DNA of 64,000 nt from Novosphingobium resinovorum. Its GTDB lineage: Bacteria > Pseudomonadota > Alphaproteobacteria > Sphingomonadales > Sphingomonadaceae. The stretch lies in the NCBI RefSeq assembly GCF_001742225.1, contig NZ_CP017076.1, forward strand, positions 310,001 to 374,000. Direction: 5' to 3'. The translations under genes and the position numbers were made by a program. Below are positions 1-64,000 of the stretch, piece after piece. A model generated the notes under the pieces. It saw only the letters and a program-made list of their open reading frames with translations. It was not told where the DNA came from and ran no database searches. Position 1 is the stretch's first letter. Every line of letters starts with the position of its first letter.

Positions 1-131
1 TGGACCAGTGGGTGGCCGAAGGAAAGCTGCGCCCTCTCGCCAATCTGCGCGACGGGTTCGAGAACCTGCCCGCCGCCTTCATCGACCTCATGTCCGGCCG
101 TACCATCGGCAAGACGCTGGTTTGCATCTGA
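1..131 (+). CDS. NADP-dependent oxidoreductase (CurA/prostaglandin-reductase type), 3' end
   Basis: Only the last 42 codons are in the window, read in frame from base 3 to a TGA at 129-131. The C-terminus (GFENLPAAFIDLMSGRTIGK, then a short hydrophobic end) is the typical closing segment of medium-chain zinc-independent reductases of the CurA/YncB/leukotriene-B4 dehydrogenase family, which reduce the double bond of enones with NADPH. The gene lies 12 bases before the Rieske ferredoxin and may be co-transcribed with it. The substrate cannot be judged from the fragment. Confidence 0.75.
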   Translation, partial: DQWVAEGKLRPLANLRDGFENLPAAFIDLMSGRTIGKTLVCI

Positions 132-143
132 GTTCTGGATACG

Positions 144-503
144 ATGGCTACCATGAGCGAAACCTTCCACTCCGTCATCGCCGAGGCCGACTTTCCCGAG
201 GAAGGCAAGGCGGCGATCATGCTGGGCGGCTGGAGCGTGCTGATCGTCAAGGTCGAGGACGGCTTTCGCGCCGTGAACGACCGCTGCACCCATCAGGCGG
301 CGCTGCTCTCGCCCGGCCGCGTGCGCCGCGGGGCGATCATGTGCCCGCTGCACGGCGCGCGCTTCGAAGCCGCGACCGGACGCTGCATCGGCGGCGCCTA
401 CGCGGACCTGCGCGTGTTCCCGCTGCGGATCGAGGGCGGGATGATCGAGGTGGCCGTGCCGGACGAGGCGCCGGGGCCGAACGAACGGCCGGTGGGGGCG
501 TAA
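144..503 (+). CDS. Rieske-type [2Fe-2S] ferredoxin
   Basis: A 119-residue single-domain Rieske protein. The two cluster-binding boxes are visible as C48-T-H50 and C67-P-L-H70, separated by 16 residues, the layout of soluble Rieske ferredoxins of ring-hydroxylating oxygenase systems and of NirD-like proteins. No signal peptide or membrane segment is present, so it should be cytoplasmic. It would pass electrons from a reductase to an oxygenase, but no oxygenase gene is in the window. An alternative start (MSETF) lies nine bases downstream at 153. The gene follows an NADPH-dependent reductase by 12 bases and may share its transcript. Confidence 0.88.
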   Translation: MATMSETFHSVIAEADFPEEGKAAIMLGGWSVLIVKVEDGFRAVNDRCTHQAALLSPGRVRRGAIMCPLHGARFEAATGRCIGGAYADLRVFPLRIEGGMIEVAVPDEAPGPNERPVGA

Positions 504-580
504 TTACTCGCACAAGGCATAGTTTCGCGCGCCGGAGCAGGGGCTAGCATCTGCCTGAAACGATTTGGGAGAATACTGAA

Positions 581-1009
581 ATGCCCTTCACCGGCCCGTC
601 CGAGGACCGCCTCGCCATTCGTGAACTGCTTGAGACTTATGCCGATGCGGTGACCCGCCGTGATGCCGAAACCTGGGGCGCGACATGGGCCGAAGATGCG
701 GAATGGTCGCTGCCGGACTATCCGGAACTCGGCACCACCAAGGGCCGTCCGGCGATCGTCGCGATGTGGATAGAGGCGATGAAGGCTTATCCCGGCATCA
801 TGTTCGAGGCATGGCCCGGCTCGGTCGAGGTCAGCGGCGATAGCGCGGTGATGCGCAGCTACACCTCCGAGGTCTACGACCAGGACGGGATCACCATGCG
901 CGATCGCGGCGTCTATGAGGACACTTGCGTCAAGATCGACGGCAAGTGGCTGTTCAAGAGCCGCTCGTTCCGCAACATCCACCGCCAGCACGCCCCGCGC
1001 GGGGTTTAG
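581..1009 (+). CDS. SnoaL-like / NTF2-fold protein
   Basis: A 142-residue protein of the SnoaL/NTF2-like superfamily. The N-terminal pattern EDRLAIRELLETYADAV, then a W-x-x-D-A-E-W stretch and the closing DGKWLFKSR strand, are typical of the cone-shaped fold shared by polyketide cyclases, dehydratases, steroid isomerases and dioxygenase small subunits. A good ribosome site (GGGAGA) stands about eight bases before the ATG. No catalytic residue set is diagnostic, so the reaction is unknown. Its place after a reductase and a Rieske protein fits an oxidative catabolic set whose beginning lies outside the window. Confidence 0.75.
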   Translation: MPFTGPSEDRLAIRELLETYADAVTRRDAETWGATWAEDAEWSLPDYPELGTTKGRPAIVAMWIEAMKAYPGIMFEAWPGSVEVSGDSAVMRSYTSEVYDQDGITMRDRGVYEDTCVKIDGKWLFKSRSFRNIHRQHAPRGV

Positions 1010-1036
1010 GAACCGCTGGCTCTGAACCTTTTCCTT

Positions 1037-1121
1037 GTCATTCCCGCGAAGGCGTGAACCCATCTGACGACATCGCAAGTTGCACCAGCATCAGATGGGT
1101 CCCCGCCTTCGCGGGGATGAC
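1037..1121. repeat. 85-bp dispersed hairpin repeat, copy 1
   Basis: Inverted arms: GTCATTCCCGCGAAGGCG at the left and CGCCTTCGCGGGGATGAC at the right, with the inner words CCCATCTGA and TCAGATGGG also pairing. The same 85-bp unit recurs at 12943-13027 and 42497-42581, with a truncated copy at 21561-21631. It lies between the convergent SnoaL-like gene and the M13 peptidase gene, where it could act as a transcription end. Confidence 0.85.
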
Positions 1122-1167
1122 GGATAAAGCGGGCGGGGTGTTTGTTTCCACTCCCGCCCTTTTCACA

Positions 1168-3213
1168 TCACCACAGCTTCACGCGCTTTTCGGGCGGCAG
1201 GTACAGCTTGTCGCCCGGCTTGATGTCGAACGCCTTGTACCAGGCATCGATGTTGCGCACGGTCAGCGCGCGGTACTGGCCCGGGGCGTGAGGGTTGCCG
1301 ATGACCTGACGGCGCAGCGCGCCTTCGCGGGTCTTGTCGCCCCAGCTCTGGGCGAAGGCGATGAAGAAGCGCTGGTCGCCGGTGTAGCCGTCGATCACCG
1401 GCAGTTCCTTGCCGCCCAGCGCTTCGCGGTAGGCATCGTAAGCGGCGGCGAGGCCGGCGACGTCGGCGCCGTTCTCACCCAGTTCCAGCTTGCCGTTGAG
1501 GCGCAGGTCGGGGAACGGCTGATAGGCGTCGTACTGCACGACCAGAGCCTGCGTCTGCGCCTCGAAGTGGGCGAGGTCTTCCTTGGTCCACCAGTCGCGC
1601 AGGATGCCGTTGCCGTCCACCGCCGCGCCGCTGGCGTCGAAGCTGTGGCTGATCTCGTGCCCGATCACCGCGCCGATTGCGCCGTAGTTGGAAGCAAGGT
1701 CGGCGGCCGGATCGAAGAACGGCTTCTGCAGGATCGCGGCGGGGAAGTTCAGCGCGTTCTGCACGGGCAGGTTCACCGCGTTGACGAGCTGCGGCGTCAT
1801 CCACCACTCGCCCCGGTCCTGCGGCTTGCCTAGCTTGGAAATCTGCTGGAGCGTGTAGCCGTGGATCGCCGACATGCGGTTGGCGTAGGCCTGCCCCGGC
1901 TTGATGATGATCATGGAGGTGTCGGGCCACACGTCGGGATAGCCGACCGCGACGACCATGCCTTCCAGCTTGGCCTTGGCCTCGGTACGCGTCGCCGGGC
2001 TCATCCAGTCGAGCGCGTCGATGCGGCGGGCGAAAGCCTGCTTGATGCGGGCGGACATGTCCTCCACCTGCGCCTTGGCGGCCGGCGGGAAGTATTCGCG
2101 CACGTAGAGCTTGCCAAAGGGCATGCCGAGGTCGCTGTTGATCGAAGCCAGCGCCCGCTTTTCGCGCGTCTTCTGCTCCGGGGTGCCCGAAAGGTTGGTG
2201 TCGAAGAACGCAAAGTGCAGCGCGTCGAACTTCGTGGGCAGCACATCTGTCTGCGTATTGATGCGGTGGAAGGCCAGCCAGTCCTTCCACGCGGCCAGCG
2301 GCTCGGAAGCGACGAGGGCGGCGAGGCCGGTGATCGCGCCGGGGCTGTAGACGTCGAAGGTCTGCTGCGAGGGCATGTGCGCGGCGGTGAAGTAGGCGTC
2401 CCAGTCCATACCGGGGGCCTTCGCGGCGAACTCGGCGCGGGTCCACAGGGTGCCGCCTTGCGTGAAGTCGGCGGTTTCCGCCTTGCTCGGGTGGGCCTGC
2501 GCGATCTTGGTTTCGAGCGCGAGGATGCGCGCGGCGCGCGCCTCGGGCTGGTCGAGGCCGGACAGGCGCAGAAGGTCGGCGATATACTTGAGGTAGTCGG
2601 CCCTGATCTTGACCATGCGCGGTTCGGCCGAGACGTAGTATTCGCGGTCGGGCAGGGCGATGCCGCCCTGGAACAGGTAGGGCACGACCTCGTCGCTCTT
2701 GAGCGCCTTGGTGATGAACAGGCCGAACAGGTTCTCGGTCGACATGTCGTTGTTGTTGTTGAACAGGTCGAGGTCGGCCTCGGTCTGGTCGCCCAGCACC
2801 TTGACCAGCGCGGCCTTGTCCTTGATCGCCGCGTAGCGCGTCAGGTCGGCCTTGAGCGGGGCGATACCCAGCTTGTCGATCGTCGCGGTGTCAAGGTAGG
2901 CGCGCCAGTAGTCGCCGATCTTCGCCTCGTCGCTGCCGGGCTTCTGCCTGGCGCCGAGGATCTTCTGGATGAGTGCGATCTGCTGGCGCTCGGTCTCGTC
3001 GGCGGCGACGGTGTGGGAGCCGATGCGGCTGCGGTCGGCGGGGATTTCGGCCTTGGCCAGCCAAGCGCCGTTCGAGAAGAGGTAGAACTCGTCGCCCGGC
3101 TTCACCGAGGTATACATCGCGGTTTCGTCGATGCCTGCGGGGGCCGGATCGGTGGCGGCGATGGCGAAGGGCGCGGCGCACAGCAGCAGCGCGGCAAGAA
3201 TGCGAGTCTTCAT
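1168..3213 (-). CDS. Secreted M13 family zinc metallopeptidase (neprilysin/PepO type)
   Basis: A 681-residue M13 endopeptidase. The start at 3213 is preferred over one 48 bases upstream because it opens with a clean signal peptide (MKTRILAALLLCAAPFAIAA) and has an AAAGGA ribosome site at proper distance. The zinc motif HEISH lies near residues 519-523, the downstream ENGAD motif supplies the third ligand, and the substrate-binding NA-x-N-x-P stretch followed by FPAAILQKPFFDP is intact. Length matches bacterial family members. It should cleave short peptides in the periplasm or extracellularly. It stands alone on the minus strand, downstream of the TonB receptor gene but separated from it by a hairpin. 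Confidence 0.93.
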   Translation of the reverse strand: MKTRILAALLLCAAPFAIAATDPAPAGIDETAMYTSVKPGDEFYLFSNGAWLAKAEIPADRSRIGSHTVAADETERQQIALIQKILGARQKPGSDEAKIGDYWRAYLDTATIDKLGIAPLKADLTRYAAIKDKAALVKVLGDQTEADLDLFNNNNDMSTENLFGLFITKALKSDEVVPYLFQGGIALPDREYYVSAEPRMVKIRADYLKYIADLLRLSGLDQPEARAARILALETKIAQAHPSKAETADFTQGGTLWTRAEFAAKAPGMDWDAYFTAAHMPSQQTFDVYSPGAITGLAALVASEPLAAWKDWLAFHRINTQTDVLPTKFDALHFAFFDTNLSGTPEQKTREKRALASINSDLGMPFGKLYVREYFPPAAKAQVEDMSARIKQAFARRIDALDWMSPATRTEAKAKLEGMVVAVGYPDVWPDTSMIIIKPGQAYANRMSAIHGYTLQQISKLGKPQDRGEWWMTPQLVNAVNLPVQNALNFPAAILQKPFFDPAADLASNYGAIGAVIGHEISHSFDASGAAVDGNGILRDWWTKEDLAHFEAQTQALVVQYDAYQPFPDLRLNGKLELGENGADVAGLAAAYDAYREALGGKELPVIDGYTGDQRFFIAFAQSWGDKTREGALRRQVIGNPHAPGQYRALTVRNIDAWYKAFDIKPGDKLYLPPEKRVKLW

Positions 3214-3343
3214 CAGGCGGTCCTTTCGCGGCGTCGGAGAGCCCCGCGCCGGTTCTGTCATGCCCGGTGGACTAGCGCCGGATCGCCCGTCCGCCTACAG
3301 AAAAATTGCGCTGCGGCGCAACAAAGAAACCGGCGGAATCTGG

Positions 3344-3384
3344 TCGTAGAGGCGCTCTCCTTTTGTGGGAAAGCGCCTCTACGA
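3344..3384 (-). terminator. Perfect 13-bp hairpin after the TonB receptor gene
   Basis: TCGTAGAGGCGCT (3344-3356) pairs exactly with AGCGCCTCTACGA (3372-3384) around a 15-base loop. It lies five bases past the receptor stop codon. There is no clear T-run on either side, so termination would be non-canonical; it could also protect the 3' end. Confidence 0.5.
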
Positions 3385-3388
3385 ATGC

Positions 3389-5800
3389 TCAATACTTGAT
3401 GTGGGCCTCCACGCCGACGACGCGCGGCGTCAGTACGGTCTGGCTGTAGTAGCGAACCGCCACCCCGTCGTTGACGCCGATGCGCGAACGGTCGTTGCCG
3501 ACCGAGACCACGGCGTACTTGTCGAAGATGTTGTTCGCGAACACGCTGACCCCGAACTTGTCGGTGTCATAGGACAACGAGGCGCGGTGCAGGACGTAGC
3601 CGCTGAGCTTGTCGCCATAGGCACGGTCCCAGCCGAGACGGCTGACGATGCTGCCGCGATAGGTCGCCGTCCAGTTGGCCGACAGTTCGCCGTTGCCCAT
3701 CGGCACCGTGTAAGTGGCGCCCAGGCTGCCCGAGTTCTTGGCCGAGTTCGGCAGACGGTCGCCGGACAGCGCATCGAGCTGGACGAAGCGGAAGCTGTAG
3801 TCGTTCGGCACCTCGCGGATGGTGAGGACACCGGGGATGTCTTCGGTCAGGTGGGCATCGTTGTAGGCATAATTGCCCTGGATCGTCAGTGCCGGGACGG
3901 GCTTGATCTGGAACGAGGTTTCGATGCCCTTCGACAAGGCGCGGCCGCCGTTGACGATGATGCCGGTGGCGCCGTTAACGGTTGCCGAGGCAACCTGCAG
4001 GCCGGTCCACTTGGTGCTGTAGGCGTCGATGTTGAACGTCACCTTGCGGTCGAACAACTGGGCGCGGAAACCGACCTCGATGGTCTTGGTCGAGTCCGGC
4101 CCGTACTGCAGCTCGTCGGGCAGGGCGCAGATGTTCTGGCCCGGCGGCAGCGGGTTGTCGCAAGGCGCGACCGTGTTCGGTCCGCCGATGCGATAGCCCT
4201 TGCTGTAGGTGGCATAGACCATCAGATCGCGCGTAAAGTTGTAGGAAGAGTTGAACTTCCACACCCAGCCGTCCTGACCGGCCTTTCCGCCCGAGGGAGT
4301 CTTGTCGTAAGGGCTGAGCGGTTGATTGCGCAGCAGAGGGAGGGTCTGCGCGCCCGAAATCTCCGAGCTGTATTTGAAGTAGCGTGCGCCGCCGGTAACC
4401 TGCCATTCCGGCGTGACGTGGAAGGTGCCTTCGCCGAAGATCGCCTGCTCTTTGACCGTCGACCGGGTGTAGGAGACGTATTCCAGTTCGTCCGGATTCT
4501 TCGCCAGATTTACCCAGGGGTGGCCGGGGACGTGCTCGGCGTAATCGCGCTGCAATTTCTGCTCGTTGTAGAACCCGCCGAGAACCCAGTTGAACGGGCC
4601 GCCGTGCGTGGAGACGAGGCGCACTTCCTGGTTGACCTGCTGGCGGCGGCTGTAGCTCTCGTTCCAGCTGGAGAACGCAGGGAACAGTTCGTAGTCGTAG
4701 TCGAGGTCGAGCAGCAGGTCGGTGTTGTCGGCGCGCGATTTCGACTTCACGTTGGTGTAGGCGCTCGTCCAGACGAGGTCGGCGATGTCGAAGACGTTGG
4801 CGTTGATCTCCATGCTCAGGAGGTGCGCGCGGCGGTTCATCGGCTCAGCGTAGCGCGCGGCGCTCTCGTACTTGCCCGAACCCAGGACGCCTGCGTTGTT
4901 GGCCTGCGAGCCCTCGGTCTTCGTGCGCTGGAAGGCGTAAGTGAAGATGACCTTGAAGTCGTCGTCGGTCTGGAAGAGCAGCTGGTTGCGGGTGGTGAAG
5001 GTCTTCTCGAAGTTGAGATCCTTGCCCTTGTGCAGGTTCGGGTCATAAGCCGCGCCGGTCGGGCGAGCGGTGCCGTTCGGCTGCGGATCGGATACGCCCG
5101 GCTCGTTCAGCAGGAACGGATAGTCGATGAAGCCGGGGTCGTAATAGTATCCGGTCGACGAACGGAAGGCGATGTGGTCCTTCACGATCGGGATATTGAT
5201 CATCCCGTCGACCTGGTAGCCGAGCTTGGAGGCGTGCGACTTGACGTAAGTGCGGCCGTGCGCCTCGCCTTCCCATTCCTCCGTGTTCGGACGGTTGGGG
5301 ATGTAGCGGATCGCGCCCGCCATGGTGCCCAGGCCATAGAGCGTGCCTTGCGGGCCGAGCAGGGTCTCGACTCGCTGGATGTCGAGCAGCTTGAAGTCGT
5401 AGTAGAGCGGAACTTCGCCGAGGTAGATGCCCATGGCGTTGTCGTAGCTGGCGCCGTCGGGCTGGGTGTCCGACGCGTTGAGGCCGCGCATGACGATCGT
5501 GCCGGTGCCGCGCGGGCCGGTGTCGGAGATGGTCAGGCCGGGGGTGAAGTCCGCCAGGCCGCGCACGTCGTTGATGCGCTGGCGGGCGATCTGGTCCGCG
5601 CCGATGGCCGAAATGTTGATCGGCGTGTCCATGATCGTGGTGGCGCGGCGGGTGCCGGTGACGATGATGGCGTCGCCTTCATCGGAAGCGGCACCGGAAG
5701 CGGCAGGCGCTTCCTGCGCCACGGCGGGCATCGCGAGCACGGTGCTCGTAATCATGGTTGCGGACAGAAGCCCTGCTCTCAATTTCGCGCGATAAGTCAT
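3389..5800 (-). CDS. TonB-dependent outer-membrane receptor
   Basis: An 803-residue TonB-dependent receptor. Residues 1-28 are a signal peptide ending AVAQ. A short TonB-box-like stretch (DAIIVTGTRR) precedes the plug domain (about 55-165; INDVRGLADFTPGL and VETLLGPQGTLYG are classic plug words), and the rest is a beta-barrel ending in an aromatic residue (HIKY). Sphingomonads use many such receptors to import sugars, aromatics and siderophores; the substrate is not evident here. The ATG has a GGGGAAG site five bases upstream. The upstream region 5801-6011 holds no gene and no copy of the operator found in front of nearby genes. Confidence 0.93.
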   Translation of the reverse strand: MTYRAKLRAGLLSATMITSTVLAMPAVAQEAPAASGAASDEGDAIIVTGTRRATTIMDTPINISAIGADQIARQRINDVRGLADFTPGLTISDTGPRGTGTIVMRGLNASDTQPDGASYDNAMGIYLGEVPLYYDFKLLDIQRVETLLGPQGTLYGLGTMAGAIRYIPNRPNTEEWEGEAHGRTYVKSHASKLGYQVDGMINIPIVKDHIAFRSSTGYYYDPGFIDYPFLLNEPGVSDPQPNGTARPTGAAYDPNLHKGKDLNFEKTFTTRNQLLFQTDDDFKVIFTYAFQRTKTEGSQANNAGVLGSGKYESAARYAEPMNRRAHLLSMEINANVFDIADLVWTSAYTNVKSKSRADNTDLLLDLDYDYELFPAFSSWNESYSRRQQVNQEVRLVSTHGGPFNWVLGGFYNEQKLQRDYAEHVPGHPWVNLAKNPDELEYVSYTRSTVKEQAIFGEGTFHVTPEWQVTGGARYFKYSSEISGAQTLPLLRNQPLSPYDKTPSGGKAGQDGWVWKFNSSYNFTRDLMVYATYSKGYRIGGPNTVAPCDNPLPPGQNICALPDELQYGPDSTKTIEVGFRAQLFDRKVTFNIDAYSTKWTGLQVASATVNGATGIIVNGGRALSKGIETSFQIKPVPALTIQGNYAYNDAHLTEDIPGVLTIREVPNDYSFRFVQLDALSGDRLPNSAKNSGSLGATYTVPMGNGELSANWTATYRGSIVSRLGWDRAYGDKLSGYVLHRASLSYDTDKFGVSVFANNIFDKYAVVSVGNDRSRIGVNDGVAVRYYSQTVLTPRVVGVEAHIKY

Positions 5801-6011
5801 GTGCTTCCCCAGTTTCGGTTGACGTGCCCCGGTCCCGGCCCGCTCCTTGGTCGCGCCCGGTGGGTGTGTATGTGAGGACCCTCATTCGTACGCCGGCCAT
5901 CGCTTTGCGGATGTCGTGCCGACGCGCTTGCACTGCCCTCGGCCGTGAATGCCGCCGAGGTGTTCGCTCCCGTGATGCGTTGAATTATTACTGCGGCTCG
6001 GTCGGCCGTTT

Positions 6012-6977
6012 TCAGTTGGCAGGCTGTGCGGTTTCGCCGCGTCCTGCCCTGATCCGTTCGATCAGGGGCTGGAACGGGAACAGGAACTGCTCCCGGATGG
6101 ACAGGCGCCTGAGATCGTCTTGCCCGACGACGCTGGCTTCACCCTCCTTGTAGGTGCCGAAGATGCGATCGAGCAGGATCAGCGAATTGCCGTAGTTGCA
6201 GCGCGTGCTCTCGTAATCGGTCGAGTGATGCAGGCTGTGATGCCGGATCGTGGTGAAGAAGAAGGAATAGAACAGCGGCGGATCGGAGCGCACGTTGGCG
6301 TGCGCGAAGGTCGATACCACGTTCAGGATGTTGAAGCCGCAGAACAGCGCGGTCGGCGAGAGGTCGAACAGCGCCAGCACGCTCAGGCTGATCAGGAACA
6401 GCTCGATCGGATTGCCGACCGCGCCTTTGGCGGCGTTGAGCTGGGTGATGTGGTGGTGCGGCGCGTGGGTCAGCCAGAACGGCGTCGAATTGTGCATCAG
6501 GCGATGCATCCAGTACTGGCCGAACTCCATGATGAAGACCACCAGCGCCACCTGCAGCAGCCAGGGCATGTGCATCGCCCACTGCGTGGTGATGCCGAGC
6601 GATGTCTTGACCGCCTGCAGCGGCTCCTCGGCCAGCGCGGTCGCGGTCCAGGAGATGACGGTGGCGCTCAGCACGACGTAGAACAGGTCGGTGAAGAACT
6701 CGCGCCAGTTCATGCGCCATCCGGCGTGCCGCTCGTGCACGAACTCGAGGCCCAGCACGACGAGGGTGATCAGTGCGGAGGTGACGATGATTGACCAGCC
6801 GTTGTCGGTCAGCGCCTTGGGCGCGAAGGCCCAGAACGCGACGATCACGGCGACAAACGCCGGGGGCACGAGGTTGAAGATCTTCTGCTTCACGCCCCCG
6901 TCAGCCACCGTGGCATCAGGCGCGAAGGCAGCCGCATCGTTCGAGAGAACCGTGTTGCGGACTGGCAGTTGTTCCAT
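6012..6977 (-). CDS. Fatty acid hydroxylase / sterol desaturase superfamily membrane enzyme
   Basis: A 321-residue integral membrane di-iron enzyme. The histidine clusters are all present: H158-RLM-H162, H171-AP-HHH176 and H246-HSL-HH251, with further histidines between hydrophobic segments at about 38-52, 62-80, 96-118 and 138-152. The family hydroxylates or desaturates lipids (sterols, fatty acids, carotenoids, alkylglycerols) with O2. The substrate cannot be told from sequence. An operator-like palindrome 98 bases before the start ties it to the NikR-like regulon described further on. The gene is monocistronic in this window. Confidence 0.88.
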   Translation of the reverse strand: MEQLPVRNTVLSNDAAAFAPDATVADGGVKQKIFNLVPPAFVAVIVAFWAFAPKALTDNGWSIIVTSALITLVVLGLEFVHERHAGWRMNWREFFTDLFYVVLSATVISWTATALAEEPLQAVKTSLGITTQWAMHMPWLLQVALVVFIMEFGQYWMHRLMHNSTPFWLTHAPHHHITQLNAAKGAVGNPIELFLISLSVLALFDLSPTALFCGFNILNVVSTFAHANVRSDPPLFYSFFFTTIRHHSLHHSTDYESTRCNYGNSLILLDRIFGTYKEGEASVVGQDDLRRLSIREQFLFPFQPLIERIRAGRGETAQPAN

Positions 6978-7074
6978 CGAAACCCCCCATCCAGACCGGT
7001 GGACCGGCCTGCTGTTACAAGATTCTCTCTCCCCGTTTCTTCGCTCTGACCGGCGATGTGATACAAGCTATGGA

Positions 7075-7100
7075 TATTACGTTTCTCGTCAAGCGTATTA
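7075..7100. promoter_or_regulatory. NikR-like operator, site 1 (before desaturase gene)
   Basis: TATTACG, 12 bases, CGTATTA: one mismatch from a perfect inverted repeat with the same half-site and exactly the same spacing as three other sites in the window (9416, 10105, 13056). It lies 98 bases upstream of the desaturase start and behind the stop of the metallo-hydrolase gene, so the desaturase is the likely target. Confidence 0.65.
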
Positions 7101-7238
7101 ATTGAGGGTCGTGCGTTTTGACGACGTGAGGCGAAAAATCACGCTGTAGCGTGGTTTTTGTGCATCTGCGTAACACGCTTGTCGTCCGCAGATGCGCTCG
7201 GCGGCGCGTACCCGGCGCGCCGCCGATTCGGGTCGCCG

Positions 7239-8249
7239 TCAGTAGCGGTAGGGATTCTTGTCGATGGTAGTCGTCCCGCGCGTCTGGTTGCACAGGAAGA
7301 CGGTGCCGGTGAAGTAGATGCCGGGCTCGGTGATCTTCTGCGCGTAGGCCCAGGCCTCGCGCAGTTGCTGCACGGTCATTTGCACGGGGGCCTCGTCGGG
7401 CTGGTACGTCATGCCGTAGGCGTAGTCCTCGCCGTCCTTGCTGATCTCGACGTGGCAACCCATGACGTGCGTGACGGGGTGCGTGTCGCAGAACTGGATC
7501 AGGCGCTTCATGCTGTCGTACCACGGTTCCCAGAAGCTGATGTAGCAGCGGCCGCGATAGAACATGTCGCCGGTATAGAGGATCTGCGTGTAGCTGTCGT
7601 AGTACGCGAACTCGGAAACGACGTGCCCCGGCGAGCCCCAGATCAGTATCTCGCGCCCGCCGAGGTCGAGGGTCACGCGCTCCTCGGGGAAATTGGTCAT
7701 GCCCCAGAAGCCGACCATCTCCTCGTGCGTGAGGCCCATGTAGCGGGTATTGGGGCGGTCGGCGAACTGGTTGGTCGCGGCGTAGTGGTCGGCGTGAAGA
7801 TGGCTGAACGCCACCAGCAGTTCGAGGCTGGCCGGATCGCGGCCGTTGCGGGCGCACCACTCGTCGATGCACTGGTCTACGACGCCGCGCAGGTCCCAGT
7901 CGTTGCGCAACTGCACGAAGCCCTCGTCGAGCAACAGCACCCGGTCGTTGCCGAAGTAGAGCGGCGCGAAGGGTGCCTCGTAGCTATAGGCCTTGTTCTG
8001 GCGCAGGATCGCGGTGTGCGGGTTGTACCAGTGGACCTGCACCGGCGGATCGGTGTTGTCCATGCAGGACGACGAGCCGCAGATCCACTTGTCCGGGAAA
8101 GTGCCGGTCGCGGGCAGGTTGGCCTTGAAGTCGATCGGCGGCGGGCGTGTCGCGGCGGAGGCGGCGTCGGACAGCCCGGTCAGCGCGGCACCGGTCAGCG
8201 GCACGGCGGCGATGGCGGCGTTGTAGGTCAGGAAAGAGCGGCGATCCAC
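7239..8249 (-). CDS. Exported metallo-beta-lactamase-fold hydrolase (complete metal site)
   Basis: A 336-residue MBL-fold protein. It begins with a twin-arginine-like leader (DRRSFLTYNAAIAAVPLTG) ending in an A-S-A-A region, so export through Tat is likely. The metal motif H150-LHAD-H155 is intact, followed by PGHV, the TGD aspartate and a late GCHVE histidine, the full set for two zinc ions. The start is GTG with an AAGGAAA site seven bases upstream. It lies 17 bases after a paralogous gene in the same operon. The family hydrolyses esters, lactones, thioesters or phosphodiesters; the substrate is unknown. Confidence 0.85.
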   Translation of the reverse strand: MDRRSFLTYNAAIAAVPLTGAALTGLSDAASAATRPPPIDFKANLPATGTFPDKWICGSSSCMDNTDPPVQVHWYNPHTAILRQNKAYSYEAPFAPLYFGNDRVLLLDEGFVQLRNDWDLRGVVDQCIDEWCARNGRDPASLELLVAFSHLHADHYAATNQFADRPNTRYMGLTHEEMVGFWGMTNFPEERVTLDLGGREILIWGSPGHVVSEFAYYDSYTQILYTGDMFYRGRCYISFWEPWYDSMKRLIQFCDTHPVTHVMGCHVEISKDGEDYAYGMTYQPDEAPVQMTVQQLREAWAYAQKITEPGIYFTGTVFLCNQTRGTTTIDKNPYRY

Positions 8250-8266
8250 GGTGCGGTTTCCTTAAC

Positions 8267-9388
8267 TCAGAACGGGCGGGGCGGGTTGATGTTCGGCACG
8301 CCTTCCGGCCAGACCGAAGTACGCTGGTCGGGACTGACGCCGTTGAACAGCGCGAAGTCCGGGCGGATTAGCATCATGTCCTTGCCCTTGATCTCGCGCG
8401 CGTGCTGCAGCGCGTCGTCGATCAGGTCGGGCGTCATTTCCAGCACCCGCTCGTAAGGCTTATAGGTGGTGAAGCGGGCATAATACTTGCCCGGCACGAA
8501 CATCATCTCGATGTGTCCACCCAGCAGCCACTTCACCGAATTGGCGGCGGCGAAAGCCTTGAGCCTTTCCAGCGAGGCGACGAAATCGGTGTCGTTGCCG
8601 ATGTTGATCTTGCCGGGGAACAGCAGGTCGCCGGTGAACAGCAGGTCGCAGTAGGGATCGTAGAAGCTGACCCCGTCCTTGTGCGTGCCGGGGGTCGGGA
8701 CGACCGTGATCACGCGATCGCCGAGGTCGATCCTGCCAGTGCCCGAAGGCCAGTTCGCGATGCCGTAGGTCTTCTGCATCAGCGCCAGCGGCTTGGGGAC
8801 GATCGTGGTGTCCGGCCGGTCGGCGAACTGCACGAGGCCCTGGTTCTGCGCGATGTCCTCGGCCGAGGTGAGCGCGACGGTCAGCGGCACCTTGCTGCGC
8901 CCGCGCGCCTTTGCCCAGCGCGCGATGATCGCATCCACCGTCTCACGCAGGGGGTAATGCCCGGCGTTGGCGGTGGCGCCGGTGTCGATCAGCAGCGCGC
9001 CCTTGTTGCCGAACAGCAGGTACGTGAACGGCGCCTCCCAGTGGACGCACACGTTCTGGCGCAGCACGAAGGTATCTTCGTTGTACTGCACCACCTGCAC
9101 GCGCGGGTCGCGGTTCTTCGCCGCGACGTTGGAGCCGTAAGTCCAGCGGAACGACAGGCTGCCCGCCGCGGGGCCATCGCAGGCATAGTCGTGCATGACC
9201 GGCTTGCTGCGATGGAGCGGCACGGCGCTGTCGGTATTACGCACGCCGGGTGGATTGTACCCCAGCGCCGGGTTGCCGTTGGGATAGGCGCGCCCGGTGG
9301 CGGCCTGCGAACTGCCGGAAAACCCCGTGCTACGGGTAGGACTCTGTGCCAAGAAATGCCCCCACACTGGCTGCGAGCGGGTGAACAC
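8267..9388 (-). CDS. Metallo-beta-lactamase-fold protein lacking the HxHxDH motif
   Basis: A 373-residue paralog of the downstream gene. The two align clearly: QFADRP, LDLG/IDLG, TGD, then GCHVE/GGHIE, with QNVCVHWEAPF here matching QNKAYSYEAPF there. In this copy the HLHADH segment reads TSAEDI (174-179) and PGHV reads PGTH, so most zinc ligands are gone while the fold, the TGD aspartate and the last histidine remain. It is probably a non-catalytic or differently acting partner. The start is uncertain: GTG at 9388 is the first in frame after a stop and has a poor ribosome site; M65 (MHDYAC) is another possibility. Confidence 0.78.
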   Translation of the reverse strand: MFTRSQPVWGHFLAQSPTRSTGFSGSSQAATGRAYPNGNPALGYNPPGVRNTDSAVPLHRSKPVMHDYACDGPAAGSLSFRWTYGSNVAAKNRDPRVQVVQYNEDTFVLRQNVCVHWEAPFTYLLFGNKGALLIDTGATANAGHYPLRETVDAIIARWAKARGRSKVPLTVALTSAEDIAQNQGLVQFADRPDTTIVPKPLALMQKTYGIANWPSGTGRIDLGDRVITVVPTPGTHKDGVSFYDPYCDLLFTGDLLFPGKINIGNDTDFVASLERLKAFAAANSVKWLLGGHIEMMFVPGKYYARFTTYKPYERVLEMTPDLIDDALQHAREIKGKDMMLIRPDFALFNGVSPDQRTSVWPEGVPNINPPRPF

Positions 9389-9415
9389 CGGCTCGATCTC
9401 GGGTCAGCTTATCGA

Positions 9416-9441
9416 TATTACGAAACGTGACAACGGTATTA
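9416..9441. promoter_or_regulatory. NikR-like operator, site 2 (divergent promoter)
   Basis: TATTACG, 12 bases, GGTATTA: five of seven positions symmetric, spacing identical to the other sites. It lies between the divergent metallo-hydrolase pair (start 9388) and the first NikR-like gene (start 9555), so it could serve both directions and give autoregulation. Confidence 0.55.
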
Positions 9442-9554
9442 TTTTTGTGCGATGAGAGTATCACTCCACAGCCGACTGCGCCTCCAACTGCTGCTGTCAT
9501 CGGCGGCAAGGTTGGTATAGGGGAGGGCTGTTGTTGTTCCAGAAAGGGCGCCGC

Positions 9555-10064
9555 TTGAGCACCGATCCCGCCAGTCTTGCCCGGCTCTCCATGAGCCTTC
9601 CCGCAGACCTGTTCCGCCAGCTGGATGCCATGGTGGAGGAGCGCGGGCTGCCCTCGCGCTCGCAGCTGATTGCCGAACTGATCCGCCACGCCCTTGCCGA
9701 GCATGAGGCTTTGACCCGGCCGGAAGAGATGCTCGCGGGAACGATCACGCTGGTCTACCGGGGCGACAAGGGGCGGGTGCGCCACCAGCTGGCGCAGAGC
9801 CAGGCGGAGTACCTGAAGGAAGTGATCTCCTCGCAGCACGTCTTCCTCGAGGACGACCAGTCGATGGAAGTCCTGCTGGTGCAGGGCCCGGCCGAGCGGC
9901 TGAAGGAACTGTGCGACGCCCTGCGCGCCATTCGCGGCGTTCACCAGCTGCAGCTGGTCACCACCACCGCGCTCCTGCCGCCGCTTCACGAGCAGGACGA
10001 AGTCGCCGCAAAGGTTGCCGAAACCCCGCGCAAGCAGGAGCCCAAGGACGAAGTGGCGGCCTGA
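9555..10064 (+). CDS. NikR-like ribbon-helix-helix regulator, paralog 1
   Basis: A 169-residue protein with an N-terminal ribbon-helix-helix DNA-binding domain (RLSMSLPADLFRQLDAMV and the following helix PSRSQLIAELIRHAL) and a C-terminal ACT-like domain in the NikR order. By hand alignment to E. coli NikR, the nickel ligands H76, H87, H89 and C95 correspond to A84, H95, F97 and S103 here, so only one of four is kept and nickel sensing in the usual way is unlikely. TTG at 9555 was chosen because it matches the start of the second paralog and has AGAAAGGG upstream; an earlier TTG at 9531 is possible. A candidate operator lies before the gene. Confidence 0.82.
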   Translation: MSTDPASLARLSMSLPADLFRQLDAMVEERGLPSRSQLIAELIRHALAEHEALTRPEEMLAGTITLVYRGDKGRVRHQLAQSQAEYLKEVISSQHVFLEDDQSMEVLLVQGPAERLKELCDALRAIRGVHQLQLVTTTALLPPLHEQDEVAAKVAETPRKQEPKDEVAA

Positions 10065-10104
10065 AGACTCGCGCATGATGCACAAGGGCAATGGTGCGAG
10101 CAAG

Positions 10105-10130
10105 TATTACAAAAATCGCGCACCGTAATA
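10105..10130. promoter_or_regulatory. NikR-like operator, site 3 (before the ABC importer)
   Basis: TATTACA, 12 bases, CGTAATA: six of seven positions symmetric. It lies 60 bases before the importer binding-protein gene. The remaining leader is too short for a guanidine-I riboswitch, so protein-based control is the likely mode. Confidence 0.68.
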
Positions 10131-10190
10131 ATTTTTGATGGACAACGATCCGAATCGCAGCAATGTTGCACTGCGAAAGGGGACCGAGTC

Positions 10191-11279
10191 ATGATCGTAT
10201 CGATCCGCAGCATTGCCAAGGCCGCGTTGATGGCCACCGCGATGCCGGCAGTACTTCTCACCGCCGCCTGCTCGCAGGCGCCGAGCGAAGCGCCCAAGCG
10301 TACCGAATTCAACATCGGATGGTCGATCTACGCGGGCTGGATGCCCTGGCCCTATGCCCAGCAGGCCGGCATCGTGAAGAAGTGGGCCGACAAGTACGGG
10401 CTCAAGATCAACATCGTCCAGGTCAACGACTACGTCGAGTCGGTCAATCAGTACACGGCGGGCAAGCTGGACGGCGTCACCGTCGCCAACATGGATGCGC
10501 TGACGATTCCGGCAGCAGGCGGCAAGGACACCAGCGCGATCATCGTCGGTGACTATTCCAACGGCAATGACGGCATCCTGATGAAGGGCGGCGACCTCAA
10601 GGCGATCAAGGGCCAGTCGGTCAACCTCGTCGAGCTTTCGGTGTCGCACTACCTGCTGGCGCGCGGGCTGAACTCGGTCGGCATGCAGCTCAGGGACGTG
10701 AAGACGGTCAACACCGGCGATGCCGACATCGTCGGCGCCTTCGCCAGCCCCGACGTCAAGGTCGCGGTGGCGTGGAACCCGCAACTCAATGCGATGAAGG
10801 CGCAGCCGGGCGCGAAGCTGGTGTTCAGCTCGGCAGATATTCCGGGCGAAATCCTCGACTTGCTCTGCGTAGATACCGCCACGCTGAAAGCCAACCCCAA
10901 TCTCGGCAAGGCGCTGGCGGGCATCTGGTACGAGACGACCGCGCTGATGACGCGTCAGGACGCCGAGGGCAAGGCCGCCCGCGCGGCGATGGCCAAGCTC
11001 GCGGGCGCCACGCCGGAAGCGTTCGACAGCCAGCTCAGCACGACCTTCCTCTATTCCGACGCCAAGGCTGCCGTCGCCGCGACCGACGCGCCCGCGCTCG
11101 TCACCACGATGACCCGCGTGCGGGACTTCAGCTTCTCCAAGGGGCTGTTCAAGGGCGCCAGTTCGGCCGATGCGGTGGGCATGTCCTTCCCCGGCGGCAA
11201 GACGCTGGGCGATGCGCAGCGCGTGACGCTGCGTTTCGACGACAGCTTCATGAAGATGGCCGCCGACGGCAAGCTCTAG
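10191..11279 (+). CDS. ABC transporter substrate-binding lipoprotein (probable guanidine importer)
   Basis: A 362-residue periplasmic binding protein of the nitrate/taurine/thiamine-precursor (NMT1/SsuA-like) class. A lipoprotein leader ends in LTAAC with C27 as the lipidated cysteine. The mature part starts with the family pattern FNIGWSIYAGWMPWPYAQQAGIVKKWADKYGL, shortened here to its first words. It is followed by its permease and ATPase. In other bacteria this transporter class stands beside the urea/guanidine carboxylase genes and is annotated as carboxylase-related; with the deiminase-like genes downstream, guanidine is the best guess for the ligand. AAGGGGA precedes the ATG. Confidence 0.85.
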   Translation: MIVSIRSIAKAALMATAMPAVLLTAACSQAPSEAPKRTEFNIGWSIYAGWMPWPYAQQAGIVKKWADKYGLKINIVQVNDYVESVNQYTAGKLDGVTVANMDALTIPAAGGKDTSAIIVGDYSNGNDGILMKGGDLKAIKGQSVNLVELSVSHYLLARGLNSVGMQLRDVKTVNTGDADIVGAFASPDVKVAVAWNPQLNAMKAQPGAKLVFSSADIPGEILDLLCVDTATLKANPNLGKALAGIWYETTALMTRQDAEGKAARAAMAKLAGATPEAFDSQLSTTFLYSDAKAAVAATDAPALVTTMTRVRDFSFSKGLFKGASSADAVGMSFPGGKTLGDAQRVTLRFDDSFMKMAADGKL

Positions 11280-11354
11280 AACCGTCCGTTACCGCGCGAG
11301 GGTCGCGGTGGTGAGGCGGGATAAAAACAACACTCCACAGGTGGGATCACGACA

Positions 11355-12170
11355 ATGCGCTGGGTGAATCGTCAGGTCGGGCGAGGGGGGCGGGTGCTTC
11401 TCGGCGCGGTTCCGATCCTGCTGCTCCTGCTGGTCTACATCGTCATGGCCGCGAGCCGCCATGCGGTGAACCCGGCCGACAAGATCCTGCCGCTGCCAGG
11501 CTCCATGGCCGAGAGCATGTCGGCGCTGCTTTTCGTGCCCGACCAGCTCACCGGCCAGCTGGTGTTCTGGGCGGACACCCTCGCGAGCCTGCAGCGCCTT
11601 GGCATCGGCCTTGGCATCTCGACGCTGATGGCGCTGGTGGTGGGCCTTGCGCTCGGCGTCTTGCCGCCGGTGCGCGCGACGTTCGGCCCACTGGTCACCG
11701 GCATCGCGGTCATCCCGCCGATCGCGCTCCTGCCGATCCTGTTCATCGCGCTGGGCCTCGGCGAAACCTCCAAGGTCGCGCTGATCGTCATCGGCATCGC
11801 GCCGGTCATGATCCGCGACATCGCCGCCCACGTCTCCGCGCTTCCCCGGGAGCAGGTGATCAAGGCGCTGACGCTGGGCGCCAACAGTTGGCAGGTGATG
11901 ATCCGCGTCGCCCTGCCGCAAGCCATGCCGCGCCTGCTTCACGCCATCCGCCTCGCACTCGGCCCGGCCTGGGTGTTCCTGATCTCGGCCGAGGCGATCG
12001 CGTCCGACGTGGGGCTCGGCTACCGCATCTTCCTTGTGCGCCGCTACCTCTCGATGGACGTGATCCTGCCTTACGTCGCGTGGATCGCGCTGCTGGCCAT
12101 CGCGATGGACATGGCGCTGACTTTCCTCAGCCACCGGCTGTTTCCCTGGGCACATGGAGAAAGCCATTGA
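11355..12170 (+). CDS. ABC transporter permease (nitrate/taurine class)
   Basis: A 271-residue inner-membrane permease of the SsuC/TauC/NrtB type. About six membrane segments are visible, beginning with LLGAVPILLLLLVYIVMAA, and the cytoplasmic loop with the EAA-type motif reads ALTLGANSWQVMIRVALPQA, which docks the ATPase. It lies 75 bases after the binding-protein gene and overlaps the ATPase start by four bases, a sign of translational coupling. It would form the channel of the importer. Confidence 0.9.
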   Translation: MRWVNRQVGRGGRVLLGAVPILLLLLVYIVMAASRHAVNPADKILPLPGSMAESMSALLFVPDQLTGQLVFWADTLASLQRLGIGLGISTLMALVVGLALGVLPPVRATFGPLVTGIAVIPPIALLPILFIALGLGETSKVALIVIGIAPVMIRDIAAHVSALPREQVIKALTLGANSWQVMIRVALPQAMPRLLHAIRLALGPAWVFLISAEAIASDVGLGYRIFLVRRYLSMDVILPYVAWIALLAIAMDMALTFLSHRLFPWAHGESH

Positions 12171-12922
12171 GCACCCTCCTGAGCTTCCGCGACGTCTGGG
12201 TCGAATACGGCGACCGGATCATCATCGAAAAGCTGAACCTCGACATCGAGCAAGGCGCCTTCGTCTCGATCGTCGGCCCATCCGGCGCGGGCAAGAGCAG
12301 TTTCCTGCGCCTGATACTGGGGCAGGAAGGGCCGAGCCGGGGCGTCATAACCCTCGACGACACGCCGCTCAAACCCGAATGCGGACCGGATCGCGGCGTC
12401 GTGTTCCAGCGCTATTCGGTGTTTCCGCACCTGACCGCGCTGCGCAACACGATCCTCGGGCTGGAATGCGAGAAGGCCCCGGTGCTCGGCCGCCTGTTCG
12501 GCAGCGCCCGCCGCGCCGCCGTCGAAGAGGCGACCGAGATGCTGACGGCGGTGGGCCTCGGCCATAGCCTCGACCTCTACCCCGCGCAGATGTCGGGCGG
12601 CATGCAGCAGCGCCTTGCCATCGCGCAGGCGCTGGTCAAGCGGCCGCGCATCCTGTTGCTCGATGAGCCGTTCGGCGCGCTCGACCCCGGTATTCGTGCC
12701 GACATGCACGCGCTCATCCGCAATCTGTGGCGCAAGTATTCGCTGACGATCGTGATGGTGACGCACGACATTCGCGAGGCATTCTCGCTGGGCACGCGCG
12801 TCCTTGCGCTCGACAAGCGCCGGCACGATCCGCACGCGCCGCACCGCTTTGGAGCCACGGTCGTCTACGACCTGCCCATGCGCGAGCGGGCGGAAGAGAC
12901 GGAAGAGGAGACTGCCGGGTGA
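12167..12922 (+). CDS. ABC transporter ATPase (nitrate/taurine class)
   Basis: A 251-residue ABC ATPase. Walker A is GPSGAGKSS, the signature is MSGGMQQRLAIAQAL, Walker B is RILLLDEPFGALDP and the switch histidine is in MVTHDIREA. A TTG start at 12167 is chosen: it overlaps the permease stop (TTGA), has GGAG eight bases upstream, and gives the usual family N-terminus LSFRDVWVEYGD. The open frame extends much further upstream inside the permease gene, but that part has no ABC homology. It ends the importer operon; a hairpin repeat follows at 12943. Confidence 0.9.
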   Translation: MSTLLSFRDVWVEYGDRIIIEKLNLDIEQGAFVSIVGPSGAGKSSFLRLILGQEGPSRGVITLDDTPLKPECGPDRGVVFQRYSVFPHLTALRNTILGLECEKAPVLGRLFGSARRAAVEEATEMLTAVGLGHSLDLYPAQMSGGMQQRLAIAQALVKRPRILLLDEPFGALDPGIRADMHALIRNLWRKYSLTIVMVTHDIREAFSLGTRVLALDKRRHDPHAPHRFGATVVYDLPMRERAEETEEETAG

Positions 12923-12942
12923 TCGCGTCTACCCCCTTTTCC

Positions 12943-13027
12943 GTCATCCCCGCGAAGGCGGGAATCCATCTCCTGAAGGTGCCTGTTGCACAGTCATCAG
13001 ATGGGTCCCCGCCTTCGCGGGGATGAC
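12943..13027. repeat. 85-bp dispersed hairpin repeat, copy 2
   Basis: GTCATCCCCGCGAAGGCGGG at the left and CCCGCCTTCGCGGGGATGAC at the right are exact inverted copies over 20 bases; the internal words GGATTCCATCT/CAGATGGGTCC are related. It has the same length and sequence as the element at 1037. It separates the importer operon from the second NikR-like gene and could act as a terminator or RNA-stability element. Confidence 0.88.
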
Positions 13028-13055
13028 GGAAAAGAAAGAATGCAATTAGTTTAAA

Positions 13056-13081
13056 TATTACGATTGACGTAAATCGTAATA
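13056..13081. promoter_or_regulatory. NikR-like operator, site 4 (before the carboxylase operon)
   Basis: TATTACG, 12 bases, CGTAATA: a perfect inverted repeat, extended by pairing ATT/AAT to ten bases per arm. It ends 18 bases before the chosen start of the second NikR-like gene, so it overlaps the region where the promoter must lie. It is the best of the four sites. Confidence 0.75.
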
Positions 13082-13099
13082 CCTGAAAAGAGAATGGGC

Positions 13100-13579
13100 A
13101 TGGGCACAGACTCCGCAAGCCTGGCTCGGCTCAGCATGAGCCTTCCGGCAGACCTCTTCAGACAGCTCGACATGATGGTGGCGGAACGCGGCCTGCCTTC
13201 CCGCTCCCAGCTCATCGCCGAACTGATCCGCCATGCTCTGGCCGAGCACGGTTCGCTGATGCGGCCCGAGGAGATGCTCGCGGGCACCATCACCCTCGTC
13301 TACCGCAGCGAGCGGGGCCGCGTGCGGCACCAGCTCTCCCAGACGCAAGCCAGTTACCTGAAGGAAGTGATCTCCTCGCAGCATGTCGTGCTGGAGGACG
13401 ACCAGTCCCTCGAAGTTCTTCTCGTGCAGGGTCCGGCCGTGCGGCTGAAGGAACTGTGCGACGCCATCCGCCGGGTGCGCGGGGTGCAGCAGCTTGAGCT
13501 GGTCACCACCACCGCCCTCCTGCCGCCGCTCTACGACCAGAGCGGAGACGACTTCAAGAATATCGGAGCGCATTCATGA
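13100..13579 (+). CDS. NikR-like ribbon-helix-helix regulator, paralog 2
   Basis: A 159-residue protein very close to the regulator at 9555 over its whole length (shared blocks SLARLSMSLPADLFRQLD, GLPSRSQLIAELIRHALAEH and YLKEVISSQHV). It has the same N-terminal ribbon-helix-helix and C-terminal ACT-like domain. The nickel-ligand positions again read A84, H95, V97 and S103, so only H95 survives. ATG at 13100 is chosen for ribosome-site spacing; ATG at 13094 is also possible. The stop overlaps the start of the next gene (ATGA), making this the first gene of the five-gene carboxylase operon, with the best operator copy directly in front. Confidence 0.85.
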   Translation: MGTDSASLARLSMSLPADLFRQLDMMVAERGLPSRSQLIAELIRHALAEHGSLMRPEEMLAGTITLVYRSERGRVRHQLSQTQASYLKEVISSQHVVLEDDQSLEVLLVQGPAVRLKELCDAIRRVRGVQQLELVTTTALLPPLYDQSGDDFKNIGAHS

Positions 13580-14400
13580 CCGAAACATTGGCCGATCCGC
13601 TCGCAGCCCGAGACCATGCGCGTGCCCAGGGCGGCACCGTGGTCGAGAGCATGCCGGTGCTGCCTCCCGTGGCCGACGACCTGCCTGCAGATGTCGGCGC
13701 CAATGACCTCGTGTGGGAGGAAACGATCGCGGCGGGCGGTTACGCCACGCGGCGCCTGACGCGCGGCTCCCGGTTGCGGCTGATCGACGGAAAGGGCGAC
13801 GCCTGCGCCTCGATCCTGCTGTTCAATGCCGAGATGCCAACCGAGCGCCTCAACGTGGCGGACACGGTGAAGGTCCAGTGGAACGCCTATCTCGGCGAAG
13901 GCAGGCTGCTGCTCTCCGACATGGGCCGCGTGATGATGAGCATCGTCGCTGACGACGCCGGCACGCACGATACCTTCTGCGGCACCTCCAACCCCGCGAT
14001 CAACCTCGCCAAGTACGGCGAGGGCCGCAACTCCGGTGCCTTCCCGAGCGGCCGCGACCGCTTCCTTCTCGGCGCCGCCAAGCATGGGCTCGGCCGCCGT
14101 GATGTCCATCCCTGCGTGACGCTGTTCAAAGGCGCGCGGATCGAGGCGGACGGCGCGATTACGCCTGAGGTCGGCCCCTTCGAGCCCGGCCGCTCCGTGA
14201 TCCTGCGTGCCGAGATGGACGTGATCGTGGTGATCGCCAACGTCCCCCACGTCCTCGATCCGCGCCCCGAATACACCGTGACGCCGCTGCGCGCCTCGGC
14301 ATGGCGCGGTCCGGTGACGGGCGAGGACGACCCCGTCCGCTCCGCGACGCCCGAAGGCCTGCGCGCCTTCGAGAACGTCGAAGACTACTTCCGCCGCTGA
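13576..14400 (+). CDS. DUF1989 protein, probable carboxyguanidine deiminase subunit (UAAP2 type)
   Basis: A 274-residue DUF1989 protein, the longer member of the pair once called urea-carboxylase-associated proteins or aminomethyltransferases. Published work showed that such pairs (CgdA/CgdB) deiminate carboxyguanidine to allophanate. Family features are the block RLTRGSRLRLIDGKGDACAS, the H-D-T-F-C-G segment and the late RAEMDVIVVIANVPHVLDPR segment, shared with the next gene. It overlaps the regulator stop by four bases. No signal peptide is present, so it is cytoplasmic. I do not assign the subunit letter. Confidence 0.83.
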   Translation: MTETLADPLAARDHARAQGGTVVESMPVLPPVADDLPADVGANDLVWEETIAAGGYATRRLTRGSRLRLIDGKGDACASILLFNAEMPTERLNVADTVKVQWNAYLGEGRLLLSDMGRVMMSIVADDAGTHDTFCGTSNPAINLAKYGEGRNSGAFPSGRDRFLLGAAKHGLGRRDVHPCVTLFKGARIEADGAITPEVGPFEPGRSVILRAEMDVIVVIANVPHVLDPRPEYTVTPLRASAWRGPVTGEDDPVRSATPEGLRAFENVEDYFRR

Positions 14401-14417
14401 ACAAGGGACACGCGATC

Positions 14418-15053
14418 ATGAGCACCGATCCTCACATGTCCGGCCTCACCGGCACCGTCATCCACGACATCGTCGTCCCCGCCCGCGCGCCCTGGCTGCA
14501 TCACGTCAAGGCCGGGCAGACGCTGCGCATCGTCGACCTCGAAGGCAATCAGGCGGTCGATTTCCTGCTCTATTCCGCCGCCGACGATGCCGAGCGCTAC
14601 TCCGCGCAGGATACCGTCGCGGCGCAGGGCAACCTGTTCCTGCGCGAAGGCACGAAGCTGCTTTCGAACGAGGGCAATGCGCTGATGACCATCGCCGCTA
14701 CCTCGGTCGACTACCACGACACCATCGGCGGCGCGTGCTCTTGCGAATCCAATACCTTGCGCTACGGTCATCACACAAAATCTGAACACGCCTGCGTCGA
14801 GAACTTCCTGGAGGCCAACCTCCTCGAAGGGCGCGGCAAGCGGGACATCGTCTCCAACATCAACTTCTTCATGAACGTTCCTGTCGAACCCGACGGGTCG
14901 CTGGGCATCGTCGACGGAATATCCGCGCCGGGCCTGACCGTGGACCTGCGGGCGGAGATGGACGTGATCGTCGTCGTGTCCAACTGCCCGCAGGTCAACA
15001 ACCCCTGCAACGGCTTCAACCCCACTCCAGTCCGGATGATCGTCACCGCATGA
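14418..15053 (+). CDS. DUF1989 protein, probable carboxyguanidine deiminase subunit (UAAP1 type)
   Basis: A 211-residue DUF1989 protein, paralogous to the preceding gene (V-x-A-G-Q-T-L-R-I-V-D-L-E-G-N-Q-A-V-D-F near the front, RAEMDVIVVVSNCPQVNNPC at the end). The cysteine-rich GACSCESN segment and nearby H-D-T probably bind the catalytic metal. The ATG at 14418 follows AAGGGACA. Its stop overlaps the carboxylase start (ATGA). With its partner it would convert carboxyguanidine, made by the next enzyme, into allophanate plus ammonia. Confidence 0.85.
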   Translation: MSTDPHMSGLTGTVIHDIVVPARAPWLHHVKAGQTLRIVDLEGNQAVDFLLYSAADDAERYSAQDTVAAQGNLFLREGTKLLSNEGNALMTIAATSVDYHDTIGGACSCESNTLRYGHHTKSEHACVENFLEANLLEGRGKRDIVSNINFFMNVPVEPDGSLGIVDGISAPGLTVDLRAEMDVIVVVSNCPQVNNPCNGFNPTPVRMIVTA

Positions 15054-18000
15054 GCTTCGACACCGTCCTGATCGCGAACCGGGGCGCGATCGCCACCCGC
15101 ATCATCCGCACGCTGCGCAGGATGGGCCTGAAATCCGTCGCGGTCTATTCCGAGGCGGACGAGAACTCCAACCACGTATCCGAAGCCGACGAAGCCGTGT
15201 TCATCGGCGGGGCGAAGGCTTCGGAAAGCTACCTCAACATTCCCGCCATCATCGCCGCGGCGAAGGAGACCGGGGCAGGGGCGATCCATCCCGGCTACGG
15301 CTTCCTGGCCGAGAACGTCGAGTTCGCCGAGGCCTGCGCGGCGGAGGGCATCGTCTTCGTCGGCCCGACCACCGACAACATCCGTACCTTCGGCCTCAAG
15401 CACAGCGCCCGCGCGCTGGCGGCCGCGCACGAGGTGCCGCTGGCGCCGGGCACCGACCTGCTGACCGACGAGGAGGAGGCTGTCAGCGCCGCCGCGTCGA
15501 TCGGCTACCCGGTCATGCTCAAGGCCACCGCAGGCGGCGGCGGCATCGGCATGCGCGTCTGCACCGACGAGGCGCAACTGCGCGACGGTTTCGCCACCGT
15601 GAAGCGGCAGGGGCAGAGCAACTTCGGCGATGCCGGGGTCTTCCTCGAACGCTACATCGGCCGCGCGCGCCACATCGAGGTGCAGCTGTTCGGCGACGGC
15701 GAGGGCCGCGTCATGGCTCTGGGCGAGCGCGACTGTTCGCTCCAGCGCCGCAACCAGAAGGTCGTCGAGGAAGCGCCCGCGCCCTTGCTGCCGGATGCGG
15801 TGCGCACCGCGCTCTACGCCGCCGCCGTGCGTCTGGGCGAGGCTGCCAAGTACCGCTCGGCAGGCACCGTGGAGTTCCTCTACGACGCCGACCGCGCCGA
15901 GTTCTTTTTCCTCGAGATGAACACCCGCCTGCAGGTGGAGCACGGCGTCACCGAGATGGTGATGGGCATCGACCTCGTCGAATGGATGGTGCGCGGCGCG
16001 GCGGGCGATTTCGCCTTCCTCGATGCGCCCGCGCCGACGATGAAGGGCCATTCGGTGCAGATGCGTCTCTACGCCGAAGACCCTTCGCTCGATTATCGCC
16101 CGACTTCGGGCACGCTGACCGCGCTGGAATTCCCCGAGGACATCCGCGTCGAGACGTGGTGCTCGGCGGGCAGCACCGTCAGCGCGTGGTACGACCCGAT
16201 GCTGGCCAAGCTGATCGTCCACGCGCCCACCCGCGAGGAAGCGGTGGAAGCCGCCCGGCGCGCGATCGACGCCACCCGCGTGGACGGCATCGAGACGAAC
16301 GTGCGCTGGCTGCGCGACGTGGTGCGCACCCCGGCTTTCACCAGCGGCGAAGTCTCGACCAAGGTGCTCGACGGCGTGGTGTTCACCCCGCGCGCCTTCC
16401 GCGTCGTCAGCGGCGGCACCGCGACGACCGTGCAGGACTGGCCCGGCCGCCAGCACTTGTGGGCCGTGGGCGTGCCGCCTTCGGGACCGATGGACGACCA
16501 GTCGTTCCGCCTCGGCAACCGGCTGCTCGGCAATCCGGAGGGCACGGTCGGCCTCGAAGCCACCGTCACCGGCCCGACGCTGGCCTTCGTCTCCGACGCG
16601 CGCATCTGCCTGACCGGCGCGGATTTCGGCGCGACGCTCGACGGCGTGCCGGTGGAGCGCGGCGTCGCAATCGACGTCGCCGCCGGACAGACCCTCGCGA
16701 TGGGCCGCTCCTCCTCCGGCGGCTTCCGGGGCTACATCCTGTTCGCTGGCGGGCTCGATATCGCGCCCTACCTCGACAGCCGCGCCACTTTCGAGCTTGG
16801 CCAGTTCGGCGGCCACGCCGCGCGCCGTCTGCTGGCGGGCGACACGATCCACCTTGGCTCCGACCCGACCGAGGCGGCCTTGGCCGCCGTCACGTTGCCC
16901 GCGATCGGCAACGAATGGACCCTGCGCGTCCTCTACGGCCCGCACGGCGCGCCGGACTTCTTCACGCCCGAAGACGTGGAAATGGTCATCAATGCCGAGT
17001 GGAAGATCCACTACAACTCCAACCGCACCGGCGTGCGCCTGATCGGCCCCAAGCCGCGCTGGGCACGCACTGACGGCGGCGAGGCGGGCCTGCACCCCTC
17101 CAACATCCACGACAACCCCTACGCCATCGGCGCGGTGGACTTCACCGGCGACATGCCGATCATCCTCGGCCTCGATGGGCCGTCGCTCGGCGGGTTCGTG
17201 TGCCCCTTCGTGGTGATCGCGGCGGACCGCTGGAAGATCGGCCAGCTCGCTCCCGGCGACAAGCTGCGCTTCGCCCCGGTGACCATCGAGGACGCCGCAG
17301 CCGCCGACGCCGCCCAGCGCAATTTCGTGGCGACCGGCGCGGTGCCCGCAGCCACCCCGGCGCGCGGCGTGGAGACGCTGACACCGATCCTCGCGGAAAT
17401 TCCGGCCGAGAATTCTGGGGCCCCCGGCCGTCCCCGCACGGTCTACCGCCAGCAGGGCGACCGCAACATCCTCGTCGAATACGGCCCGATCGTGCTCGAC
17501 ATCGAGCTGCGCATCCGCGTCCATGCGCTGATGACCGAGCTGGAACGCCTTGCCGCGCCCGGCATCATCGACATCGTGCCCGGCATCCGCTCGCTCCAGC
17601 TGCATTTCGACGGCACGGAGATGGACCAGAAGGCGGCGCTCGCCATGCTGATCGCCGCCGAGGAGCGGCTTGGCGACCTCGAGGACTTCACGATCCCCTC
17701 GCGCGTGGTCCACCTGCCGCTCAGCTGGCGCGATCCGGCGATCGTCGAGACGATCGAGAAGTACATGGCCACCGTGCGCGATGATGCGCCGTGGTGCCCG
17801 GACAATATCGAGTTCATCCGCCGCATCAATGGCCTGCCCGATCAGGCCGCGGTCGAGAACCTGATCTTCGAGGCGAACTACCTCGTCATGGGGCTGGGCG
17901 ACGTCTATCTCGGCGCGCCGGTCGCGACGCCGGTGGACCCGCGCCATCGCCTCGTCACCACCAAGTACAACCCCGCGCGCACCTGGACGCCGCCCAACGT

Positions 18001-18658
18001 CGTGGGCATCGGCGGCGCCTATATGTGCATCTACGGCATGGAGGGGCCGGGCGGCTATCAGCTGTTCGGGCGCACCGTGCAGGTCTGGAACACCTATCGC
18101 CAGACCGAAGCCTTCACCGAAGGCAAGCCCTGGCTGCTGCGCTTCTTCGACCAGATCCGCTTCTACCCCGTCAGCGCGGAGGAACTGGCCGACTGGCGCC
18201 GCGAATTCCCCGCCGGTCGCCGCGCGCTCAGGATCGAGCCGAGCGAATTCCGCCTCGCCGACTACCGCGCTTACTTGGCCGAGAACGCCGCCGGGATCAC
18301 CGAGTTCGAACAACGCCGCAAGGCCGCCTTTGACGAGGAACGCGCCGAGTGGGAGCGCCTCGGCGAATTCGACCACGCCGCCGATCTCGCCGATGCGGAC
18401 CTGCCCGCCGAGGAGGCGATCGAACTGCCCGAGGGCTCCGACTTGGTCGAGGCGCCTTATGGCGGCAGCGTCACCCGCCTGCTGGTGCAGCCGGGCGATA
18501 CCGTCGCGGCGGGAGACAAGATCGCGGTCCTTGAAGCGATGAAGATGGAATGCGCGGTGGAAAGCCCGGGCAGCGGCACGGTTTCGGCGCTCTACATGCG
18601 CGAAGGCCAGTCGCTGCAGCCCGGCGCCCCGATGCTCGCCCTGAGGAAACATGCATGA
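15050..18658 (+). CDS. Biotin-dependent guanidine/urea carboxylase
   Basis: A 1202-residue single-chain carboxylase. Order of domains: biotin carboxylase with ATP-grasp (about 1-450; glycine loop KATAGGGGIGMRV, EMNTRLQVEH near 289), then the carboxyltransferase made of a KipA/AHS2 part (about 455-760) and a KipI/AHS1 part (about 800-1010), then a biotin carrier domain with EAMKMEC near 1162-1168. It uses ATP and bicarbonate. Because two DUF1989 deiminase genes lie directly upstream, guanidine is a likelier substrate than urea; the presence of allophanate hydrolase fits either. Overlaps by four bases both upstream and downstream show a tightly coupled operon. The urea/guanidine-discriminating residue was not checked. 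Confidence 0.92.
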   Translation: MSFDTVLIANRGAIATRIIRTLRRMGLKSVAVYSEADENSNHVSEADEAVFIGGAKASESYLNIPAIIAAAKETGAGAIHPGYGFLAENVEFAEACAAEGIVFVGPTTDNIRTFGLKHSARALAAAHEVPLAPGTDLLTDEEEAVSAAASIGYPVMLKATAGGGGIGMRVCTDEAQLRDGFATVKRQGQSNFGDAGVFLERYIGRARHIEVQLFGDGEGRVMALGERDCSLQRRNQKVVEEAPAPLLPDAVRTALYAAAVRLGEAAKYRSAGTVEFLYDADRAEFFFLEMNTRLQVEHGVTEMVMGIDLVEWMVRGAAGDFAFLDAPAPTMKGHSVQMRLYAEDPSLDYRPTSGTLTALEFPEDIRVETWCSAGSTVSAWYDPMLAKLIVHAPTREEAVEAARRAIDATRVDGIETNVRWLRDVVRTPAFTSGEVSTKVLDGVVFTPRAFRVVSGGTATTVQDWPGRQHLWAVGVPPSGPMDDQSFRLGNRLLGNPEGTVGLEATVTGPTLAFVSDARICLTGADFGATLDGVPVERGVAIDVAAGQTLAMGRSSSGGFRGYILFAGGLDIAPYLDSRATFELGQFGGHAARRLLAGDTIHLGSDPTEAALAAVTLPAIGNEWTLRVLYGPHGAPDFFTPEDVEMVINAEWKIHYNSNRTGVRLIGPKPRWARTDGGEAGLHPSNIHDNPYAIGAVDFTGDMPIILGLDGPSLGGFVCPFVVIAADRWKIGQLAPGDKLRFAPVTIEDAAAADAAQRNFVATGAVPAATPARGVETLTPILAEIPAENSGAPGRPRTVYRQQGDRNILVEYGPIVLDIELRIRVHALMTELERLAAPGIIDIVPGIRSLQLHFDGTEMDQKAALAMLIAAEERLGDLEDFTIPSRVVHLPLSWRDPAIVETIEKYMATVRDDAPWCPDNIEFIRRINGLPDQAAVENLIFEANYLVMGLGDVYLGAPVATPVDPRHRLVTTKYNPARTWTPPNVVGIGGAYMCIYGMEGPGGYQLFGRTVQVWNTYRQTEAFTEGKPWLLRFFDQIRFYPVSAEELADWRREFPAGRRALRIEPSEFRLADYRAYLAENAAGITEFEQRRKAAFDEERAEWERLGEFDHAADLADADLPAEEAIELPEGSDLVEAPYGGSVTRLLVQPGDTVAAGDKIAVLEAMKMECAVESPGSGTVSALYMREGQSLQPGAPMLALRKHA

Positions 18659-20415
18659 CCCGTTTGAGCGCCACCCGTATCGCCGCCGCCGTCAGGGCCG
18701 GTGAGACCACCGCCGTCGCCGTGGCCGAGGACACTTTCGCCCGCGTCGAGGCCTACAATGCCGTCCAGCCGCAGATCTGGATCAGCCGCGCCACCCGCAG
18801 CGAACTGCTCGACGCCGCCGCTGCGGTGGACGCGCGCATCGCGGCGGGCGAGGACCTGCCGCTGGCAGGCGTGCCCTTCGCGGTAAAGGACAATATCGAC
18901 GTCGCCGGGTTCGAGACGACGGCGGCCTGTCCCGCCTTCGCTTACGAGCCCGAGGACGATGCCGGCGTGATCGAGCGGCTGCTGGCGGCGGGCGCGGTCT
19001 GCGTGGGCAAGACCAACCTCGACCAGTTCGCCACCGGCCTCAACGGATCGCGCAGCCCTTACGGGATACCGCGCAATGCCTCGAACCTGAACTACGTCAG
19101 CGGTGGGTCCAGCTCCGGCTCCTCGGTCGCGGTGGCGGCGGGGCTGGTGGCCTTCTCACTCGGCACCGACACCGCCGGATCGGGCCGCGTGCCTGCCGCG
19201 TTCAACCACCTGATCGGCATGAAGCCCACCAAGGGCCGCTGGTCCACGCGCGGCCTCGTCCCTGCCTGCCGCACCATCGACTGCATCACCGTCTTCACCG
19301 ACGACACCGCCGATGCCCGGCTGGTGGACGGCGTGGTCGCCGCCTTCGATGTGGCCGATCCCTACTCCAAGCCGCTCGCGGACCAGCCTCTCGCCGTGAG
19401 GCGCATCGGTGTGCCGCGCCGCGAACAGCGCGTGTTCTTCGGCGACGGCGAGTCCGAATACCTCTACGACAAGGCGCTCGCCAGGCTGGCGACGCTGGGC
19501 GAACTCGTCGAGATCGACCTTGCCCCGCTGCTCGAAGCCGCACAGCTGCTCTACGGCGGCCCTTGGGTGGCCGAGCGGACCGCCGCGATGGAGGGTATCC
19601 TCGCCGCCAACCCGCTCGCGGTCGATCCCACCGTGCGTGCGGTGGTCGAGCCCGGCAAGGCGATGAGCGCGGTCGAACTGTTCAACGGCATCTACCGCAT
19701 GGCCGACCTCAAGCGCCACGCCGACCTCCTGTGGGCCGACATCGACATGATGGCCTTCCCCACCACCGGCACCACCTACCGTGTCTCCGAGATGCTGGCC
19801 GCGCCCATCGCGCTCAACAGCAACCTGGGGCTCTACACCAATTTCGTGAACCTGCTGGACATGGCCGCGCTGGCCGTTCCCGCCGGTATCCGCGCCAATG
19901 CCACCGGATTTGGGATCACCCTGATCGGCCCGGCCGACACCGACCGCGCCCTGCTGGACGCGGCCGACGCCTACCTTGCGGTCGCGGACTTGCCCGCGCC
20001 ACCGCCACTCGATCTGGAGGGAAAGATGCAGACCGTGAAGCTCGCCGTCGTCGGCGCCCATCTGAAGGACATGCCGCTGCACTGGCAGCTGACCAGCCGC
20101 GATGCCGAGTTCGTCGGCGCCTTCGAGACCGCGCCCAGCTACAAGCTCTACGCCATCGCCGACAGCGTGCCGCCCAAGCCCGCGCTGGTGCATGATGAAG
20201 CGGGCGCCGCGATCAAGGTCGAGGTCTATGAACTGGGCGTCGCCGAGTTCGGCAGCTTCACCGTCGACGTGCCCGCGCCGCTCGCCATCGGCAACGTGAC
20301 GCTGGCGGACGGCACCACGGTCAAGGGCTTCGTCTCCGAACCGCGCGCGCTGACCGGGGCGGAGGACATCACGCATCTGGGTGGTTGGCGCGCCTTCATC
20401 GCGAGCAAGGTATAA
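18655..20415 (+). CDS. atzF: Allophanate hydrolase
   Basis: A 586-residue amidase-signature enzyme with the two-part build of allophanate hydrolases. The N-terminal amidase part has the catalytic lysine in AVKDNID (near 78), the GGSSSGSSVAV stretch (near 149-160) and DTAGSGR with the nucleophile serine; the C-terminal 130 residues match the AtzF C-terminal domain (TVKLAVVGAHLKDMPLHWQL). It splits allophanate into ammonia and carbon dioxide, the last step of guanidine or urea carboxylation pathways. The ATG at 18655 overlaps the carboxylase stop (ATGA). Length agrees with the family. Confidence 0.93.
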   Translation: MTRLSATRIAAAVRAGETTAVAVAEDTFARVEAYNAVQPQIWISRATRSELLDAAAAVDARIAAGEDLPLAGVPFAVKDNIDVAGFETTAACPAFAYEPEDDAGVIERLLAAGAVCVGKTNLDQFATGLNGSRSPYGIPRNASNLNYVSGGSSSGSSVAVAAGLVAFSLGTDTAGSGRVPAAFNHLIGMKPTKGRWSTRGLVPACRTIDCITVFTDDTADARLVDGVVAAFDVADPYSKPLADQPLAVRRIGVPRREQRVFFGDGESEYLYDKALARLATLGELVEIDLAPLLEAAQLLYGGPWVAERTAAMEGILAANPLAVDPTVRAVVEPGKAMSAVELFNGIYRMADLKRHADLLWADIDMMAFPTTGTTYRVSEMLAAPIALNSNLGLYTNFVNLLDMAALAVPAGIRANATGFGITLIGPADTDRALLDAADAYLAVADLPAPPPLDLEGKMQTVKLAVVGAHLKDMPLHWQLTSRDAEFVGAFETAPSYKLYAIADSVPPKPALVHDEAGAAIKVEVYELGVAEFGSFTVDVPAPLAIGNVTLADGTTVKGFVSEPRALTGAEDITHLGGWRAFIASKV

Positions 20416-20418
20416 GCC

Positions 20419-20539
20419 TCTCTCCCCGCTTGCGGGGAGAGATACGAAGGCTTGCGGGCTTGTCCCGCTAGCCGCAGTTGAGAGGGGCCAGCGCGGGAGC
20501 ATTCCCCTCTCCCAACCCTCTCCCCTGAAGGGGAGAGGG
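20419..20539. repeat. Pyrimidine/purine-rich double hairpin repeat
   Basis: Two hairpins about 70 bases apart: TCTCTCCCCG/CGGGGAGAGA (20419-20442) and CCCTCTCCCCT-GA-AGGGGAGAGGG (20516-20539, 11-bp stem). They are related in sequence, and the arrangement resembles short interspersed palindromic elements common in alphaproteobacteria. It directly follows the allophanate hydrolase gene and probably marks the end of that operon. Confidence 0.7.
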
Positions 20540-20566
20540 CTCCAAGCAACCAAAGGGGCAAAATCC

Positions 20567-21511
20567 ATGCGCAAGTTCGGTCTGATGCTTCTGGCTGCCA
20601 CGGCGGCATTTCCCGCCTTTGCGCACGCAAAAGAACCCGAGGTCATTCAGGTCCCGGGCTTCGCGGATTTCCTCGCGGTGGACGGCAAGACCGTCTGGGC
20701 GACCAACAAGGGCCGCGTCGAGCAGTGGTCCCGCGCTGGCGGTAAGGGGGGCAAGCTCGCCGAAGTCGCGATGGCGCACCCCTGCGGCGCGATGGCGATC
20801 ACCGCTGGCTCGCTGTGGGTCGCCGATTGCGAGGAAAAGGCGGTCAAGCGCATCGACGTGAAGACCGCGAAGATCGTCGCCACCATCCCCACCGGCATCG
20901 CCTCGAGCGGCGAACTCAACGTGGTCGCGGGCGAAGGCTCGGTCTGGGTGGCCAGCGACAACGGCGCCGACGACCGTGGGGGCCTCGTCGCCCGCATCGA
21001 TCCGGCGACCAACGCGGTGATCGCCTCGGTCCCGGTCGATCCGGGCACGTGGTATCTGACTTACGGCTTCGGCGCGGTATGGGCGGTGAGCGCCGCGAAG
21101 CAGTCCCTCCAGCGCATCGACACCGCCACCAACACCGTCACCGCGAAGATCCCACTCGGCAAGGAGCCGGGCTTCCTCGCCGCGGGCGAGGGCGGTGTCT
21201 GGGTGCAGGAGCAGGGCGACGGCACCCTCGCACGGATCGACCCCGCGACCAATGCGCTGGCAGGCCGCATCAAGGTCGGCGAAAACCTCAAGTGGGGCGA
21301 CGTCGATACCGGCGCGGGCAAAGTCTGGCTGCGGACCACCGACGACCAGGTCTTCGCGGTGATCGACCCGAAGGCGATGACGGTCGCCGCGCGCAAGGGC
21401 AAGGCGGCGGGCAGCGGGGCGCTGCGCTGGACCCCCAAGGGCGTCTGGACCTCCGCGCATGACGAGCACACGCTGACATGGTGGTCGAACGCGGTACTGC
21501 GCGCGAAGTAG
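20567..21511 (+). CDS. Secreted beta-propeller protein (YncE/Vgb-like)
   Basis: A 314-residue protein with a signal peptide (MRKFGLMLLAATAAFPAFAHA) and at least five propeller repeats recognisable by G-x-V-W-V-A, R-I-D-x-A-T-N and related words (RIDPATNAV, RIDTATNTV, RIDPATNAL). Such propellers occur as periplasmic binding or lyase proteins; none of the virginiamycin-B-lyase catalytic residues is clear. AAAGGGG stands at 20553-20559 before the ATG at 20567. It lies between the guanidine operon and a LysR gene; either regulator could control it. Confidence 0.8.
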   Translation: MRKFGLMLLAATAAFPAFAHAKEPEVIQVPGFADFLAVDGKTVWATNKGRVEQWSRAGGKGGKLAEVAMAHPCGAMAITAGSLWVADCEEKAVKRIDVKTAKIVATIPTGIASSGELNVVAGEGSVWVASDNGADDRGGLVARIDPATNAVIASVPVDPGTWYLTYGFGAVWAVSAAKQSLQRIDTATNTVTAKIPLGKEPGFLAAGEGGVWVQEQGDGTLARIDPATNALAGRIKVGENLKWGDVDTGAGKVWLRTTDDQVFAVIDPKAMTVAARKGKAAGSGALRWTPKGVWTSAHDEHTLTWWSNAVLRAK

Positions 21512-21560
21512 TGCAAGGGGGCCAGGTAGCCCGTGATCTTGCTTGATCTGAACACTCGCC

Positions 21561-21631
21561 GTCATTTCCGCGAAGGCGGGAATCCATCTCCAGACCTCGC
21601 CTGTTGGACGGTCATAAGATGGGTCGATGAC
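21561..21631. repeat. 85-bp dispersed hairpin repeat, truncated copy
   Basis: The left arm GTCATTTCCGCGAAGGCGGG is present, as is the inner ATAAGATGGGT, but the right-hand CCCCGCCTTCGCGGG is missing and the copy ends GATGAC. It is thus an internally deleted relative of the elements at 1037, 12943 and 42497. Confidence 0.7.
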
Positions 21632-21716
21632 AGCAATACAATTGAGAGTGATCAGGCGTAGAGTGCCCTTAGGTGCCGTTAAGTACCGTCTGGGTGCCAT
21701 CCAATCAGGGACGCTT

Positions 21717-21733
21717 CATAAATTGCATCTATG
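21717..21733. promoter_or_regulatory. LysR-type palindrome before the lysR gene
   Basis: CATAAAT-TGC-ATCTATG, a 7-3-7 inverted repeat with one mismatch that contains the T-N11-A pattern of LysR-family sites. It lies 33 bases before the chosen lysR start. A nearly identical palindrome overlaps the lysR stop codon at 22700. Confidence 0.5.
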
Positions 21734-21765
21734 ACCCGGCTTTCGGACCGGCTACCCCTGTTGCC

Positions 21766-22704
21766 ATGAGCGACGACACCCCGCTGACCGACCGTAAATT
21801 CGCCAGCCGGGTGGACTGGAACCTCATGCGCACATTCGTCGACATCGTGCGCGCCGGGGGGATCGGCGCGGCGGCAAGGGAACTCAACAAGCAGCAGCCG
21901 AGCATATCGGCCGCGCTCAAGCGGCTCGAGGACCACGTCGGCACCACCTTGCTGGTCCGCTCGGCGAACGGCGTCGAGATGACGGCGGCGGGCAAGGCGA
22001 TGATGGCGCTGTGCGAGGACATGCTGGCATCCGCGCGCCTCGTGCCGCACCAGATCGCGCAGGCCATCCGCCGGGTCGAGGGGATCGTGCGCATCCAGAT
22101 CGTTTCGGCCATCGTCTCGGCCGAGTTCGACGAGGCCATCGCCAGCTTCCACCGCCGCCATCCCGGCATTCGCATCGAAATCCGCGTCTCCTCCTGGCGG
22201 CAGGTGCTCGATGCGCTGGAACGCGGCGAGGTGGAGGTCGGCATCGGCTATGACAACAGCGTGCGCGGCGGGCTGGTCTACGAGCCTCTGTTCGTTGAGT
22301 GCCAGCAGCTTTACTGCGGTCGCAGCCACCCGATGTTCGGCTATCGCATCAGCCAGCCGCGCGAGTTGAAGGACGAGGCGTTCGTCCTCGGCGGCGAGGA
22401 CGAGATCGAGATCGTCACCCACTTGCGCCGCCGCTACGGGCTGGGTGCGCGCGTGACGGGACTTGCGCAGGACATCAACGAGGCGCGGCGGCTGATAGTC
22501 TGCGGCGTGGGCATCGGCTTCCTGCCTGTCCCGGCGGTGCGCGCGGAGATCGAGCGGGGGCTGCTCTGGCCTCTGCTGCACGCGGACTTCGAGCCGTCGT
22601 ACGAAATCTTCCTCCTCGCCCGCGCGGAGCCGGAGCGGGATACCGCCACGCAACTGTTCATCGACGAGGTTTTCCGCCGCATTCGGGCGATTCCTCGCGC
22701 ATAG
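21766..22704 (+). CDS. LysR-family transcriptional regulator
   Basis: A 312-residue LysR-type regulator. The winged helix-turn-helix is at about 15-75 (WNLMRTFVDIVRAGGIGAAA, then QQPSISAALKRLEDHVG), followed by the linker helix and a periplasmic-binding-like effector domain (VEGIVRIQIVSAIVS to the end). The ATG at 21766 is chosen because it starts about ten residues before the DNA-binding domain, as usual; the open frame continues 31 codons upstream. Palindromes at both ends of the gene are candidate self-binding sites. The neighbouring propeller gene on one side or the secreted proteins on the other may be targets; no effector can be inferred. Confidence 0.92.
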   Translation: MSDDTPLTDRKFASRVDWNLMRTFVDIVRAGGIGAAARELNKQQPSISAALKRLEDHVGTTLLVRSANGVEMTAAGKAMMALCEDMLASARLVPHQIAQAIRRVEGIVRIQIVSAIVSAEFDEAIASFHRRHPGIRIEIRVSSWRQVLDALERGEVEVGIGYDNSVRGGLVYEPLFVECQQLYCGRSHPMFGYRISQPRELKDEAFVLGGEDEIEIVTHLRRRYGLGARVTGLAQDINEARRLIVCGVGIGFLPVPAVRAEIERGLLWPLLHADFEPSYEIFLLARAEPERDTATQLFIDEVFRRIRAIPRA

Positions 22705-22716
22705 ATGAAATCTATG
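22700..22716. promoter_or_regulatory. Palindrome overlapping the lysR stop codon
   Basis: CATAGAT-GAA-ATCTATG is a perfect 7-3-7 inverted repeat, extended by one G/C pair on the outside. Its right half equals that of the palindrome at 21717 and its left half differs by one base. There is no T-run after it, so a terminator is less likely than a protein site. Confidence 0.45.
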
Positions 22717-22950
22717 CCCTTCATTGCAAATTTGTGTCTGCCGTGACGATCGGCGGCGCGTCACCTTTGTTTCCCTGGGGAAAAGGTGACTGCCGAGCAT
22801 GCGTAAAGCCACGAAGTTCCAGTTTCGAGCCAAGGAAATCCGCCCTTCCAGTATGGGCGCGGCGGTTCTCAGGTTGCTGCGGGACGGCATCGCGGCACGC
22901 GCGCAGGCAGTAGGTTCCGTTCCCGCATCGCGTCCCAAGGGGCATTCGTG

Positions 22951-23352
22951 ATGCGGCGGGAGGTGTTCTCCGCAGAAAACCGTCGCCGCATGGCCATCAT
23001 GATGGTGGCAGCGGCGTCTTTTACGATCGGCACCTCCAACGCCATGGCAGCCTCCGGCCCGGCCACGAAGCTGGTGCCGTGCGGTGAAAGTAGCTGCCTG
23101 CAAGTTTCCGGCCACCGCTCCGATCCTTCTTCCCCGGTGCACATCAACGGCCGTCCTGTGACTGTCGAGGGTGGCAAGGCGTGGAAGGTCGTGCTGCCCT
23201 TGCAGACGGTGCGAGTCTGGTCCGCCCCTATCGCGCGGACCATCGCCGTCAGCGTGAGCGATGCCGACGCGCCCGGCACCCAGCAGGCCGACCTGCCTAT
23301 CGGTCTGCTCGGCCACGTCACCGAACTCGCACTGGTGGTACGCGGCCGCTGA
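22951..23352 (+). CDS. Small secreted protein of unknown function
   Basis: A 133-residue protein (GTG one codon upstream would add one residue) with a twin-arginine-like start (ENRRRMAIMMVAAASF) and a cleavable leader ending SNAMAA. The mature part has two cysteines five residues apart (LVPCGESSCLQV), possibly a disulfide, and no known motif. AAGGGG precedes the start. It is followed by another small secreted protein. I do not recognise the family. Confidence 0.6.
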   Translation: MRREVFSAENRRRMAIMMVAAASFTIGTSNAMAASGPATKLVPCGESSCLQVSGHRSDPSSPVHINGRPVTVEGGKAWKVVLPLQTVRVWSAPIARTIAVSVSDADAPGTQQADLPIGLLGHVTELALVVRGR

Positions 23353-23451
23353 ATCCGGCCAATATCGGTAGATTGTCAGTTCCCCTGCAGAGCGCTATGA
23401 CGTATGCGGCCGCCGTCAGAGTGGTCCTCGACATGTGTGCAGGAGATGATG

Positions 23452-23790
23452 ATGAAGATTGGCCTGATGGCGCTCGCCGCCTGTGCCCTTACCGTTGCCG
23501 GTTCGGCTTCGGCAGCGACCGACGAAAACCCCTTTGCCCGCGATCAGGTCATGCTTGACCTCAAGGGTCTCGACCTTGCCACAACCGATGGCCAGCAGCG
23601 CCTTGCGATCCGCATGGACCAGGCTGCCCGCTCGGTCTGCGGCGAGGGTATGGCCCGCGTCCACCTCATGGCCGAACGCAAGGCGCAGGACTGCCGCGCG
23701 GCGGTGAAGGCGGACATCCGCACCCGCATCGAAGCGCGCATGGCAACGGCTTCCACCCCCTCGCGCGTGCAACTCGCCAGCGCCCGCTGA
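23452..23790 (+). CDS. UrcA family secreted protein
   Basis: A 112-residue protein with a signal peptide (MKIGLMALAACALTVAGSASA) and the UrcA-family signature: a V-x-L-D-L-K-G-L-D-L-A-T core, R-I/M-D-Q-A-A-R-S-V-C-G, then a second cysteine in QDCRAAV. UrcA proteins are common in sphingomonads and caulobacters and their role is unknown. Three ATG codons stand in frame (23446, 23449, 23452); the third has the best distance from AGGAG at 23441-23445. A strong terminator follows at 23866. Confidence 0.8.
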   Translation: MKIGLMALAACALTVAGSASAATDENPFARDQVMLDLKGLDLATTDGQQRLAIRMDQAARSVCGEGMARVHLMAERKAQDCRAAVKADIRTRIEARMATASTPSRVQLASAR

Positions 23791-23865
23791 GCGAAGTTGC
23801 CCGGCCGGTGATGCGCTCCGATTCGCGGGGGCGCGCCGGAACGGGCCTGCTATGAAGACATCTTC

Positions 23866-23896
23866 GCGCGGCGGTGATCCGCCGCGCTTTTCTTTT
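23866..23896 (+). terminator. Intrinsic terminator after the UrcA gene
   Basis: GCGCGGCGG, loop TGAT, CCGCCGCGC, then TTTTCTTTT: a 9-bp GC-rich stem followed by a T-run on the plus strand, the classic intrinsic terminator form. Confidence 0.85.
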
Positions 23897-24119
23897 GCGC
23901 ATCCGCGAACACCGGAAAACCGGACAGGACAACGTTGTCGCTGCGGCGAATTGCCTCCGTCGGATCGTGACCCGGTGCGGTTGAAGTAGCGTTTTGCGCA
24001 AGTTTCGCGCATGGTCGCCGCGTCGCGGAGAAACGGGGGAGGCGTGACGGCGCATCCCTGCCGGTCTTCATGCACCTTCAGATACGCCGTCCCGGCGCAG
24101 CGCCATGCGAAAGGCCAAG
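23897..24119. other. Gene-free stretch upstream of fbp
   Basis: Together with the terminator just before it, this forms a 329-base gap between the UrcA gene and fbp. It must carry the fbp promoter. I see no palindrome, repeat or small reading frame that I would defend. Confidence 0.5.
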
Positions 24120-25139
24120 ATGCAACCGATCACACTGACCCGCTTCCTCATCGAACAGCAGCGGCGCGAGGACAGCGCCTGCCCTTCCGAACTGCGCCTC
24201 CTCATCGAGACGGTCGCCCGGGCCTGCAAGTCGGTGACTTTCGCGATCTCCAAGGGCGCGCTCGGCGACGTGCTGGGCACGCTCGGCTCGGAGAACGTGC
24301 AGGGCGAAGTGCAGAAGAAGCTCGACGTCATCGCCAACGAGATACTGCTCGACGCGAACGAATGGGGCGGCCACCTTGCGGCCATGGCGTCGGAGGAGAT
24401 GGAGACTATCCATCGCATCCCGAACCGCTATCCCAAGGGCGAATACCTGCTGCTGTTCGATCCGATCGATGGGTCGAGCAACGTCGATGTCGATCTGTCG
24501 GTCGGCACCATCTTCTCGGTCCTGCGCGCGCCGGAGAATTCGGCCGGGCGCGAGGTGACGGAGGAGGACTTCCTCCAGCCGGGCAGCGAGCAGGTGGCCT
24601 CGGGCTACGCGATCTACGGCCCGCAGACGCTGTTGGTGCTGACGCTGGGGGCGGGCGTCTACGAATTCACGCTGGACCGTGAAATGGGCGCCTGGCGCAT
24701 GACCGACGGCCCGCTGAAGATCGCATCCGGCAACAAGGAAGTCGCCATCAACATGGCCCGCCGCGCGCAGTGGTCACCGGCCATCCGGCGCTACGTCGAT
24801 GCCCGCGTCGGCTGCGAGGAAGGCCCGCTGGCGGGTGAGTACAACATGCGCTGGACGGGCTCGATGGTGGCGGACATCCACCGCATTCTCAAGCGCGGCG
24901 GCGTGTTCCTCTACCCTTCCGACCACCGCAAGCCCGGCAAGGCGCGCCTGCGCCTGCTTTACGAAGCCAATCCGATGAGCTTCCTCATCGAGCAGGCCGG
25001 CGGCACCGCCATCGACGGCGAGGCGCGCATCATGGATGCCAAGCCGACCGGCCTCCACCAGCGCATCGGCGTCGTCCTCGGCGACCCGGAGGAAGTCGCT
25101 GCCCTGCTCGAGGAAGCCGGGCAGATGGCGAGCGCGTGA
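24120..25139 (+). CDS. fbp: Class I fructose-1,6-bisphosphatase
   Basis: A 339-residue class I FBPase, which hydrolyses fructose 1,6-bisphosphate to fructose 6-phosphate in gluconeogenesis. The metal site [19 protein letters not shown], the phosphate-binding [11 protein letters not shown] segment, K-x-G-x-R-L-L-Y-E and [14 protein letters not shown] are all intact. ATG at 24120 is preferred over one five codons earlier because GAAAGG lies at proper distance before it and [10 protein letters not shown] matches family starts. It is single, with its own terminator. Confidence 0.95.
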
Positions 25140-25153
25140 TCGCGGTCTGATCG

Positions 25154-25185
25154 ACGGGCGGAGGCTTTGTCTTCCGCCCGTTCTT
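25154..25185 (+). terminator. Hairpin between fbp and tetR
   Basis: ACGGGCGGAG pairs with CTTCCGCCCGT (one G-T pair) around CTTTGT, followed by a weak T-rich tail. It lies between convergent fbp and tetR and may serve both. Confidence 0.65.
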
Positions 25186-25200
25186 CCGGCGAGCCAGGCG

Positions 25201-25818
25201 TTAGCTGGCCCGGCAGTAGGCGATGACGTTGGCGACCACCTGCTCGCGACGCTTCGCCGCAGCCGCCGGGCTGGTGGTATCGACCTTGAAGATGGTCGCA
25301 AACGTATAGCGGTTGGACACGAAGTAGAACGACAGCGCGCTGATCGTCATATGCAGGTCGACCGGGTCCAGCCCCGGGCGGAACGTGCCCTCGGCGACGC
25401 CGCGTTCGATAAGGGCGCGGGTGCCGGGCAGTACCGTTTCGTTGTACGTCTCGACCACTTCGCCGACATGCGGGGCGTGTCGCATGTTCTCGTCCATCAC
25501 CAGTCGCACGAGTTCCGGGTGCTCGTAGTGGTAGTCGAACGTCAGTTCCGTCAGCCGCGCCAGGGCATCGATCGCGGGCATGTCGTCCAGCCCGGCGGCG
25601 AGTTCGGCCGAGCGTATGCCGCGATAGGCTTCAGTGAGGACCGCGCGATAGAGCGCTTCCTTGCTGCCGAAGTGATAGTAGATCATCCGCTTCGACGTGG
25701 CGGTCGCGGCGGCGATCTCGTCCACGCGGGCGCCTGCGAAGCCCTTGTCCGCGAAATGGGCTGTGGCGATCGCGATGATCTCTCGCCGGTTGCGTTCGGT
25801 GAAGCCGTCATCCTGCAT
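25201..25818 (-). CDS. TetR-family transcriptional regulator
   Basis: A 205-residue TetR-type repressor. The helix-turn-helix covers about 10-57 (IIAIATAHFADKGFAGARVD, then TSKRMIYYHFGSKEALYRAV). The C-terminal effector domain resembles that of the NicS/RutR-like branch (HPELVRLVMDENMRHAPHV). It lies 60 bases downstream of oprB on the same strand, so it could be the last gene of the gcd-oprB unit and control it. A TGTAC-N6-GTACA palindrome before gcd is a possible target. Confidence 0.9.
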   Translation of the reverse strand: MQDDGFTERNRREIIAIATAHFADKGFAGARVDEIAAATATSKRMIYYHFGSKEALYRAVLTEAYRGIRSAELAAGLDDMPAIDALARLTELTFDYHYEHPELVRLVMDENMRHAPHVGEVVETYNETVLPGTRALIERGVAEGTFRPGLDPVDLHMTISALSFYFVSNRYTFATIFKVDTTSPAAAAKRREQVVANVIAYCRAS

Positions 25819-25878
25819 GGCGCGCCCTATGGCCTTTCGAGGGCCGGGGGCGCAATGCCCTCAGCCCCTTTTTAACAA

Positions 25879-27276
25879 TCAGATCTGCATCTTGACCTGC
25901 ACGCCGAGTGCCAGCGCATCGTGCGTGGTTCGGTAGGAGAAGGCGCCCGGATCGACGATGTACTGCACGTCGGGACGGATATTGAGCCAAGGCGTCAACT
26001 GCAGGCCGTAGCTCATCTCGATCGCCGTCTCGCCTTCGGGCAGGGCGGTGTAGCCGTCCGCGAGGCCGAGGAATTCGGCGTGAAGCGCGCGCAGGCGCTC
26101 GTTGACCTGCGCGTGGATCACGCCCAGCGCGAGGGTGTCGGCGTCGCGGCCTTTGAAGGTGCCCAGCTTGAGGAAACCGGCCGCGTACCAGCGGGTGATC
26201 TGCGCCGACTGCTCCGGGTTGGCGGTGAAGTGGCCGAAGATCGAGAGGCCGCGCTTGCCGTTGCCGCCCTTGTCGCGCAGGATCATCTGGTCGCCCAGCA
26301 CATAGCCGCCGAAGCGACCGGTCACGCGGCCCGGGGTGCCCTGCCGGTCGGCATTGGCGGTGTCGTAGTAGAAGCCCACCTTGTAGTGGCCGGGCATCAC
26401 GTGACTACCGGGCGTGGCGCCGGGATCGTACTCCAGTTCCAGCGGCAGGACGACACCGGTAGTCTTGCCTGCGAACGGTTTGAAGGCGTTCTTCTCCAGC
26501 CCGAGGTCGGGGTTGGTCTGGTAGACGCCGGTGCGCACGATCAGGTCGGGGCGCAGCTTGTAGCGCACCGCCAGCCCCCAGCGGGCGTTGGGATAGTTAT
26601 ACCAGCCGGTGCTGCCGCTTTCGGACAGCGGGTGCGCGCAGAATGCCGCGTTGACGAGGTTGCAGCCGATCGACAGGCCGCCGAGGTCATTGCCCATCGC
26701 AAAGAAGCCCGCGCGCAGGTTCAGGCGGCCGCCATCGAAATTCTGTTCCCAGGTCAGTTCGCTCAGGCGTGCATAGTAGCCGCCCGCTGCTTCCTGGATC
26801 GGCAGGCGGTTGCCCACGAAGTCCGACGAGATGCCGATGCCGCGCCGGTCGTTGATGGTCAGGTGAATGGCGCCGCCGTCGATCCCGGCGATCTTGTCCA
26901 TGTCGAGATCGACGCCCGCGCGGATCTGCTGGACATAGGCGGTGCCCCGGCGCTGGCCGCCGTCGACGTTGGAGAAGGTTTCCGAGACGTAGTCGGCGCG
27001 CACGGTGACGCCCGCGTCCTTCAGGTCGGTGCGCACGCCGCCCCAGTCGCCGGTCAGCGTCTCGCGCGGATGCGGCGCGTGCAGAGGTCTGGCGGTGGAG
27101 GCGCCCTGCGTGGAAGTCGGCCGATGGTCCTGCGCGGTGCCTGCAGTTGCGGTGGCGCCGGTCACGACGACGTTGGTTGCGGTGCCCGCCTCGGCGTCTT
27201 CTGCCAGAGCGGTCATCGGGAAAGTGAATGCGCAGCCTGCGGCGAGCGCTGCGAGAGAATGGATGCGACGGCCCAT
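25879..27276 (-). CDS. oprB: Carbohydrate-selective porin, OprB family
   Basis: A 465-residue outer-membrane porin. After the signal peptide (ending MTALA) and a low-complexity stretch comes the OprB hallmark R-E-x-L-T-G-D-W-G-G-V-R-T-x-L. The rest is beta-barrel, with ELTWEQNF and a C-terminal VQVKMQI strand. OprB lets glucose and other sugars cross the outer membrane. It follows the PQQ glucose dehydrogenase by 105 bases on the same strand, so sugar entry and periplasmic oxidation are probably co-expressed. GGAGGGGG precedes the ATG. Confidence 0.92.
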   Translation of the reverse strand: MGRRIHSLAALAAGCAFTFPMTALAEDAEAGTATNVVVTGATATAGTAQDHRPTSTQGASTARPLHAPHPRETLTGDWGGVRTDLKDAGVTVRADYVSETFSNVDGGQRRGTAYVQQIRAGVDLDMDKIAGIDGGAIHLTINDRRGIGISSDFVGNRLPIQEAAGGYYARLSELTWEQNFDGGRLNLRAGFFAMGNDLGGLSIGCNLVNAAFCAHPLSESGSTGWYNYPNARWGLAVRYKLRPDLIVRTGVYQTNPDLGLEKNAFKPFAGKTTGVVLPLELEYDPGATPGSHVMPGHYKVGFYYDTANADRQGTPGRVTGRFGGYVLGDQMILRDKGGNGKRGLSIFGHFTANPEQSAQITRWYAAGFLKLGTFKGRDADTLALGVIHAQVNERLRALHAEFLGLADGYTALPEGETAIEMSYGLQLTPWLNIRPDVQYIVDPGAFSYRTTHDALALGVQVKMQI

Positions 27277-27348
27277 GGCCCCCTCCTGCTGCTGCTCCCG
27301 CGCGCGGCGAGTTCCGGCGCGGGGCAGCTTTGTCTGGTCGTTGGAATT

Positions 27349-27375
27349 GGGGGGCAGGCCACCGGCCCGCCCCCC
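27349..27375 (-). promoter_or_regulatory. Intercistronic hairpin between gcd and oprB
   Basis: GGGGGGC at 27349-27355 pairs with GCCCCCC at 27369-27375, and GGCC/GGCC inside also pairs with one mismatch between. It lies in the 105-base gap after gcd. With no T-run it may slow or stabilise transcript ends and set different levels of dehydrogenase and porin. Confidence 0.45.
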
Positions 27376-27381
27376 ATCAGG

Positions 27382-29811
27382 TCAGGGCAGCTTGTAAGCG
27401 ACCACGTAGTCGCCGCGCTGCTTGGATTGTCGGGCACCACCGGCGGTGATGACGATGTACTGCTTGCCGGTCTTCGGCGACTTGTAGCTCATCGGTCCGC
27501 CTTGGCTGCCGACGGGCAGGCGACCCTTCCACAGCTCCTTGCCGCTGCCCGAATCGAAGGCGCGCAGGTAGAAGTCCTGGGTGCCGGCGATGAAGACGAG
27601 GCCGCCCTGCGTGGCGAGCGTGCCGCCCAGCGTCGGCATGCCGATCGGGATCGGCAGGCCCATGCGGATGCCCATCGGGCCGGTGTCTTCCACGGTGCCG
27701 ACCGGGACCTGCCACTTCACCTTGCGGGTGTTCATGTCGATGGCGGTCAGGGTGCCGAACGGCGGAGCCTGGCACGGAATGCCCAGTGCCGAGAGGAAGC
27801 GGTCCTTGGTCACCGAGTAGGGCGTGCCCTTGAGCGGAACCGAGCCCATGCCGGTGTTGACGGCCTCGCCCGCGGCGCCGGCCTTGCCCTGCTGGGCCTT
27901 GGTCTGCGGGAACATCTGTACCCACAGGCCGAGGCGCATGTCGTTGGCGAAGACGGTATTGGTGGTGGGGTCGATCGACAGGCTGCCCCAGTTCATGCCG
28001 CCCAGCGAGCCGGGGAAGGCCAGCGACTTGTCGGTGCCCGGCGCGGTGTAGAGCCCTTCGTAGCGCATGCCCTTGAAGGCGATGCGGCACATCAGCTGGT
28101 CGAACGGAGTGGCGCCCCACATGTCCGCCTCGGTCAGCGTCTGCGCGCCGATCTGCGGCATCTCGACCGACCTGGGCTGGGTCGGCGAATAGGGCTCGCC
28201 GGGGATGTTGGCGGCCTTCACCGGGGTCTCGACGACCTTGGTGAGCGGCTTGCCTGTCTGCCGGTCGAGCACGTAGAGTTGGCCCGCCTTGGTGCCGATG
28301 ACGACGGCGGGAACCTTGCCGCGACCCTTGACCGGGAAGTCGATCAGGCTGGGCTGCATCGGCAGGTCGAAGTCCCACAAGTCGTTGTGGACCGTCTGGT
28401 AGTGCCACTTCTCCTTGCCGGTGGTCGCGTCGAGGGCGAGCACCGAGGCGCCGTACTTGTGGTCGAGCGGGGTGCGCGGCACGCCGAACAGGTCGACCGA
28501 CGAGCTGCCTACCGGCATGAACACGGTGTTGGATGCCGCATCATACGACATCGCCGACCACACGTTCGGGGTCGAGCGCGTGTAGGTCTGGCCCTTGGCG
28601 GGCATGCCGGTGATGGCGGGGTTGCCCGGGTCGAAGGCCCAGCGCAGCTTGCCGGTGATGACGTCGAAGCCGCGGATCACCCCGCCGGGCATGTCGATCT
28701 GGACGTTGTCGGCCACGCGGCCGCCGATGACGATGGTGGTGCCCGCCAGCGTCGGCGCGGCGGTGAGCTGGTACTGCGGATCGGGCGCATTGCCGAGGCC
28801 CGCGAGCAGATCGACGCGGCCATCGGTGCCGAAGCCGGTGCAGACTTTGCCGGTATCGGCGTCGAAGGCCATCAGCTTGCCGTCGATGGTGTTCATCAGG
28901 ATGCGGCGTTCGCACGGCGCGCCCTCGGGCAGCGTCGCCGCAGTCACCGGGGTGGAGCCCGGCAGGCTGGGCTGCTGCAGCGGAGCCTTCGCATCGAAGT
29001 AGGCGAGGCCGCGGCAGCGCATCCAGACGGAGGCATAAGCGTTGACTTCGGCCTTCCACTTCTGCTTGCCGGTGTCGGCATCGAGCGCGATGACGTTGTT
29101 GTGGGGTGTGCAGATGTAGACGGTGTCACCCACCTGCAGCGGGGTGTCCTGGTCCTCGGCGCCATTGCCATCGCTCTCGGCGACGTCGCCGGTGCGGTAG
29201 GTCCAGGCGACCTGCAGGTTCTTCACGTTGTCGCGGGTGATCTGGTCCAGCGCGACGAAGCGGCTGCCGCCGGCGGTGTTGCCGTAAGCTGCCCAGTTCT
29301 TCTGCTCGCCGGCGGCATCGACCGGGGTGAGCGCCGCTTCGACGCCCGCGAAGGGCACGGTCGGGTGCGGCGAAAACATCGCGGCGAAACCGGCTGCAGA
29401 GGCGATGCCGACGATGGCGGCGGTGCCCAGTGCCGGGCGCCATGCGGGGACCATGCCCTGCGCTTTGCGCATCAGCGGCAGGGAAAGCGCCACCACCGTC
29501 ATGCCGACGCCCAGCGCCAGCAGGCGCGAGATCAGCGGCCAGAACGCGAAGCCCACTTCCCACAGCGACCACAGGATCGTGGCAAGGAAGACCGCGCCGA
29601 ACAGCACGGCGCCGGTCGGGCGACGGCGGGCGATGAGGAAGCCGGACACCACGAGCGCCAGCCCTGCGAGCAGGAAGTAGAAGCTACCCCCCAGGCTCAC
29701 GAGTCGCGCGCCGCCGACGACGAAGAAAAGGCCCGCGGCCAGGATCACTATACCGAGCACCGCCAGCCATATGCGGCTAAGCAGGTTGCCCCCTTCAATC
29801 GAGCCGGACAT
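27382..29811 (-). CDS. gcd: Membrane-bound PQQ-dependent glucose dehydrogenase
   Basis: An 809-residue quinoprotein. The first 140 residues hold five membrane segments (from LAVLGIVILAAGLFFVVGG on), the anchor and ubiquinone-reducing part of mGDH; the rest is the eight-bladed PQQ propeller in the periplasm, with repeats such as YVLDRQTGKPL and LRAFDSGSGKELW and the family words TPHNNVIALDADTGK and TPFDQLMCRIAF. It oxidises glucose and other aldoses to lactones. ATG at 29811 is chosen over 29835 because GAGGAGAAG stands just before it. No PQQ biosynthesis genes are in the window. Confidence 0.95.
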   Translation of the reverse strand: MSGSIEGGNLLSRIWLAVLGIVILAAGLFFVVGGARLVSLGGSFYFLLAGLALVVSGFLIARRRPTGAVLFGAVFLATILWSLWEVGFAFWPLISRLLALGVGMTVVALSLPLMRKAQGMVPAWRPALGTAAIVGIASAAGFAAMFSPHPTVPFAGVEAALTPVDAAGEQKNWAAYGNTAGGSRFVALDQITRDNVKNLQVAWTYRTGDVAESDGNGAEDQDTPLQVGDTVYICTPHNNVIALDADTGKQKWKAEVNAYASVWMRCRGLAYFDAKAPLQQPSLPGSTPVTAATLPEGAPCERRILMNTIDGKLMAFDADTGKVCTGFGTDGRVDLLAGLGNAPDPQYQLTAAPTLAGTTIVIGGRVADNVQIDMPGGVIRGFDVITGKLRWAFDPGNPAITGMPAKGQTYTRSTPNVWSAMSYDAASNTVFMPVGSSSVDLFGVPRTPLDHKYGASVLALDATTGKEKWHYQTVHNDLWDFDLPMQPSLIDFPVKGRGKVPAVVIGTKAGQLYVLDRQTGKPLTKVVETPVKAANIPGEPYSPTQPRSVEMPQIGAQTLTEADMWGATPFDQLMCRIAFKGMRYEGLYTAPGTDKSLAFPGSLGGMNWGSLSIDPTTNTVFANDMRLGLWVQMFPQTKAQQGKAGAAGEAVNTGMGSVPLKGTPYSVTKDRFLSALGIPCQAPPFGTLTAIDMNTRKVKWQVPVGTVEDTGPMGIRMGLPIPIGMPTLGGTLATQGGLVFIAGTQDFYLRAFDSGSGKELWKGRLPVGSQGGPMSYKSPKTGKQYIVITAGGARQSKQRGDYVVAYKLP

Positions 29812-29927
29812 GCGGCTTCTCCTCGAATTTTTCATCTCTGGGACCCTTTGCCCAATGCAATCGCGATCGGCTTGAGGTTACCCTGGAGCGACAGGAAAAT
29901 CGGGCGGTGACACAACCGCTCAACGTG

Positions 29928-29943
29928 TGTACCAGTTAGTACA
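29928..29943. promoter_or_regulatory. TetR-like palindrome between gcd and ndh
   Basis: TGTAC-CAGTTA-GTACA, an inverted repeat with 5-bp arms in the divergent promoter region of gcd and the NADH dehydrogenase gene. It is of the size bound by TetR repressors; the tetR gene at 25818 is the nearest candidate. Confidence 0.4.
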
Positions 29944-29985
29944 TAACATTTCGCGCGGCAAGATGCCCCGAATGAAGGACCGCAC

Positions 29986-31302
29986 GTGCAATCTCAGAAG
30001 ACCCAGATCGTCATCGTCGGCGGCGGCGCCGCCGGGCTCGAACTCGCCACCCGGCTGGGTGCCCGCTATGGCCGCGCCCACCACGACATCATCCTCGTAG
30101 ACGAGAACCGGACGCATATCTGGAAGCCGCTGCTGCATGAAGTGGCGGCCGGGTCGCTCGATGCGAACCTCGACGAGGTCGGCTATCGCGGCCACTGCCA
30201 CAAGTGGGGCTACCGCTATTTCAAGGGCACGCTGGCGGGGATCGACCGAGCCGCGCAGCGCATCGACCTGGCCCCGATCCTCGACGATCGCGGCAACGAA
30301 GTCGTTGGCGCTCAGCAACTTCGCTACGATTACCTGGTGCTCGCCTATGGTTCGGTGACGAACGATTTCGGCACGCCGGGGGTTCGGGAGAACTGCATGT
30401 TCCTGGACCGCCGCGCCGATGCCGACCGCTTCCGCGACCGGCTGCTGGACCAGTGCCTGCGCGTCTCGCGGGCGATGCTGGTTGACGAGGCGAGCGACGC
30501 GCGGGTGCGCGTCTCGATCGTAGGCGGCGGCGCCACCGGTGTCGAACTCGCCGCCGAACTTTTCAATGCCGCCGACGCGCTGGGCTACTACGGGCTGGAG
30601 GTGTTCGACCGTGGCCGCCTCAAGGTCACGCTGGTCGAGGCGGGACCGCGAATCCTGCCCGCGCTGCCTGAACGACTCGCCGAGTCGGCACGGGACGAGC
30701 TGCAGAACCTGGGCGTGCGCGTCCGCACGGCGACGCCCATCGTCGAAAGCACCAGCGCAGGCATGATCACGGGCGACGGCGAACTGATCGAGGCCGACCT
30801 CCAAGTATGGGCCGCAGGCGTCAAGGCCAAGCCGATCACCGGCGGGCTCGACGGCCTCGAACTGTCACGCTCCGGGCAGGTGGTGGTCTCCCCAACCCTG
30901 CAGAGCGTGACCGATCCGAAAATTTTCGCGCTGGGGGACTGCGCGTTCTGCATGCTGCCCGGCCGCGACCGCCCCATTCCGCCGCGCGCGCAGGCCGCGC
31001 ACCAGATGGCGGCGACCGCGTTCGACAACCTCAGGCGGCTGATGGACGGCAAGCCGCTCAGGGATTTCGATTACAGGGACCGTGGTTCGCTGGTGTCGCT
31101 CAGCCGGTTCTCGACAGTGGGTACGCTGATGGGCAACCTCGTCGGCGGGCGCATGGCGGTGGAGGGGCGGCTTGCCCGCATGATCTACCTGTCGCTGTAC
31201 CGCATGCATCTGATCGCGATCCATGGCTGGCTGAAAGGCACCGCACTGATCGCGGTAGGCCACGTCAATCGCGTGGTGAGACCTCGCCTGAAACTCCATT
31301 GA
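29986..31302 (+). CDS. ndh: Type II NADH:quinone dehydrogenase (NDH-2)
   Basis: A 438-residue monotopic flavoprotein. The FAD-binding GGGAAGLELATRLG lies near the start, the second Rossmann motif VSIVGGGATGVELAAEL near 175-191 binds NADH, the F-A-L-G-D-C-A motif near 312-318 contacts FAD, and the C-terminal helices (RMIYLSLYRMHLIAIHGW) hold it to the inner membrane face. It passes electrons from NADH to quinone without pumping protons. The start is GTG with GAAGGA upstream. Its 3' end overlaps the convergent speD gene by 38 bases. Divergent gcd also feeds the quinone pool. Confidence 0.93.
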   Translation: MQSQKTQIVIVGGGAAGLELATRLGARYGRAHHDIILVDENRTHIWKPLLHEVAAGSLDANLDEVGYRGHCHKWGYRYFKGTLAGIDRAAQRIDLAPILDDRGNEVVGAQQLRYDYLVLAYGSVTNDFGTPGVRENCMFLDRRADADRFRDRLLDQCLRVSRAMLVDEASDARVRVSIVGGGATGVELAAELFNAADALGYYGLEVFDRGRLKVTLVEAGPRILPALPERLAESARDELQNLGVRVRTATPIVESTSAGMITGDGELIEADLQVWAAGVKAKPITGGLDGLELSRSGQVVVSPTLQSVTDPKIFALGDCAFCMLPGRDRPIPPRAQAAHQMAATAFDNLRRLMDGKPLRDFDYRDRGSLVSLSRFSTVGTLMGNLVGGRMAVEGRLARMIYLSLYRMHLIAIHGWLKGTALIAVGHVNRVVRPRLKLH

Positions 31303-31663
31303 CGGCGACGGCCGGGCGCAGGCGGGGAATGAGCCGCCGTTCGCGCACGCTCGCCTGAAAACGGGCGCAGATGACACGCAAGGCCGCCTCGGGATCGGCT
31401 TCCTCTCCGCAGACGAACAGGTCGACGGCGGCGAGGCCATCCTCGGGCCAGGTGTGGATCGAGATGTGCGATTCGGCGAGCAGCGCCACTCCGGTGACGC
31501 CCATGCCCGCGCCGAAGTGATGCAGCCGCACGTCGAGGACGGTCAGCCGCGCTGCCGCAGCGGCTTCGCGTAGGGCATGTTCCACCCGCTCGACGTCGTC
31601 CAGGCCGTCGGCTGCGACTAGGTCGGCGATGAGATGGACGCTCGTTCCGGCGCGGTGAGTCAT
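31265..31663 (-). CDS. speD: S-adenosylmethionine decarboxylase proenzyme, bacterial type
   Basis: A 132-residue class 1B proenzyme. Self-cleavage is expected between E64 and S65 in LLAESHISIHTWPE, giving the pyruvoyl group from S65; the catalytic cysteine is in DLFVCG (C85) and the N-terminus has the usual S-V-H-L-I-A-D-L. The product, decarboxylated SAM, donates the aminopropyl group for polyamine synthases such as the one two genes upstream. It follows the FAD oxidase gene by two bases and ends the minus-strand cluster; its tail overlaps ndh. Confidence 0.92.
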   Translation of the reverse strand: MTHRAGTSVHLIADLVAADGLDDVERVEHALREAAAAARLTVLDVRLHHFGAGMGVTGVALLAESHISIHTWPEDGLAAVDLFVCGEEADPEAALRVICARFQASVRERRLIPRLRPAVAVNGVSGEVSPRD

Positions 31664-31665
31664 GG

Positions 31666-33282
31666 TCAGGCGATGCTCTGGAAGGCATGGCCAAGGTGGG
31701 CCAGCGCCGTTTCGGCGGCGGTCACGCCGTGGTGATGGGCTTCTTCGAACAGCGACAGGCCGCTGAGGTCGGAATGCGCGAACAGCACCGGCGGCCGCGC
31801 GGCGCGGGCGGCAAGGCGCTCCGGGTCGGACAGGAAGCCCGGTGTGGGCCGGATCATGGCATGGCCCCAGCGCCACACGTCGATGCTCTCGATCGCGCCG
31901 TCGAGGTCGGGGTTCATGGCCAGCAGGTCGTCGCGCACGATGTCCTGCCAGCGTTCCAGCGAGCGGGTCATCATGATCTTGCGGGCCTCCTCGGGCGTTT
32001 CGCGCGATAAGGGCATGTACCATGTCAGCACCGTCGGTCCCGCAGCGGCGCTGGCGGTCTGATGCGTGGCGACCACGTAGCCGAGCGCGTCGCTGGCGGT
32101 CGAGACATTGTCCCATGCGAGGGATACGCCCTTGCCCGCCGGTGGCCGCGAAAGGGTGACGTTGGCGACGACCCAAGGCGCGTAGGAGAAACCGCCGCTC
32201 GCGCACAGTGTCGGTGCCACGCGCGCGGCGACGAAATGCGGCATGGCGAGGATCGCGACTTTCGCGCGCAGGCGCCGACTGCGGCCTGCGGCGTGGTCGA
32301 AGACGTCCAGTTCGGCGCCGCCCTCGGTGGTGGCGGCAACGCGGAACACGCTGCAGGCCGGGCGCAGGTTTGCCCGGATACGCGCTGCCATCAGGCTCGC
32401 CAGCCGGTCGTTGCCTTCGGGCCAGGTGAGTTCGCGGTCACCGTCGCCGTTCGCGGCCCAGCCGCGCCGTGCGGCGAAGTAGTGGATGCCCGCCCAGGCC
32501 GAGACATGCTCCGGCTCGGCTCCGTAGTCGTCGCGGCAGCAATAGCGCAAGTATACGCGCAGGGCCGGGGCGGTGAAACCTTCGGCGTCGAGCCATTCGG
32601 CGAAGTTATGCCGATCGAGCGCGGTGAAGCGCGGGTCGGTGCTCGACAGGGGGGAGGGTACGGCAAAGGCAGGCCGTCCGTCCGCGCCCACAGCGCCGCG
32701 AAAGTCCGCCATGCGCCGTTCGAACGCGCGGCGTTGTGCCTGCTGCGCGGGAGGGAGGCCGGTTTGCGGGAAGAGGCCCTCCTGCCACTCGCCTCGCCAG
32801 AGCAGGCGTTCCTCAAGGTCGGCGCAAAGCTGATAGGGATCGTAGACCGGGCCGTCGGCCGTATCGCCCACGATCATGCCGAAGCCGCGCAGCATGTGGC
32901 GCAGCGCCTTCGCCTCGCGATTCGGGACCGGCAGGTAATGGGCGCCAAGCGGATAGGCGCTGACCGCATTGCGGCCCGACCGGGCATTGCCGCCGGTGTG
33001 CTCCTCCAGTTCGAAAACGGCGAAGTCGCCGAAACCCGCTTCCGCCAGCCGCCAGCCCGCCGCCAGACCGGCGACGCCGCCGCCTGCGATGACGACGTCG
33101 ATGTCCTCGACCGGGCCTTCCGGCGCGGGAAACGCGCCGTCGCGAAGGCGGTGGCCGCGCTGCCAGTCGGCGCCGCCCAGGGTTCCGGCCATCACGGGCC
33201 GGGCGCAGCCGCTGAGCAGCGAGGCACCAACGGCCGCCGAGCCGCCTGCAAGAACCGCGCGCCGACTGGCATCAACCTTCAT
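31666..33282 (-). CDS. Tat-exported FAD-dependent amine oxidase-like lipoprotein
   Basis: A 538-residue flavoprotein. The N-terminus SRRAVLAGGSAAVGASLLSGC is a Tat leader ending in a lipobox, so the protein should be folded in the cytoplasm, exported and lipid-anchored. The FAD motif DVVIAGGGVAGLAAGWRLAE is near 60-79, the GGNARSG segment follows, and the C-terminal LSLFEEAHHHGVTAAE is the closing FAD contact of the amine-oxidase family. It starts 11 bases inside the end of the synthase gene and lies next to speD, so a polyamine is a plausible substrate. Other NAD(P)/FAD oxidoreductases share the fold. Confidence 0.82.
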   Translation of the reverse strand: MKVDASRRAVLAGGSAAVGASLLSGCARPVMAGTLGGADWQRGHRLRDGAFPAPEGPVEDIDVVIAGGGVAGLAAGWRLAEAGFGDFAVFELEEHTGGNARSGRNAVSAYPLGAHYLPVPNREAKALRHMLRGFGMIVGDTADGPVYDPYQLCADLEERLLWRGEWQEGLFPQTGLPPAQQAQRRAFERRMADFRGAVGADGRPAFAVPSPLSSTDPRFTALDRHNFAEWLDAEGFTAPALRVYLRYCCRDDYGAEPEHVSAWAGIHYFAARRGWAANGDGDRELTWPEGNDRLASLMAARIRANLRPACSVFRVAATTEGGAELDVFDHAAGRSRRLRAKVAILAMPHFVAARVAPTLCASGGFSYAPWVVANVTLSRPPAGKGVSLAWDNVSTASDALGYVVATHQTASAAAGPTVLTWYMPLSRETPEEARKIMMTRSLERWQDIVRDDLLAMNPDLDGAIESIDVWRWGHAMIRPTPGFLSDPERLAARAARPPVLFAHSDLSGLSLFEEAHHHGVTAAETALAHLGHAFQSIA

Positions 33283-34822
33283 AATGGCCCCATTCGCGCG
33301 CGAAGCTGCGCACCAGCGCCTGGTTGTCGAGCCGGTTCACCGGGGTCGGGCGGCGCGCCATGTCGGGCGGGAAATCGAACATCGCGCGTTCGCTCGATGG
33401 GGTCAGGAAGCGCAGGCGCGGCGGCAGGCGCACGGCTTCGGCAAGGGGGCGATGCGCGGCAAGGGTGAAGCCCCATTCGCCGAAGCTGGGAACATAGGCG
33501 TGGTAGCCTCGCGCACGCAGCCCTGCGGCTTCCAGTGTGGTGGCGACCGTCCAGTAGGATTCGGGCGCGATCAGCGGCGAGGTGCTCTGCACCGTCATCA
33601 CGCCGTCCGGCGCGAGCAGCCGGGCGACTTCGCGGTAGAAGCTCTCCGTATAGAGCTTGCCCAGCGAGAATTCGGTCGGATCGGGAAAGTCCACGATTAC
33701 TGCGTCATACGTGCCGCGCGCCTCGCGAACCCAGCGGAACGCGTCGGCATTGTGGACGTGCATCCGGGGCGAGGACAGCGACCCGGCGTTCAGCGCAGCC
33801 AGTTGCGGCGTGTCGCGGAACAGGCGCGTCATCTCCGGGTCGAGATCGACGAGAGTGACATGCCGCACGCGCGGGTCGCGCAGCACTTCGCGGGCGGCAA
33901 GACCGTCGCCGCCGCCGAGGATCAGAACGGCGCTCGGGCGGGCGACGCGGCCGAGCACCGGCCAGACCAGCGCCTCGTGGTAGCGGTACTCGTCGCGGGT
34001 GGAGAACTGCAGGTTGCCGTTGAGGTACAGCCGCAGGTCCTCTCCCCGCCGGGTCAGCACCATGCGCTGGTAAGGTGTCGAGCGGGCATAGATCACCGGC
34101 TCGCTGTAGAAGGCGACCTCGGACCAGCGCTGCATCCGGTCGGCGGCGAGAAGTCCGGCAACGAGGCTGGCGGCCACGGCCAGCGCGGCGATGACGTCCA
34201 CCGCGATCCGGCGCTGCCCGCGCAGCGCGACCAGCAGGGCGAGGGCCACGGCGACATTGGCGAGACCGAAGACGAACCCCGTGCGCATCATTCCCAGCCA
34301 GGGCACCAGCACCAGCGGGAACAGCAGCGATGCGATGAGCGCGCCGACGTAGTCGTAGGTCAGGACGTTGGAGACCAGTTCGCGAAAGGCGAAGCGGTGG
34401 CGCAGGATGCGGATCAGGAGGGGAATCTCCAGCCCCACCAACACGCCGATCGCCAGCACCAGCGCGTAGAGCGCGATGCGGAAATCCCCTACCAGCGGGA
34501 AGAGCAGGAACAACCCTGCCGCCGACCATCCGCCGAGCGCGGCGATCAGGATCTCGACACGGACGAAGACGCCCATCTCGTCGCGCCTGACGTGGCGGGA
34601 CAGCCAACTGCCCACGCCCATGGCGAACAGATAGGTGCCGATCACCGTCGAGAACTGCGTGACGCTGTCGCCCAGCAGGTAGCTGGCGAGGGTGCCCGCG
34701 AGCAGTTCGTAGATCAGCCCGCACGTTGCGACCACCAGCACCGAGACGAGCAGGATCACCGCCAGCGAGGCGGGCGCGCGCTCCGAGGCGTCGGTCGGGA
34801 CGAGAGGGGCGGCTTCAGCCAC
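33272..34822 (-). CDS. Membrane-anchored spermidine synthase-like aminopropyltransferase
   Basis: A 516-residue protein with six or seven membrane helices in the first 215 residues (ASLAVILLVSVLVVATCGLI, then several more) and a spermidine-synthase domain after about 225: LILGGGDGLAAREVLRDPRV binds decarboxylated SAM, DLDPEMT is the acidic turn, and VDFPDPTEFSLGKLYTESFY holds the catalytic aspartate region. The start is a GTG five bases after the DUF350 stop; the open frame extends upstream without homology. It lacks a strong ribosome site, so translation is probably coupled to DUF350. The acceptor polyamine is unknown. Confidence 0.87.
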   Translation of the reverse strand: MAEAAPLVPTDASERAPASLAVILLVSVLVVATCGLIYELLAGTLASYLLGDSVTQFSTVIGTYLFAMGVGSWLSRHVRRDEMGVFVRVEILIAALGGWSAAGLFLLFPLVGDFRIALYALVLAIGVLVGLEIPLLIRILRHRFAFRELVSNVLTYDYVGALIASLLFPLVLVPWLGMMRTGFVFGLANVAVALALLVALRGQRRIAVDVIAALAVAASLVAGLLAADRMQRWSEVAFYSEPVIYARSTPYQRMVLTRRGEDLRLYLNGNLQFSTRDEYRYHEALVWPVLGRVARPSAVLILGGGDGLAAREVLRDPRVRHVTLVDLDPEMTRLFRDTPQLAALNAGSLSSPRMHVHNADAFRWVREARGTYDAVIVDFPDPTEFSLGKLYTESFYREVARLLAPDGVMTVQSTSPLIAPESYWTVATTLEAAGLRARGYHAYVPSFGEWGFTLAAHRPLAEAVRLPPRLRFLTPSSERAMFDFPPDMARRPTPVNRLDNQALVRSFAREWGHYEG

Positions 34823-34827
34823 GATGG

Positions 34828-35037
34828 TCAGCCATGGATGGCGGCGGCGATGATGTTGGAGATGCCCAGCGCCACCGCGCCCGCCAGCAGAGCGACGGCC
34901 ATGTTGCGGCGCTCGATGATCTCGCGCCACAGTTCGCCGGGGGTCAGCTTGTCGACCAGCACGAAGCTGAACACGAATATCACGATGCCGAGTGCGGCAT
35001 AGAGCAGGGTGGCGAGGAAGACCGAGAGTGTCAGCAT
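34828..35037 (-). CDS. DUF350 family membrane protein
   Basis: A 69-residue integral membrane protein with two hydrophobic segments (about 6-28 and 46-66) joined by a charged loop containing LWREIIERRN. This is one unit of DUF350, the YjfL family. GGAGA stands before the ATG. DUF350 genes occur widely beside SpeE-like synthases, PspA-like and SPFH proteins, which is the arrangement here. Its molecular role is unknown; channel-like or scaffold roles have been guessed from its small size. Confidence 0.85.
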   Translation of the reverse strand: MLTLSVFLATLLYAALGIVIFVFSFVLVDKLTPGELWREIIERRNMAVALLAGAVALGISNIIAAAIHG

Positions 35038-35055
35038 GGGCCGTCTCCTTGAAGG

Positions 35056-35202
35056 TTACTTGTGCGTCGGGCCGTAGGAGCCGCCCGCGTGCATGGGCCG
35101 CTCCTCGTCGGAGAAAGGCGACCAGGCATAATACGATGCGCTGAGGCACCCGGCCATGACCATCGCGATCCACAGCAGGAACAGGATCAGGCGCGGCGTC
35201 AT
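35056..35202 (-). CDS. Small single-pass membrane protein
   Basis: A 48-residue protein with one membrane segment (LILFLLWIAMVMAGCLSASY, which also contains a lipobox-like M-A-G-C) and a hydrophilic tail ending GGSYGPTHK. The ATG overlaps the DUF4178 stop by four bases and the DUF350 gene follows after 18 bases, so it is clearly part of the operon. I do not recognise the family. Confidence 0.7.
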   Translation of the reverse strand: MTPRLILFLLWIAMVMAGCLSASYYAWSPFSDEERPMHAGGSYGPTHK

Positions 35203-36446
35203 CCGGCGTTCTCCTCGCGATAGCGGCGCCACACCGCGACGCAGGGGAACGCGAAAAGCAGCAACGCCGCCGTCCACCAGTTGCCCCAGGGAAGGGCGCC
35301 GGTCTCCGCCTCGATCGAGACGGAGACCGTCTCGGGCAGCGAGGACCATCCCGAGGTATTCGGCGGCGGGTCGCTGGGCCAGCCGTGGGCGGCGGCATCG
35401 ACATAGAGGTCGTACGTGCCGCGCGGGACCTTGCCCAGCAGGGTCGAACCCTTGCGGCTACCCTCGGTCCACGACCCGTCGCTGTCGTAGCCGGAATAAT
35501 GCTCGACGATGCCATAGCCGTCGATCGACTGGCCGGTGGCACGGTCGACGAGGCTGTAGTCGAGATCGACCCAGCGGTTGTCGAAATCGCTGCCGCGCGC
35601 GGTGACGGTCACGAACTGCCATGGGCGGCGGACGGTGAGGGTGCCAATCTTCACGCCCTCGCGCGTGGCGGCGAAGGGGGCATCGACGCTGCCGGAGGCG
35701 CGCTCCACCGGGCCGGAGATCAGCACCATCGCCAGCAGCAGCGCGACGAGAGCTGCGCTGGCGAGGCCAAACATCGTCGGCAGGTCGTCGAAGATGCCGG
35801 GCGACGGTACGGGACTACGGACGGCGCGCTTTGCTTTCAGAGGAACGAGGCCGAATGCCTCGGCGACGGTGCCGTCTTCCAGCGGGACAAGCTGGGTCCA
35901 GTTGACCTCCCCGCCACCGCCTTCGCGCGACAGCACGGTGTCGCCGCGTTCGTAGAGGGCCGCTTCCACAGTGTCGCCTGCACGCACGCGCCAGTAGAAC
36001 TCGCCGAGCACGGCAGTGGTCTCGCTGGTCGATGCCTCGCCGTCGCGCGTGTAGCGTTCGCCGCGCCAGGTCACGGTGTCGTCATCGCCTTCGGGCAGGT
36101 CGAGCAGCATAGTGCCGAACTGCCATTCGCGATCGCTCAGGACCAGCCAGCGATAGCCCGCGTAAGGGTTGAAAAGAAGGTACTCTTCCCAGGTATAACC
36201 CGAATCCCGCCGTCGCAGCGCGCCGACGGCCTCCCATTCGACGTCGAACAGGGTGCCGCGCCTGCCGGGCGACAGGCGGAAGCCTCGGGCGGCCTTGTCA
36301 TGCGCCTCGATGAGCGCGACTTCGGGGCGGGCGATGTCGAGCAGCGAGCCGCAATAGCTGCAGGCGAGGTTGACGCTGAGCCCCGCCGCGCGCACTTCCA
36401 GCGTGCCGCCGCAGTTCGGACAGGCGACCGTGCGCACGGCGGTCAT
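35199..36446 (-). CDS. DUF4178 protein with zinc ribbon and membrane segments
   Basis: A 415-residue protein. An N-terminal zinc ribbon (ACPNCGGTLEV to CSYCGSLLD, four cysteines) is followed by a DUF4178 domain (about 50-200; LSDREWQFG and related words), a membrane segment (about 222-245, ASAALVALLLAMVLISGP), an extracytoplasmic region of about 130 residues with beta-rich look, and a C-terminal membrane segment before a short basic tail. The start at 36446 overlaps the previous stop (ATGA). It has the same N-terminal build as its neighbour, of which it is a longer paralog. Function unknown. Confidence 0.83.
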   Translation of the reverse strand: MTAVRTVACPNCGGTLEVRAAGLSVNLACSYCGSLLDIARPEVALIEAHDKAARGFRLSPGRRGTLFDVEWEAVGALRRRDSGYTWEEYLLFNPYAGYRWLVLSDREWQFGTMLLDLPEGDDDTVTWRGERYTRDGEASTSETTAVLGEFYWRVRAGDTVEAALYERGDTVLSREGGGGEVNWTQLVPLEDGTVAEAFGLVPLKAKRAVRSPVPSPGIFDDLPTMFGLASAALVALLLAMVLISGPVERASGSVDAPFAATREGVKIGTLTVRRPWQFVTVTARGSDFDNRWVDLDYSLVDRATGQSIDGYGIVEHYSGYDSDGSWTEGSRKGSTLLGKVPRGTYDLYVDAAAHGWPSDPPPNTSGWSSLPETVSVSIEAETGALPWGNWWTAALLLFAFPCVAVWRRYREENAG

Positions 36447-37108
36447 CGCATCAGCTCGCGCGGGATGATCCACCCGTCGATCGCACGCAGGTTCGAGGGC
36501 GCGAGCGAGGCGAGGTCGCTGTAATAGCCCAGCCAGACCGACGCCCCCCGCGCATCGCGCTGCAGGCTTACCGCCTCACGGTTGGGGCCGCGAAAGTCGA
36601 TGCTGGTCATCGTGCGACCCGGAAGCGTCGGGAACGGCAGGTCCCCCTCGCTACCGAGGCATTCGGCCTCCTTGCAGTCGATGGTCAGCAAGGTGACGCC
36701 TTCCACCGCGAGACGGGCGCCGACCGCGATTTGCCCGCCTGCCGCGAAGTCCGCGATCATCGGCTGTTCGAGGAGGTCGGCGCGCGCGGCGGTCAGCATG
36801 AACGCCCCCATCGCCTCGCCCAGCCAGCGCTCGGTGCCGTCGCCGCCATCGAGCAGCCACTCGTTCCACGAGCCGTCGGCCCAGCCCCAGCGGACCCGCC
36901 CGACGACGGTGAGCGCAAGTCCCTCGACCTGCAGGCCGGTGCCCAGCTGAATCGGCGAGACGTCGGGCGGCAGGACAGCAATCTTTCCGACGTCCTGCAC
37001 CTCCAGCCCGTCACGCAGGAGCAGCGAGCGGCAGTAGGCGCAGGTGGTATAGGGCAGGACGCCGCTGCGCACAGGCAGGGCCGCGCCGCATGAAGGACAG
37101 TTGCTCAC
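36443..37108 (-). CDS. DUF4178 protein with zinc ribbon
   Basis: A 221-residue soluble protein: zinc ribbon NCPSCGAALPV to CAYCRSLLL at the front, then a single DUF4178 domain (LQVEGLALTVVGRVRWGWADGS, cut here at its first words, is typical). It lacks the membrane segments of its downstream paralog. The two genes overlap by four bases, and the SPFH gene ends 19 bases upstream. In other genomes DUF4178 proteins stand beside SpeD, SpeE and DUF350 genes, as here. Confidence 0.82.
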   Translation of the reverse strand: MSNCPSCGAALPVRSGVLPYTTCAYCRSLLLRDGLEVQDVGKIAVLPPDVSPIQLGTGLQVEGLALTVVGRVRWGWADGSWNEWLLDGGDGTERWLGEAMGAFMLTAARADLLEQPMIADFAAGGQIAVGARLAVEGVTLLTIDCKEAECLGSEGDLPFPTLPGRTMTSIDFRGPNREAVSLQRDARGASVWLGYYSDLASLAPSNLRAIDGWIIPRELMR

Positions 37109-37127
37109 GTCTCCCCCCGAAGGCGTG

Positions 37128-38114
37128 TCAGCGGATGCGCGAGAGAAGCTCGGCCTTCTTGGCGTCGAACTCCTCCTGGCTGAGCGCGCCCAGGGTCACC
37201 AGCTTGTGCAGTTTTTCGATGGTGGCGATGGGGTCCTCGGCGGGAGCGGCGGCGGCCGTAGCCTGCGTGCCGAGGCCCTGCGCCATGGCGCCGCCGAGCG
37301 CCGTCGCTGCGGCCACGCCCGCGCCGATCCCGGCCACCGATCCGCCTTCCTGCCCGGCTGCGGCCTCGATGGCCTCCGCCGCCTGGAAGCGGGTGTAGTT
37401 GCCGAGGTCGCCCAGCACGCGCATCGAGGAGCCCTTGTCGAGATGGGCCTGCACTTCCTCCGGAAGCGAGATGCTCTCGACGTAGAAGGAGAGGCAGGTC
37501 AGGCCCCACTGCGCGAAGGCCTTGTCGACTTCCACGCGGATGCGTTCGGAGAGCGCCTGCTGGTTGGCCGCGAGATCGAGGAACGGCACCCCGCCGCCGC
37601 CGAGCGCGGTGGCGATCGCAGTCTGGATCGCGGCGCGCAGTTGCGGCTCGAGAGACGCAGTGCTGACGCCGTCGAGCGTGCCAAGGATCCGGTCCACGAA
37701 CGGCTCGACCGCGGCGATGCGGAACGAATAGGAGCCGAAGGCGCGCAGGCGCAGCGGGCCGAATTCGGCGTCGCGTACCGTCACCGGCTGGCCGGTGCCC
37801 CACTTCAGGCCCTGTTGCTCCTTGAACGACAGGAACACGACGTCCGACTTGAACGGCGAGCGAAAGCCCTTGTCACAGTGCATCAGGCTGGTGAGCACCG
37901 GCAGGTTCGCGGTATCGAGCCGGTGCAGGCCGGATTCGAAGGTATCCGCCAGATTGCCTTCGTTGACGAACAGCGCCATTTGGCCTTCGCGCACGGTCAA
38001 CTGGGCGCCGTTCTGGATTTCGCGATCCTCGAACGGAACGCGCCAGGCAAGGTCGCCGGGCCGCTCCAGCCAGTCGATGACATCGACGAACTGCTTCTTC
38101 AGAAAACCGAACAT
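37128..38114 (-). CDS. SPFH-domain protein with C-terminal SHOCT domain
   Basis: A 328-residue SPFH (stomatin/prohibitin-like, virion-core type) protein. It begins MFGFLKKQFVDVIDWLE, as usual in the family, and the SPFH domain runs to about residue 230. An alanine/glycine-rich stretch (about 240-295) follows, then a SHOCT motif (IEKLHKLVTLGALSQEEFDA and the next residues), a short helical hairpin that often sits on membrane-stress proteins. A GTG four codons upstream is another possible start. It is the first gene of the polyamine/membrane cluster and would assemble on the inner membrane. Confidence 0.88.
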   Translation of the reverse strand: MFGFLKKQFVDVIDWLERPGDLAWRVPFEDREIQNGAQLTVREGQMALFVNEGNLADTFESGLHRLDTANLPVLTSLMHCDKGFRSPFKSDVVFLSFKEQQGLKWGTGQPVTVRDAEFGPLRLRAFGSYSFRIAAVEPFVDRILGTLDGVSTASLEPQLRAAIQTAIATALGGGGVPFLDLAANQQALSERIRVEVDKAFAQWGLTCLSFYVESISLPEEVQAHLDKGSSMRVLGDLGNYTRFQAAEAIEAAAGQEGGSVAGIGAGVAAATALGGAMAQGLGTQATAAAAPAEDPIATIEKLHKLVTLGALSQEEFDAKKAELLSRIR

Positions 38115-38205
38115 TGGATCGCCCACTTCCGCCAGATGCCCGCAGCGTATCCGCAGTTCGTCGGGATGAAAAGGGAAATGGAAACAGGGATATCAGCCTG
38201 CTGGG

Positions 38206-39171
38206 TCAGAGGATCGGACGCAGGAAATCGGCGATCGCGGCGGACCACTGCCCGGGCTGCTGATCGACGATGTCGATGCCGCCGCCCTGCAGTTCCACCA
38301 GCTTGAAATCCGGGCGCATTTCCTTGGCTTTCAGGGCCGACTGGTAGAGCATGTCGCCGGTGTTGGTCAGAAGCAGCGTGGGCTGGCGGATCTTCATCAA
38401 CGGTCCCTCCTGTCGGTAGGTCAGGCCCGCATTGTGGCCGTACCAGTAGGCACCGCGCTGGAAGGCGAGCATGGCCTGCACGACATAGTCGCTGATGCGC
38501 TCGGGGCTGATCGTGCCCATCGCATAGCGCTCGCGCGCCTCGGCCAGCTGGTTCATGTGGGCGGCATGCGGCAGTGCGCGGAACGCGCGTTCGCGGCCGC
38601 CGATGTCGGCGATCAGGGCGGCCCGCTGCTCCTCGGGAATGAAGAGGGGGCCGCAGATGACGTTGGCGATGACACGGTCGGGGAACCGGACCGCGACTTC
38701 GTTGGTCACCAGCGCCCCGGTATGATGGCCGACGACCGCCGCCCGCCGGATGCCGAGCGCGTCGAGCACGGCCGGCACCACCGCGGCATAGTCGCTGACG
38801 GCAGGTTCGAACGGCGGTTTGTCGGACAGGCCGAAACCGGGCAGGTCGATGGCGATCGGACGGAAGCCGTGGGCCACCAGCGGGGCGAAGACACGATCGA
38901 ACTGGTTGGCGGTCATTACGGCCTGATGCAGCAGGACCAGCGGCCGTCCTTTTACCGCGTCGAGGTAGTGAATCTGGCCATAGGGTCCATCGGCATAGGC
39001 GCGGCGCATCTTCACCTCGCCGGTAGCGGGGGCGGGGGCGGGAGCGAGAGGCGCGGGCGCCTTGTCCGCCGCTGCCGCCGGGCGGGTAGCCAGCGAGGTG
39101 GCGACCACGCCTGCGCCCAATACTTGCCCCAATACCTGCATCGCCCGGCGACGTTCCAGAAACTCGTCCAT
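38206..39171 (-). CDS. Exported alpha/beta hydrolase with altered nucleophile elbow
   Basis: A 321-residue alpha/beta-hydrolase-fold protein with a twin-arginine-like leader (RRRAMQVLGQVLGAGVVATS) ending in an alanine-rich site. The fold is clear: PLVLLHQAVMTANQFDRVF, AIDLPGFGLSD, and the elbow strand. At the elbow, where GxSxG is expected, the sequence is VVGHHTGA, so the nucleophile position is histidine, not serine. The acid (near TNTGDMLY) and a late GGGIDI region without the usual histidine also differ. It may be non-hydrolytic or use other chemistry. It is a single gene downstream of the divergent GGDEF gene. Confidence 0.8.
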   Translation of the reverse strand: MDEFLERRRAMQVLGQVLGAGVVATSLATRPAAAADKAPAPLAPAPAPATGEVKMRRAYADGPYGQIHYLDAVKGRPLVLLHQAVMTANQFDRVFAPLVAHGFRPIAIDLPGFGLSDKPPFEPAVSDYAAVVPAVLDALGIRRAAVVGHHTGALVTNEVAVRFPDRVIANVICGPLFIPEEQRAALIADIGGRERAFRALPHAAHMNQLAEARERYAMGTISPERISDYVVQAMLAFQRGAYWYGHNAGLTYRQEGPLMKIRQPTLLLTNTGDMLYQSALKAKEMRPDFKLVELQGGGIDIVDQQPGQWSAAIADFLRPIL

Positions 39172-39324
39172 GCAGCCCTTTCGATAAATCCGTACTGGTC
39201 ACTGCAGAGTGCAGTTCCTGCGCCCGGAGCCCACATGTCATGCGGAGTTTGACCGCTCCTCGGCGACGGATGAGTGGCAGGGATGCACCTGCAAGCGGCG
39301 ATTATTGGAAGATGTCCATATGTA

Positions 39325-39339
39325 TTTACCCTAGGTAAA
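39325..39339. promoter_or_regulatory. Palindrome before the diguanylate cyclase gene
   Basis: TTTACC-CTA-GGTAAA, a perfect 6-3-6 inverted repeat 20 bases upstream of the start codon, placed to affect transcription or translation initiation of the cyclase. The cognate regulator is unknown. Confidence 0.4.
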
Positions 39340-39359
39340 CCATGTTTCACTAGGCGAGG

Positions 39360-41150
39360 ATGATGATTCACGAGTCGTATCGTCGCAGCAGGTGGTATCC
39401 GGGGGAGGTGCTCGGCACCGCGCTCGCGTATTTCGCCTGTGCGTCGCTGGCGCTCGTGCTGACCCGTTTCGACGGCGGCATCGCGGTAGTGTGGCTGGCG
39501 GGGGCGGTGCTGTTCGCCCGGCTCCATGTCACGCCGCGCCGACGCTGGGCACCGGTGGTCCTGGCCTGTACTCCGCTGGCGATCTGCTCCTCGCAGCTGT
39601 TCGGATTCAAGGGCCTGACCGGGGTTGGCCTGCCGCTGCTCTGCATTATCGAGGCGGTCGGTGCGGCATGGCTGATGCGCAGGGTGTTTCCCCGGTTCGG
39701 CCGTTTCCAGTCGGTGGCGGAAGTCACAGCGTTCCTGGTCGTCTGCGGCGTCATGGTGCCTGCGGTGACGGCGCTGTTCGCGGCGGTCATGACCACGGCG
39801 GTGCGTAACATCGGCTTCTGGTCGGCCTGGCGGGACTGGTACGCCGGACATGCGCTTGGTTTCATCGTGTTCGCGCCGCCGCTACTGTTGTTCCTGCGCG
39901 GCGACGTCGCACACTGGACGCGCACCGCCGGGACGCGCGTACGCAAGCGGACATTCGGGCTGCTGGGGCTCGTGCTGCTCGCGTCGCTGGCGACATTCGG
40001 CCAAAGCAAAATTCCGCTCGTCGTCGTCCCGTTCCTGCCGATGATCGCCGCGACGTTCAGGCTGGGCCGGTTCGGTGCGGTTTCGTCCATCGTCATCCTG
40101 ATCTCGGTTGGTCTCGGCTGTTCGCTTGCGGGGATCGGGCCGACGGCGCTGCTGACCGGCGGAATGGCGCTCAAGCTGCAGGTGCTGCAGATCTATTTCG
40201 CCTCGATCGTGATGCTGCTGCTGCCGCTCGCGGCGGAACTCTACGCGCGGCGGCGCATCGTCGAGCGTCTTCACGCGGCCGAAGCGCTGCACCGGCTCGT
40301 CCTCGACCGCATGAGCGACGTGGTGCTGCGCGCCGGCATCGACGGCACGGTGCGTTATGCCTCCCCCTCGGTCGAGCGCGTTACCGGCTATCCGGCGGCC
40401 GAGCTCGGGGGGCGGCCGCTGTTCAACCTTATCGTGCCGGACGACCTGCCGATGGTTCTCGACACGCGCCGCGTGGTGCTGGCGGCGCCGGAGGACAGCG
40501 CCATCATCGAATATCGCGTCATCCAGAAGAGCGGCGCGATCATATGGGTGGAGAGCCACGTGCGCGCGATGGTCGATGCGGACGGCAACATATCAGGCAC
40601 CGTCAGCATCATCCGCGAGGTTACCGAACGCCGCCATATCGTCGAGGATCTCAAGAACAAGGCGATGACCGACCCGCTGACCGGCGCCTGCAACCGCCGC
40701 GCGTTCGACGATGCGCTGGGTGCGCTGGTTTCGTCGCCGCCGATCGGCGCCGAGCCGGGTTGTCTCGCGGTTTTCGACCTCGACCACTTCAAGCGGATCA
40801 ACGACGAATACGGCCATGCCGCCGGTGACGCGGTGCTGGTGCGCTTCGTGGCCATCGTCCGGGCGGCGGTGCGCGAAGGGGATCTCGTCGCGCGGCTCGG
40901 CGGGGAGGAATTCGCCGTATTGCTAGCCGGCCTGTCGGTGGAGCACGCGCAACTGGTGTGCGAGCGCATCCGCACCCGCCTCGGCACGGTCGGCGTGGAA
41001 ACGGCGTCGGGAAGCGTCATTGCCGCGACCGTTAGCGTCGGCATCGCACCGCTGTCCGTGGACAGCGACCCGGAGCGGATCGTGGCGGCCGCCGACGCGG
41101 CGCTCAACCGGGCGAAGCGGAGCGGGCGCAACCAGTCGGCCGCAGCCTGA
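39360..41150 (+). CDS. MASE1-PAS-GGDEF diguanylate cyclase
   Basis: A 596-residue membrane sensor. The first 300 residues hold about eight membrane segments of the MASE1 type, residues about 315-425 are a PAS domain with its PAC tail (GTVSIIREVTERRHI), and about 430-590 is a GGDEF domain. The active motif reads GGEEF, and REGD five residues before it is an intact inhibitory (RxxD) site, so c-di-GMP synthesis with product feedback is expected. A second ATG three bases downstream is equally possible. The gene is single and convergent with nhaA, only three bases apart. Confidence 0.93.
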   Translation: MMIHESYRRSRWYPGEVLGTALAYFACASLALVLTRFDGGIAVVWLAGAVLFARLHVTPRRRWAPVVLACTPLAICSSQLFGFKGLTGVGLPLLCIIEAVGAAWLMRRVFPRFGRFQSVAEVTAFLVVCGVMVPAVTALFAAVMTTAVRNIGFWSAWRDWYAGHALGFIVFAPPLLLFLRGDVAHWTRTAGTRVRKRTFGLLGLVLLASLATFGQSKIPLVVVPFLPMIAATFRLGRFGAVSSIVILISVGLGCSLAGIGPTALLTGGMALKLQVLQIYFASIVMLLLPLAAELYARRRIVERLHAAEALHRLVLDRMSDVVLRAGIDGTVRYASPSVERVTGYPAAELGGRPLFNLIVPDDLPMVLDTRRVVLAAPEDSAIIEYRVIQKSGAIIWVESHVRAMVDADGNISGTVSIIREVTERRHIVEDLKNKAMTDPLTGACNRRAFDDALGALVSSPPIGAEPGCLAVFDLDHFKRINDEYGHAAGDAVLVRFVAIVRAAVREGDLVARLGGEEFAVLLAGLSVEHAQLVCERIRTRLGTVGVETASGSVIAATVSVGIAPLSVDSDPERIVAAADAALNRAKRSGRNQSAAA

Positions 41151-41153
41151 GGA

Positions 41154-42335
41154 TCAGCGCGGGACGGGCGCTTCCCGGTGTGCAATCCGCAAAACACCAT
41201 AGCCCAGCAGGCCGGAAAACAGCGATCCGGCGAGGATGCCGAGCTTCGCCTCCGATTGTAGCGCGGCTGCGTCCGGAAAGGCGAGCAGGGCGATGAACAG
41301 GCTCATGGTGAAGCCGATGCCGCACAGCAGGGCCACGCCCAGCATCTGCAGGCGGCCCGCATGGGCCGGAGCGTCGGCCAGGCCGAGGCGCACGGCGATC
41401 ATCGAGAAGCCGAACACGCCCACCGGCTTGCCGATTAGCAGGCCTGCCGCGACGCCCAGCGTGACCGGTGCGGTGAGTGCCTCGGCCGGAAGGCTAAGCA
41501 CCGGCACGCCCGCATTGGCGAGCGCGAAGAGCGGCACGATCAGGAAGCCCACCGGCACATGCAGCGCATGTTCGAGCCGGTGCAGCGGGCTGGCCGCATC
41601 GCCGTCCGGATGGCTCGGCGTCACGTCCATCGGGATCGTCAGGGCCAGCGCGACGCCTGCCAGCGTGGCATGGATGCCCGAGCGATAGGTCAGCACCCAG
41701 AGCACCGCGCCCAGCGCCATGTAGAGCGAGAGGCTCCGCACACCCATCCGGTTCATCGCGATCAGCACGCCCAGCACGAGCGCTGCCCCGGCAAGGTCGG
41801 GCAGCGAGATCGATGCGGTGTAGAACAGCGCGATGATGATCACCGCGCCAAGGTCGTCGATGATCGCCAGAGCGGCCAGGAACACCCGCAGCGAGGCGGG
41901 CACCCGCTTGCCCAGCAACGAGATCACGCCCAGCGCGAAGGCGATGTCGGTGGCGGCGGGAATAGCCCAGCCCTTCGCCGTGTCGCCGGTGTTGAAGGCG
42001 TAGAACAGCAGCGCGGGCACCGCCATGCCGCCCAGCGCGGCGATGCCGGGCAGCACCCGGCGCGACCACGACGAGAGCTGGCCGTCCAGCATCTCGCGCT
42101 TGATCTCCAGTCCGACCAGCAGGAAGAAGATCGCCATCAGCCCGTCATTGATCCAGTGCGCCAGCGACAGCGGCCCGAGGCTAAGGTGGAGCACGTGCTC
42201 GTACCCGTGCGCCAGCGGCGAATTGGCGAGGAGCAGGGCGATCGCGGCCATCGCCATCAGGAACAGTCCGGCGGATGACTGGCCGTCGAGAAACTGGCGA
42301 AGGGCGCTGGGGGTCTTGAGGCGGGAGAGGACCAT
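41154..42335 (-). CDS. nhaA: Na+/H+ antiporter NhaA
   Basis: A 393-residue NhaA antiporter with about twelve membrane segments. The family landmarks are present: [20 protein letters not shown] near the front, the [15 protein letters not shown] stretch with the transport aspartates (A-A-T-D-I and, after it, [16 protein letters not shown]), and [13 protein letters not shown] near the end. It expels sodium in exchange for protons, giving salt and pH tolerance. The ATG at 42335 has GGAG upstream and gives the usual family length; the frame continues 16 codons upstream without homology. Confidence 0.95.
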
Positions 42336-42496
42336 GCGGGGCTCCGGGCTTGGGGGCAAGTGCACCGGCGGCCCGACCGGCACTGCGAAACCTGCTTGCC
42401 GGGATCGGCGAGCACCCGCCGGTAGCTATTGCAGCCTTGGCGCGGTGCCGCAACCGGAACCGGGCATAGGAATGCTACGGCCCCGCACCCGATCCC

Positions 42497-42581
42497 GTCA
42501 TTCCCGCGAAGGCGGGAACCCATCTGATGCCGGTGCACCCTGCGATGTCGGGAGATGGGTCCCCGCTCTTGCGCGTATGAC
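42497..42581. repeat. 85-bp dispersed hairpin repeat, copy 3
   Basis: The left arm GTCATTCCCGCGAAGGCGGG is intact; the right arm has decayed (CCCCGCTCTTGCGCGTATGAC). The length is the same 85 bp as the copies at 1037 and 12943. It lies between nhaA and the histidine kinase gene. Confidence 0.8.
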
Positions 42582-42608
42582 GGCAATGGAATGGCGGATA
42601 ATGGTCCT

Positions 42609-43970
42609 TCAGGCGCGCGGGGGCGGCTCTACCAGCCTGATCCGCACCGCCAGCCCCGGCGCGGCGTCGCGCAAGTCCACCGTTCCGCCGTGGAGGTGCG
42701 CCACCGCCTGCACCAGCGAGAGGCCGAGGCCCGCGCCCCAGCCGCCGCGCGCTTCGTCCAGCCGGGTGAACCGGCGCAGCGCCTGTTCGCGGCGCTCGGG
42801 CGCAATGCCGGGGCCTTCGTCGGCCACGACGACCGCCGCGCCGTCCGCCTCTGGCACCAGCGACAGGGTGATGGTGCCAGCCCCGTACTTGAGTGTATTG
42901 TCGACGAGATTGCCCAGCGCCTGATCGAGCAACTGGCGATGGACCCGCATGTGCAGCGCGGCCGGGGCGACGACCACGATCGCGCGGCCCTGATCCTCGA
43001 CCATGGGCGCATAGATTTCCGCCACCGTCTCCAGCAGTTCGGACAAGTCGGCGTCGGCCAGGCTCTCGCGGCCCATGCCCGCTTCGGCGCGGGTGATCGA
43101 CAGGGCGGTCTCGACGATCGCCATCAGGCGTTCGCTTTCGGTGAGGGCCTGATCGACGAAGGGCTGGGCGAGGGGATCCTCGACGTGCTGCGCCGCCCGG
43201 TCGAGCGCGGCGCGCATCCGCGTCAGGGGCGATTTCAGGTCGTGGGCGAGGGCGTCGGTGGCCAGCTTCAGCTCGTCATTGAGCGCGGCCATGCGGTCGA
43301 GCGCCTGATTTACCTCGCTGCCCAGCAGGGCGAAGGCGTCGCCGGTGTCGTCTGCGGGGACGCGGCGGGAGAGGCGACCTTCGCGCACGTCGCGCAAGGT
43401 GGCGACGCTTGCCCGCAGACGGTTGAGGATCAGTCGCGTCGAGACGTAGGCGGCGAAGGCCGCGAAAACCACGGAGAGCGCCAGCGCGATCATCGAGGTG
43501 CGTTCGAGCAGGGCCAGCACCTGCCGTTCCGTCTCCACCACCGTTCCGGTGACCAGGATCGAACCGTCCCGCAGGCGGACCGACTGGATCAGCATTGCCT
43601 CCGGCGCGGTATGGCCGGAGCGCGGCAGCTTCTCTAGCGCATAAGGCGCGCCGGGTGTGAGGTCGGGCGGTAAGCTATCGAGATTGCCGGTCAAGCGAGT
43701 GCCGTCCGGGTTGGCGAGGAAGAGCACACTCGCCCGTTCGATCCGGCGCGAAACCTTGGCGTCGATGGCGCGGGAGATCGCCGGCTCTCCGCCCTCGTTA
43801 TAGGCGTCGAGCAGGTCGTCGCGCAGGGTCACGGCGACGGCCACGGCGTCGGCATGGCTCTGGGATCGCAGCAGCAGCGCCGGGCCGAGCAGCAGTACCG
43901 CAGCCGCGACGATCTGGAACAGGAAGACGAGCGCGGCGAAGCGGAACGTGGTCGAGTGCCAGATTTTCAC
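42609..43970 (-). CDS. Two-component sensor histidine kinase
   Basis: A 453-residue membrane kinase. Two membrane segments (about 10-32 and 168-190) enclose a periplasmic sensor of about 135 residues; a HAMP linker follows, then the H-box ALAHDLKSPLTRMRAAL with the phosphorylated histidine, N-box LGNLVDNTLKYG, VADEGPGI and GAGLGLSLV of the ATPase domain. The start is a GTG that overlaps the regulator stop (GTGA), so the two are translationally coupled. The stimulus is not evident. Confidence 0.93.
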   Translation of the reverse strand: MKIWHSTTFRFAALVFLFQIVAAAVLLLGPALLLRSQSHADAVAVAVTLRDDLLDAYNEGGEPAISRAIDAKVSRRIERASVLFLANPDGTRLTGNLDSLPPDLTPGAPYALEKLPRSGHTAPEAMLIQSVRLRDGSILVTGTVVETERQVLALLERTSMIALALSVVFAAFAAYVSTRLILNRLRASVATLRDVREGRLSRRVPADDTGDAFALLGSEVNQALDRMAALNDELKLATDALAHDLKSPLTRMRAALDRAAQHVEDPLAQPFVDQALTESERLMAIVETALSITRAEAGMGRESLADADLSELLETVAEIYAPMVEDQGRAIVVVAPAALHMRVHRQLLDQALGNLVDNTLKYGAGTITLSLVPEADGAAVVVADEGPGIAPERREQALRRFTRLDEARGGWGAGLGLSLVQAVAHLHGGTVDLRDAAPGLAVRIRLVEPPPRA

Positions 43971-44653
43971 GGTTCGGCGCCGATGCGATAGCCCGCGCCG
44001 CGCACGGTATGGAGCAGGCGGCGCGCCTCGCCCTCGTCGATCTTCTTGCGCAACCGGCTGAGGTGAACGTCGACGACATTGGTGCCGGGGTCGAAGTGGT
44101 AATCCCACACGCCTTCGAGCAGCATCGTGCGGGTCACCACCTGATCGGCATGGCGCAGCAGGAATTCGAGCAGTCGGAATTCGCGCGGCTGCAGTTCGAT
44201 GACTCGCTCGCCCCGGCGCACGCGGCGGGCAAGGAGGTCCATTTCCAGATCGTCGCAGCGCAGCACCGTTTCCGTCACGGCGGCAGGTGCGCCGCGGCGG
44301 ATCAGCAGCCGGATGCGGGCGAGCAGTTCGGCGAAGGCGAAGGGCTTGACCAGATAGTCGTCGCAGCCGTTGGTCAGTCCTTTGATCCGGTCTTCCGGCG
44401 ATCCGAGCGCGGAGAGGATGATCACCGGCGTCTCCAGCCCGGCGCCGCGCAGGGCTGCCAGCACCGCCATCCCGTCCAGCCCCGGCAGCATCCGGTCGAG
44501 CACGATGCATGCATATCCGCCGTCCGTGCCCAGAAACAGGCCGTCGCGCCCGTTGGCGGCGCGGTCTACCGTGAAGCCCGCCTCGTCGAGGCCCTTGGCG
44601 ATGAAGTCGGCGGTGTCGGCATCGTCCTCGACGAGCAGGATCTTCTGGCTCAA
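43967..44653 (-). CDS. OmpR/PhoB-type response regulator
   Basis: A 228-residue response regulator: receiver domain with the phospho-acceptor aspartate in CIVLDRMLPGLDG (near 53), the lysine in YLVKPFAFAEL, and a C-terminal winged helix (DLEMDLLARRVRRG to VRGAGYRIG) that binds DNA. It precedes and overlaps its kinase gene. Its targets are not evident; the divergent small membrane protein gene is one possibility. Confidence 0.94.
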   Translation of the reverse strand: MSQKILLVEDDADTADFIAKGLDEAGFTVDRAANGRDGLFLGTDGGYACIVLDRMLPGLDGMAVLAALRGAGLETPVIILSALGSPEDRIKGLTNGCDDYLVKPFAFAELLARIRLLIRRGAPAAVTETVLRCDDLEMDLLARRVRRGERVIELQPREFRLLEFLLRHADQVVTRTMLLEGVWDYHFDPGTNVVDVHLSRLRKKIDEGEARRLLHTVRGAGYRIGAEP

Positions 44654-44809
44654 CGCGCCTTCCTCACACTTGCGGTCCTTCCATTGTGAGCCGTGTGGCC
44701 CTCCGGCGCGATGGGGAGCGGATTAACTTTCGCTCATGTTCCCTCCAGCCGGGGGAGGCTCCGCGCATCGTATGCACCTTGGGCGCGCCACGACAAGAGT
44801 TGAGACCAC

Positions 44810-45136
44810 ATGGATACCGACACTGCCATCCTCGATGAGCGGACCTGCCGCCTGATCTGCCCGATCGCCTCGGGCATGGTGGGGGTCTGCATGACCGGCA
44901 TCGGGCTGCTGCGCGTGGCGGTGTCGGTGCGAGGACATGAGACGATCGCCGACGATCTGCTCTCGGTCGATGCGCTGCTGTTCCTGCTGGCGACGCTGGC
45001 CTCTTACTTCGCGTTAAGGGTGCAGTCCTCGACACGGCTGCACGGACTGGAGCGGGTGGCGGATGCGGCGTTCATCCTGGCGATGTCGCTGCTGACGGTG
45101 GCGTGTTTCGTGATCACGTATTCGCTCGGGGGGTAG
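44810..45136 (+). CDS. Small membrane protein of unknown function
   Basis: A 108-residue protein with three likely membrane segments (about 16-37, 52-70 and 85-105) and a short acidic N-terminus (MDTDTAILDE). No known motif. It is divergent from the two-component genes with 156 bases between, so it may be a target of that regulator. A repeat follows it. Confidence 0.65.
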   Translation: MDTDTAILDERTCRLICPIASGMVGVCMTGIGLLRVAVSVRGHETIADDLLSVDALLFLLATLASYFALRVQSSTRLHGLERVADAAFILAMSLLTVACFVITYSLGG

Positions 45137-45159
45137 ACTTTTCCTGATTTAACCCACTT

Positions 45160-45237
45160 CGCTCATGCTGAGCTTGCCGACGCGTCGGCAGGCGCAGCGC
45201 CACGTCTCGGGGCCTTCGACAAGCTCAGGCTGAGCGG
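45160..45237. repeat. TTCGACAAGCTCAG-type dispersed repeat, copy 1
   Basis: CGCTCATGCTGAGCTTGCCGAC at the left and CTTCGACAAGCTCAGGCTGA at the right are imperfect inverted copies of one word, forming a hairpin of about 78 bases. The same word pair, in another spacing, appears at 59279-59373. Confidence 0.7.
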
Positions 45238-45324
45238 GATGGGAGGGTGGCGCAGCGTCCAGATTGCCGATTGTTCATGTTGTGGCGAGCCTCCGGCAAT
45301 CCGGCCGAGCGCACAAACGGCACC

Positions 45325-45732
45325 ATGTTGCTGAGAACCGCCCTTTTTCTCTCGCTCCTCGCCGTGCCGCTCGGTGCGCGCGCGGCTACGCCCGTCGAGG
45401 GCGTCTGGCTCAACCCATCCGGTAGCGTCGCCGTGCGTACCGGTTCCTGCGGGCCAGGCCTGTGCGGACGCGTGGTCTGGGCCAGCGGCCAGGCGAAGGC
45501 CGACGCGCAGGACAGCGGGATCGCGTCGCTGATCGGCACCGAGCTGCTGCAGGACTACCGCCCCGAGGGCCGCATATGGCGTGGCACCGTCTTCGTTCCC
45601 GACATGGGGCGCCGCTTCGATTCCCGGATCGAACCTCTCTCGGCCGACCGGCTGAAGATCAGCGGGTGCATCCTTGGCGGCTTTTTCTGCCGCTCGCAGG
45701 TATGGACCCGCATCGCGCAGGTGCCGGCATGA
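45325..45732 (+). CDS. DUF2147 family secreted protein
   Basis: A 135-residue protein with a signal peptide (MLLRTALFLSLLAVPLGARA) and the DUF2147 layout: PVEGVWLNPSGSVAVRTGSC at the front, a GRVVWAS strand, D-x-x-R-G-x-x-W-x-G-T-V-F-V-P-D-x-G-R-x-F middle and a C-x-L-G-G-F-F-C-R-S-Q-V-W end with two cysteines. It is a small periplasmic barrel-like domain of unknown role. Its stop overlaps the mprF start (ATGA), so it is co-translated with phospholipid-modifying genes, which suggests an envelope role. Confidence 0.85.
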   Translation: MLLRTALFLSLLAVPLGARAATPVEGVWLNPSGSVAVRTGSCGPGLCGRVVWASGQAKADAQDSGIASLIGTELLQDYRPEGRIWRGTVFVPDMGRRFDSRIEPLSADRLKISGCILGGFFCRSQVWTRIAQVPA

Positions 45733-48344
45733 CCGCGCCGCTTGCTTTCCTCTCGCGCTATCGAAAGCTGGTGGAGGCGGGCGCGGTGCTGGCGGTGATC
45801 GCCCTCGGCTTCGTCGCGCTGAATACGCTGACGCACGAAATCCGCTACTCGCAGGTGCGCGCGGCCGTCCATGCGCTGGACGCCGGCCAGATCGCGCTGA
45901 GTCTCATGCTGACCGCCGCCAGCTATTTCGCGCTGACGTTCTACGATTTCCTAGCGCTCAGGACGATCGGGCACCCGCTGCCGTGGCGCACTGCCGCGCT
46001 GGCGTCGTTCACCAGCTATACGCTCAGCCACAACCTCGGGCTTTCGCTGCTGACCGGCGGGTCGGCGCGCTATCGCATCTACGTTGGTGCCGGGCTCGAC
46101 GGGCCGGAGGTCGCCAAAGTGGTGATGCTGGCGGCCGGCAACTTCTGGGCGGGCGTGCTGGCCGTCGCGGGTGCGGCGATGCTGGTCCGTGACGGCGGCC
46201 TTGACTTCGGCGCGGTGACGCTGACGCCGCAGGCGGCGCATGCGCTCGGCGCGGCGATGCTGGCTCTGCTGGGCGCGCTGGGCTTCGCGGCTGCGCGGGC
46301 GAAGCAGTTGAGGCTGCCGGGAATCCGCCTGCCGCTGCCTTCCGCGCGTGAGATCGCGGCGCAAGTCGGCGTCAGTGTCGCCGACATCGCCTGCGCGGGC
46401 GCGGCGCTTTTCGTACTGCTGCCGGGCGCCGACCCGGCGCAGCTTCCGGTGTTCGTCCTGGCCTATGCATTGGGCATCGTCGTGGCGCTGGTGACGCATG
46501 TGCCGGGCGGCCTCGGCGTGTTCGAGGCGGTGGTCCTCGCCGTGGCGCCGGGGGACCGGGCGCACCTTTTCGCGGGGCTGATCGTCTATCGGCTCGTCTA
46601 TTATCTCCTCCCGCTGGCACTGGCGGCGTTGCTGCTGGCCTGGCGCGAGGGTGCCCGCAGCCGCCGCGTGGCGCGCCTTGTCGGCGGGGTGCAGAGCGTC
46701 GCCACCGGCCTTTCGCCGCTGCTGCTGGCAAGCGCGACGTTCCTTGGCGGCGGCATGCTGTTGCTGTCGGGCTCGCTGCCTGCCGTCCACGCACGCATGG
46801 GACTGCTGGCCGACGTCATGCCGCTGCCCGTCATCGAGGCGAGCCATATCGCCGCCAGCCTCGTCGGCACCGCGCTGCTGCTGCTGGCGCCGGGACTCTA
46901 CCGCCGGCTCGACGGCGCTTGCCTTGCCGCGCGGCTGCTGCTGATGGCGGGCGCGGTATTCTCGCTGGCCAAGGGCATCGACTATGAGGAGGCGCTGGCC
47001 TGCCTTGCGCTGGCCGCGCTGCTGCAAATGACGCGCCGGGCCTTCTACCGCCGCACCGCGCTGACCGAGACGCCACTCACCGCGGGCTGGATAGCGGCGG
47101 TGGTGATGGCGGCGGGACTGGCGCTTTGGGCGGGCCTCTTCGCCTATCGCCATGTACCCTACAACGACGACCTGTGGTGGAAGTTCGCCCTGCGTGCCGA
47201 TGCCCCGCGTTACTTGCGCGCGGCGCTGGCCTCGTCGGTGTTGCTGGCGGGGTTCGCGGTCTGGAGGCTTTGCGCGCCCGGCAGCGCGCGCGGCGACGCG
47301 CAGGTGATGGAGGATGCCCCGGCGATCCGCGCGATCCTCGCCACCAGTCCGCGCACCGAGGCGATGCTGGCGCTGACCGGAGACAAGCGGTTCCTCGTCT
47401 CGCAGGCGGGCGACGCCTTCGTCATGTACCAGATCAAGGGTTCCAGCTGGGTCGTCATGGGTGATCCGGTCGGCAACGAGGGATCGTGGGGCGAACTCCT
47501 CTGGACCCTGCGCGACATGTCGCACCGCAGGCAGGGACGGCTGGTGCTCTACGAGATTTCGCCCGCCACGCTCGACCTTGCCATCGGCATGGGCCTGCAG
47601 ATCGTGAAGTATGGGGAGGAGGCGGTGGTCGATCTCACCACGTTCGAGCTGGAAACTCCCCAGCTGCGTTCGGTACGCAAGTCGGAGCGCACCGCCGCTC
47701 GCGCCGGCGCCCGGCTGCGGGTGGTGCCGGCGGCGGCGGTGCCGGTGATCCTCGATGAACTGGAGGCGATCTCCGACGAGTGGATGACGGCCAAGGGCCA
47801 GCGCGAGAAGGGCTTCAGCCTCGGCGCCTTCGACCGCGCATACCTGAGCAACTTCGACATGGCGCTGGTCATGGTGGAGGACCGCATCGTCGCCTTCGCC
47901 AACCTGTGGTGCACGCAGGACCACACCGAAGCCTCGGTCGACCTCATGCGCCAGCGCGAGGACGCGCCGCGCGGGACGATGGATTTCCTGTTCACCAACC
48001 TGCTGCTCTGGTCAAAGGCGCGCGGATACAAGCGCTTCACGCTGGGCATGGTGCCGCTGTCGGGGATCGAGGGTGGCCCGCTCGCGCCCGCATGGGCCAA
48101 GGCGGCGGCGCTGGTGTTCCGCCATGGCGAGCGCTTCTACGGCTTTCGCGGCCTGCGCGGCTACAAGGAGAAGTTCGCCCCCCGCTGGGAACCGCGCTAC
48201 GTCGCCGGGCCGCACGGCATCGGGCTGATCCAGGGGCTGCACGACGTATCGCGCCTGATCGGCGGCGGGGGAGGGGGTGAATTTGTCCGCCCGATCGCGC
48301 CAGTGCCCGCCATCACCTCCGAGGCAAGGATGCTGATCGCATGA
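45729..48344 (+). CDS. mprF: Bifunctional lysylphosphatidylglycerol flippase/synthetase (MprF/LpiA)
   Basis: An 871-residue inner-membrane protein. About 14 membrane segments in the first 540 residues form the flippase, with the family words FTSYTLSHNLGLSLLTGGSA and LVTHVPGGLGVFEAVVL; the cytoplasmic C-terminus (about 560-860) is the GNAT-like synthase that moves lysine from tRNA to phosphatidylglycerol (GSSWVVMGDPVGNEGSW, KGFSLGAFDRAYLSNFDMA, RFYGFRGLRGYKEKFAPRWE in order). Aminoacylated lipid reduces sensitivity to cationic peptides and acid. It overlaps its neighbours on both sides, as the lpiA-acvB operon does in Agrobacterium and Rhizobium. Confidence 0.93.
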   Translation: MTAPLAFLSRYRKLVEAGAVLAVIALGFVALNTLTHEIRYSQVRAAVHALDAGQIALSLMLTAASYFALTFYDFLALRTIGHPLPWRTAALASFTSYTLSHNLGLSLLTGGSARYRIYVGAGLDGPEVAKVVMLAAGNFWAGVLAVAGAAMLVRDGGLDFGAVTLTPQAAHALGAAMLALLGALGFAAARAKQLRLPGIRLPLPSAREIAAQVGVSVADIACAGAALFVLLPGADPAQLPVFVLAYALGIVVALVTHVPGGLGVFEAVVLAVAPGDRAHLFAGLIVYRLVYYLLPLALAALLLAWREGARSRRVARLVGGVQSVATGLSPLLLASATFLGGGMLLLSGSLPAVHARMGLLADVMPLPVIEASHIAASLVGTALLLLAPGLYRRLDGACLAARLLLMAGAVFSLAKGIDYEEALACLALAALLQMTRRAFYRRTALTETPLTAGWIAAVVMAAGLALWAGLFAYRHVPYNDDLWWKFALRADAPRYLRAALASSVLLAGFAVWRLCAPGSARGDAQVMEDAPAIRAILATSPRTEAMLALTGDKRFLVSQAGDAFVMYQIKGSSWVVMGDPVGNEGSWGELLWTLRDMSHRRQGRLVLYEISPATLDLAIGMGLQIVKYGEEAVVDLTTFELETPQLRSVRKSERTAARAGARLRVVPAAAVPVILDELEAISDEWMTAKGQREKGFSLGAFDRAYLSNFDMALVMVEDRIVAFANLWCTQDHTEASVDLMRQREDAPRGTMDFLFTNLLLWSKARGYKRFTLGMVPLSGIEGGPLAPAWAKAAALVFRHGERFYGFRGLRGYKEKFAPRWEPRYVAGPHGIGLIQGLHDVSRLIGGGGGGEFVRPIAPVPAITSEARMLIA

Positions 48345-49072
48345 GCCGCGTTCGCACTCGCTTTGCCATTGGGCTGTTCGCACTGGCTGCGGTGGGTCTC
48401 ACTGCGCTGGCCGCGCCGGTGCTTGGCCTGCTCGGCACCGAGTCCATCGTGATGTTCCCGGCCGCCGAGCCGCATCCGCGCGTGGCGGCGGTCTTCCTGT
48501 CCGGAGACATGGGCTTCCACTTCGGCATGGGCGAGAAAGTCGCCGCCGCCGTTGCCGCCAAGGGCGTCCCGGTGGTCGGGGTCGCGTCCCCGGTTGTCTT
48601 CGCCACGCACCGCACCCGGGCCGAGGCGGACGCAGTCGTCGCCGGCGCGGTGCGCCTCGCCCTGACGCGTACGGGAGCGAGCCGGGTCGTGCTGATGGGC
48701 CAGTCCTACGGCGCCGACATCCTTGCGACCACGGCGCCGGACCTGCCGCCGGATCTGCGTGCCCGGGTCCTTGCCATCGACCTCACGGTGCCTGCGCACG
48801 ACGTCTACTTCCGCGCCGATCCGGTGGGCCTTGCCTACCTCGGCAAGCCGGACGCGCACCCGTTGCTGGCGATGCGCGGGGTCGACTGGGCGCCGGTGGT
48901 CTGCGTCTACGGGCTGGAAGAGAAGGGCAGCCTGTGCCCCTCCCTCGCAGGCCGGGCGCGGGTCATCGGCCTGAGCGGCGACCATTACCTCGGCCACGAT
49001 GCGCCGCGCCTGATCGCCACGACTCTTCGCGCGCTGCACGAAGTCGCGCCCGAAGCGGGGTTGCAGCCATGA
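48341..49072 (+). CDS. AcvB/VirJ-family periplasmic hydrolase
   Basis: A 243-residue protein with an N-terminal hydrophobic leader (RFAIGLFALAAVGLTALAAPV) and an alpha/beta-hydrolase domain of the AcvB/VirJ type: VAAVFLSGDMGFHFGMGEKV, nucleophile elbow MGQSYGADI, then a late SGDHYLG with the histidine. It corresponds to the single-domain VirJ form. In Agrobacterium AcvB hydrolyses lysyl-phosphatidylglycerol, balancing LpiA/MprF, and the two overlapping genes here fit that pair. Start overlaps the mprF stop (ATGA). Confidence 0.9.
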   Translation: MSRVRTRFAIGLFALAAVGLTALAAPVLGLLGTESIVMFPAAEPHPRVAAVFLSGDMGFHFGMGEKVAAAVAAKGVPVVGVASPVVFATHRTRAEADAVVAGAVRLALTRTGASRVVLMGQSYGADILATTAPDLPPDLRARVLAIDLTVPAHDVYFRADPVGLAYLGKPDAHPLLAMRGVDWAPVVCVYGLEEKGSLCPSLAGRARVIGLSGDHYLGHDAPRLIATTLRALHEVAPEAGLQP

Positions 49073-49233
49073 GCGGGACCTTGAGCGATTGCCATGCCGA
49101 GCGTCACGTCGCCTCGCGCAAGTTCACGGTCGATTCCTCGGGGGTGCAGAACTGCCGCTGCAAGGTCTGCGGCTGCGACCTCAGGCGGCTTCCGGCCATG
49201 CGCCGCTGGTTCCGCTCCGGGATGATGGGCTGA
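49069..49233 (+). CDS. 54-residue Cys-rich protein coupled to the mprF-acvB operon
   Basis: The ATG at 49069 overlaps the AcvB stop (ATGA), which makes a real gene likely. The protein has six cysteines counting C8; four are packed as CRCKVCGC near residues 29-36, which could bind zinc, followed by a basic stretch DLRRLPAMRRWFRSG. No membrane segment or signal peptide. I do not recognise the family. It ends the operon; three hairpins follow. Confidence 0.6.
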   Translation: MSGTLSDCHAERHVASRKFTVDSSGVQNCRCKVCGCDLRRLPAMRRWFRSGMMG

Positions 49234-49245
49234 GAGACAGTTTGG

Positions 49246-49377
49246 AAATTCGCGGAACGCGAATTTCGCGGCACCGGCCCGCTCCCCCACCCGACCGCCC
49301 ATCGGCAGTATCCTGTGGGTGGTCGGGTGGGGGAGCGGGCCGGTGCCGCATTCGAAAATGCCGCTTTCGGCATTTTT
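49246..49377. repeat. Three stacked hairpins with a 34-bp stem
   Basis: Hairpin 1: AAATTCGCG-GAA-CGCGAATTT (49246-49266). Hairpin 2: a 34-base arm at 49268-49301 pairs with 49316-49349 with a single G-T-type exception, loop 14 bases; the arm begins GCGGCACCGGCCCGCTCCC. Hairpin 3: AAAATGCCG-CTTT-CGGCATTTT (49355-49376). Together they fill most of the 259-base gap between the mprF operon and the next gene. Hairpin 3 could terminate transcription; the 34-bp stem is much longer than needed for that. Confidence 0.85.
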
Positions 49378-49492
49378 CAAACAGACTCTGAGCGCGCCGA
49401 ACATGACGAAAATTTAAGGCGCCGATCAGGTCCCGAACACTGCGCCGGGCCTATCGCCGGCTCACATTCCTTACCCCCGGACACCCGACGTC

Positions 49493-52400
49493 ATGAGCAA
49501 GCCCATCTTCTACGACCCCACCGGCCGCCGCAGCCGCTGGGCGCGCGGTGTCCTCGCCGCGTTGCTGGTCATCGTGCTGCTGGGCGCGGCGGCTTTCGCG
49601 ACCACGCTCGTCGCGGTGCCCGCCCAGCAGGAACTGGAACTGCCGACGCCGCGCCTCAAGCCCTCGACCCTGCACGGATCGCCGCTGAAGCATGCGCTGA
49701 AGTCCTGGCTGCCGCGCGGTCGCAAGGGGCCGGGGCAGAAGCCGCTCAGCATCGGTTTCTACCTGCCGGGCAACGACGCCAGCTTCCTTTCGCTGGTCCA
49801 TCACGGCAACGACCTCGACTGGGTGGTGCCCGCGCTGATCAACGTCGCGGGGCCGCAGCATCAGGTGACGGTCGAGCCGGATGCCCGCTTCGACCGGCTG
49901 GTCGCGGGCCAATCGCACCACTTCAAGGTGCTGCCGATGGTCCAGAACGTCGCCTCCGACGGCTGGGACGGTGCAGGAACCGCCGCGCTGCTGCATGATC
50001 CCGCGCAGCGCCTCGCGCTTGCCAAGCGCCTCGCCGGGGCCGTCACGCAGGGGAACTACGCCGGGCTGGTGATGGATCTCGAGGCATTGCCCACGCGCGC
50101 CATGCCCGATTACCTCGCCTTTCTGCGCAGCCTGCACGCAGCGTTGCCCAAGGGCACCTCGCTTGCCGTCACCACCCCCGCCGACGACGAGGGCGGCTGG
50201 CCGCTCGAGGCGCTCGCCAAGGCTACCGACAAGGTCATCTTCATGGCCTACGACCAGCACTGGGAGGGCGGCACGCCCGGCCCGATCGCCGCACAGGACT
50301 GGTTCGTCCACGAAGTGCAGGGCGCTCTGAAGCGCATCGGTTCCGAGCACCTCGTCGTCGCGCTGGGCAGCTACGCCTACGACTGGCACGGCGACCAGAC
50401 CGACGCGCTCGCCATCGAGGATGCATGGCTCGCCGCGCACGACAGCGCTGCGAAGATTTCCTTCGATCCCGCCAGCGGCAACGCAGGCTTCGCTTACGAC
50501 GACGAACAGACCCACCACACGATCTGGATGCTCGACGCGGCTACCAGCTGGAACGAGTTGTCGGCGCTGAAGCGCCTCGGCATCGGTGACATGGCGCTGT
50601 GGCGGCTCGGCACCGAGGATTCCGGCTTCTGGAACGACCTCGGCGCCTTCCGCAAGGGCGGCACGCCCGACCTTTCGACCCCTCGCGCGCTCAGCAGCGC
50701 CGACATCGAGGGATCGGGCGAGATCCTGCGCATCACCGCCACCCCGCGCGACGGCCAGCGCGCCGTGCGCGCCGACGGCAACGGTATGATCCGCGAGGAG
50801 ACCTACGCCGCGCTGCCGACGCCCTACGTCGTCCAGCGCTCGGGCGGCACGGACCCCAAGCGCATCGCACTGACCTTCGACGACGGCCCTGACCCTGCGT
50901 GGACGCCCCGCATCCTGCGTGAACTGGAGGCGGCGCACGTGCCCGCGACGTTCTTCGTGATCGGCGAGAACGCGCTGGGCAGCCCCGGCCTGCTCAAGCG
51001 CATCGTTGCCGACGGCGACGAACTGGGCAATCACACGTACACCCATCCCAATCTCGCCAATGCCGGGCCGCGCCAGACCCGGCTGGAATTGAATGCGACC
51101 CAGCGGCTGGTCGAAGCCTATACCGGCCGCAGCATGACGCTGTTCCGTGCGCCCTATTTCGGCGACGCCGAGCCGACGACGCCTGACGAACTCGGTCCCG
51201 CGCTGGCCGCGCAGGAGGCGGGCTATACGGTCGTGGGCCTCCACGTCGATCCCAACGACTGGCAGCGCCCGGGCGCGGACGCAATCGTCGACCAGGTGCT
51301 TCAGCAGGTCCATTCCGCGACGCCGGAGAATGCCACCAATGTCGTCCTGCTGCACGACGGCGGCGGCGACCGTGCCCAGACCGTCGCCGCGCTTCCGCGC
51401 ATCATCGCCGCGCTGAAGGGCGAGGGTTATACCTTCGTCACCGCCTCGCAGCTCGTCGGCATCCCGCAGGCGCGGGCGATGCCCGCCATTTCGACCACCG
51501 ATCTTGCCGCCGTGCGCGTGGACGTTGCCGCGTTCGTGGCGCTGATGGCGGTCGCGGCGGTGCTGGCCTGGGTGTTCTACCTCGCGATATCGCTCGGCAT
51601 CGCGCGCGCGGTGATCATGGCGGCGCTCGCCTGGTATCAAAGCCGCCGCAAGCGCGCCGAACCGCCGCATTTCGAGCCCGCCGTCTCGGTGATCATCCCC
51701 GCTTACAACGAGGAGCGGGTCATCGCCGCATCCGTCGCCCGGGTGCTCGCCTCCGACTACCCCGCGCTGCAGGTCATCGTCGCCGACGACGGATCGAAGG
51801 ACGGCACGAGCGAGATCGTGCGGTCGGTCTTCGGCGACGACCCGCGCGTGACGCTTTTGACGCTGCAGAACGGCGGCAAGGCCAGCGCCCTCAACCGCGC
51901 ACTGCTGCAGGCGACCGGCGAGATCGTCATCGCCCTCGACGCCGACACCCAGTTCGAGCCCGAAACCATCCGCCGCCTCGCCCGCTGGTTCGCGGACCCA
52001 CAGCTCGGCGCCGTCGCGGGCGATGCGCGGGTCGGCAACCGGGTGAACCTCGTCACCCGCTGGCAGGCGGTCGAGTACATCACCGCGCAGAACCTCGAAC
52101 GCCGTGCACTGGCCGGGTTCGACGCGATGACGGTGGTGCCGGGCGCGGTCGGCGCATGGCGGCGCGCGGCGCTGGACTCGGTCGGCGGCTATCCGGAGGA
52201 CACGCTCGCCGAGGACCAGGACCTCACCATCGCCATCCAGCGGGCGGGCTGGCGCGTCACGTACGACCCGCGCGCCGTCGCCTGGACCGAGGCGCCCGAG
52301 AGCTTCACCGCGCTGGCCAAGCAGCGCTTCCGCTGGGCTTTCGGCACCCTGCAGTGCCTGTGGAAGCACCGCGCGGTGATCCGCACTCGCAAGCCTGCCG

Positions 52401-52801
52401 GGCTCGGCCTCGTCGGACTGCCGCAGGCGTGGCTGTTCCAGATCGCCTTCGCCGCGATCTCGCCGCTGATCGACCTCGCGCTGGTGGTCTCGATCATCGG
52501 CACCGCGCTGCGGGTCTCGGCCCATGGCTGGGCGCAGACCAGCGGGGACGTCGGCATGATGGGCGCCTACTGGATCGCCTTCACCGCGATCGATGTGCTG
52601 TGCGGATGGATCGCTTATCGCCTCGACGGCGGACGGGCGCGCTACCCGGCGCACCTGCTGGTGGCGCAGCGACTGGTATATCGCCAGATCATGTACTGGG
52701 TCGTGATCCGCGCGATCGCCTCGGCTGTGGCCGGGTGGGTCGTGGGCTGGGGCAAGCTGGAGCGTACCGGTTCCGTCTCGGCCCAGCTTGCCGCAGGATG
52801 A
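49493..52801 (+). CDS. Three-domain GH18-like / polysaccharide deacetylase / GT2 glycosyltransferase
   Basis: An 1102-residue membrane protein. After one membrane segment (about 20-42) come an extracytoplasmic GH18-like domain (about 80-390; YAGLVMDLEALP keeps the last D-x-E of the catalytic motif), a NodB-type deacetylase (about 455-640; IALTFDDGPDPAWTPRIL and GNHTYTHPNL hold the metal ligands), membrane helices near 680-715, a cytoplasmic GT2 domain (about 730-970; SVIIPAYNEE, VADDGSKDGT, ALDADT, EDQDLT, QRFRWAFG) and four or more C-terminal membrane helices. It could polymerise, export, deacetylate and trim an N-acetylated glycan in one chain. The product is unknown. It is a single gene. 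Confidence 0.9.
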   Translation: MSKPIFYDPTGRRSRWARGVLAALLVIVLLGAAAFATTLVAVPAQQELELPTPRLKPSTLHGSPLKHALKSWLPRGRKGPGQKPLSIGFYLPGNDASFLSLVHHGNDLDWVVPALINVAGPQHQVTVEPDARFDRLVAGQSHHFKVLPMVQNVASDGWDGAGTAALLHDPAQRLALAKRLAGAVTQGNYAGLVMDLEALPTRAMPDYLAFLRSLHAALPKGTSLAVTTPADDEGGWPLEALAKATDKVIFMAYDQHWEGGTPGPIAAQDWFVHEVQGALKRIGSEHLVVALGSYAYDWHGDQTDALAIEDAWLAAHDSAAKISFDPASGNAGFAYDDEQTHHTIWMLDAATSWNELSALKRLGIGDMALWRLGTEDSGFWNDLGAFRKGGTPDLSTPRALSSADIEGSGEILRITATPRDGQRAVRADGNGMIREETYAALPTPYVVQRSGGTDPKRIALTFDDGPDPAWTPRILRELEAAHVPATFFVIGENALGSPGLLKRIVADGDELGNHTYTHPNLANAGPRQTRLELNATQRLVEAYTGRSMTLFRAPYFGDAEPTTPDELGPALAAQEAGYTVVGLHVDPNDWQRPGADAIVDQVLQQVHSATPENATNVVLLHDGGGDRAQTVAALPRIIAALKGEGYTFVTASQLVGIPQARAMPAISTTDLAAVRVDVAAFVALMAVAAVLAWVFYLAISLGIARAVIMAALAWYQSRRKRAEPPHFEPAVSVIIPAYNEERVIAASVARVLASDYPALQVIVADDGSKDGTSEIVRSVFGDDPRVTLLTLQNGGKASALNRALLQATGEIVIALDADTQFEPETIRRLARWFADPQLGAVAGDARVGNRVNLVTRWQAVEYITAQNLERRALAGFDAMTVVPGAVGAWRRAALDSVGGYPEDTLAEDQDLTIAIQRAGWRVTYDPRAVAWTEAPESFTALAKQRFRWAFGTLQCLWKHRAVIRTRKPAGLGLVGLPQAWLFQIAFAAISPLIDLALVVSIIGTALRVSAHGWAQTSGDVGMMGAYWIAFTAIDVLCGWIAYRLDGGRARYPAHLLVAQRLVYRQIMYWVVIRAIASAVAGWVVGWGKLERTGSVSAQLAAG

Positions 52802-52804
52802 TGC

Positions 52805-53872
52805 TTACCAGGCGGCGCGTTCCTCCGGCGTGAGCGGCAGCGGCATCGAGCGCCCCCCCCGTGCGGAGGCGGCACCGGCTTCCAGCACGGCCATCACCGC
52901 TAGCGCTTCGATCGGGCGCACCGGCGGCGGGGCGTCGCCCGCCAGCGCGGCGGCGACGGCGGTGTAGAATCCACGCTGGTCGCCGGGCGTGGCGGGGATG
53001 GAGCGGGGCTCGCCGGAACCGTCGTAAACGACGAGGGCGTCGGCATCTTCGCCCCAGCCCGGCGCGCCGGGCCGCAGTCCGGCGAGGAGCTGCACTTCCT
53101 GGCCGTCGGCCTTGAGCTTGACCGCGCTGCCGCCCGTGCCGTGAACGGTGAAGCGCGCCGATCCGCCCGCGACGAGCATCCCGGCATGGACGACGACCCG
53201 CAGTTGCCCATATTCGAGTACGGCATGCGCCCAATCGTCGACTTGTGCGCCGTCGCGCTGGATGGCGACGCTGGCGGTGACGCTGTCGGGCAACCCGAAC
53301 AGCGCGAGCGCCTGATCGACCATGTGCGGGCCGAGGTCGAACCACACACCCGCACCTGGCGCGGCATTCTCACGCCAACGGTCGCGCACTTGCGGTCGGA
53401 AGCGGTCGATGCGGGATTCGAAGTGAGTGACGCGGCCGATTGCTCCATCCTCGATGGCACGCCGCACCGTCAGGAAATCGCTGTCCCAGCGGCGGTTGTG
53501 GAAGACCTGAAGGTGACGGCCGGTCGTTTCGGCCAATGCCACCAGGCCGCGCGCCTCCTGCAGATCGAGCGCGAAGGGCTTGTCGACGACGACGTGGCGC
53601 CCCGCTTCCAGCGCCGTGCGGGCGAGCGGCGCGTGCGTGTCGTTGGGCGTCGCGACGACGACGAGATCGACCGTGTCGTCGGCGATCAGCGCCTCGGGCG
53701 CGGCATGGACTGTCACTCCGGGAAAGTCGGCATGGACCTTGCCCGCATCCCGCGAGGCGACGGCGTGAAGCACGAGACCATCGCACGCGGCGATCAGCGG
53801 GGCGTGGAAGGTCTTTCCGGCAAAGCCATAGCCCAGCAGGCCGACGCGGATGGGGCGGGCAGGGGTATCCAT
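52805..53872 (-). CDS. Gfo/Idh/MocA-family NAD(P)-dependent oxidoreductase
   Basis: A 355-residue dehydrogenase. The Rossmann motif VGLLGYGFAGKTFHAPLI is at the front, VATPNDTHAPLARTALEAG follows, and VVVDKPFALD carries the family E/D-K-P catalytic lysine. C-terminal substrate domain ends near LPLTPEERAAW. Typical substrates are sugars, inositols and related polyols. The ATG at 53872 has GAAGGA upstream. It reads away from the TonB receptor, and a LacI-type palindrome lies 84 bases before it. It is convergent with the glycosyltransferase gene. Confidence 0.9.
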   Translation of the reverse strand: MDTPARPIRVGLLGYGFAGKTFHAPLIAACDGLVLHAVASRDAGKVHADFPGVTVHAAPEALIADDTVDLVVVATPNDTHAPLARTALEAGRHVVVDKPFALDLQEARGLVALAETTGRHLQVFHNRRWDSDFLTVRRAIEDGAIGRVTHFESRIDRFRPQVRDRWRENAAPGAGVWFDLGPHMVDQALALFGLPDSVTASVAIQRDGAQVDDWAHAVLEYGQLRVVVHAGMLVAGGSARFTVHGTGGSAVKLKADGQEVQLLAGLRPGAPGWGEDADALVVYDGSGEPRSIPATPGDQRGFYTAVAAALAGDAPPPVRPIEALAVMAVLEAGAASARGGRSMPLPLTPEERAAW

Positions 53873-53955
53873 GGGCGTGATCCTTCGCGTTGTGCTTCCT
53901 GGCGGATCTACGCAGTCCGGGCAGGCAATCAACCGCGCCAAGGCAAAAGACCTAA

Positions 53956-53969
53956 TGATAACGTTTACA
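53956..53969. promoter_or_regulatory. LacI-type operator A (before the dehydrogenase)
   Basis: TGATAACGTTTACA, a 14-base near-palindrome centred on CG, close to the TGTAAACGTTACA in front of the lacI gene in this window. It lies 84 bases upstream of the dehydrogenase start. Confidence 0.6.
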
Positions 53970-54255
53970 TTACGCGAGTGAAAAATGAACGACCGGATGG
54001 GTCTCTGAACCCGCCCGGGATGGCGCTCCGATTTGTCCGACCAGAGGCCGGATGCGGCCTAAACATGCTGGTTTTATGCGTGTTAGTGCCATCGCGTTTG
54101 ATCTCTCGTACCTTTGGCCATGAGGGTGTGATTCGGGGTATGACGCCACAGCTGGCGCTATCGGGTTTTCGCGGTTCGGTGATTGGGCGTGGCGCAGATT
54201 TCCAAGGTTTTTCTGGTAGATACCTTCATGAGCGGTAGATTTGCTACGTCAAAAA

Positions 54256-54268
54256 TGAAAACGTTACC
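54256..54268. promoter_or_regulatory. LacI-type operator B (receptor side)
   Basis: TGAAAACGTTACC matches TGTAAACGTTACA before lacI at 11 of 13 positions. It lies 152 bases before the receptor start. Confidence 0.55.
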
Positions 54269-54374
54269 CTTCGGAAGATTTTCAAAAAATTATTATGAAA
54301 CAATGAATTGAATGTATTGCTGCATCGTTCCCAAAACGACCCGCTTGCAATCATCCGCGAATCGGTCATTGTAA

Positions 54375-54389
54375 TGAAAACGTCAATCA
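54375..54389. promoter_or_regulatory. Weak LacI-type operator C (receptor side)
   Basis: TGAAAACGTCAATCA keeps the left half TGAAAACG of site B but its right half is degenerate. It lies 31 bases before the receptor start, where a bound repressor would block transcription. Confidence 0.35.
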
Positions 54390-54419
54390 TTCCAGAACGG
54401 GTCACAGGGAGTTCCAGTC

Positions 54420-56552
54420 TTGCTCAAGCGTCTAACGTTCACTGCCAGCGCGCTTTCCATAGCCGCAGCCTTCGCGCAGCCTGCTTTTGCCCAGAATGCG
54501 GGTACGGACTCCGCTTCCGCGGCCGATGGCGCGTCGGAGGGCCTCGGCGAGATCGTCGTCACCGCGACCAAGCGTGAGACCAGCGCGCAGAGCACCCCGA
54601 TCGCGATGACCGTCGCGAGCGGCGAGGAACTCTCCAAGGCGGGCGTCACCGACGTCAACGCGCTTTCCAACATCGCGCCGACCGTCAACATCGCCCAGAA
54701 CAACGCCAATACCATGATCACCATTCGCGGCGTGTCCAGCCGCGACTACTCGGAAACGGGTGATCCGGCGGTCGCCGTCTCGGTCGACAACTTCTACCTG
54801 CAGCGCGCCTTCGCGCTCAACGCGGCGATGTTCGACGTGGAGCGCATCGAAGTCCTGCGCGGCCCGCAGGGCACGCTGTACGGCCGCAACGCCACGGCAG
54901 GTGCGGTCAACATCGCGACGGTCAAGCCGACCGACGACTGGAAGCTCGATGCCGCTGCCGAGATCGGCAACTACGGCACCCTCAACTTCGACGTCGGCGC
55001 GACCGTGCCGGTCAGCGACACCCTGAGCTTCCGCTTCGCGGGCACCCGCAAGACCCACGAAGGCTACCGCGACAACCCGGGCCTCAAGGACGGCGACGAC
55101 GGCAACGTGACGGGCGGCCGCGTCCATGCGCTGTGGACCCCGACCAGCCGCCTCTCGATCCTCGTCACCGGCGAGATGACCCGCGTGGACGGCGTCGGCT
55201 CGACCATCAAGGCGGTGCCCTATACCGACGTCAATTCCGACGGCTCGCTGGAGATCGGCTCGTCGAAGAAGTTCGAGCTGAACAACCAGGGCTATACCCG
55301 CATCCGCACCAAGGCCGTGCGCACCGCGATCTCCTACGACATGGACTTCGCGACCCTGAGCTTCTTCGGCGGCTTCCAGAAGTCGACGCTGAACCGCGAC
55401 AACGATCAGGACGGCGGCACGCTCTACAACTACGGCTTCCAGCAGAACGAAGACGTCAAGGACCAGAACTACGAACTGCGTCTCAGCTCGAACAACAAGA
55501 CCGGCTTCACCTGGCAGGTCGGCGGCTACTTCTTCAAGGAGACCGACGCGCTGCTGACCTACTTCCAGGTCCACGGGCTCGCGGTCGATCCGTTCAACTT
55601 CTATACCTTCGACTACGACGTGGGCAGCAAGTCCAAGGCCGTCTTCGCGCAGGTCGGTTACGACCTGACCGACAAGCTGAAGCTGGAAGCGGGCGTCCGC
55701 TACACCAAGGACAACAAGTACCAGGTCGGCTACAACGACATCGCCGGTGCCTATTCGACCCTCGACAACCACTATTCGGGCGATCAGGTCACCTGGCACT
55801 TCGGCGCGAACTATCAGGTCACGCCCGACAACCTGTTCTATGCCAAGGTCGACAAGGGCTACAAGGCGGGCGGTTACACCACCAACTCCTCGTTCGGTCC
55901 CGAGCAGATCATCGCCTATGAGATCGGCACCAAGAACCGCTTCCTGAACAACACGCTGCAGGTCAACCTGAGCGGCTTCTACTACGACTACAAGGACCTG
56001 CAGACCCAGCAGGAAGATCCGGCGACGGCGCTCGTCTACACCCTCAACGCGGGCAAGGCGCGCGTTTGGGGTGCGGAACTCGAAACGCTGTGGCAGGTCA
56101 CCCCGGACACACGCATCGACGCCAACGTGGCGTGGCTCGATGCGAAGTATGCGGAATTCTGCACCGTCACCGCGGCCTCCTGCCCGGCGGCCAGCGACTT
56201 GTCCGGCAACCGCCTGACGCAGGCTCCGGAATGGACGCTTTCGGGCGGCATCCAGCATGACTTCCACCTGCTGGGCGGCACCCTGACCCCGCGTGTCCAG
56301 ACCCGTTACCAGTCGAAGAGCTACTTCACGTTCTACAATACGGCGGCCGAACAGCAGGGCGCCTACTGGAAGAGCGACGCGCAGGTCACCTACACGCCCG
56401 ACGACGGCCCGTTCTCGATCACCGCATACGTGCGCAACATCGAGAACAATACGATCCTGACGGCGAACAGCAACGCCGGCTATGCCAGCGCCTACCTCGT
56501 CCAGTTCGCTCCGCCGCGTACGTACGGCGCGCGCCTGACCTACTCGTTCTGA
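54420..56552 (+). CDS. TonB-dependent outer-membrane receptor
   Basis: A 710-residue TonB-dependent receptor. Signal peptide 1-25 (ending AFAQ), TonB-box-like GEIVVTATKRE, plug domain (about 50-165; VERIEVLRGPQGTLYGRNAT) and a barrel ending in phenylalanine (GARLTYSF), the signal for barrel assembly. The start is TTG with GGGAG eight bases upstream. Given the LacI sites in front and the amidase-RutA genes behind it, it likely brings in the compound broken down by this cluster. A terminator-like hairpin after it may lower expression of the genes behind. Confidence 0.93.
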   Translation: MLKRLTFTASALSIAAAFAQPAFAQNAGTDSASAADGASEGLGEIVVTATKRETSAQSTPIAMTVASGEELSKAGVTDVNALSNIAPTVNIAQNNANTMITIRGVSSRDYSETGDPAVAVSVDNFYLQRAFALNAAMFDVERIEVLRGPQGTLYGRNATAGAVNIATVKPTDDWKLDAAAEIGNYGTLNFDVGATVPVSDTLSFRFAGTRKTHEGYRDNPGLKDGDDGNVTGGRVHALWTPTSRLSILVTGEMTRVDGVGSTIKAVPYTDVNSDGSLEIGSSKKFELNNQGYTRIRTKAVRTAISYDMDFATLSFFGGFQKSTLNRDNDQDGGTLYNYGFQQNEDVKDQNYELRLSSNNKTGFTWQVGGYFFKETDALLTYFQVHGLAVDPFNFYTFDYDVGSKSKAVFAQVGYDLTDKLKLEAGVRYTKDNKYQVGYNDIAGAYSTLDNHYSGDQVTWHFGANYQVTPDNLFYAKVDKGYKAGGYTTNSSFGPEQIIAYEIGTKNRFLNNTLQVNLSGFYYDYKDLQTQQEDPATALVYTLNAGKARVWGAELETLWQVTPDTRIDANVAWLDAKYAEFCTVTAASCPAASDLSGNRLTQAPEWTLSGGIQHDFHLLGGTLTPRVQTRYQSKSYFTFYNTAAEQQGAYWKSDAQVTYTPDDGPFSITAYVRNIENNTILTANSNAGYASAYLVQFAPPRTYGARLTYSF

Positions 56553-56599
56553 TCGGAACTGCGGGATGGTCCTTCTCTCCTCCGGACTGTCCCGCGCTC

Positions 56600-56645
56600 C
56601 CTCCCACCCTCCGCGAGCGCAAGCGCGAAGGGTGGGAGGCCCCTT
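56600..56645 (+). terminator. Terminator after the TonB receptor gene
   Basis: CCTCCCACCCT (56600-56610) pairs with AGGGTGGGAGG (56629-56639) and is followed by CCCCTTTTT. The inner loop CGCGAGCGCAAGCGCG can fold further. It lies between the receptor and amidase genes and may be an attenuating end. Confidence 0.8.
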
Positions 56646-56691
56646 TTTCCCATCCGCCTCGAAACACGCGATCCTCGCGGACAGGACAGCC

Positions 56692-58059
56692 ATGCCACAC
56701 GATCTCGTCGAACTTGCCGAAGCGATCGCCAGCGGAGCCCTGAGCGCCGTCGATGCGGTCACCGACGCACTGGAGCGCGCCGAGGACTGGCGAGGGCTCA
56801 ATGCCTTCGTCGCGATCGAGGCCGAGGCCGCGCTCGACCAGGCACGGGCCTGCGATGAACAGCGCAGGCGCGGATCGCTGCGCGGGCCGCTCCACGGCGT
56901 GCCGCTCGCGCACAAGGACATGTTCTTCCGTGCCGGTATTCCCACCGAGGCGGGCTCGAAGATCTGGCGCGGCCACGTCCCCGCCGAGACATCACCGCTG
57001 ATGGCCCGGTTGGCTGCGGCGGGCGCGATCACCATTGGCCGCCTCCACATGGCCGAGTTCGCGATGGGGCCGACAGGACACAACGCGCACCTCGGCCGCT
57101 GCCGCAACCCGTGGAACGCCGAGGCGATCTCGGGCGGCTCGTCGTCAGGCTCGGGCGCGGCGGTCGGTGCGCGCATCGTCACCGGCGCGCTGGGATCGGA
57201 TACCGGCGGTTCTGTCCGGCTTCCGGCCGCGTTCTGCGGCGTGGCTGGGCTCAAGCCGACCAACGGCCTTCTGCCCGACACGGCGATGATGCCGCTGTCG
57301 AAGACGCTCGATACGGCGGGGCCGCTCTCCACTTCCAGCCGGTCTCTGGCCCGCCTGATGGACGTTCTGGTGGACGGCGAATACGAGGCTGGCCTCATCG
57401 CCGACTGCTCGGGTCTGACGATCGGCGTGCCGACCAGCTACTTCACCGATGACCTTCACCCTGAAGTCGCCGCTGCCTTCGCGGCCGCGCGGCAGGTCTT
57501 CGCGGACCTCGGCGCGAAAGTCGTCGATGTCGCCATTCCCGACCACTCCGGCTATCCCGCGATCGCCGCCGAGATATGGGCTCCCGAAGCCGCCGCCTTC
57601 CACGCACGCCACCTGGCGGAGCGGGCGGAAGATTTCGGTGACCAGGTGCGCAACCGCCTGCTGGCGGGCGCCGCGGTCTCTCCCGATACCTATCTCGCCG
57701 CGCTCGGCCGCCGTAAATCCGCGCAGTCCGACATGCTGAGCGGCCCGTTCGCCAAGGTCGACCTGCTGCTCACCCCCGCCGCGCGCTTCCCGGTGCCCAT
57801 GGCCGAACAGGTCGGCGCAACCGGCGGCGATGCGATGCAGGCGATGGTCGCGGAGCTATCCGCGCTTACCCGCACGATCTCGATGCTGGGCTTCCCGGCG
57901 CTCGTCACGCCGATGGGCTTCGACGCGCGCGGGCTGCCGCTGGCGCTGCAACTCGTCGGCGCTCCGAATTCCGAACAATGCTTGCTGCGTGGAGGGTTTG
58001 CCTATGAACAGGCGACTTCCTGGCTCGCGCGCGTACCGTCTCCGCCTCCTCTCCCTTAA
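56692..58059 (+). CDS. Amidase-signature hydrolase 1
   Basis: A 455-residue amidase. The catalytic lysine is in PLAHKDMFF (near 77), the [15 protein letters not shown] stretch gives the second serine, and [14 protein letters not shown] carries the nucleophile serine. The rest matches the Glu-tRNA amidotransferase A/amidase family in length. It directly precedes the RutA-like gene (25 bases), so an amide or ureido compound formed by that enzyme is a likely substrate. AGGACA precedes the ATG. Confidence 0.9.
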
Positions 58060-58084
58060 ACTTCCCTCTCCCAGGAGCACTGCA

Positions 58085-59167
58085 ATGGATATTGGTCTGT
58101 TCATCCCCATCGGCAACAACGGTTGGCTGATTTCCGAGAACGCTCCGCAGTACAAACCCAGCTTCGAAATGAACAAGAAGCTGGTCCAGACGGCCGAAGG
58201 CTATGGCTTCGATTTCGCGCTGTCGATGATCAAGCTGCGTGGCTTCGGCGGCAAGACCGAGTTCTGGGACTACAACCTGGAAAGTTTCACGCTGATGAGC
58301 GCGCTCGCCGCCGTCACCAGCAAGATCAAGCTGTTCGCCTCGACGGCTATTCTGACCCTGCCGCCCGCGATGGTCGCGCGCATGGCCGTGACGATCGACA
58401 GCGTCGCGCCGGGCCGCTTCGGCGTCAACGTCGTCACCGGCTGGGCCAAGGGTGAATACGAGCAGATGGGCATGTGGCCGGGCGACGCCTACTTCGGCCA
58501 CCGCTACGACTACGCCAGCGAATACGTGCAGGTGATGAAGGACCTGTGGGCCGAGGGCAAGTCGGACTTCAAGGGCGAGCACTTCCAGATGGAAGACTGC
58601 CACATGCAGCCCAAGCCCAGCACCGGCAAGATCGAGATCGTCGGCGCGGGCCAGTCGGCGCGCGGGATGGAGTTCGTCTCCAACTACGGCGACTACAACT
58701 TCGTCACGGCGGGCGGCCTCAACAAGCCGACCAAGCATGCGCCGACCGTCGAGGCGCTGGTCGAAGCGGCCGCCAAGACCGGCCGCGACGTGGGCGCCTA
58801 CATCCTGTGCATGGTGATCGCCGACGAGACCGACGAGAAGGCCATGGCCAAGTGGCAGTCCTACCGCGAAGGCGCCGACGTCGATGCGCTGGCGTGGATG
58901 AGCGATCAGGGCGCTGCCGACAAGACCGCCGGCGAAGGCTCGACCGCGCGTCACATCAACCTGCCGGAAGGCGCGGTGAACCTCGGTATCGGCACGTTCG
59001 TCGGTTCTTATGAAACCGTGGCAAAGCTGCTCGACGAAGCGGCCTCGGTGCCCGGCACCAAGGGCATCATGCTGACCTTCGACGACTTCGAGCAGGGCCT
59101 CGTGAACTTCGGCGAGAAGGTGCAGCCGCTGATGGCCTGCCGTCAGGATCGCCTCGTCGCGGCCTGA
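58085..59167 (+). CDS. rutA: RutA-like flavin-dependent pyrimidine monooxygenase
   Basis: A 360-residue LLM-class (bacterial luciferase-like) monooxygenase. From memory of E. coli RutA, the N-terminal [53 protein letters not shown] and the C-terminal [20 protein letters not shown] are near-identical in pattern, and the length (363 in E. coli) agrees. RutA opens the uracil ring with FMNH2 and O2. The usual partners RutB-RutG are absent; an amidase lies upstream and another further on. AGGAG stands seven bases before the ATG. The substrate may be uracil or a related cyclic ureide. Confidence 0.85.
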
Positions 59168-59223
59168 TCTACGCTACCCTGAGGGCCCGGTCTCTCTCTC
59201 CATCGGGTCGTCCAATACCCTCG

Positions 59224-59255
59224 GCCGGTCACGCCCCCGCGTGACCGGCTTTTTT
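59224..59255 (+). terminator. Intrinsic terminator after rutA
   Basis: GCCGGTCACG, loop CCCCCG, CGTGACCGGC, then six T: a perfect 10-bp stem with a T-run, the clearest terminator in the window. Confidence 0.95.
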
Positions 59256-59278
59256 GCGCGGTAAGGTTCTGCTGCGAC

Positions 59279-59373
59279 CCTTCGACAAGCTCAGGGTGAG
59301 CGGATGTAGCGTAAGGGTTGGGCAGGCGGGGGCGTAAACCTCTCAAGCCCGCTCAGGCTGAGCTTGTCGAAGC
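59279..59373. repeat. TTCGACAAGCTCAG-type dispersed repeat, copy 2 (inverted pair)
   Basis: CTTCGACAAGCTCAGGGTGA near the left end and TCAGGCTGAGCTTGTCGAAG at the right end are inverted copies about 70 bases apart. The same word occurs at 45160-45237. It fills the gap between the convergent rutA and MFS genes. Confidence 0.75.
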
Positions 59374-59393
59374 CCCCGCAGCAAGGCGCTTCG

Positions 59394-60620
59394 TCAGGCG
59401 CGGGAAGCCATCGCCGCCCGCCCCGCCAGCAGCGCGCCAAGGCCCGCAACCCAGCTCACCAGCAGGAAGCTCGTCCCGTAATCGCCGGTAAAGCCGTAGA
59501 TCGTCGCCATCGCCGCCGGGCCGATCATCACGCCGAGGAAGGTGTAGACCAGCGACCCACCGATCACCCGGCCCGCATCCTCGGGCGCGCAGTGATGCGT
59601 GCATTCGGCCATGACGACGCCGTTCCAACCGCTCATGCAGAAGCCGAACAGGCACAGCACGCCGATCGCGACCACCGCAGGCAATGCGTCGATCCGCCAC
59701 AGCGCGATCATGCAGGCCATCGAGACCACGCCGATCACCGCCAGCACCGTGAACCCGCCGAAGCGGTCGCCCAGCCCGCCCCACGACACGCGGCCCAGCG
59801 CTCCGCAGGCCTGCACGCCCCCGGCGACAAGGCCCGCCGCGAACATCGACCAGTGATGCTCGACCAGCATGATCACCGCGAAGGCCGACAGCGAGAGCTG
59901 GATCGAGGAATAGAGCATCCCCAGCATCGCCAGCACCCGCAGCGGTGCCTTGCCCCAGACGAGGCGCTGCTCATAGACGAAGCCGCGCCAGACCGAGATC
60001 GTGACAGGCGCCGCTGGTCGCTCCGGCCCGCCCTTGAGCGCCAGAACCCCGATCATCGCGAAGCAGGGCACAGCGCCGAGCACGAAAGTCGTGCGCCAGC
60101 CCAGCCATCCTGCGAGCGCCGGGATCAGCAGCGCCGCCACCACGCCGCCGATCGGCACGCCAGCCTGCTTGATCGAGAAGATCAGCGAGCGCCGGTGCGG
60201 CGGCGTCACCGCGCCCAGTATCTGCGCCGAGGCCGGGTTCTGCACCCCATAGCCCACGCCGATCACCATCGAGGCCAGCAGGGCCAGCCACGGGCTCGCG
60301 CTCGTCAGCAAGAGCAGCGCGGTGCCGAAGCAGGCGAGGGCAAGCTGCTCCACCTGCACCGGCCCGCGATGCTGGATCAGTGTTCCCGCCATGGCAGAGG
60401 CGAACGTGCCCGCCGCGTAGATCACGCTGATCTGGTAACCGACGTAATGCGGTGCCAGCCCGAACTCACCGGCGACGAGCGGGGCGATTCCGGTCAGCGC
60501 CAGCGCCGTCATGGTCGACAGGATCTGGATCGTCGTCGTCGTCGCCAGCACCGAGGCGATCGAGGGCGCCCCAGTTTTGCTCGGGTCGGGCGCACTATGC
60601 GTTGAGGCTGTGGATGTCAT
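59394..60620 (-). CDS. MFS transporter
   Basis: A 408-residue major facilitator superfamily protein with about twelve membrane segments. MFS motifs are visible: a GTLIQHRGPVQVEQLAL loop 2-3, RRSLIFSIKQAGVPIGGVVA in the middle and GRVSWGGLGDRFGG between segments 8 and 9. No clear tie to a substrate family, but its place beside two amidases and RutA suggests uptake of the same nitrogen compound or its products. The ATG has no strong ribosome site. It is divergent from the second amidase. Confidence 0.88.
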   Translation of the reverse strand: MTSTASTHSAPDPSKTGAPSIASVLATTTTIQILSTMTALALTGIAPLVAGEFGLAPHYVGYQISVIYAAGTFASAMAGTLIQHRGPVQVEQLALACFGTALLLLTSASPWLALLASMVIGVGYGVQNPASAQILGAVTPPHRRSLIFSIKQAGVPIGGVVAALLIPALAGWLGWRTTFVLGAVPCFAMIGVLALKGGPERPAAPVTISVWRGFVYEQRLVWGKAPLRVLAMLGMLYSSIQLSLSAFAVIMLVEHHWSMFAAGLVAGGVQACGALGRVSWGGLGDRFGGFTVLAVIGVVSMACMIALWRIDALPAVVAIGVLCLFGFCMSGWNGVVMAECTHHCAPEDAGRVIGGSLVYTFLGVMIGPAAMATIYGFTGDYGTSFLLVSWVAGLGALLAGRAAMASRA

Positions 60621-60635
60621 TGCTGCACTGCATAA

Positions 60636-60649
60636 TGTAATGCTTTACA
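60636..60649. promoter_or_regulatory. Possible LacI-type operator between MFS and amidase 2
   Basis: TGTAATGCTTTACA has the TGTAA...TTACA arms of the LacI sites but TGCT instead of ACGT in the centre. It lies 15 bases before the MFS start and 71 before the amidase start. Weaker evidence than sites A, B and the lacI site. Confidence 0.35.
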
Positions 60650-60719
60650 CGCGCCAAGCGGGAAGTCACAATCGTGGGATATGGCGCTATGGCGCCGCCT
60701 GCTCGGGAGCCGAATTTCC

Positions 60720-61958
60720 ATGGTCCAGACCCCCTACGCCCCTGCCGTGGCCAATGTCCATGCTGCATTGCAGCGTATCGGCGCGCGCGATGCGCAGGTC
60801 CGGGCGTGGCTGCACGTGGACGATACCGGGGCGCTGGCTGCGGCGAGGGCACTGGATGCGGGCGAACCGGGGCCGCTCCACGGGATCTGCGTGGGTGTGA
60901 AGGACGTGATCGCGGTGGCGGGGATGCCGCTCACGCACAATTCGCCGTTGTTCTCCGGCTTCGTGCCTGCCGAGGACGCGCCTTGCGTCGCCACCTTGCG
61001 GGCGGCGGGCGCGGTGATCCTGGGCAAGACCGACACCACCGAGTTCGCCGCCGCCGGGCGCAATGCCGCCAGCGCCAATCCGCATGATTTTGCGCGCACG
61101 CCGGGCGGTTCCTCGGCCGGGTCGGCGGCGGCGGTGGCGGACGGGCATGTGCCGCTGGCGCTGGCGACGCAGACCGGCGGCTCGACGATCCGCCCCGCCA
61201 GCTTCTGCGGCATCCATGGCTTTAAGCCAAGTTGGGGCCTTATCAGCCGGGAAGGCGTGAAGACCTATGCCAATAGCCTCGATACCGTGGGCTGGTACGC
61301 GCGGGACCTCGACCTGATCGACCGGGTCTGCGAAATCTACGGCTTCGCGCCCGGTGCGCACGTCGAAGGCCGGACCTTGCGCATCGGCGTGTTCCGCACC
61401 CCCTGGTGGGATGAAATGACGCCCGATGGCCAAGCCGCTTTCGACGGCATCGCCGCCGCCATGACGGGGGCCGGGATCGACGTCGTCGAGATCGCCACGC
61501 TGCCCGAGTTCGAGCACCTCAACGACGATCACCGCGCGATCCTGTTCCGCGAGGGCGCGGCCGCTTTCCTGAGCCTTGCACGCGCACGGCCCGACTTGCT
61601 GCATCCCGATTTCCATCTTCGGGTCGATGCCCTGGCGACATATCCCGACGCTCGGCTGCGCGAGGCGCATGACCGTGCGGCGGCGGCACGGGTGGGGTTC
61701 GAGCGGGCGATCGCCGGACTCGACGCCGTGCTGGCGCCGAGCGCGCCGGGCATCGCTCCGCTCGGCCGTTCGCCGGGGGAACCCCGGTTCAACCAGCCCT
61801 GGACCTTGCTGCACGCGCCGGTTGTCAATCTGCCGCTGGCCAAAGGTGAGGGCGGGATGCCCATCGGCGTCTCGCTGGTGGCGCCGCGCTATGACGACCG
61901 GCGATTGATCGGCGTCGCGCGCGAAGTGGAAGCGCGATTGACATTTATCGCCAAATAG
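60720..61958 (+). CDS. Amidase-signature hydrolase 2
   Basis: A 412-residue amidase. Lysine in GVKDVIAVAGM, GGSSAGSAAAVADG and the nucleophile region TQTGGSTIRPASFCGIHGFK are in place. It is only distantly like the amidase at 56692 and differs around the active site (QTGGSTIR instead of DTGGSVRL). ATG at 60720 is preferred over an earlier one 39 bases upstream because it gives the usual family start. It is divergent from the MFS gene. Confidence 0.88.
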   Translation: MVQTPYAPAVANVHAALQRIGARDAQVRAWLHVDDTGALAAARALDAGEPGPLHGICVGVKDVIAVAGMPLTHNSPLFSGFVPAEDAPCVATLRAAGAVILGKTDTTEFAAAGRNAASANPHDFARTPGGSSAGSAAAVADGHVPLALATQTGGSTIRPASFCGIHGFKPSWGLISREGVKTYANSLDTVGWYARDLDLIDRVCEIYGFAPGAHVEGRTLRIGVFRTPWWDEMTPDGQAAFDGIAAAMTGAGIDVVEIATLPEFEHLNDDHRAILFREGAAAFLSLARARPDLLHPDFHLRVDALATYPDARLREAHDRAAAARVGFERAIAGLDAVLAPSAPGIAPLGRSPGEPRFNQPWTLLHAPVVNLPLAKGEGGMPIGVSLVAPRYDDRRLIGVAREVEARLTFIAK

Positions 61959-62583
61959 GTTGTATGGCTCGGCATCCGATCCGGCGATGATCACGCTGGA
62001 AAGGTGTATCGGGTCGGCGTCGTGGGCCGGGATGCGGTTTCAAGCCGTGATCACGCAAACCACGCGCCCAAACGAAGACCCGGACTGTCTCTGCGCTACC
62101 GGAAAAGCTGTCCATACGTTCCTGCGACACACGGCAGGACTTGGGACGGCCATCCCGGATAGCCTTCGGCCGATAACGATGCGAACCCTAACGACGGCCA
62201 CATGGGACTTTCCGATGGAATACAGGTCGAGCCGGGCTGCACCGTGAGTTACCCGGCCGCTCGCCAGAGCTTCACGGAAAACAAAACCCCGCGTCCCTGC
62301 TTGGACGCTCCCGACGCCGACCCGATGTTACCTTCGGATGCGTTGATTTCCCCGGCGTAATGGCCCGCACTCGCCAGCGGGTGTTTTTGTGTGCGCTGAC
62401 TGCACGCACACCCCCGTCATCCCAGCGAAAGCTGGGACCGCTGGCCGCGTAAAACCCAACCCTCGGCTAGGCGTGCTGACGATAGTTGGCCGTAACAGGC
62501 CAGCGGTCCCAGCCTTCGCTGGGATGACGGGGTTGGAGGGACGACGCGCGCGCATCCTCCCTGGCACGGGGAGGGGGGAGGAT
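61959..62583. other. Gene-free stretch between amidase 2 and lacI
   Basis: 625 bases between convergent genes. Short open frames exist on both strands but none has a convincing start, composition or homology. The right third contains a hairpin repeat (62416-62528). The rest could be decayed coding DNA; I recognise nothing in it. Confidence 0.5.
62416..62528. repeat. Dispersed hairpin repeat, variant family
   Basis: GTCATCCCAGCGAAAGCTGG at the left and CCAGCCTTCGCTGGGATGAC at the right, each followed inward by GACCGCTGG/CCAGCGGTC, form a hairpin of 113 bases. It keeps the GTCAT...GATGAC ends of the 85-bp elements but has a different inner sequence. Confidence 0.8.
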
Positions 62584-63612
62584 TCAGGCTTTCTTGCGTT
62601 TTTTTCTTGGCGCGGCCGTCGACTGACGCACGATCAGGCGATGCGGAAGCACCACTTCGCGCGCCGGTCCCTCGTGGTCCTGCTGCAGGAGCGAATCCAG
62701 CATCAGCCGCATCGCCGCCTCGCCGATCTCCACCGTGGGGATGTGCACCGTGGTCAGCGGCGGGATGGCGAAGGCGCCGAAACGCAAGTCGTCGAAACCC
62801 GCCACCGACATCTCGTCCGGCACGGAAATGCCGCGCTGATGCAGCGCGCTCATCGCGCCCATGGCCATCTCGTCGTTGGCGCAGGCGACGGCGGTGAACT
62901 CCGCGCCGCTGTCGAGCAGGCGCACCATCGCATCGTAGCCCGACTGGAGCGAGAAATCGCCGCGCGCCACCAGCGCTTCGTCGAACTCGATCCGCGCGCG
63001 CAAAAGGCCCAGCTTGTAGCCGGAAAGACGGTCCATCGACATGAACTGGTCGAGCGGCCCGGTGATCGCGGCAATGCGCTGGTGCCCCAGTTCCGCCAGA
63101 TGGCCGACGATCAGGGCGCTGGCCTCATGGTTGTCGGTGCGCACGCGCGGCAGGTTTAGGTCGGGCGGATACTCGCAAGCCGCGACCATCGGCGGCAGCT
63201 TGCTCTTGGCCGGGGGATTGAGGACGATGTCGGGGAGGTTCTTTTCCAGCAGGATGAGCCCGTCGGCCTGCTTGCCCGCGATCATCGAGGTGAACTTGTT
63301 GAGCGCATCGACGTCACCCTCGGTGATGCCGAGCAGCACGCGCATCTTGTTGGCGCGCGCGACGTTCTCGATCCCCTCGACGAAGGCTGAGGTGAACGGG
63401 TTGTAGATGCTGGGCACCGCGACGATCACGTTGTCGCTGCGCTGGCGGCGCAGGCCCGCGGCCAGGTGGTTCGGCTCGTAGTTGAGGTCGGCGATGGCCG
63501 CCTCGATCCGCTCGATCGTGGCCGGGCGCACCAGCGAGGGGGTGCTGAGCGCGCGCGACACTGTCGCTACCGATACTCCCGCGACGCGGGCGATGTCCTT
63601 GATGTTCGCCAT
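62584..63612 (-). CDS. LacI-family transcriptional regulator
   Basis: A 342-residue LacI/GalR-type regulator. The helix-turn-helix is NIKDIARVAGVSVATVSRALS (residues 3-23), followed by the hinge DLNYEPNHLAAGLRRQ and a periplasmic-binding-like effector domain (VIVAVPSIYNPFTSAFVEG to VAGFDDLRFG). A palindrome just before its start suggests autoregulation, and related palindromes lie before the dehydrogenase and TonB receptor about 9 kb away. The effector may be a sugar or a nucleoside-like compound. Confidence 0.94.
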   Translation of the reverse strand: MANIKDIARVAGVSVATVSRALSTPSLVRPATIERIEAAIADLNYEPNHLAAGLRRQRSDNVIVAVPSIYNPFTSAFVEGIENVARANKMRVLLGITEGDVDALNKFTSMIAGKQADGLILLEKNLPDIVLNPPAKSKLPPMVAACEYPPDLNLPRVRTDNHEASALIVGHLAELGHQRIAAITGPLDQFMSMDRLSGYKLGLLRARIEFDEALVARGDFSLQSGYDAMVRLLDSGAEFTAVACANDEMAMGAMSALHQRGISVPDEMSVAGFDDLRFGAFAIPPLTTVHIPTVEIGEAAMRLMLDSLLQQDHEGPAREVVLPHRLIVRQSTAAPRKKRKKA

Positions 63613-63617
63613 TGGAT

Positions 63618-63630
63618 GTAAACGTTACAT
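63618..63630. promoter_or_regulatory. LacI-type operator D (before lacI)
   Basis: TGTAAACGTTACA, with an outer A/T pair on each side, six bases upstream of the lacI start codon. It gives the reference sequence for the sites at 53956 and 54256. Confidence 0.65.
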
Positions 63631-63677
63631 AGCCGCGAGGGGCGGAGCAAGCGAAGTTGCGCGATGCGCAACTTTCG

Positions 63678-64000
63678 TCACGCCGCCGCAATCACCTCCG
63701 CCGCGCGCCACGCAAAGGCCATCGCCGGGCCGTTGGTGTTGCCCGAGATGCCGGTCGGCATCGCCGAGCAGTCGGCCACGTAAAGGCCGGAGACGCCATG
63801 GACCCGAAGGCCCGCATCGACGACGCCTGCATTGGGACCGGCCTCGGCCGAGCCCATGCGGCAAGTGCCGGTGCCGTGGAGGCCGGTCGAAACCATCCAG
63901 TTCGCGGCCTGCTGGATCTCCTCGTCGGTCTGGACGGAGGGGCCGGGCACGGTCTCGGCGCCGATGTAGGGGGCGAGGGCGGGCTGGGCCATGATCTCGC
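63678..64000 (-). CDS. GMC-family FAD oxidoreductase, C-terminal part
   Basis: The window holds the last 107 codons; the reading frame stays open to the right edge, so the start lies outside. The C-terminal signature of glucose-methanol-choline oxidoreductases is complete: GTGTCRMGS with the catalytic-histidine region just before (STGLHGTG), VDAGLRVHGVSGLYVADCSA and GNTNGPAMAFAWRAAEVI. Members oxidise alcohols such as choline, sugars or lignin-derived compounds. It lies 65 bases upstream of lacI on the same strand and so could be transcribed into it. Confidence 0.9.
   Translation of the reverse strand, partial: EIMAQPALAPYIGAETVPGPSVQTDEEIQQAANWMVSTGLHGTGTCRMGSAEAGPNAGVVDAGLRVHGVSGLYVADCSAMPTGISGNTNGPAMAFAWRAAEVIAAA

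What the first reader, a model, noticed from the sequence alone, without database searches (positions are those of the whole stretch)
7075..13081. A four-site operator family, TATTACG-N12-CGTAATA, defines a local regulon
Sites at 7075, 9416, 10105 and 13056 share the half-site and exactly 12 bases between halves; the last is a perfect palindrome. They lie before the desaturase gene, between the MBL pair and NikR-like gene 1, before the ABC importer and before NikR-like gene 2 with the carboxylase operon. I saw no further TATTAC-type dyad elsewhere in the window. NikR proteins bind long, split palindromes, so the two NikR-like proteins are natural binders. This links a lipid-modifying enzyme and exported MBL-fold proteins to nitrogen-compound uptake.
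Basis: partly seen in the sequence, partly recalled or inferred. Interest (0 to 1): 0.85.

Follow-up and report, generated by a model that had tools for sequence, protein, structure and literature searches.

The report
NikR-like guanidine regulon without nickel
Four matching DNA sites in a sphingomonad bacterium look like switches for a set of guanidine-use genes, probably worked by a relative of the nickel sensor NikR that has lost its nickel-binding site; if confirmed, it could be the first protein regulator known to sense guanidine.

Summary
The four sites are real and not chance. Their conserved form is TATTAC-N14-GTAATA. In 91 distinct related loci (1.75 Mb) it occurs 235 times with at most one mismatch; 20 scrambled half-sites occur 0-1 times each, other gaps (8-20) 0-8 times. 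None of the 235 lies in a mapped gene; 229 lie within 450 bp upstream of the same gene kinds. The operon is a guanidine carboxylase pathway with its importer (diagnostic Asp). The regulon is not only local: two more sites in this genome lie just before unlinked paralogs of the 'desaturase'. The best candidate binder is the NikR-like protein, which co-occurs with the sites; five guanidine loci with a LysR gene instead have none at one mismatch. It keeps the NikR fold but has lost three of four nickel ligands. Some sites contain promoter boxes, so it is most likely a repressor, released by guanidine or a related compound. No guanidine riboswitch was found in the window or in seven such loci scanned. 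A 2025 review knows no guanidine-binding regulatory protein. Binding and effector are untested.

The parts
7075..7100 (.). Operator 1, before the FA_hydroxylase ('desaturase') gene; contains a likely -35 element (TTGACG, 7087-7092 on the minus strand; placed by hand), with a possible -10 at 7065-7070 (minus)
9416..9441 (.). Operator 2, in the gap between divergent MBL2 (-) and NikR-like gene 1 (+)
10105..10130 (.). Operator 3, before the ABC importer operon (0 mismatches to TATTAC-N14-GTAATA)
13056..13081 (.). Operator 4, 12 bp before the listed ATG of NikR-like gene 2 and the carboxylase operon (0 mismatches)
6012..6977 (-).
7239..8249 (-). MBL1: MBL-fold protein with HxHxDH and a twin-arginine-like start
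8267..9388 (-). MBL2: MBL-fold protein without HxHxDH
9531..10064 (+). NikR-like regulator 1 (177 aa; RHH_1 + NikR_C)
10191..11279 (+). ABC substrate-binding protein, TIGR03427 (urea-carboxylase-linked), 520.6 bits over cut-off 333.9
11355..12170 (+). ABC permease
12167..12922 (+). ABC ATPase (mechanical ORF 11888-12922; start at 12167 inferred from overlap with the permease stop)
13094..13579 (+). NikR-like regulator 2 (161 aa; regulator 1 is 83% identical to it over residues 3-150)
13576..14400 (+). UAAP1 (TIGR03425), a carboxyguanidine deiminase subunit
14421..15053 (+). UAAP2 (TIGR03424), the other deiminase subunit
15050..18658 (+). Guanidine carboxylase (annotated urea carboxylase, TIGR02712 1757.5 bits); D697 aligns with K. 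lactis N1330
18550..20415 (+). Allophanate hydrolase (mechanical ORF start overlaps the carboxylase; true start probably downstream)
20381..21511 (+). Repeat protein (DUF6923/DUF5074), found in 70 of 74 named loci, next to MBL1 in some. Mechanical ORF start; true start probably downstream
21673..22704 (+). LysR-type regulator; its relatives sit in five guanidine loci that lack the NikR-like gene
3389..5800 (-). TonB-dependent receptor; in many relatives it has an operator of its own

Best explanation
The four sites are operators of a NikR-like ribbon-helix-helix regulator (two copies here) that controls guanidine uptake and degradation. Two dimers of one tetramer would sit on the two TATTAC arms, 20 bp apart, about two helical turns. 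Sites before several targets contain promoter boxes, so the protein most likely represses: the FA_hydroxylase-type gene, the MBL pair, the ABC importer, its own gene, the guanidine carboxylase operon behind it and, in many relatives, a TonB receptor. Its nickel site is gone. I infer that the remodelled pocket takes guanidine, or a close guanidino compound or pathway intermediate, and that this releases the DNA. Shown by computation: the sites, their conservation, gene partners, -35 overlap at some promoters, lost ligands, guanidine-type carboxylase. Inferred: binder (about 0.9), repressor (about 0.65), guanidine-type effector (about 0.55). The confidence below is for binder plus guanidine regulon.
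For: Statistics: 235 sites in 91 loci against 0-1 for each of 20 scrambled half-sites; of gaps 8-20 only 14 stands out; 0 of 235 inside mapped genes, 229 of 235 before regulon genes. Co-occurrence in 199 family genomes: a NikR-like ortholog (over 100 bits) in 26, all among the 31 with UAAP1 over cut-off. The 5 UAAP1 genomes without it carry a LysR gene and no site at 1 mismatch. Perfect sites: 21 of 24 NikR-like genomes, 0 of 25 without it. Reach: the operator recurs in another family (0 mismatches, ending 14 bp before the NikR-like match) and, with a 43%-identical NikR-like protein, between divergent NikR-like and ABC genes in a Methylobacterium-like genome. Own genome: 2 extra sites just before unlinked FA_hydroxylase paralogs; 3 of 6 PF04116 genes have a site. 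Promoters: a TTGAC (TonB, FA_hydroxylase) or TTG (MBL2) box inside the site. Pathway: Asp at the K. lactis 1330 position in 103 of 104 loci, duplicates included; the other is truncated. Nickel: in 121 of 121 NikR-like ORFs of 99 loci three ligand positions are changed; no other NikR_C gene, no urease alpha.
Against: No binding or expression data. The effector is guilt by association. In two second-clade loci (L227, L228) the NikR-like gene sits with a creatininase-family gene and type III glutamine synthetase, with no guanidine carboxylase in the 19 kb fetched. In L196 the UAAP/carboxylase genes have their own guanidine-II riboswitch, so there the NikR-like protein may sense something else. 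The -10 assignment is weak: for TonB and FA_hydroxylase a 14-bp spacer scores nearly as well as 16 (2.90 against 2.95 and 2.79 against 2.84 of 6 matches); only MBL2 (3.9) is clear, and no -10 is clear for the NikR-like and importer genes. Only 29 of 43 MBL2, 36 of 61 desaturase and 42 of 77 TonB loci have a site within 450 bp; some hits may be paralogs. One extra NikR-like copy (L067) has neither site nor carboxylase genes. Some extra sites have no fitting target: L108 (before an M24 peptidase), L113 (before a sulfotransferase gene), L114, and C3:123852 in the own genome.
Confidence: 0.85

Rival explanations
1. The NikR-like proteins bind the sites and regulate these genes, but they sense something other than guanidine: general nitrogen status, a larger guanidino compound brought in by the TonB receptor, allophanate or carboxyguanidine, or a creatinine-like compound.
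For: Second-clade relatives pair with a creatininase-family gene and type III glutamine synthetase rather than the carboxylase in L227 and L228; in L196 guanidine is already sensed by a guanidine-II riboswitch at UAAP1. TonB, MBL and FA_hydroxylase genes suggest a bulkier substrate.
Against: In the named sphingomonad loci (UAAP1 and UAAP2 in 74 of 74, carboxylase in 73 of 74) and in L229 the neighbour is the guanidine carboxylase set. Creatinine is itself a guanidino compound (recalled).
Confidence: 0.35
2. Ordinary nickel-responsive NikR repression: the proteins bind nickel and shut the genes off.
For: NikR fold and domains; split palindrome of about NikR geometry (operators of known NikRs recalled).
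Against: Ligands equal to P. horikoshii H78, H91 and C97 are replaced in 121 of 121 ORFs; scores are under the NikR cut-offs; no urease alpha in the genome; the targets are not nickel genes; canonical NikRs fall in a separate clade (with a long-branch warning) and the 11 loci looked at have no site at up to 2 mismatches.
Confidence: 0.04
3. The LysR-type regulator at 21673-22704 is the binder.
For: It is beside the cluster, and relatives (64-71% identical) lie before the importer in 5 guanidine loci.
Against: Those 5 loci have no site at up to 1 mismatch; 14 of the 91 mapped loci hold this LysR gene within the fetched stretch while 89 hold sites.
Confidence: 0.05
4. Chance AT-rich palindromes or promoter elements with no common regulator.
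For: TTGAC and TAATA parts resemble promoter boxes.
Against: searches (shuffles, scrambled half-sites, fixed gap; 0 of 25 NikR-lacking genomes have a perfect site), 0 of 235 in mapped genes.
Confidence: 0.01

Closest known systems
NikR nickel-responsive repressors (P. horikoshii, E. coli, H. pylori)
   Same: RHH + NikR_C architecture; best sequence and structure match is PhNikR (2bj1/2bj3, 37% identity). C-terminal domain alone matches H. pylori NikR at TM 0.9 (target-normalised). Split palindromic operators about two helical turns apart (recalled for NikR).
   Different: Three of four nickel ligands lost; separate clade; regulon is guanidine use, not nickel uptake.
Guanidine carboxylase pathway under guanidine-I/II riboswitches (enterobacteria, nitrifiers)
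   Same: Same genes: importer, CgdA/CgdB (UAAP1/2), guanidine carboxylase with Asp, allophanate hydrolase (PMC12186494, PMC11410670, passages read).
   Different: No guanidine riboswitch in the window or in 7 sphingomonad NikR-like loci scanned; DNA operator and protein regulator instead; TonB receptor, MBL pair and FA_hydroxylase added.
Methylguanidine module (MgdH dioxygenase, Vreelandella; PMC12508155, abstract start and passages read)
   Same: A guanidine operon extended by an oxidising enzyme that frees guanidine from a substituted form.
   Different: Here the added oxidase-like protein is of the FA_hydroxylase family; its substrate is unknown.
LysR-carrying guanidine loci in other sphingomonads (L102-L106)
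   Same: Same importer and carboxylase genes, same family of bacteria.
   Different: LysR gene in place of NikR-like; no TATTAC-N14-GTAATA site at up to 1 mismatch.

Membership tests
NikR (nickel-responsive regulator) | RHH_1 DNA-binding plus NikR_C domain | tested here: met
NikR (nickel-responsive regulator) | Four nickel ligands (PhNikR H78, H89, H91, C97) | tested here: not met
   alignment; over 121 NikR-like ORFs in 99 loci (duplicates included) the first is never His, the second always His, the third Phe or Val, the fourth always Ser. The ligand numbering is recalled
NikR (nickel-responsive regulator) | Score over the NCBIfam NikR equivalog/subfamily cut-offs | tested here: not met
   Best model 100 and 91 bits against 105; all five models under cut-off for both proteins
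NikR (nickel-responsive regulator) | Targets are nickel transport or nickel enzymes | tested here: not met
   Targets are guanidine genes; no urease alpha
NikR (nickel-responsive regulator) | Nickel-dependent DNA binding | not testable with these tools
   needs bench work
Guanidine carboxylase pathway | TIGR02712 carboxylase with Asp at K. lactis 1330 and 1584 | tested here: met
   D697 opposite N1330; Asp opposite 1584 counted by hand in the alignment; criterion in PMC11410670; Asp at 1330 in 103 of 104 loci
Guanidine carboxylase pathway | CgdA/CgdB (UAAP1/UAAP2) and allophanate hydrolase alongside | tested here: met
   74 of 74 named loci have both UAAPs, 73 of 74 the hydrolase
Guanidine carboxylase pathway | Growth on guanidine or enzyme activity | not testable with these tools
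   needs bench work
Guanidine-riboswitch regulon | Guanidine riboswitch before the genes | tested here: not met
   none in the window or 7 sphingomonad NikR-like loci; guanidine-I in 0 of 199 and guanidine-II in 2 of 199 family genomes, neither of them with the NikR-like gene (strict filters); classes III and IV were not searched family-wide

The most novel reading that the evidence does not exclude
A clade of NikR-derived regulators has exchanged its nickel site for a guanidinium-binding pocket and is a protein guanidine sensor, taking in sphingomonads the place that riboswitches hold elsewhere. Its regulon brings a TonB receptor, an exported MBL pair (one member without the metal motif), and FA_hydroxylase-type enzymes into guanidine biology, possibly to release guanidine from larger alkylated compounds.
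Probability: 0.5. Interest if true: 0.88.

Novelty: new variant of a known kind. Interest (0 to 1): 0.75.

Why it matters
[quoted passage not shown] Here is a concrete candidate with a defined operator, exact promoters and two small proteins to test. It would show a metal sensor changing its signal while keeping its DNA-binding head, and it warns that the 'nickel-responsive' labels on many of the listed homologs that bear a name may be wrong. The regulon tells where to look for new guanidine biology: TonB uptake, MBL-fold and FA_hydroxylase-type proteins.

Tried and rejected
Nickel regulation, LysR binding and chance were considered and rejected (see rivals). PDB sequence searches of the two MBL proteins found nothing at E 0.001. 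A paper search for creatininase, glutamine synthetase and guanidine gave nothing of use. The model of the NikR-like monomer (mean pLDDT 73, pTM 0.51) confirms the fold only; it cannot show the tetramer pocket. In one search two query 'proteins' (x20468, x21679) were antisense shadow ORFs; hits to the first pointed to the real gene at 20381-21511 on the other strand, used from then on. A first count of ligand residues used a search pattern that itself demanded His, Gln and Ser, so it could not test two of the four positions; it was replaced by an alignment of all ORFs. The repressor odds were lowered from 0.7 to 0.65 after re-reading. The site at own-genome C3:123852 lies among repeats before what looks like an XRE-type gene (by eye) and was set aside.

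Rows dropped before counts: of 100 loci (24 + 74 + L229 + window) 9 were removed as duplicates, the window among them; the window then stood in for L118, the named locus (N. resinovorum) that holds the same 300-bp middle stretch. G193 (short contig) was not in the pattern search. The output was cut, so two of the 21 genomes with a perfect site (G021, G076) are read. The 74 named loci come from the best 80 of 256 matches, so they lean to close relatives. Distances to genes use extrapolated tblastn ends.

Papers: PMC12186494, PMC11410670, PMC12508155 and PMC2667541 were seen as passages only; all others as search listings, some capped (20 of 24, 9 of 9, 19 of 19, 20 of 56, 1 of 1, 25 of 73 and 12 of 22 papers listed). 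Recalled, from no call: the usual nickel ligand numbering, operators of E. coli and other NikRs, the Tat motif, the chemistry of creatinine.
Full report
OBSERVATION. Mismatches are 1, 2, 1 and 0. In the own genome (6.92 Mb, five contigs), the same pattern at up to three mismatches gives 38 places; the only places with zero or one mismatch are in the window. With the shorter arm, TATTAC-N14-GTAATA at up to one mismatch, there are seven sites: the four, two others on the same contig (400481 and 1429899), and one on C3.

GENES. Around the sites lie: a TonB receptor; an FA_hydroxylase-family protein; two MBL-fold proteins; NikR-like 1; an ABC importer whose binding protein passes the TIGR03427 cut-off; NikR-like 2; UAAP1; UAAP2; a carboxylase passing the urea carboxylase model; allophanate hydrolase; a repeat protein; a LysR regulator. 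The carboxylase has Asp where K. lactis urea amidolyase has N1330. That residue together with Asp 1584 is the criterion for guanidine carboxylase in PMC11410670. So the operon is, by sequence, a guanidine rather than urea pathway; 103 of 104 related loci (duplicates and the five LysR loci included) have the same Asp, the last being truncated. No guanidine riboswitch is in the window.

CONSERVATION. Twenty-six of 199 family genomes carry the NikR-like ortholog (over 100 bits), and all 26 are among the 31 genomes with UAAP1 over its cut-off. All 24 loci L043-L066 keep importer, NikR-like, UAAP1, UAAP2 and carboxylase genes; 22 show the hydrolase, and the other two (L055, L059) end at the contig end in or just after the carboxylase gene. 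A scan of named genomes gave 74 further loci in Novosphingobium, Sphingobium, Sphingomonas, Blastomonas and others; 72 of 74 hold sites, and the two without are cut-off contigs. Over 91 distinct loci there are 235 sites; scrambled half-sites give 0 or 1 each (20 tried), and gaps of 8-20 other than 14 give 0-8. None of the 235 is inside a mapped gene; 229 are within 450 bp upstream of an importer, NikR-like, TonB, FA_hydroxylase or MBL2 gene. The binding-protein gene has a site in 87 of 89 loci, the NikR-like gene in 51 of 91; in many of the rest the NikR-like gene follows the importer genes directly.

WHO BINDS. The five UAAP1 genomes without a NikR-like gene carry a LysR gene 64-71% identical to the window's, and no site at one mismatch (one two-mismatch hit in L102). 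Perfect sites occur in 21 of 24 genomes with the NikR-like gene and 0 of 25 without it. The window's two are the only NikR_C genes of the genome. A 72%-identical protein in another family has a perfect site that ends 14 bp before the matched stretch. A 43%-identical one in a Methylobacterium-like genome (named by its 99% match) has a one-mismatch site in the gap to the divergent importer. Canonical NikRs from 11 loci have no such site at two mismatches and no guanidine cluster, and fall in a separate clade (100/98 support, with a long-branch warning). Both clades of NikR-like proteins keep R-x-S-x-S/T in the strand that in NikR contacts DNA, which fits their shared operator.

BEYOND THE WINDOW. 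The two extra own-genome sites at C2:400481 and C2:1429899 lie just before FA_hydroxylase paralogs (41-42% identical to the window's). Three of the six PF04116 genes of the genome thus have a site. In a relative (G138) unlinked sites precede two TonB genes, an FA_hydroxylase gene and, by a 40% tblastn match, an MBL gene; another relative (G069) has one before an FA_hydroxylase gene. Some extra sites have no fitting target (L108, L113, L114).

MECHANISM. In the TonB and FA_hydroxylase promoters the site contains a TTGAC box (86-100% per base), in MBL2 promoters a TTG box. Conserved bases follow the site (TCCATACCGT and TCCATATGAT types). At a 16-bp spacer they give a -10-like element: 3.9 of 6 matches to TATAAT for MBL2, but only 2.95 and 2.84 for TonB and FA_hydroxylase, where a 14-bp spacer scores about the same. 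A tetramer on the site would cover the -35 box, so repression is most likely. The NikR-like sites lie directly before the gene, and the importer sites at a median of 62 bp before it; there no -10 is clear. Over 121 NikR-like ORFs in 99 loci the four nickel ligand positions read A (or V, S, T, G, I, Q, R), H, F/V and S; Asp 103 and Ser 105 are invariant, Glu 101 and Gln 104 kept in 120 of 121. I infer that this pocket could hold guanidinium; that is not shown. The genome has no urease alpha gene, so a nickel link is unlikely.

COMPLICATIONS. In the second clade, L227 and L228 pair the NikR-like gene with a creatininase-family gene and type III glutamine synthetase; L196 has these plus the UAAP/carboxylase genes, which there carry a guanidine-II riboswitch. 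Second-clade proteins mostly keep the HVH pair and have lost the first His and the Cys. So the wider clade may sense guanidino compounds in general, or something else. This is the main doubt on the effector. A second NikR-like copy in G138 (L067) has no site and no carboxylase genes, though LysR and binding-protein relatives lie 7-8 kb away.

LITERATURE. Searches combining NikR, CopG or ribbon-helix-helix with guanidine or urea carboxylase terms (some lists capped) listed no paper that, from its listing, ties this regulator to guanidine genes; the library lacks most subscription journals. [quoted passage not shown]

VERDICT. The operator and regulon are real; the NikR-like protein is very probably the binder; guanidine or a relative is the best guess for the signal.

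Noticed in passing
window 8267-9388 (MBL2) and 7239-8249 (MBL1): MBL1 keeps HxHxDH in 32 of 32 close orthologs, MBL2 in 0 of 32: a pair of one apparently active and one metal-motif-less MBL protein, conserved together.
   Followed up: partly
L196:16530-16579: Guanidine-II riboswitch before UAAP1 in the same locus that has a NikR-like operator at the importer.
   Followed up: partly
L227, L228, L196: Second NikR-like clade (Methylobacterium, Methylocella, Methylomonas and others; several named nickel-responsive NikR) beside creatininase-family and type III glutamine synthetase genes in the three loci looked at; function unknown.
   Followed up: partly
window 42363-42417 (-): nhaA-I riboswitch (42.1 bits).
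   Followed up: no
L040, L041: Other sphingomonad NikR-family proteins that lack the HVH and Cys of the nickel site, in the canonical clade of the tree; a separate loss. Only 3.4 kb of each locus was looked at.
   Followed up: no
L108:6284, L113:9258, L113:10343: Good operator matches before no known regulon gene (an M24 peptidase gene; a small exported protein; a TPR/sulfotransferase protein).
   Followed up: no
window 12940-13030: A short inverted repeat (TTTTCCGTCATCCCCGCGAAGGCGGG and its complement), seen by eye, between the importer ATPase gene and operator 4; looks like a small repeat element.
   Followed up: no
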